This document shows positions 1 through 20,966 of a stretch of DNA of 20,966 nucleotides, piece after piece. This DNA is from a virus: positions 1 through 20,966 of IMG/VR virus record IMGVR_UViG_3300009790_000100; one strand, given 5' to 3'. Below the pieces are notes generated by a model. That model was not told the DNA's origin. It saw only the letters and a list, made by a program, of their open reading frames with translations, and searched no databases. Both the position numbers and the translations under genes were made by a program. Each line of letters begins with the position of its first letter. Position 1 is the stretch's first letter.

Positions 1-2
1 TA

Positions 3-1109
3 AATTTTCCATCTAGTCCAAATAACGGTGATACACATTCCTCTAATGGGAATACGTATACGTATGTAGCTGATCCAGGCATATGGAAAGCAACCACATT
101 TGGTGATGCTCCAACTGGACCTGCCGGTACACTTGCTATTGGTACGGTAACAACTGGACCGGCTGGCGGTAGTGCATCCGTTACAAATACTGGCTCTAGT
201 ACCGCAGCGGTATTCGATATTACAATTCCGGCCGGTGCGGCTGGTGGTGCGGGCCCTCCCGGTGGAGCTGGTCCTCCAGGTGGAGCCGGAAGTGACGGAG
301 CAGCGGCAAGTATTAGTATTGGTACAATTACAACTGGTCCTGCGGGAGGTAGTGCTAGCGTAACAAATAGTGGTACAAGTGCGGCCGCGGTGTTTGACTT
401 TACGATACCTGCGGGTGCAACAGGTCCCCCCGGTGCTGGATCGACTGATGCGGATACACTAGATGGTGTTGACGGTGCTTCATATGCTAGATCAGATGCA
501 GACGATACTATATCTGGAAAATATGACTTTTCAAAAGATCAGAATGATGTAGTTAACTTTTCTGCTAACTCTAGTAATGATAATAGAGGTATTTCATTTA
601 ATGATCGTACTGCATTATCAGCTGACTATAACGATGGGTATTTACGATTAAATAATAATCAAGAATTTGGTAATGGCGTATATTCACCTTTGGTTATTCG
701 AGCTGATGGTGGTTTTAACGGTACTGCCTATTATGCAAACTGGTCTGATCTTGCCGAACATTATGAAGCGGATGCTGATTATGAACCAGGTACATTACTT
801 GCTATAGGTGGTGATAAAGAAGTTACATTATACAGAGTTGGTTTACCATTTTGTGGTGTTGTTTCTACAAAACCTGGATTAGTAATGAATATGGAGTATG
901 AGAGACCAGAAGAAGAGTTTTGGCCGGCAATTGCTTTGAAGGGTAGAATACCAGTAAAAATAAATGGCATCGCTAAAAAGGGTGATTTTGTTATTACTGA
1001 TGATATTGGTAAAGCAAAAGCTGTTGATAGCATGCATCACACAGATGTACGTAATTTAGTAGGTATCGCCTTAGAAGATGGCGAGGGTGAAATAGAAGTG
1101 AAAGTATAA
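3..1109 (+). CDS. tail-fibre-like virion protein, 5'-partial
   Basis: The frame is open from base 3 to the stop at 1107-1109, so this is the last 368 residues of a longer protein. The internal GTG at 390 is not a credible start. The visible part has two copies of a Gly/Ala/Ser-rich segment (IGT-x-TTGPAGGSASVTN...FD-x-TIPAGA) spaced 60 residues apart, then collagen-like triplets (GPP GGA GPP GGA GSD at 252-296; another GPP near 424). The C-terminal domain contains NWSDLAEHYEADADYEPGTL and a KGRIPVKI segment. It resembles the C-terminal domains of many marine T4-like structural proteins and, more loosely, the peptidase G2/IMC autoproteolytic chaperone domains of phage fibres. That resemblance comes from memory and was not searched. 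The role inferred is a virion fibre or adhesin. It ends one base before the next gene, which has no promoter of its own, so the downstream genes are probably co-transcribed with it. Confidence 0.75.
   Translation, partial: NFPSSPNNGDTHSSNGNTYTYVADPGIWKATTFGDAPTGPAGTLAIGTVTTGPAGGSASVTNTGSSTAAVFDITIPAGAAGGAGPPGGAGPPGGAGSDGAAASISIGTITTGPAGGSASVTNSGTSAAAVFDFTIPAGATGPPGAGSTDADTLDGVDGASYARSDADDTISGKYDFSKDQNDVVNFSANSSNDNRGISFNDRTALSADYNDGYLRLNNNQEFGNGVYSPLVIRADGGFNGTAYYANWSDLAEHYEADADYEPGTLLAIGGDKEVTLYRVGLPFCGVVSTKPGLVMNMEYERPEEEFWPAIALKGRIPVKINGIAKKGDFVITDDIGKAKAVDSMHHTDVRNLVGIALEDGEGEIEVKV
138..419 (+). repeat. in-frame 60-residue direct repeat plus collagen-like triplets in fibre gene
   Basis: Two diverged copies, starting at about 138 and 318 (period 180 bases, 60 codons), encode nearly the same 34-residue block ending in TIPAGA. 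Between them lie five consecutive G-X-Y triplets (252-296). Such repeats are typical of extended trimeric phage fibre shafts. The copies differ mainly at the wobble position, so this is an old duplication kept for its protein product. Confidence 0.8.
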
Positions 1110-1110
1110 C

Positions 1111-1491
1111 ATGGCAACCTGGTCACAGTTAAATACAAATGTCCAAAACCAATGTGGACCGCAATTAAGAACGTTTAGTGTTAGCTATAATATGGCTACG
1201 GCCGTATATACTAATGCGACGGCCGGCATGACATCTGGTACTGCAACTCATAACCAAACGCTATATCATTCTGATGGTAGCGGTCCTTATAGTACGTATA
1301 ACAATGATCTAGATGGTGGAATTTATACTGGTGCGCGTATGTACTCATCTCATGTACAAAACTCATTTGCTAATTGTGTTCGTGGTACAGTTGATAGAAT
1401 CGAAGCTGTTACTGGTAACCAATCATATAGTGCTTATGTTTGTCACACTAGTTGTCACACAAGTTGTCATACATCGAGAGGTAGACGCTAA
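1111..1491 (+). CDS. small protein with CHTS-repeat C-terminus; candidate rSAM-modified substrate, copy 1
   Basis: This 126-residue protein has no signal peptide or membrane segment. Residues 1-110 are rich in Asn, Thr, Ser, Gly and Tyr, with blocks GPQLRTF (16-22), VYTNATAGMTSGT (32-44) and DGGIYTGARMY (68-78). They end in a short charged stretch, VRGTVDRIE (90-98). The C-terminus is three exact Cys-His-Thr-Ser units (Cys111, Cys115, Cys119) followed by RGRR. The next gene encodes a diverged paralog in which exactly this tail is identical, so the tail is under stronger constraint than the rest. An identical repetitive Cys-rich C-terminus beside rSAM/SPASM genes suggests a RiPP-like precursor or a modified virion protein. 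That is inference, because the N-terminal part is long for a leader and looks like a phage structural domain. Metal binding by the Cys/His tail is the main alternative. It overlaps the next start by one base (TAATG). Confidence 0.85.
   Translation: MATWSQLNTNVQNQCGPQLRTFSVSYNMATAVYTNATAGMTSGTATHNQTLYHSDGSGPYSTYNNDLDGGIYTGARMYSSHVQNSFANCVRGTVDRIEAVTGNQSYSAYVCHTSCHTSCHTSRGRR
1441..1476 (+). repeat. three tandem CHTS codon units (12-base period)
   Basis: Three consecutive 12-base units encode Cys-His-Thr-Ser. They use different synonymous codons (cac/cat, act/aca, agt/tcg), so the repetition is kept at the protein level and is not a recent slippage product. The RGRR codons and the stop follow directly. 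Confidence 0.9.
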
Positions 1492-1493
1492 TG
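1476..1493 (+). promoter_or_regulatory. ribosome binding site inside RGRR codons, with TAATG overlap
   Basis: GAGAGG (1476-1481) lies within the Ser-Arg-Gly codons of copy 1, nine bases before the ATG at 1491, which shares a base with the TAA stop. This supports 1491 as the start and suggests translational coupling. An equivalent site, GAGGA (1861-1865), serves the rSAM gene at 1874. Confidence 0.65.
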
Positions 1494-1874
1494 GCCGCAT
1501 CACCATCCGATATTAATAGCTGGGTACAGTCTTCTGGTGGACCTCAGCTTCGTACGTTCGATAAAACTATTAACGTATATACAAACGTATATACAAATGC
1601 TACAGCAGGTATGACATCAGGTACAAGTGCGGCATCAACAAACCATAGATTTGAATATACAGGTGCTAATAATAACGTGTATAGTGGTTACTATGATGGC
1701 GGAATTAGCTCTGGTAGTAGAATATATGCACAAGACATCGTAGATACAATGGAAGATATTGTACGACGTACAGTAGATGTTATCGAAGGAAGATATAGTA
1801 ATAGATCACAATCACATTATGTATGCCATACTAGTTGTCATACAAGTTGTCATACATCAAGAGGAAGACGCTAA
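1491..1874 (+). CDS. small protein with CHTS-repeat C-terminus; candidate rSAM-modified substrate, copy 2
   Basis: This 127-residue paralog of the preceding gene shares GPQLRTF (17-23), VYTNATAGMTSGT (33-45), DGGI-x2-G-x-RIY (69-79), an R-x-TVD-x-IE segment (92-99) and the identical terminal CHTSCHTSCHTSRGRR (Cys112, Cys116, Cys120). The middle (46-68) is poorly conserved. Unlike copy 1, which also has Cys15 and Cys89, all cysteines here lie in the tail. That makes the tail the only possible site of Cys-based chemistry. The start ATG overlaps the upstream TAA (TAATG), with GAGAGG nine bases upstream inside the RGRR codons of copy 1. The same TAATG arrangement couples it to the rSAM gene downstream. 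The role is inferred from neighbours, as for copy 1. Confidence 0.85.
   Translation: MAASPSDINSWVQSSGGPQLRTFDKTINVYTNVYTNATAGMTSGTSAASTNHRFEYTGANNNVYSGYYDGGISSGSRIYAQDIVDTMEDIVRRTVDVIEGRYSNRSQSHYVCHTSCHTSCHTSRGRR
1824..1859 (+). repeat. three tandem CHTS codon units, second copy
   Basis: The same protein repeat as at 1441-1476, with largely the same codons but several synonymous changes (tgc for tgt, cat for cac). The flanking gene bodies have diverged far more than this block. Confidence 0.9.
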
Positions 1875-3040
1875 TGACTATGCAAAAATCATATTGCAAA
1901 CAGATGAGGTACTCAGGACCTGAAAGTCTTGCTCCATCTGATGCATATAAATTCGATGTTTTGATTCAAATGGAAGTCCTGGCAGGATGCGATCATGGTT
2001 GTCTTGGATGTTTTGTAGATAAGAACATTGATCCTGATATGAATCAGGCAATTATTAATCGTGCCAAAGAATTGGCAGACGGAGTAAAGAGAACAGGACT
2101 TAACTTACGTGAGTTTGTAATTGGTCCAACAGATTTCTTTACAGCCGAAAATACAAAGGCCGTATTAAATAATTCTGCAGTACAAGATATTATGCGTGAG
2201 CACACGGGTGCACGTATCGCAGCTCCGGCTAAATTCGATAAAGTTTCTATGGAGAAACTCAAAGAGATATTTGCTGTACTAGATGACGAAGACAAGTACC
2301 GACGTGATATGATCATTGAGTTTATCATGCCGATCGGCCGTGTGGCTGAAATGCTAGACGATGATGACTATTATAACGAAGTTATGAAAAAAGTAGAATT
2401 TTTTAAGAATGATACACCAAAGCAAATGGACTGGTCATGGACTCTACAGGCTTCTAATGTAGTCGGTAAGAAGATAGACAAAGAAACATATAACAAAATC
2501 ATAGACAAATCTGTAAACGAATATGAAACAATCGTTGAGATGAATCCGGCATTTTCACGTGCACGCAACCAGTTAATAAAGAGAAATAACTTATTTGCAT
2601 GGAATGATTTTCTCGGTAAAGTTATAGATGAAGATAACGCTAGTGAGACTGTAATGTCAATGGCAAATCTATATTGTAACTCAATTAACTTTGTAGGATT
2701 GACTATTGTTCCAGGTGAGAACGGTCCGACAACTCATTTGAATGTAATGTTACATGAGCAAGCATTCTTCTTAGAAAATAAAAACCTTGATGTGACAGGA
2801 TTATCGTTCGAAGAAATATTACAACGTAAGAATGAACTTGTATTAAAGGGTATAAATAAATCATCACAGGTAAAAGACTGTTCAGATTGTCAGTTCGCAA
2901 TTGCTTGTGCAAACAGATTAGTATTCGAAGCGCAAGATTCATTAAATGTAAATGGTTGTGTGATGAATAAAGAAGTGCTAGATCTATATAATCCATATGA
3001 TTTTACATGGAATGATGACGCAGAAAGGGCAATGGCATGA
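1874..3040 (+). CDS. radical SAM protein with C-terminal auxiliary-cluster cysteines (GPTD type, paralog 1)
   Basis: This is a 388-residue protein when started at the ATG that overlaps the upstream stop, with GAGGA eight bases before it. An in-frame ATG at 1835 exists but lies inside the upstream gene. Cys39, Cys43 and Cys46 form CX3CX2C within GCDHGCLGCF, the [4Fe-4S]/SAM-binding motif of radical SAM enzymes. IGPTDFF (83-89) sits about 40 residues later, where GGEP is usual. Near the C-terminus Cys336, Cys339, Cys345 and Cys362 give CX2CX5C-x16-C, a SPASM/Twitch-like pattern expected to bind an auxiliary cluster. Such enzymes commonly modify peptides (thioether or carbon-carbon links, epimerisation), but this reaction cannot be read from sequence. 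It lies directly behind the two CHTS proteins and is the best candidate for their modifying enzyme. The long middle part has no motif I recognise. Confidence 0.88.
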   Translation: MTMQKSYCKQMRYSGPESLAPSDAYKFDVLIQMEVLAGCDHGCLGCFVDKNIDPDMNQAIINRAKELADGVKRTGLNLREFVIGPTDFFTAENTKAVLNNSAVQDIMREHTGARIAAPAKFDKVSMEKLKEIFAVLDDEDKYRRDMIIEFIMPIGRVAEMLDDDDYYNEVMKKVEFFKNDTPKQMDWSWTLQASNVVGKKIDKETYNKIIDKSVNEYETIVEMNPAFSRARNQLIKRNNLFAWNDFLGKVIDEDNASETVMSMANLYCNSINFVGLTIVPGENGPTTHLNVMLHEQAFFLENKNLDVTGLSFEEILQRKNELVLKGINKSSQVKDCSDCQFAIACANRLVFEAQDSLNVNGCVMNKEVLDLYNPYDFTWNDDAERAMA

Positions 3041-4125
3041 TAGGTCAAAATTTATATTATTTAAATAACAAAAAGTATTGTACAACGTTCTCAAACCTTG
3101 ATACAGTGTTATTTGAATACAATTCATTCTATCATACATCTACTCCACGGAAGATGGTATTTGTAGAAATGAATACCACACGAGAAAATGCTGGGAACTT
3201 TGCCAGAGATAGTGTTACTAATCAAGTAACAAGTAGCATACCAGCTGATCGCGTAACCATTGAATGGAAAAATTTTGCAGATGTAGATAATATAGATTAT
3301 TTACAAAATAGTGATAAAGCTGTATTAATATTCAGTGATGACTTTGATCAACTTAATGTTTTAGGTAGATATATTGCAGGCTTATTAAAAGCATCTGGTT
3401 TTTATTCCAATCTTTCTAACGAAGAACTTAGCAGAATGGCCGGTGATTTTGTTCATAAAGTAACCGAAGCTGATTGGATGTTTAATTATATGAAAGTCAA
3501 TGATGATTTAGTTGATGTAAAGGCATATGTTGAATCTCAAATAACAGCTCATGGATTGTATGCTAACACGTTTCAGAATGGTGCAAACTTTAGTTACGAT
3601 TTATTATTTTATTTGAATGATCATCATACAAATGCATCAGTTCAAGGATTGATTAAAGAGAAATTTGTAATTCATTCTAATACAATGGCTAAAGATGTGA
3701 TGGAACACTTTACTTCACGTCGACATTACATGGCATACTTCTTATCAGTAATTGACTGGATGAACGCAAATGGATATCCTGTTGATAAGGATGCATGGGT
3801 AAAAGAAACATATCTAAACCTTGCAAACAAAGGTCAGTATACACAAGCATTCTATAAGATGGAAGAGCAATGGAATCGAGTAAAAGATGATGCAAACTTT
3901 ATTGCAGCCCATCAATCGAAAGCTGATGCAGATCCTGATGGTTGGGAATATATGGATCTATACACAGAATTTAAGAATGCGTTTCCGATCGTTCGTAAGG
4001 TTATTCAACAAGATTACGATATGAACAACCTAAGCTCTGATATAAAACTAATTAATACTGATGTGCAATTCTTTTCAAAGAGACAAAATAGGATACCTTA
4101 TTTAATTCACAAATACCCACTATAG
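3037..4125 (+). CDS. unrecognised 362-residue protein in rSAM operon
   Basis: I do not recognise the family. The start is an ATGA overlap with the upstream rSAM stop, with AAAGGG just upstream. The protein looks soluble, with no signal peptide, membrane segment or cysteine cluster (the only Cys is near residue 15). The N-terminal part (about 1-110) looks mixed alpha/beta and contains KAVLIFSDDFDQLNVLGRY. The rest looks helical, with many aromatic and charged residues and a HFTSRRHYMAYFL segment. Its tight coupling between two rSAM genes suggests a partner role such as substrate binding, scaffold or recognition protein. I could not identify a winged-helix RiPP recognition element by eye. Eight bases separate it from the next gene. 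Confidence 0.75.
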   Translation: MIGQNLYYLNNKKYCTTFSNLDTVLFEYNSFYHTSTPRKMVFVEMNTTRENAGNFARDSVTNQVTSSIPADRVTIEWKNFADVDNIDYLQNSDKAVLIFSDDFDQLNVLGRYIAGLLKASGFYSNLSNEELSRMAGDFVHKVTEADWMFNYMKVNDDLVDVKAYVESQITAHGLYANTFQNGANFSYDLLFYLNDHHTNASVQGLIKEKFVIHSNTMAKDVMEHFTSRRHYMAYFLSVIDWMNANGYPVDKDAWVKETYLNLANKGQYTQAFYKMEEQWNRVKDDANFIAAHQSKADADPDGWEYMDLYTEFKNAFPIVRKVIQQDYDMNNLSSDIKLINTDVQFFSKRQNRIPYLIHKYPL

Positions 4126-4133
4126 GATATATT

Positions 4134-4877
4134 ATGGAAGAAAAACTTTACACGTTACCTCTTGCACCGCAAGATCTCGTAGCTATTTACAAAGCAAAAG
4201 ATGAAACAGATAGTGCCGAAGAGTTTTGTCTTCATGTTGATTATGAAAAGACAACTGAAAAACTTAGTGATCAACATATTCTAATTTATCTTGCTAACAC
4301 AAATTTCAAAACAACGTTCGATAAGATAACTCCAAGCTTACTCGTTGAGTTTATTAAATCTAATTTTTTAGTTAACGCTCCGATTCTTGCAAGAGTTATG
4401 ACTATTGTTTTACGTAAGTATTTAAAGTACGAACTAACTCCACCGGAAGCTGTCCTATCAAGTTTAGTTTTTGATGAAAAGCAAATTGATGAATTTATAG
4501 AAATGAATGGAAATTTATTAGAAGATTTAATTACTTCTATTCAAGAAACATTTGCTTTTGTGCTTTATAAAATAAATGAAATTACTGAAGAAGGCAAAGA
4601 GCCTGAACTGGCAGAATATGTAAACGATATAGAGATAACTGATACGGCTAGTAACGTGGGTCCAAACATTGCTAGACTAATTACAGAAGCGGTTGATGCA
4701 ATGTATCTTGTTTATCATCTACGAGGAATTACACAATCATTTAATAAGCAAGTGTTTAATGATAATCCGAAGTTTTACGGTAAAGATTTAATGTTTATTT
4801 TTACTCAAACAGGGATAACAGGTGAAATAGTTAAGATGCTACCAGAAGGATTCTGGCATGATAGTAACCTTAAATAA
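4134..4877 (+). CDS. unrecognised 247-residue protein in rSAM operon
   Basis: I do not recognise the family. The ATG is preceded by TAGGATAT, the same kind of ribosome binding site as before the gp13 gene at 15095. The sequence looks mostly helical, acidic and soluble, with one cysteine near residue 32 and no export signal or metal motif. Residues 1-60 look mixed alpha/beta. Residues 75-160 and 180-230 look like helical bundles (for example DEFIEMNGNLLEDLITSI). The last 20 bases overlap the next rSAM gene, so it is translated within the same message. By position it could be an accessory or adaptor protein for the rSAM enzymes. Nothing in the sequence itself assigns a function. Confidence 0.72.
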   Translation: MEEKLYTLPLAPQDLVAIYKAKDETDSAEEFCLHVDYEKTTEKLSDQHILIYLANTNFKTTFDKITPSLLVEFIKSNFLVNAPILARVMTIVLRKYLKYELTPPEAVLSSLVFDEKQIDEFIEMNGNLLEDLITSIQETFAFVLYKINEITEEGKEPELAEYVNDIEITDTASNVGPNIARLITEAVDAMYLVYHLRGITQSFNKQVFNDNPKFYGKDLMFIFTQTGITGEIVKMLPEGFWHDSNLK

Positions 4878-5880
4878 TACGAATGCAGGATATTACACAT
4901 ATGATCCTGAGCTTTCGCCAATAAACCAAGACTTTCTAAGAACAGAAATAAATTTAGATATTCTGCACGGATGCGATCAAATGTGTCCGGGCTGTTTTAT
5001 TCCTCGTAAAAACTTTACGAAGGCAGATGATTTAGAAACATTGTATAATCTATTAGTCGGAGGCCAATACCATCCTGATGAGATTGTTATTGGACCAACT
5101 GATATATTTGATGCACAAAACTTTGAGGAGATAATGAATCATGAATATATGTTTAAGCTTTATGAGATTTCGGCTATTGGATTCACGTCTACACTTTTAC
5201 AACCATATTGGGTAATAAAAGAAAAACTAGATAAGATCTGGAGTTTATACCGGCACATCAAAAGAATACCAGATATAGATTTTAAGATCGTACTTGATGT
5301 AGACAAATATTTAGACGGTGAATTAGATGAGTGGTATAAAAAACTAAAACTATTCGAACATGGCTCTGTACAATTTAGAGTTAATTATTATAAAGGTGTG
5401 TTTGATCGTATAAGCTATAATGATCTATGCGAAAAGACATTTGAAGATTTTAATGCACCGGTTGTAATCACACCTTCTTTCCTAACAGACAGGAATGCAA
5501 GAGGCAAAGTAAGTCAACATCTTGCCAACTTCAGAGAAGACTTACTAAATCAGAATATAGATGAGAAGTGGCAAAACTATTATACATTCTTTGATGCAAA
5601 GTTTAATGGACTAGGTTGCCAAAACTATAGTTATTACAATGGTAAACTATACGTCAATCCGTTTCTATATGATGCAATCATTCAACGCACTCCATTCTTT
5701 GAGACTACGATGGATGAGAATAAACTATATGACAATATAGAATATGCACAACAAGTTGATGATTGTAATGGATGTGAATTTATGATGAGCTGTGCAGAAC
5801 GTAATGTACACATGTATATGGAATCAAGAGACTTGAATAGTTGCGTAGCAATTAAAGAGAACATGCATGCCTCTCATTAA
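4858..5880 (+). CDS. radical SAM protein (GPTD type, paralog 2)
   Basis: A 340-residue protein. AGAAGGA lies about eight bases before the ATG, inside the end of the previous gene. Cys39, Cys43 and Cys46 (GCDQMCPGCF) form the SAM-binding CX3CX2C motif. IGPTD is at 78-82. Cys303, Cys306, Cys312 and Cys329 give CX2CX5C-x16-C at the C-terminus (DCNGCEFMMSCAER...SC). The architecture matches the rSAM gene at 1874, but the middle is shorter and strongly diverged, so the paralogs probably differ in substrate or target site. The conserved PGCF is shared with the next two paralogs. It overlaps the next gene by 14 bases. The reaction is unknown; peptide modification is inferred from the C-terminal cluster and the neighbourhood. 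Confidence 0.87.
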   Translation: MIVTLNNTNAGYYTYDPELSPINQDFLRTEINLDILHGCDQMCPGCFIPRKNFTKADDLETLYNLLVGGQYHPDEIVIGPTDIFDAQNFEEIMNHEYMFKLYEISAIGFTSTLLQPYWVIKEKLDKIWSLYRHIKRIPDIDFKIVLDVDKYLDGELDEWYKKLKLFEHGSVQFRVNYYKGVFDRISYNDLCEKTFEDFNAPVVITPSFLTDRNARGKVSQHLANFREDLLNQNIDEKWQNYYTFFDAKFNGLGCQNYSYYNGKLYVNPFLYDAIIQRTPFFETTMDENKLYDNIEYAQQVDDCNGCEFMMSCAERNVHMYMESRDLNSCVAIKENMHASH

Positions 5881-7024
5881 AAATAATTTATACTATGAAC
5901 TGACTACTGAAACTCAAACGAAACCGGTATCAGCAGTTAAGATTCAATTAGATGTATTAGACGGTTGTCATCACAAGTGTCCGGGCTGCTTTGTTCATAG
6001 ACGAGGTAATGCTAGTGATGAGAATCAGATTAGAAAAGCAGAAACCTTTATTGAAAGTATTACTAGTCAAGGTATTTTAGTAGACGAGATTCTTATCGGA
6101 CCTACTGACTTTCTGGCTAGTGAAAACTTCTATGAGGTTATGCCACAACTGGAGTATATTATAAATGAAAATTCACCTATTCTTGCTTTTGTTAGCACCC
6201 TTATTGATGGTGACATTGTTCGCTTTTGTGATTGGATCACTAGTCGGATAAACACAGATACCGAAATAGAAATCGGTATCGCCACAAACCCACACAAATT
6301 TTTCGAAAAAAAGTATGTACAACACATCAAAGATGTGCTAAAGTATATAGATGAAAACCTCGAACATGAGGTGACTTACACATTTGTTGTAAACATTAAA
6401 GACTATGGACTAGACTACTCGGCCTTGCACGATCAGGCAGTCAAAGAGTTTAATACTATCCTAGACTTTATTCCTTCCGTATCACGTTCACATAAATCAA
6501 ATATTATTCTTGCTACTCTTGATAAGTTCAATGAGTATTTTAATGTATTGAGTAAAGATACAAAGTTGAATAATATTATGGTCGACCATTCTCATGGCGG
6601 CATGAATTATCAGGTTCTGAATTATAAGAAAGGTGAATGGTTTATTAGTCCTTTCATGTATGAGAACATGGCAATATATGATGATACGTTTAAAATAAAT
6701 TCATTCGATGATATAATGCCAATTATAGAATCTCAACAATATCTTGCAAAAGGTACCGAATGTGAGAACTGTGAATTATATTTTTCTTGCTATAATAGGA
6801 AGATAATCTTACTCAGAGATTATTTAGGTGAAGATAGATGTATTGCACCTAAAGAAAATATGATGAGAAATATAGATAACTATAACCATGCTGCTCAAAC
6901 AATGTATCAATGGGATGGCTATAGTGTAGACAACGATAAGAAAGGTTATCGTAAAAAGTTTCTTGTTACAAAAGATAACGATCCTGAATTAGAAAGAATT
7001 AAGAATATATCTTATGTTAAATGA
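5867..7024 (+). CDS. radical SAM protein (GPTD type, paralog 3)
   Basis: A 385-residue protein starting at the ATG within the last codons of the preceding gene, with AAAGAGA upstream. Cys34, Cys38 and Cys41 (GCHHKCPGCF) form the rSAM motif. IGPTD is at 77-81. Cys299, Cys302, Cys308 and Cys325 form CX2CX5C-x16-C. After the last cluster Cys there is an extra tail of about 60 residues, rich in Lys, Asp and Tyr, that paralogs 2 and 5 lack. It may be an interaction segment. The region from about 200 to 215 (FIPSVSRSHKSN) aligns with NPAFSRARNQ of paralog 1 and LPSVVRSFDYS of paralog 4, suggesting a conserved active-site strand with Ser/Arg. It overlaps the next gene by 11 bases. Substrate unknown. 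Confidence 0.87.
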   Translation: MPLIKNNLYYELTTETQTKPVSAVKIQLDVLDGCHHKCPGCFVHRRGNASDENQIRKAETFIESITSQGILVDEILIGPTDFLASENFYEVMPQLEYIINENSPILAFVSTLIDGDIVRFCDWITSRINTDTEIEIGIATNPHKFFEKKYVQHIKDVLKYIDENLEHEVTYTFVVNIKDYGLDYSALHDQAVKEFNTILDFIPSVSRSHKSNIILATLDKFNEYFNVLSKDTKLNNIMVDHSHGGMNYQVLNYKKGEWFISPFMYENMAIYDDTFKINSFDDIMPIIESQQYLAKGTECENCELYFSCYNRKIILLRDYLGEDRCIAPKENMMRNIDNYNHAAQTMYQWDGYSVDNDKKGYRKKFLVTKDNDPELERIKNISYVK

Positions 7025-8159
7025 CGAATGGAAAAAGATTGTCATAGATGGTAATAGACTGGAAGAGTTTACTTCCGTATCTGCTATGACACAATATAAG
7101 ATTCAACCTCAGCTTGAGTTGCTAGAGGGTTGTGCTTACATGTGTCCGGGATGTTTTGTAAAACGTAGAGGCAATTGGAATCCATATTCAGTACATTTAT
7201 TTTGGCGGCTAGCAAATGAACTTGCAGGTAGAGAAGATATAGTATTAGATGACGTTGTAATAGGACCAACAGATTTCTATGGTGCTGAAAATTTAGATAC
7301 TATCATTGAAGATGTAAAGCTGGCCGAAGGCATAGTCATGATGCCTGAAGACAATCGTAACATACAACACAATTGTTCGATACTTGGATCCTTGTCAGAG
7401 AAGGACATTGAGGGAAAGATACGCAAGATAGAAAGGTCGCTCCTGGGTAGCGTGGTCAAGTCTTGGGATGTACAGGTGGCGATAGATGTTAAACGTCTGA
7501 TATATGACGAGACATATAAAAAAGCATTAGATGAAAGAATTGAAACATTTAAAAACTCATCTATGAATTATGAAATATCTATGGCAACGAATATTGTAGA
7601 TGGTATAGAAGATATTATATTTGATGCTATAGATCTAGTAAGAGATAAGTACGAAACTGTGATAGAGATTCTACCATCAGTTGTAAGGTCTTTTGATTAT
7701 AGCCCAAAGCATGGTGAGAAACTATTCGAATGGAATGATATGCTTACTAAGCTTACAGAAAATAATTCACGATTTAAGCAAAGATTTCATTTTCTACAAG
7801 GTGACTTATCTCACAAAGCATTTCATTATTCGGTCATAAATATACACAATGGTAGAATCTTTATGGCTCCATTCATTTATGAAAATGGACAAATATATAA
7901 TGAAGCCTTTTTAATAGATGTAGAAAAAGGTGGTACGATAGTCGATCGTATATTATCATATAAAGATTGGATTGTAAACCACCAAATTCAAAATAGTCAA
8001 CTGACTGAATGCCATAGTTGTAAATATTTAAATATATGCTCGCATAGACTTATACCTCGGGTTATGGAAACAGTTTTTCAAAATAGAAAAGAGTGTATAC
8101 TAAATAAAGATGTAATAGCATTATTCGATGATGAGGCTTACAATGGGAATAGTTACTAA
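7014..8159 (+). CDS. radical SAM protein (GPTD type, paralog 4)
   Basis: A 381-residue protein. The start at 7014 has only a weak ribosome binding site, and it overlaps the upstream gene by 11 bases, so coupling is likely. Cys40, Cys44 and Cys47 (GCAYMCPGCF) form the rSAM motif. IGPTD is at 83-87. Cys333, Cys336, Cys342 and Cys361 give CX2CX5C-x18-C, two residues longer than the other paralogs. The RRGNW segment after the first cluster resembles HRRGN in paralog 3, suggesting these two are closest relatives. Like paralogs 1, 3 and 5 it keeps a (N/L)P-S/A-(V/F)-x-R motif near residue 220-225. It is probably a peptide- or protein-modifying enzyme acting in the phage-infected cytoplasm. The specific reaction cannot be stated. 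Confidence 0.86.
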   Translation: MLNDEWKKIVIDGNRLEEFTSVSAMTQYKIQPQLELLEGCAYMCPGCFVKRRGNWNPYSVHLFWRLANELAGREDIVLDDVVIGPTDFYGAENLDTIIEDVKLAEGIVMMPEDNRNIQHNCSILGSLSEKDIEGKIRKIERSLLGSVVKSWDVQVAIDVKRLIYDETYKKALDERIETFKNSSMNYEISMATNIVDGIEDIIFDAIDLVRDKYETVIEILPSVVRSFDYSPKHGEKLFEWNDMLTKLTENNSRFKQRFHFLQGDLSHKAFHYSVINIHNGRIFMAPFIYENGQIYNEAFLIDVEKGGTIVDRILSYKDWIVNHQIQNSQLTECHSCKYLNICSHRLIPRVMETVFQNRKECILNKDVIALFDDEAYNGNSY

Positions 8160-9159
8160 CAACAAAGCTCATGCGCAAGCTAGTGATGACTTCGATCTAT
8201 CATTTAGTGAAGGTCATAAAGTAAAAGTACAATTTAATTGTGAGGTACTATCCGGCTGTGAGTTTAAATGCAAAGGCTGCTTCGTTAACAAACTAGGATC
8301 TAATGTAGGGTCCTTCGATAAATTAAACAACGCAATAGATTTATTTAAGAACAATGGTTATCACGTCTCTACTATCAATATTGGCCCTACTGACCTGTTT
8401 GGCAATAATAATATTATATCTCTTTTAGAGAATAAGGTCTTTAGAGAATGCTTATCAAAAGTAACTACAATACAGTTTGTTACGACACTAGAGAATATAG
8501 ATTTACGAGTTATTGATAAACTAAACTCAATACCAAAACGCGATGGCTTTATGTACGACTGTAATATTCAATTGCAGCCACCGGTTAATTGGGCAGATAT
8601 AAAAGATAAGATGAGTGCACTAGATTTATTCTGGGACGATCTTAACTACTACTTTGTTTATAATATGGGTAATGACGATGAGTATAATGAACAGGTACTC
8701 GATATGTCAAGAGTTACAGATAAAGTATTTGATTCTATTCTTACATTAAATCCATCATTCTTTAGAGCACAAAAATCTAAAGTACATAAACATCTAATAG
8801 AGAAATGGAAGAAGTATGACTTTAGCGATGATCTATATCCAAAGACAATTGTAGACCAGGCGCAAGGTGGCAGCCTAGAATTAAATTATACTTTTTGTAA
8901 TGATAGATTCTTCTGGACACCATTTGTATACGACATTGTACTGATTGGTACAGATGAGTTTGAGGTCAAAGATCCGACTGACTTAAATAGTTGGGAAGAA
9001 CCTAAAACAAACATGTTTACAAAGCAGTTGATGTATGATACAGAGAGTTGTAGCGGATGCGTTAACCAGATGACGTGTATTGATAAAGGGGTTCTTGCAT
9101 ATATGCAACATCACTCTCTAACCGCCTGTGTGTTTCCTGGTGTTGTTGCTGATAATTAA
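8143..9159 (+). CDS. radical SAM protein (GPTD type, paralog 5)
   Basis: A 338-residue protein when started at 8143, which has GAGG seven bases upstream. The ATG at 8128 would add five residues and lacks such a site. Cys39, Cys43 and Cys46 (GCEFKCKGCF) form the rSAM motif. IGPTDLF is at 80-86. Cys303, Cys306, Cys312 and Cys329 form CX2CX5C-x16-C. It contains TLNPSFFRAQKSK, matching the NPAFSRARNQ segment of paralog 1. It overlaps the upstream gene by 17 bases and closes the plus-strand run. Its last 98 bases, including the codon for Cys329, overlap tail-to-tail with the convergent rSAM gene on the other strand. No terminator fits between the two runs. Confidence 0.87.
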   Translation: MGIVTNNKAHAQASDDFDLSFSEGHKVKVQFNCEVLSGCEFKCKGCFVNKLGSNVGSFDKLNNAIDLFKNNGYHVSTINIGPTDLFGNNNIISLLENKVFRECLSKVTTIQFVTTLENIDLRVIDKLNSIPKRDGFMYDCNIQLQPPVNWADIKDKMSALDLFWDDLNYYFVYNMGNDDEYNEQVLDMSRVTDKVFDSILTLNPSFFRAQKSKVHKHLIEKWKKYDFSDDLYPKTIVDQAQGGSLELNYTFCNDRFFWTPFVYDIVLIGTDEFEVKDPTDLNSWEEPKTNMFTKQLMYDTESCSGCVNQMTCIDKGVLAYMQHHSLTACVFPGVVADN

Positions 9160-10171
9160 ACCACATTCTCATTACGCAATCAGGTAGATCTCTCTCACGG
9201 TTTTTCCAATCCCATTGTGTATAACATCTAAATCCACATTTATCCCACCACTTACAAGATAGACAACCATGCTCGTCCATATATGCTTGCATCATAGAAG
9301 CGTTGTCGCCTCTATTCAATGGTGTATTAAAGTCGGTTTTAGTATAACGATTCCATCTACAATTTGATATACTATTGTCTGGAAAGATAGTAACTTTATT
9401 TAATGCCATACAATGCATATGGTTTGATTCATTCTCTATAAGGTCTGCCATAGGATTGATATCAGGGTAATTGTGGTAAACAAACTTGAGGAAATCAAGA
9501 TATTGAGAATCAGAAGGAATGAGATGGTCAAACCCCTTATCAGGAATGTAGTCATCAAAATAGAAATTATCAAACTTACTATACAAATAGTGGAAATACT
9601 CATCATCATCTGCCATAAACCTCTTTATAGATGGGACTGTTGCAACCATATTAATTGAGGTAATATAGTCTGCAAAGTACTCAATGTTTCTTCCATAAGG
9701 TCCTTTCACTGGTCGACCGTCAAAGTCGTATGAACAAATAATATAAGATGGGATGCCTGCTGTATTTAAATCATCTAATAGTTTTTGTACTCTTTCTTGT
9801 TTACTAAATTGAAAGGACGTGACCCATACGACTTTTATTTTCATATCATGTTCGTCGTATATCTTTTTAATCTCTATGAGTAAATCATAATAATCGTTAT
9901 ATGCCCAATGAGATATTCTATCTTGGAATAATTCACCTCCGACCATATTGATCTGACAGGTCTTAACCATTCCAACCATTTTCTTTACATGTGTTTCTAC
10001 GAGTGGTATCTTAGAAAACATATCTTCTCGTGATAATCCGACTGTTGATTTTTTATCATGATGGCAGAACGCACAATTCAAGTGACAGTTCTCAAACAAG
10101 GTAAGTTCGATCTCACCTATGTTCGGCCGCTTGGGTTCTAATAGTGCTTTTGTAAAATCAAAGTTGTCCAA
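9062..10171 (-). CDS. radical SAM/SPASM protein with TTG start
   Basis: A 369-residue protein. An in-frame TAA lies directly before the TTG at 10171 and no ATG occurs before the first cluster, so TTG is the best start, with AAGAAGAG upstream. Cys29, Cys33 and Cys36 (NCHLNCAFC) form the rSAM motif. MVGGE (76-80) is the normal GGE motif. The C-terminal part has a full SPASM pattern: HC-x16-C, then CX2CX5CX3C (CLSCKWWDKCGFRC), then DC. Two auxiliary [4Fe-4S] clusters are therefore expected. This layout is typical of anSME-like and peptide-modifying enzymes. Residues after the last Cys run antisense through the end of the convergent rSAM gene and are probably dispensable. It overlaps the upstream 133-residue gene by 14 bases and ends the minus-strand run. 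Substrate unknown. Confidence 0.87.
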   Translation of the reverse strand: MDNFDFTKALLEPKRPNIGEIELTLFENCHLNCAFCHHDKKSTVGLSREDMFSKIPLVETHVKKMVGMVKTCQINMVGGELFQDRISHWAYNDYYDLLIEIKKIYDEHDMKIKVVWVTSFQFSKQERVQKLLDDLNTAGIPSYIICSYDFDGRPVKGPYGRNIEYFADYITSINMVATVPSIKRFMADDDEYFHYLYSKFDNFYFDDYIPDKGFDHLIPSDSQYLDFLKFVYHNYPDINPMADLIENESNHMHCMALNKVTIFPDNSISNCRWNRYTKTDFNTPLNRGDNASMMQAYMDEHGCLSCKWWDKCGFRCYTQWDWKNRERDLPDCVMRMWFNYQQQHQETHRRLESDVAYMQEPLYQYTSSG

Positions 10172-10559
10172 TTAACATCTCTTCTTCGTAATACTTTCTC
10201 ACGTCTCCAACCATACCTTGTTCGTTGTTTTTCCAGTCAGCATACCAAAGAATATCGTTATATATTTCCATATCTTCACTATAGATTTTAAAATATGGAT
10301 CATGCGGTAATAGATCTTTATCATTCAATACATCAAGAAAGTTTTCACCAAAGTCAAGTGCAATCCAGTTTGCATAACATATCGCCACAAAATATGACTT
10401 AGCTGGGTAAATCCACTCATCTACTTTCTCATGAAAATGAAGTACAGCATCATTGACTATAGAATCAGGTTTCCATACTATATCTACTTTATTTAAATCA
10501 TCTGTATGTTCAGTTGACATCAAATGATAAGCTTTAGATCTTGCCTTCCATTCTTGCAT
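10158..10559 (-). CDS. unrecognised 133-residue protein between rSAM genes
   Basis: I do not recognise the family. The start at 10559 has AAGGA about eleven bases upstream and overlaps the end of the preceding rSAM gene by 26 bases. A second ATG at 10520 has no clear ribosome binding site. The protein is acidic and rich in Trp, Tyr and Asp, with a single cysteine, and has no signal peptide or membrane segment. It has segments KSYFVAICYANWIALDFGEN and WYADWKNNEQ, and looks like a compact soluble domain. Its size and its position between two rSAM/SPASM genes would fit a small recognition or partner protein, but no PqqD-like features were identified. It is part of the overlapping minus-strand run. 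Confidence 0.65.
   Translation of the reverse strand: MQEWKARSKAYHLMSTEHTDDLNKVDIVWKPDSIVNDAVLHFHEKVDEWIYPAKSYFVAICYANWIALDFGENFLDVLNDKDLLPHDPYFKIYSEDMEIYNDILWYADWKNNEQGMVGDVRKYYEEEMLIGQL
10169..10174 (-). promoter_or_regulatory. TAA-TTG junction that fixes a non-ATG start
   Basis: Read on the minus strand, the bases are TAATTG: an in-frame TAA directly followed by TTG. No ATG or GTG lies between here and the rSAM cysteine codons 28 residues later. AAGAAGAG just upstream, in the end of the preceding gene, can serve as a ribosome binding site. Confidence 0.6.
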
Positions 10560-11448
10560 AATCTAGTAGTCCTTTGTATCCATTACATCCGTTTATAAGA
10601 TCTTTAACATATCTATAGTGTTCAGTCAAACATTTGCCATAATAGTCACACGTTCTACAAATATCTGATACATTATCTTCTTTCTCTTTTTGTGTCCATT
10701 TGATATAATCATTATATGTGTCTAGCTCTAAAAAGTATTCGTTATCATTCTTATCAAATTCTAATACACCAAATTTGCCGCTCGGTGTTATATAAACATG
10801 ATCATCACTAAATGCATTATAATGGCCAAGTAAGCAATCAGTTATACGAGCAGAGTTTTCGAAATGAAACTCAAATTGTGTAGGATGCTCAATCCATTTT
10901 AAAACAAAATCCTCAAAGTCTTTATGACTAACATTCTGTTGATTAGCTTGATTAGTTGAGTATGGTTTTATTTCTACACTCTCTACATTTCTAATCATAT
11001 TAAATGTATGGACCATAAAGTCTACATCCATCTCAATAACTTTTTTAGATGCAAGGACAAGAACGGCTAACTGTTTATTTGCATCCATCATATTATTTAA
11101 TACATGTTGTTGTTTCTCTCTCGCATCAAAGTCATATGATACGGATAATGAAATATCATCATCACGAAAAAAATCTGGGAATGCAGATAAGTTTGTGTTT
11201 ATATTTATTTCATCGTCGTAGTATTTACGAATAATATCTTTCATAGCATAGAAATAGTCTGGTTTAAGTAAGCCTACTTCACCGCCATATAAATCGATAT
11301 GATTTATCTCAGGTACTTCTGATAACCTTTGATCTAATACATCTAAGTCAATTTTATTTCTATCACCTAATTGCTCAGGAGTCAGATAACAAAAGTCACA
11401 CCTAAAGTTGCAATAGTAAGTCGGGTTGATCGATAGATTCATCGACAT
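10534..11448 (-). CDS. radical SAM protein with short C-terminal cluster (GGE type)
   Basis: A 304-residue protein. The ATG at 11448 has GGGAG nine bases upstream; an ATG two codons later is also possible. Cys13, Cys17 and Cys20 (YCNFRCDFC) form the rSAM motif, starting unusually close to the N-terminus. YGGEVG (54-59) is the GGE motif. The C-terminal part holds C-x2-C-x5-C-x14-C (CRTCDYYGKC...GC), which resembles the plus-strand paralogs more than the full SPASM of its minus-strand neighbours. One cysteine (ITDC) about 70 residues earlier could be a further ligand. It is the shortest rSAM protein here. It overlaps the upstream gene by 47 bases and the downstream gene by 26. Peptide modification is inferred from family and context. 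Confidence 0.85.
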   Translation of the reverse strand: MSMNLSINPTYYCNFRCDFCYLTPEQLGDRNKIDLDVLDQRLSEVPEINHIDLYGGEVGLLKPDYFYAMKDIIRKYYDDEININTNLSAFPDFFRDDDISLSVSYDFDAREKQQHVLNNMMDANKQLAVLVLASKKVIEMDVDFMVHTFNMIRNVESVEIKPYSTNQANQQNVSHKDFEDFVLKWIEHPTQFEFHFENSARITDCLLGHYNAFSDDHVYITPSGKFGVLEFDKNDNEYFLELDTYNDYIKWTQKEKEDNVSDICRTCDYYGKCLTEHYRYVKDLINGCNGYKGLLDYARMEGKI

Positions 11449-12463
11449 ACGGCGTCACTCCCTTAGGATCCATTCCATTTAATTCTAATATACGAGGTGC
11501 CATACCTTTCATTTGTTTACAGTGAGATTCTACAGTACCTTCTCGTTTCATATCTCGTACTGTCTTTTTACAACCATTACAAATCTCAAACATGGGACAG
11601 GTATAACACGCCATCTTCATTGTTTGTATGTTAGGATCATTTTGCAATGGTGTTTGCATTGGTCCATTCATTTCTTCGTCAAAGTTTATTGGATAATCAA
11701 GGTCATCAGCCAATGAACCACACGAATAATAATCACCACCCGGATTGAATGCACGGATACCTTCGTCACAATTACGGTTTTGTGGGCAGGTTGTAAAACC
11801 ACGCTTTAGTCGTCTCATCATTTGTTTTGTGTTAAACTCCCAATGATGTAAGTCCGCATCATATACATCGAGATATAGCTGATAGATCTTACTAAGTCTA
11901 TATGTATTACCTTGTACACCCGAAGCCATTGCGTAATTGAGTTTACATTCCACATTCATCTCTTTTGCAAGCTTGACATTATCAAGTGCACGATAATCAT
12001 TCATGTCTGTAAGAACTGCAATAAAATCTGGTCGTTCACCACAATATTTTAACATTGCATCTGATACAGCCCAAAAGTCTTCTTCTGTAAATTCAGTCAG
12101 GTCACCTTTGAGTCGGCCGCCGCCGTACTGGAATGATGTACAAATACCCATACGATCGTGATTAAATAAATCTACCCACTTCTGAGGTTTAACATAGAAT
12201 GGCCATAGATTTGTGGTAAAAGAAATATGTGCAGGATAATCGTGTTCATCAAGGTGTTCAATGATTTTCCAATAGTAACTCGGATCAACCATCAATGGAT
12301 CGCCACCATTAATAATAAGAGAGTTAGTATCAGGATAACGCTTTAGGAAACGAAAGACATAATCCAAGTCTAACAACCCAGCTTTATCTGGGTCGATGGC
12401 TGTTGAAGAACAGAACGTACATTTAAAATTACAGGCCTCGGTAGGCTTTATTATTAAATCCAT
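11402..12463 (-). CDS. radical SAM/SPASM protein (GGDP type)
   Basis: A 353-residue protein starting at an ATG with AAGGA six bases upstream, overlapping the previous gene by 10 bases. Cys11, Cys15 and Cys18 (ACNFKCTFC) form the rSAM motif, and NGGDP (52-56) is the SAM-contacting GGEP variant. The C-terminal half has a full SPASM set: C-x5-C within CPQNRNC, G-x4-C in GGDYYSCG, then CX2CX5CX2C (CYTCPMFEICNGC) and a final HC. This predicts two auxiliary clusters, as in anaerobic sulfatase-maturating-type enzymes and several RiPP maturases. A glycine-rich FQYGGGRLKG segment lies near residue 110. Substrate unknown. The C-terminal tail beyond the final Cys is about 40 residues and overlaps the next gene. 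Confidence 0.88.
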   Translation of the reverse strand: MDLIIKPTEACNFKCTFCSSTAIDPDKAGLLDLDYVFRFLKRYPDTNSLIINGGDPLMVDPSYYWKIIEHLDEHDYPAHISFTTNLWPFYVKPQKWVDLFNHDRMGICTSFQYGGGRLKGDLTEFTEEDFWAVSDAMLKYCGERPDFIAVLTDMNDYRALDNVKLAKEMNVECKLNYAMASGVQGNTYRLSKIYQLYLDVYDADLHHWEFNTKQMMRRLKRGFTTCPQNRNCDEGIRAFNPGGDYYSCGSLADDLDYPINFDEEMNGPMQTPLQNDPNIQTMKMACYTCPMFEICNGCKKTVRDMKREGTVESHCKQMKGMAPRILELNGMDPKGVTPYVDESIDQPDLLLQL

Positions 12464-13485
12464 CCCTTTTCCTTAGCTAAGGTCATCATAAGTGTTTTTG
12501 GTGCTGGACATACATCGTCCATCCATTTAAGTTGGTGACAATCCGAGTGGCAATATAAAAAGACTGGGCACTTATAACATCTCTCATCTCGTTCATGTAA
12601 TTCACAAGAAATAATTTCCATACGTTTTGGTGATGATCTTACTTCTTTTGCAGGTGTATTTATGTGTCCATACCATTCTGTTGGTGCGGCATTTGGGCAG
12701 CCCGCGACTGTACCGTCTGCATTTATAGTATGTATCTTTTGTTCGCAATCTCTACAAAAAGTACCGTTAAAAAACTGACCGGCATCAAACTTAGCATAAA
12801 CGGAATCAAGGAATCCGTTCTCTACAGGATGATCCTTTGTGGTTTTATGCATTAACATCCACCATTTATCAAGGTCTGTATTGTGTGGAAATATATCTGG
12901 ATTTAGTTCGGCATTACCATTATGTGTTAATCTCTCATATGAGATCTCAGATATACCAAGTGAATGCATATAGTCAGCTATTTCTAATGGATCCATCTTT
13001 ACCATATCGGTTGTAACTGATATAAAGCATTTTAATCTTACGCCTAGGCCTACAAGTGTTTTAACGTTATCTTCCCATAACTCACGTTGCCTGTCATTCG
13101 CAAATCTAATATTAGGATCCCATGACGTAGCTACGTTACCACCGTCTATACAATCAACAAAGAAGTCTATGTACTCTTGTCTTAACTTAAATGTCAGATT
13201 AGTTGTAATACCGTGAGTACATCTCTCACCCCAGTTTTTCTTTGTGATATTATAAAATTCCATAATATCTTCCATCGGCGCAAGCATAGGCTCTCCACCA
13301 TGATACTCAAGGTGGATTAAATTATCTTTCGTATCTAATTGATTACACCAGTCCGCAGTCTTTTTTGCATCGAAATATATTTTACGACCATTCTTTCCCG
13401 ACGTAAAACAATGAAAGCAATTAAGATTGCATGTCTCCGTTGTCTTCACGTATACGATCAAGTGTTTCTGTGTCGCTAATGCCAT
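12454..13485 (-). CDS. radical SAM/SPASM protein, anSME-like (GGEP type)
   Basis: A 343-residue protein. Cys19, Cys23 and Cys26 (TCNLNCFHC) form the rSAM motif, with a canonical HGGEP at 62-66. The C-terminal SPASM domain is complete: C-x2-C (FCRDC), G-x4-C in DGTVAGC, then CX2CX5CX3C (CYKCPVFLYCHSDC) and a last Cys in DDVC. It is the most conventional rSAM/SPASM protein in the window, resembling the anSME branch, whose members oxidise or cross-link Cys, Ser or other side chains. No sulfatase or obvious CxPxR/CxAxR target is encoded here. The ATG lies 65 bases inside the end of the cupin gene and has no strong ribosome binding site, so coupled translation is likely. It is the first enzyme after the cupin in the minus-strand run. 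Confidence 0.88.
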   Translation of the reverse strand: MALATQKHLIVYVKTTETCNLNCFHCFTSGKNGRKIYFDAKKTADWCNQLDTKDNLIHLEYHGGEPMLAPMEDIMEFYNITKKNWGERCTHGITTNLTFKLRQEYIDFFVDCIDGGNVATSWDPNIRFANDRQRELWEDNVKTLVGLGVRLKCFISVTTDMVKMDPLEIADYMHSLGISEISYERLTHNGNAELNPDIFPHNTDLDKWWMLMHKTTKDHPVENGFLDSVYAKFDAGQFFNGTFCRDCEQKIHTINADGTVAGCPNAAPTEWYGHINTPAKEVRSSPKRMEIISCELHERDERCYKCPVFLYCHSDCHQLKWMDDVCPAPKTLMMTLAKEKGWI

Positions 13486-13903
13486 GAGAAGCTATTAATG
13501 CCCTTTCATAATTCAGTGCTTTATGTTCAGTGCCTGCACGGATAGACAGTTTATCACCAGGAGTTAAAATAACTTCTATACCATCTACCCACATAGATTT
13601 AGATCCTGCTTTGCATTCTATTATAACATCAACTGGATCTGTATGTTTTTCAAATGTCGGACCAAATTTAGGATTATAGAATAAATGAATTGTTCGGTCG
13701 TCAAACTTCCAATATTTTTCCATTTGTTCTATTTTAATTGTTACTTTACCCATCGCTAAATGTTCTGCCATGAGTGCACAATATGCATAATACTCAGTAG
13801 GTTCTATGTAATGTTGTAATCCATCTTCATCGATTATAGAAACATCGTGTTCATTATAACATTGTCCCGACATTAAGAATTCCTCGAATTGCTCAAATGT
13901 CAT
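13421..13903 (-). CDS. cupin-domain protein
   Basis: The protein has 160 residues from the ATG at 13903, which has AAGGA seven bases upstream and lies just behind an exact T4-type late promoter. An upstream in-frame ATG at 13984 would cross that promoter and the opposite-strand gene, so it is rejected. Residues 116-131 match cupin motif 2 closely: G-x5-R-x-G-x2-H-x3-N in GDKLSIRAGTEHKALN. Motif 1 is less standard, with His87, Glu96 and the following Gly (EKHTDPVDVIIECKAG). Metal binding through His87 and His127 is plausible. Cupins include isomerases, dioxygenases and sugar-binding proteins, so no reaction is assigned. As first gene of a run with four rSAM genes it may act in the same pathway. 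Confidence 0.75.
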   Translation of the reverse strand: MTFEQFEEFLMSGQCYNEHDVSIIDEDGLQHYIEPTEYYAYCALMAEHLAMGKVTIKIEQMEKYWKFDDRTIHLFYNPKFGPTFEKHTDPVDVIIECKAGSKSMWVDGIEVILTPGDKLSIRAGTEHKALNYERALIASHGISDTETLDRIREDNGDMQS

Positions 13904-13929
13904 TTTAATTCCTTTATAGATAGTACTGT

Positions 13930-13937
13930 TATTTATA
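13930..13937 (-). promoter_or_regulatory. T4-type late promoter (TATAAATA) for minus-strand rSAM run
   Basis: The minus strand reads exactly TATAAATA, the T4 late promoter -10 consensus, 27 bases before the cupin ATG, within the 45-base divergent gap. Several such octamers are expected by chance in 42 kb of AT-rich strand, but chance placement in one of the few short gaps is unlikely. It implies late expression by a gp55/gp33/gp45-type system. Confidence 0.75.
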
Positions 13938-13948
13938 ATGAGGTTCAA

Positions 13949-14488
13949 ATGATACATAACGCTTGGTCTACACCAATTGAACATACGTCGTCACACATTG
14001 AAGGGTTAGTCGATCATATTCTAACGTACGCAGATACCACTAAAATCAATTATACCATACTTGAAGACGATAGTAAACCTATAAATGAATTAAAACAAAT
14101 AGCATATGATAATTTTAAAAAATATGTAAATAAATGTTTTGGAGTAGATATAGACAAATATCATACTCAAATGAAAGCATGGGTAATATCACCTACTGGG
14201 TCGTACACACACCAGATCCACAATCATATGGGTGCTATGTTTTCTTCTATTTACTATGTATTAGCAGATGAACAAAATATAGGTGGTGAAATAAAATTTC
14301 ACGATCCGCGTGGAAATGCTAATAGAGGATATGATGAAAATTTTAAACATCATTTTGAAGATAAAATTATTTTACCTAAGACTGATGATGTGTTAATATT
14401 CCCATCATTTCTATATCATTCAGTTAATCCTTTCTCGTCCGGCATAAGAATAGCATTACCTATTGACTTATATCTATTTCAGGAGTAG
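13949..14488 (+). CDS. Fe(II)/2-oxoglutarate oxygenase-like protein (HxH type)
   Basis: The protein has 179 residues from the ATG at 13949, which has GAGG six bases upstream. The longer reading from 13889 would overlap the divergent cupin start and promoter. The jelly-roll core shows IHNHMGAMFSSIYYV with His91-x-His93, a distal His157 (FPSFLYHSV) and Arg167 (GIRIAL), the expected order for metal ligands and the 2-oxoglutarate-binding Arg. The first pair is HxH instead of HxD, as I recall for the TIGR02466 group of putative oxygenases. Such proteins are common in T4-like marine phages, and their substrates are mostly unknown. It is followed three bases later by a second, different oxygenase. 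The two may act on virion proteins or on the products of the nearby rSAM enzymes; that is inference. Confidence 0.78.
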   Translation: MIHNAWSTPIEHTSSHIEGLVDHILTYADTTKINYTILEDDSKPINELKQIAYDNFKKYVNKCFGVDIDKYHTQMKAWVISPTGSYTHQIHNHMGAMFSSIYYVLADEQNIGGEIKFHDPRGNANRGYDENFKHHFEDKIILPKTDDVLIFPSFLYHSVNPFSSGIRIALPIDLYLFQE

Positions 14489-14491
14489 AGC

Positions 14492-15049
14492 ATGAAAGAA
14501 TTATGGATGATGTGGGCAGGAAAAGAAGCCGATAATGTTGATAATTGGAATGAATTAGCTGAACAATATCCTCTCGTTGATGCACAAATAGGTCAAAAGG
14601 CAAAAGGTAAAGCTGACGGAGAAATAAGACGCAGTCAATTAAGATGGGTAAGCGATGAGCTCATAAAAAAGAGAATGTACGATTATGCAGAAGTCGCTAA
14701 TCGATCTTTATGGAATTTTGATATTAATTATATGGAAGATGTACAACATACGCGATATCATCATGAAGATCATGGTCATTATAATTGGCATATTGATACA
14801 TTTTGGGATAATAAAATAACTTTGTATGATAGAAAAATATCTGTTATTATTCAACTAGCAGATGGCGATGAATATGAAGGCGGAGACTTTATTTTAGACC
14901 CACTATACCCTGGACCTCCTATGGATTTAATGAGAAAAAAAGGTACAGTCCTAGTATTCCCATCTTTTATAAGACATAAAGTAGAACCTGTGACTGCAGG
15001 AACGCGAAAATCTTTTGTAACTTGGATAGAAGGACCGGCTTTTAGATAA
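14492..15049 (+). CDS. Fe(II)/2-oxoglutarate oxygenase, prolyl-hydroxylase-like
   Basis: A 185-residue protein with GGAG just before the ATG. His100-x-Asp102 (NWHIDTF), His162 (FPSFIRHKV) and Arg172 (GTRKSFVTW) form the complete ligand set of the 2-oxoglutarate/Fe(II) oxygenase fold, in the style of P4Hc/PKHD hydroxylases. EYEGGDFIL is the typical strand between the metal motifs. The N-terminal 80 residues are a helical extension with KGKADGEIRRSQLRW, which resembles the N-terminus of other PKHD-type phage proteins. The predicted reaction is hydroxylation of a protein or small molecule with release of succinate and CO2. A possible substrate in this window is the collagen-like Pro in the fibre gene at 3-1109, but that is speculation. 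It lies directly upstream of the gp13 late promoter. Confidence 0.85.
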   Translation: MKELWMMWAGKEADNVDNWNELAEQYPLVDAQIGQKAKGKADGEIRRSQLRWVSDELIKKRMYDYAEVANRSLWNFDINYMEDVQHTRYHHEDHGHYNWHIDTFWDNKITLYDRKISVIIQLADGDEYEGGDFILDPLYPGPPMDLMRKKGTVLVFPSFIRHKVEPVTAGTRKSFVTWIEGPAFR

Positions 15050-15058
15050 AAAAATTAA

Positions 15059-15066
15059 TATAAATA
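15059..15066 (+). promoter_or_regulatory. T4-type late promoter (TATAAATA) for neck genes
   Basis: An exact TATAAATA lies in the 45-base gap between the oxygenase gene and gp13, 29 bases before the gp13 ATG. This matches the usual placement of T4 late promoters and predicts a leader of roughly 20-25 bases. Confidence 0.8.
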
Positions 15067-15082
15067 GAGTAAATAAACTCTA
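15065..15082 (+). promoter_or_regulatory. perfect 6-bp inverted repeat in gp13 leader
   Basis: TAGAGT and ACTCTA flank a six-base loop, AAATAA, directly after the late promoter and just before the ribosome binding site (TAGGATAT). The transcript could begin with a small hairpin that may affect mRNA stability or initiation. The stem is AT-rich and weak, so a functional role is uncertain. Confidence 0.45.
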
Positions 15083-15094
15083 TAGGATATTAAA

Positions 15095-15847
15095 ATGGCC
15101 ATTCCAACGACAAGAGATACTTATATCGACTATTGCAAAAGAGCACTAGGCGACCCTGTAATAGAAATAAATGTAGACGAAGATCAGATAGATGATCGAC
15201 TAGATCAAGCTTTAGAATATTACAGAGAATTTCACAGCGACTCAATGTTAAGAACTTATATAAAACATCAGTTAACCGCTACTGATGTGACAAATCAGTA
15301 TATAGCCATGCCTGCGAATGTCCTACAAGTTAAGAGAGTTTTGCCATTTCAACTCTCATCTCAAGGGTCCAGCATGTTTGACGTTAAGTATCAATTGATG
15401 CTTCACGATATTACAAACATGACATCATTCCTTGGAGATGTTGGGTACTTTAGTCAGATACAACAATATACTCAATTGTTAGATATGACATTAAATGGTC
15501 ATCCACAACACGATTATAATTTTCATCAGCAACGCGTTTATATCCACGGTGATTTCGAAGACGAAACACTAAAGGCCGATAAATACGTTGTAATTGAAGC
15601 TTTAGTAAAAATTGATGAGGCAGCACATAATAGTGTATGGAACAATAAGTGGTTAAAGCTATATGGCACTCAGTTGATAAAACAACAATGGGGTGCTAAC
15701 TTAATGAAATTTTCAGGAATGCAACTTCCTGGTGGTGTCACAATGAATGGCGATGCTATATATGAATCGGCAACTCAAGAAATTATGCGATTGCAAGAGG
15801 AGTTAAGACTAGAACAAGAAGACCCAGTATCGTTTTTCATAGGATAA
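15095..15847 (+). CDS. 13: neck protein gp13 (T4-like)
   Basis: A 250-residue protein beginning MAIPTTRDTYIDYCKRALG, followed by VIEINVDEDQIDDRLDQALE. That N-terminus is highly characteristic of gp13 homologs in T4-like marine phages. In T4, gp13 and gp14 form the neck that completes the packaged head and joins it to the tail. This protein is somewhat shorter than T4 gp13, as is usual in the marine relatives. The start is supported by TAGGATAT upstream and by the late promoter at 15059. It is followed after four bases by gp14. The assignment rests on remembered family features and on synteny, not on a search. Confidence 0.87.
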   Translation: MAIPTTRDTYIDYCKRALGDPVIEINVDEDQIDDRLDQALEYYREFHSDSMLRTYIKHQLTATDVTNQYIAMPANVLQVKRVLPFQLSSQGSSMFDVKYQLMLHDITNMTSFLGDVGYFSQIQQYTQLLDMTLNGHPQHDYNFHQQRVYIHGDFEDETLKADKYVVIEALVKIDEAAHNSVWNNKWLKLYGTQLIKQQWGANLMKFSGMQLPGGVTMNGDAIYESATQEIMRLQEELRLEQEDPVSFFIG

Positions 15848-15851
15848 GAAT

Positions 15852-16445
15852 ATGCGCAATCTTTATTTCAGTGCTGGTGCAAGGTCTGAACAGAATTTAT
15901 ATGAAGATTTAATTATAGAGTCCATTAAGATTTATGGACAAGACTTATATTATTTACCACGTGATCTAGTGAATGTTGATGATGTTTTCAGAGAAGACCC
16001 TGTATCAAGTTTCAATTCTAATTACTTATTAGAAATGTATGTAGACAACATCGATGGCTTCGATGGTGAAGGAGATCTATTTACAAAATTTGGTGTTGAA
16101 ATAAGAGACCAAGTTACATTTACTGTTGCTAAGCGTAGATGGCAACAAACGGTTATGAGATATGATAATGAGATACAAGGTATTCGTCCTCTTGAGGGCG
16201 ATTTAGTTTTTACGCCATTCTCAAAGAAAATATTTCAAATCATGCATGTTGAGCATGAACAACCTTTTTATCAATTAAACAATTTACCAGTATTTAAATT
16301 ACAATGTGAATTATTCGAGTACAATGATGAGGACTTCGATGTTGCTAATGACGCTATCACACAACTCGAACAAGATGCATCTTTCAGATATGACTTAAGT
16401 TTAACTCAAGGTATTACTGCGGCAGCCAAAGTGGAGCTTGATTAA
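15852..16445 (+). CDS. 14: neck protein gp14 (T4-like)
   Basis: A 197-residue protein with the recognisable gp14 features of marine T4-like phages: EQNLYEDLIIESIKIYGQDL near the N-terminus, YYLPRDLVN, DPVSSFNSNYLLEMY, and FGVEIRDQVTFTVAKRRW in the middle. gp14 is the partner of gp13 in the head-tail neck. The start has AGGAT upstream, close to the gp13 stop. The stop overlaps the next start (TAATG), coupling it to the large structural gene. In T4 the next gene is 15 (tail terminator). Here it is replaced by fibre-like genes, so the order is rearranged relative to T4 at this point. Confidence 0.86.
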   Translation: MRNLYFSAGARSEQNLYEDLIIESIKIYGQDLYYLPRDLVNVDDVFREDPVSSFNSNYLLEMYVDNIDGFDGEGDLFTKFGVEIRDQVTFTVAKRRWQQTVMRYDNEIQGIRPLEGDLVFTPFSKKIFQIMHVEHEQPFYQLNNLPVFKLQCELFEYNDEDFDVANDAITQLEQDASFRYDLSLTQGITAAAKVELD

Positions 16446-19201
16446 TGAGTCATAGATGGAAAAGATTACGTCGAGTAAGTGTAACAAATTCTGGTCAATC
16501 GTATGAAACACCGCCTGTAGTTACAGTTGCTGAGCCAGTAGCCCCTAAACAAGAGGCTAAGGGTACAGCGTCTACAGTTGGCGGAACTGTCGATGCGGTT
16601 ACATTAGATAGTGGTGGTAATTTTTATAAAACTCCTCCGGCTGTTACTATAGCTGCACCTGATGTTGCTGGTGGTACACAGGCCGTAGGCGTTGCTGTTA
16701 TATCTGGCGGAGAAGTAACAGGCGTTAATATTACAGATCCCGGTACAGGTTATTCTACTCCTCCAACAGTTACAATTGCTAAGTCTACGGATCCTAAATC
16801 TGATTTTACTGCTGCGGTAACATTAGATTTTGATTCAGCAACCGGTACAGTTACAAAAGTAAATATTACCGATAGTGGTAACTTTTATGATTCATCAAAT
16901 CCACCTGTTGTAACTATTGCGCCTCCATTTGCTCCTACTAGCTTTGAACGTGGTGAAGATGTGAAAATATCTTCTGATGCTAATGGTGCAGTTGTTGAGG
17001 GTGAGGTTGCACAATGGATTGAAAGTAGTCAGACTCTAAGTTTAATTCATACTTCAAATGATCAGGGTACTTTTGTTGCACCAGCGACAGGTCTTGTTAT
17101 TACTGGTTCTACTTCGGGAGCATCTCGTAGAATTAGTAAGGTTATATTACCAGAAATAGTTGGTGATGTATCGGATGAATTTGAAGATGAAACACAGGAC
17201 TTTTTAGATTTCACTGAAACTAATCCATTCGGAGAGCCTGAAGTTGCAACAATAGTTAAACAAAAAGCTGATAGTGCCGCGGCGGCCGCAGCTCCTGCAA
17301 CAGAAATAAAAATCACTGGTTCTGCCGCTGATCCAGCATTTACGCCCAATAAAACATATAAAGTTATTGCTAATGATTCGTCATCTCAATTTGTGGCTGA
17401 TGAAGATGATGCAAACTTTATTGAAGGTGTAAGAGATTTAAATGTTACCTCTTTAACTATCGGTACTAATGCTGATAATAATGTAGAAATAACATATACG
17501 CCTCAAGATGATAGTGATACTCTCGTATTGGCAGGTGATGGATTTACACATATCGGAGTTCCGGAAGGAAATTATCAATTAAATACCGGTGATGCATCAT
17601 CTCCTACCGTTGGAGCCCTTCAACCAGGAGATAGTGCTGCGCCAAGAGTTGGTGATAGTGTTGATGCCGGCTTTATGTCTGACACGGCATATGCTTTACA
17701 AGTTGCGGGTGCATCAACGGCTATGGTTTGGGATAGTGCCGCTATAGATTTTGGTACTGGCGTTGGCGGATTAAGCTTTATTCGAAACTTTCCAGTTACT
17801 ACGACAGATGTACCTGGTTTATCTGATCCATCGGGAGTTGTATTTGGTAAAAACGGTCGTAGACTATACTTTGTAAATAAAAACTTTGCCGATTCAAGTG
17901 CGATTGTATATGGAGCTAAATTAGAAACACCATATGATATATCTTCTATATCTGATGGCGATGAAGAACGAGCTGATTTAAGTACAGTATTTGCAAGATC
18001 ATTTATGTTAAATGCAGATTCTTCTCAATTCTATGGTGGTCAGAGATTAAGTGCACTAGCGTTTAATCCTACAGGTACTAAGATGTATGCAGTTGAAGCT
18101 GATAGAGATATACTAAATCAGTTTAACTTATCTGATTCATGGGATATTAGTACAGCAACATATGAAAAAGGTATTGTAGGGTCATTGCCAGTTGGTTATT
18201 CAGCTGCTCAAAGTAATGTAACAGTAAATTCTGAGGTTGACTTACACAATACTTTCTCTATGGAATGGTTTGATAGCGGCCGTAAGATGGCTGTTGGAAA
18301 ATTAGGTGTTAACGGTCCAGTTGATGAATTAACATTTACAACGCCATACGATCTTGGTACATTTAATGGTAATACATCTTATACAAATAATATTATAGAT
18401 TCATATGGTACTACAAATAAATTTGTACAGAAATTAGCCTTTACTAAAGGTTCAATGTTTAATAAAGACGGAACAAAACGTTATTATATTCATAGACAAT
18501 TCTCAGATTCTGACTACGATAGTTCATCTAGTGGTGTAGGTAACGGTCTAAATGGTAATAGAATGACACTTCTACGAACAGATCTTTCTACTCCATATGA
18601 TCTATCTACTATGGCTTATCATAGCCAAATAGAATTAACTAATTTACCGGACTCTGGTGCACCGACTAAAATGAATATCAACGATGCATTTGCTATGCAT
18701 CCTGATGGATCTAAAATATTTGTTATGACTAATAGCGTTCCAGATATGCCAACAGATAGTGGTTGGACAGGAACAAATCAATTTAATATAATTGAATTTG
18801 GCGCAACTGCTGATAGCGCTGGTTCATCGTTTATTAATCTACCTGATATTTCTGTCAAGCCTATGGTACAAGCCGATAGTGCGACTGCTTGGGCTGAATC
18901 ATACTTAGCAGATTCTAATTTAACTTCATTTAGAAAAATGATCCCGGTCGGTAGTGCTCACTATGTTGATCCAATCGTAGATAGTGATGGATCATTCTTT
19001 GATTATAATTCTATTCGTTTAATATCAACTGTTGACAGCGGAGCCCGCTATGAAATACCTGGGATTGGTGATGTATTCTACTTATCAATCGATGAGGGCT
19101 TTAGCCTTGATAGTAGTACATCAGCTGATAGTAACTATACCGTAACCATTGATTCTGATAGATTATACGGTGGTGGTTATGGTAAAGTGTTTAATTTATA
19201 A
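16445..19201 (+). CDS. large virion structural protein with G-Y-PP-VTI and propeller-like repeats
   Basis: A 918-residue protein without signal peptide or membrane segment. Residues 11-161 hold four repeats of about 40 residues ending in a (G)-x-(Y/F)-x2-PP-x-VT(I/V)-A motif (SYETPPVVTVA, FYKTPPAVTIA, GYSTPPTVTIA, NPPVVTIA). Residues about 465-800 hold roughly five repeats of a propeller type, with cores such as FNPTGTKMYAVE, FNKDGTKRYYIH and MHPDGSKIFVMT, each followed by a TPYDLS/SWDIS-like strand. Both repeat kinds occur in phage fibre and adhesin proteins. The middle and end are rich in Asp-Ser dipeptides (about 27 by eye), mostly encoded gatagt/gattct. The likely role is a neck whisker, fibre or receptor-binding component. 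It begins in a TAATG overlap with gp14, so it is expressed with the neck genes. Confidence 0.75.
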   Translation: MSHRWKRLRRVSVTNSGQSYETPPVVTVAEPVAPKQEAKGTASTVGGTVDAVTLDSGGNFYKTPPAVTIAAPDVAGGTQAVGVAVISGGEVTGVNITDPGTGYSTPPTVTIAKSTDPKSDFTAAVTLDFDSATGTVTKVNITDSGNFYDSSNPPVVTIAPPFAPTSFERGEDVKISSDANGAVVEGEVAQWIESSQTLSLIHTSNDQGTFVAPATGLVITGSTSGASRRISKVILPEIVGDVSDEFEDETQDFLDFTETNPFGEPEVATIVKQKADSAAAAAAPATEIKITGSAADPAFTPNKTYKVIANDSSSQFVADEDDANFIEGVRDLNVTSLTIGTNADNNVEITYTPQDDSDTLVLAGDGFTHIGVPEGNYQLNTGDASSPTVGALQPGDSAAPRVGDSVDAGFMSDTAYALQVAGASTAMVWDSAAIDFGTGVGGLSFIRNFPVTTTDVPGLSDPSGVVFGKNGRRLYFVNKNFADSSAIVYGAKLETPYDISSISDGDEERADLSTVFARSFMLNADSSQFYGGQRLSALAFNPTGTKMYAVEADRDILNQFNLSDSWDISTATYEKGIVGSLPVGYSAAQSNVTVNSEVDLHNTFSMEWFDSGRKMAVGKLGVNGPVDELTFTTPYDLGTFNGNTSYTNNIIDSYGTTNKFVQKLAFTKGSMFNKDGTKRYYIHRQFSDSDYDSSSSGVGNGLNGNRMTLLRTDLSTPYDLSTMAYHSQIELTNLPDSGAPTKMNINDAFAMHPDGSKIFVMTNSVPDMPTDSGWTGTNQFNIIEFGATADSAGSSFINLPDISVKPMVQADSATAWAESYLADSNLTSFRKMIPVGSAHYVDPIVDSDGSFFDYNSIRLISTVDSGARYEIPGIGDVFYLSIDEGFSLDSSTSADSNYTVTIDSDRLYGGGYGKVFNL

Positions 19202-19213
19202 GGCTAAAAAAAG

Positions 19214-20497
19214 ATGGCAATAATAAGACCTAGATTAAAATTTCTTAAAGGACAAACTTACACTATAGATGTAAGTGATGCCAGTAATTCCGGCCATCAG
19301 TTGAGATTTACTGCTGATAGTGGTGCAACAGAATATACAACTGGTGTGACAGCGGCCGGAACACCGGGTACTACAGGTGCGACGGTAACATTTGCTGTAC
19401 CAGAAAATGCTCCGAATGATTTAAATTATTATTGCGCTACTCATGGATTAGGCATGGGTAATAAAATGAAAACTATTTTCGATCCTGCGTCTATAAATTA
19501 TATTGGTTCTAGAGGTTGGAATACAGGTGGTAGAACAAGTGCATCTGCAACTAAAGCTGGTTCAAATAACATTACTTATTTTTCTATACCTACACAAAGT
19601 ACCGCTACGAGAGTTGATAATGTATTTTCAGATTATGGTGGAGGTTTAGGATTACAAGCTACAGGAACTAGAGGTGCTGATTGTTTAGTAGTAGGTGGTA
19701 ATGCAACTGGTAATGATGCTTTTCAAGGGATTAATAAATTTAACTGTGCTACTTTAGGAGCAGCAACATCGCATGGTACTTTAACTGCTTGGCTAGGATT
19801 AAATAGCGATCCATATTACTCATATAATAATGACACAAACCAAAACTGGATGAACAGAGGGTCAATGAGTGATGGAGATAGATGTGTTTTTCAAGCTGGA
19901 TATTATCATGGAGGAAGCAACGGAATCGGGTCTTTTCATGCAGATATTGGATATGTAAGTATACAAAATTCAGGTAATGCTAATAACCATGGTGATTTAA
20001 CACAGGCCAGGAGAGGACCTATTGCAGTAAATGATGATACTAGAGGATTGTTTATTGCTGGTGAAAACGCTGCAACTTCAGGAACTAATAGAATAGACTA
20101 TGTAACTATTCAAACACCAGGTGATGCAACCGACTTTGGTGATTATACTTATGGATTAAGACGTGGAGCTGGAACACATAATAAAACAATTGCATTAACT
20201 ACAGGTGGTAGATATGATACTGGTTCGCCTAGCACTTTATATATAACATATTCTGGCCAGAATGTCATTCAAACACTTGGAAATGCAACATCATTTGGTA
20301 ATTTAAACACAGGTAGAAATAGCCATGGTTGTGTTAGTGATGGTACATACGCCGTAAGCTATGGAGGTGTAGATGGTTCTGATGTAAATGTATATGAATA
20401 CCAATCATTTGCTACACCAGGTAATGGAGTAGCCTTTGGAACTTTAGGTACGCTTCATGTACAAGATCACGGCACTGGATCAGGAGCGGCAGCGTAA
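19214..20497 (+). CDS. virion protein with cupredoxin-like N-terminus and kelch-like repeats
   Basis: A 427-residue protein. Residues 1-90 form a domain with LKFLKGQTYTIDVS, His28 (GHQLRF), EYTTGV and YYCATHGLGMG, giving Cys74-x2-His77-x3-Met81. His28, Cys74, His77 and Met81 are in the order of type-1 copper ligands of cupredoxins, so a cupredoxin-like beta-sandwich is likely. Copper binding is unproven. Residues about 160-420 contain repeats of about 50 residues, such as IQTPGDATDFGDYTYGLRRG and QTLGNATSFGNLNTGRNSHG, each with a TxGNAxxFG-x-L turn. They resemble kelch-like propeller repeats in phage adhesins. The protein ends in a Gly/Ser/Ala tail. The next gene begins with a close copy of the N-terminal domain, pointing to modular fibre proteins sharing one attachment domain. 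Expected location: virion surface. Confidence 0.75.
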   Translation: MAIIRPRLKFLKGQTYTIDVSDASNSGHQLRFTADSGATEYTTGVTAAGTPGTTGATVTFAVPENAPNDLNYYCATHGLGMGNKMKTIFDPASINYIGSRGWNTGGRTSASATKAGSNNITYFSIPTQSTATRVDNVFSDYGGGLGLQATGTRGADCLVVGGNATGNDAFQGINKFNCATLGAATSHGTLTAWLGLNSDPYYSYNNDTNQNWMNRGSMSDGDRCVFQAGYYHGGSNGIGSFHADIGYVSIQNSGNANNHGDLTQARRGPIAVNDDTRGLFIAGENAATSGTNRIDYVTIQTPGDATDFGDYTYGLRRGAGTHNKTIALTTGGRYDTGSPSTLYITYSGQNVIQTLGNATSFGNLNTGRNSHGCVSDGTYAVSYGGVDGSDVNVYEYQSFATPGNGVAFGTLGTLHVQDHGTGSGAAA

Positions 20498-20507
20498 GGA
20501 ATAAGAT

Positions 20508-20966
20508 ATGGCAACGAATAGACCTAAATTAAAATTTCTAAGAGGATCAACGTATACGTTTGATGTGAGCGCCGCTGCATTAGCAAATCATCCTTTTAAG
20601 TTTACGGCTGATAGTGGATCCACTGAATATACAACTGGCGTAACACTTACTGGTACGCAAGGTCAAGCCGGTGCTTCTTTATCAATTACTGTATCCGATA
20701 GTGCACCATTTAATTTAAACTATTTCTGTGGTACTCATGGAATGGGAATGGGTAATCATATTGTGATACCAGCTATACCACCTGATCCATTCGATAGTGA
20801 CGGAGAATTTTTTAGCGTATATAGAAGTCATATTGACGTCACCGCGGGTTCAGGAACATTATATACCGGTAGTAGCGGTACGGTATATTATATGGCAGTT
20901 GATGAAAATGTACCAGCTACAAATGATAGTGCATTCTTTGCTGATAGTAATATTAATGTTGGCATA
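20508..20966 (+). CDS. paralogous virion protein with cupredoxin-like N-terminus, 3'-partial
   Basis: The ATG has AAGGA eight bases upstream and the frame stays open to the window end (153 codons). Residues 1-85 closely match the previous protein (RPKLKFLRGSTYTFDVS, ADSGSTEYTTGV, NYFCGTHGMGMG). The same putative ligand set is kept: His28 (NHPFKF), Cys74, His77 and Met81, with an extra Met at 79. After about residue 90 the sequence diverges into a different region with Asp-Ser dipeptides (FDSDG, NDSAFFADSN). The paralogy supports a shared N-terminal attachment or folding domain joined to different distal domains. The rest of the gene lies outside the window. Confidence 0.75.
   Translation, partial: MATNRPKLKFLRGSTYTFDVSAAALANHPFKFTADSGSTEYTTGVTLTGTQGQAGASLSITVSDSAPFNLNYFCGTHGMGMGNHIVIPAIPPDPFDSDGEFFSVYRSHIDVTAGSGTLYTGSSGTVYYMAVDENVPATNDSAFFADSNINVGI

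Follow-up and report, generated by a model that had tools for sequence, protein, structure and literature searches.

The window analysed here (20,966 nt of IMG/VR virus record IMGVR_UViG_3300009790_000100) contains two adjacent genes encoding the paralogous proteins T1 and T2, both ending in CHTSCHTSCHTSRGRR. The initial annotation had described these twin tails together with five radical SAM (rSAM) genes on the plus strand and four on the minus strand, in a T4-like structural setting. We recovered the same layout, with nine CX3CX2C proteins distributed five and four over the two strands, and with matches to a T4 neck protein and a head-tail adaptor (Table 1). Two interruptions were absent from that description: the plus-strand run of rSAM genes is broken by two non-rSAM genes, HY and U, and the minus-strand block by the gene of the 133-aa protein F. 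Besides the nine rSAM genes, the locus carries one cupin gene and two 2OG-Fe(II) oxygenase genes. The start of the first plus-strand rSAM gene was placed at the ATG at 1877, not at the mechanically assigned TTG at 1835.

Table 1. Features of the window, with positions, strands and profile matches.
Feature	Position	Strand	Match
Tail fibre, C-terminal part, Peptidase_G2-like C-terminal domain (YADLAExY...ALKGRxPVKxxG..KGD)	3..1109	+	PHROG tail fibre matches
T1, CHxS-tail protein, 126 aa, putative substrate	1111..1491	+	
T1 tail, CHTSCHTSCHTSRGRR	1441..1488	+	
T2, CHxS-tail protein, 127 aa	1491..1874	+	
T2 tail, CHTSCHTSCHTSRGRR	1824..1871	+	
Putative divergent rSAM, E-type (CDHGCLGC), one auxiliary cluster	1877..3040	+	
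HY, 362-aa protein, no function assigned	3037..4125	+	
U, partner protein of T	4134..4877	+	
Putative divergent rSAM, E-type (CDQMCPGC)	4858..5880	+	
Putative divergent rSAM, E-type (CHHKCPGC)	5867..7024	+	
Putative divergent rSAM, E-type (CAYMCPGC)	7014..8159	+	
Putative divergent rSAM, E-type (CEFKCKGC)	8128..9159	+	
D-type rSAM (CHLNCAFC)	9062..10171	-	phrog_1802, E=1.9e-20
F, 133-aa conserved cassette protein	10158..10559	-	phrog_20737, E=6.6e-34
C-type rSAM (CNFRCDFC)	10534..11448	-	PF04055, E=1.5e-7; phrog_1802
B-type rSAM (CNFKCTFC), two auxiliary-cluster Cys sets	11402..12463	-	PF04055, E=1.2e-8
A-type rSAM, full SPASM cysteine pattern	12454..13485	-	
Cupin/JmjC-like protein, HxD...H facial triad; true start uncertain	13421..13984	-	
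2OG-Fe(II) oxygenase; true start uncertain	13889..14488	+	PF13759, E=2.8e-14
2OG-Fe(II) oxygenase	14492..15049	+	PF13640, E=5.4e-14
Head-tail adaptor	15095..15847		phrog_211
T4 neck protein	15852..16445		T4_neck-protein PF11649, E=2e-33

Conservation and distribution of the tail

The C-terminus of T consists of three Cys-His-x-Ser units followed by Arg-Gly-Arg-Arg, and takes the form (CHxS)3-R[GS]RR across the family. The tails of T1 and T2 differ at 5 of 48 nucleotides, all synonymous, which rules out gene conversion or recent copying and indicates that the twin tails are kept by selection. The bodies of T proteins, 124 to 364 aa long and mostly belonging to one homologous family, are down to about 20% identical, with the Cys, His and Arg residues of the tail fixed; these nine residues were the invariant columns among 51 diverse T proteins, for which mean column identity was 17%. 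Exactly three CHxx units were present in all the proteins (63 out of 63) found by an HMM of the body only, without the tail. The AlphaFold2 model of T2 was characterized by a helix, a long β-hairpin and a helix, with the tail at low confidence. T had no fold match in the PDB or BFVD, no S74 or NS74 domain in a Pfam/NCBIfam search, and no signal peptide apparent in the sequences read. A c-type heme tail (CX3CH) was set aside on account of the latter and of the constant rSAM partnership.

The tail pattern matched at least 119 viral stretches of IMG/VR, and a control pattern with Cys and His codons swapped gave no match in the same kind of viral search, which rules out a chance origin. The tail was also found in isolated jumbo phages (Burkholderia SURPRISE13, Pseudomonas DT01, Agrobacterium Atu_ph07 and Sinorhizobium Phosso), as well as in some Bdellovibrionota, where the cassettes are chromosomal and accompanied by pseudopilin genes, one of them (L148) with a Peptidase_S74 neighbour (E=8e-13). 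Overall, the gene cluster is conserved across many giant phages and marine phages. A direct sequence search with T from the window against the phage collection returned no match; the link to other phages was made via the rSAM genes and the DNA pattern of the tail. Three of the 19 genome pattern matches were attributed to chance: in Frankia EI5c (L131) the frame is rich in Arg and does not terminate in the tail, and in Pseudoalteromonas T1lg48 (L132) and Bordetella LUAb4 (L138) there was no frame of 60 aa; all three had no rSAM nearby. We found no earlier report of the tail family in the literature; multiple phage rSAM genes have been noted previously.

Tails occurring in genomes free of rSAM genes, named in the initial annotation as evidence against a connection, were looked for, and an rSAM was present on the same record in 123 out of 123 phage tail loci. 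In the reverse direction, the tail was present in 23 of the 35 contigs with the A-type (main) rSAM, and the remaining 12 appear to end before the tail position or are borderline. The usual order was tail fibre, cupin, SPASM rSAM A, T, U and then further rSAMs, with A directly upstream of 87 T genes and U directly downstream of 95. In 69 loci, the cassette was preceded by a fibre gene with the same Peptidase_G2-like C-terminal domain as in the window (where this domain matched PF11962 at E=0.00043, below the cut-off). Up to nine rSAM genes, together with iron oxygenases, adjoin T in the cassette, and isolated jumbo phages of several hosts retain cupin-A-T plus further rSAM/2OG genes.

Radical SAM enzymes and accessory proteins

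The CX3CX2C motif was kept in 331 of the 334 cassette rSAMs, and the auxiliary-cluster cysteines in nearly all. SPASM enzymes were defined by CX3CX2C, a GGE-type motif and cysteines arranged as Cx9-15Gx4C...CX2CX5CX3C...C. A follows this pattern: the 18 diverse A proteins compared all share C19, C23, C26, HGGEP at 62-66, C247, C263, C303, C306, C312, C316 and C326. It scored 30.3 bits against the SPASM model TIGR04085 (cut-off 27), aligned over nearly its whole length with anSME (PDB 4k37; E=1.9e-11) and resembled the peptide maturases DynA/PapB/YhhB/DarE, with 42.1 bits against the PapB ranthipeptide maturase model, under the cut-off of 340. The B-type rSAM was 53-57% identical to its jumbo-phage homologs.

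The E-type proteins all carried CX3CX2C (93 out of 93), with weak matches of the rSAM core (PF04055, the best Pfam match, E=0.0037; phrog_1802, 6.6e-5; NrdG, 0.0021). Profile searches matched them to no structure of a known protein, and in the hhalign comparison with A (probability 3%) only the auxiliary-cluster region aligned. On the basis of the motif, the auxiliary-cluster cysteines and the weak PHROG/NrdG matches, the five plus-strand proteins are predicted to be very divergent rSAMs, too divergent for confident family assignment.

Among the accessory proteins, the cupin/JmjC-like protein has its HxD...H facial triad (H116, D118, H156) conserved in 70 out of 70 homologs and is likely, as predicted from its sequence, an Fe(II)/2OG oxygenase. 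Of the 142 tail loci, 116 have a U gene, which in most of them immediately follows T. The confident model of U (pLDDT 91.9, pTM 0.89) matched no PDB fold and is regarded as a new one. HY occurs in 18 loci, the majority of which belong to the marine paired-T type.

A putative protein-maturation cassette

Like T, HxsA of the His-Xaa-Ser (Hxs) system has a C-terminal His-x-Ser repeat and is encoded beside several rSAMs, HxsB and HxsC. A showed sub-cutoff similarity to HxsB in 13 of 18 members (28 bits versus a cut-off of 370), and the C-type rSAM to HxsC at E=1.5e-4 (20.7 bits versus 267.9). However, the HxsA model matched none of the 51 T proteins, and the cassette differs in its Cys in every unit, its fixed three units plus RGRR, its phage structural context, its Fe(II) oxygenases and its U protein. 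A CXXX repeat core is also common to T and the CXXX-repeat target system, whose maturase model TIGR04115 weakly matched A in 5 of 18 members (best 4.8e-8, below cut-off); its precursor model matched no T, in which His and Ser are conserved in each unit. Placement of T in either system was rejected, since the models were not matched despite the similar layout. TvgA/TvgB/TvgC (TVGG repeat; PMC9062424), in which an rSAM modifies a repetitive C-terminal core, is a precedent for an rSAM combined with a 2OG-Fe oxygenase, but differs in its motif, its single rSAM, its bacterial origin and its exported peptide. The closest solved SPASM rSAM to A, anSME, has Cys/Ser in a folded protein as its target; the sulfatase C/S-x-P-x-R motif is missing from the T tail, and the cassette has multiple rSAMs per cluster. 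In predators, the mosaic adhesive trimer (MAT) fibres of Bdellovibrio (PMC10769870) are phage-like S74 fibres, and an S74 pseudopilin adjoins the cassette in L148; only this neighbour has S74, and T itself is not a MAT protein.

The cassette encodes a putative ribosomal precursor with a conserved core beside modifying enzymes, an arrangement expected of RiPPs and rSAM-modified proteins, and the tail is very probably the substrate of these enzymes. Overall, we favour, with some reserve, a fibre-associated virion protein whose (CHxS)3 tail is modified by an enzyme set dedicated to it. T would be small, cytoplasmically made and fibre-associated, with its C-terminal tail exposed to SPASM rSAM A first, then to the rSAMs of types D, B and C, joined in some lineages by several E-type rSAMs. 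These would generate radicals on tail residues and crosslink or oxidise Cys, His and Ser, and the cupin and 2OG-Fe(II) oxygenases would hydroxylate residues; we give this crosslink and hydroxylation chemistry an even chance. U, and perhaps F and HY, may hold or present T. Since neither T nor U has a fold match, the fibre attachment of T rests on gene position; a place of T in the virion or fibre is slightly more likely than not. rSAM cassettes have been described in the host-recognition cluster of pelagimyophages (PMC7029224), and a structural cluster of a jumbo phage contains eight rSAM genes (PMC12390700). Once finished, the tail would give the phage tail fibre a chemically hardened tip or patch with which to bind or enter the host, and a role in host attack is tentatively proposed. 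In predatory bacteria, the same cassette would operate beside pseudopilin/S74-type genes; it is a rather doubtful extension that phages and predators share a multi-enzyme pathway converting (Cys-His-x-Ser)3 into a novel crosslinked or oxidised structure on fibre tips, serving as a host-recognition anchor.

T might instead be a RiPP-like effector and not a part of the virion: its modified tail, released or acting in the infected cell (or, in the predator, exported), would serve as a peptide for antibacterial action, superinfection exclusion or signalling. The repeat core beside SPASM rSAMs and the chromosomal copies in Bdellovibrionota would suit such a peptide, which is nevertheless improbable: no transporter or peptidase was constant among cassette members in the gene-order survey of tail loci, the T bodies are large for a leader and mostly of one family, and the cassette adjoins tail fibre genes in the 69 loci mentioned above. 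A little less probable again is a tag that binds a metal, an Fe-S cluster or heme; the rSAMs would then act on something else, for instance the tail fibre or a small molecule. The motif is Cys/His-rich and strictly spaced, with CX3CH steps, and known phage fibre tips have metal-binding His sites; yet a constant rSAM partnership would be superfluous for a metal site left unmodified, and in phage loci the tail was never seen apart from rSAM genes, with T directly between A and U. The authors who described marine T4-like and DT01 phages assumed that the rSAM genes support the host as auxiliary metabolic genes or through Fe-S metabolism, which would make T an unrelated neighbour; 12 rSAM genes were grouped with Fe-S genes (PMC5332604) and six were attributed to DNA repair or metabolism (PMC8541153). 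This we regard as highly improbable, given that A is most similar to peptide and protein maturases and that T and A are strictly adjacent across unrelated phages and bacteria.

Multiple unexplained rSAM genes (six, eight or twelve per genome) have been noted by authors in jumbo and marine phages, and some have assigned them to metabolism or DNA repair. One conserved, short, sequence-defined substrate candidate allows this question to be tested directly in phage isolates whose hosts are tractable in the laboratory. If modification of the T tail is confirmed, virion protein modifications would gain a new class and phage adsorption would be linked to the machinery of predatory bacteria; new rSAM peptide chemistry on Cys, His and Ser may also emerge.

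CHxS-tailed proteins in the window and beyond

The window, which spans the entire IMG/VR record of 20,966 bases, carries two adjacent T genes, T denoting a small protein whose C-terminal tail consists of three CHxS units followed by R[GS]RR. T1 (126 aa) and T2 (127 aa) shared 47% body identity and an identical stretch of 16 final residues (CHTSCHTSCHTSRGRR), whose coding DNA carries 5 differences over 48 nucleotides, every one of them synonymous. The initial annotation had correctly described these twin paralogs with diverged bodies, the nine radical SAM (rSAM) genes that follow (CX3CX2C proteins, five on the plus and four on the minus strand), and a T4-like structural setting, as indicated by neck genes. 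Its gene inventory, accurate for tails and rSAMs, had overlooked six cassette members: the proteins U, HY and F, a cupin, and two 2OG-Fe(II) oxygenases.

Positions of cassette members and neighbouring genes in the window
Feature	Position (strand)	Remark
Tail fibre gene		upstream of T genes
T1	1111-1491	
T2	1491-1874	
HY, 362 aa	3037-4125	constant cassette member
U, 247 aa	4134-4877	constant cassette member
F, 133 aa	10158-10559	constant cassette member
A, SPASM rSAM	12454-13485 (-)	
Cupin	13421-13984	constant cassette member
2OG-Fe(II) oxygenases, two	13889-14488; 14492-15049	constant cassette members
T4-type neck genes		downstream of cassette

After the neck genes lies a 918-aa protein with repeated TPPVVTVA-type motifs (16445-19201); neither this protein nor that at 19214-20497 had a Pfam match. 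At their N-termini, the latter and its neighbour (20508-20966) have a domain in common whose ligand set is plastocyanin-like (GHQLRFT ... YYCATHGLGMGN and NHPFKFT ... YFCGTHGMGMGN, respectively); it may be a copper or cupredoxin-like domain carried by tail proteins.

A tblastn search with the window rSAM genes led to isolated jumbo phages (Burkholderia SURPRISE13, FLC6, FLC8; Pseudomonas DT01; Agrobacterium Atu_ph07; Sinorhizobium Phosso). In the four jumbo-phage loci examined, the gene immediately following the first rSAM encoded a protein that looked unrelated and ended in CHxSCHxSCHx[SA]R[GS]RR. The DNA pattern (CHxx)3-RxRR-stop matched at least 119 stretches of viral contigs, versus zero for a control with Cys and His codons swapped. 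At least 145 tails were collected, with 69 distinct sequences among the matches listed; in these, the fourth position was Ser in 59, 46 and 58 tails for units 1, 2 and 3, respectively. Protein lengths clustered near 126-140, 170-220 and 247-309 aa, and most bodies belonged to one homologous family (128 out of 138 in a single BLAST component). Across 51 diverse members, only the tail Cys, His and Arg residues were invariant. All 63 proteins matched by a body-only HMM exhibited exactly three units, and a four-unit tail occurred once among all tails.

The AlphaFold2 model of T2 (mean pLDDT 79) comprised a helix, a long beta-hairpin and a second helix, and ended in a tail of low confidence (52-58). 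This predicted combination of a folded body and an unstructured, conserved tail would fit a modification substrate. U was modelled confidently (pLDDT 91.9, pTM 0.89). Neither T nor U had a PDB match at E 0.001, and T had none in the viral structure library.

Cassette enzymes and gene order

The CX3CX2C motif was kept in 331 of 334 rSAMs, and auxiliary-cluster cysteines in nearly all. A exhibited the full SPASM pattern; its closest solved relatives were anaerobic sulfatase-maturating enzymes, and its closest curated models (DynA, PapB, YhhB, DarE, HxsB and others) all scored far below equivalog cut-offs. The E-type enzymes, which are very divergent, are probable rSAMs. The cupin retained HxD...H in 70 out of 70 homologs, as expected for an Fe(II)/2OG oxygenase. 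Products of SPASM relatives include thioethers, cyclophanes, His-Tyr links or formylglycine; the 2OG enzymes would add hydroxyl groups.

Typically the genes ran tail fibre, cupin, A, T, U, D, B, C and F (B, C and D being further rSAM classes). For 87 T genes the immediate upstream neighbour was A, and for 95 the immediate downstream neighbour was U. The window is of a marine type that has paired T genes and additional E-type rSAMs, and in which the A-D block is turned onto the opposite strand. In 69 loci, the fibre carried a C-terminal Peptidase_G2-like domain (Pfam match below cut-off). Two dihydrofolate-reductase-annotated genes were observed between rSAM genes of the SURPRISE13 cassette (L005, 20403-21580). 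DT01 and Klebsiella phage Eowyn (NC_070650) are related through published core genes, yet Eowyn gave no A-type rSAM match by tblastn; the cassette is thus accessory within that phage family.

Tail-rSAM co-occurrence and bacterial copies

The proposed co-occurrence of tails with CX3CX2C proteins held in all 123 tail loci: rSAM genes lay within the fetched stretch in 117, and at least four were found on the same record in the remaining 6. Tails without rSAM genes, which would have spoken against the proposal, were therefore found in 0 of 123. Conversely, 23 of the 35 contigs (at least 20 kb) retrieved by the window's A enzyme carried the tail. Among the 12 others, 11 had less sequence past A than the A-to-T distance of the window (11.6-12.4 kb), and the last was borderline (11.9 kb). 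Since only 7-8 phage records among 50,697 contained an A-type enzyme, the partnership is not background.

Among the 19 pattern matches in GTDB species genomes, three were dismissed as chance and 16 were real, 15 with rSAM genes nearby and one at a contig edge. Three Bdellovibrionota cassettes were chromosomal, on contigs of up to 382 kb, with housekeeping flanks whose names were read from translations (acyl-CoA dehydrogenase, pyruvate kinase and cytochrome oxidase, among others). Pseudopilin-like genes lay nearby, one with a Peptidase_S74 domain, which recalls the phage-like MAT fibres of Bdellovibrio (PMC10769870). In the chromosomal loci L148-L153 of these predatory bacteria, the cassette also adjoined a protein ending in GRHWV[QK]VK and a short one whose N-terminus is signal-like; within one cassette (L149, 6571-8307), a B12-binding and radical SAM protein of a different rSAM class was observed. 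The trait was rare in this group (9 of 369 genomes). Bdellovibrionota A sequences did not form one group in the tree, and one sat among phage sequences, which suggests exchange, a reading that long branches make unsure.

Relation to described systems and possible role

Multiple rSAM genes have been reported in DT01 (six; PMC8541153), Aeromonas 332-Vera (eight, termed highly unusual; PMC12390700) and a marine T4-like genome (twelve; PMC5332604). Pelagimyophages have been described with rSAM cassettes in their host-recognition cluster (PMC7029224). The open-licence papers searched mentioned neither the CHxS tail family nor a substrate for phage rSAM enzymes. The cassette works like the rSAM repeat-core systems HxsA, CXXX and TVG, but by the tests applied it falls outside Hxs, CXXX and PapB.

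By computation, the tail is conserved, its partnership with rSAM genes is exclusive, gene order is conserved and active-site motifs are present. The tail is very likely the substrate of these enzymes, as initially proposed. On balance, T would be a component of the virion or fibre and, more tentatively, the modified tail may serve host attack.
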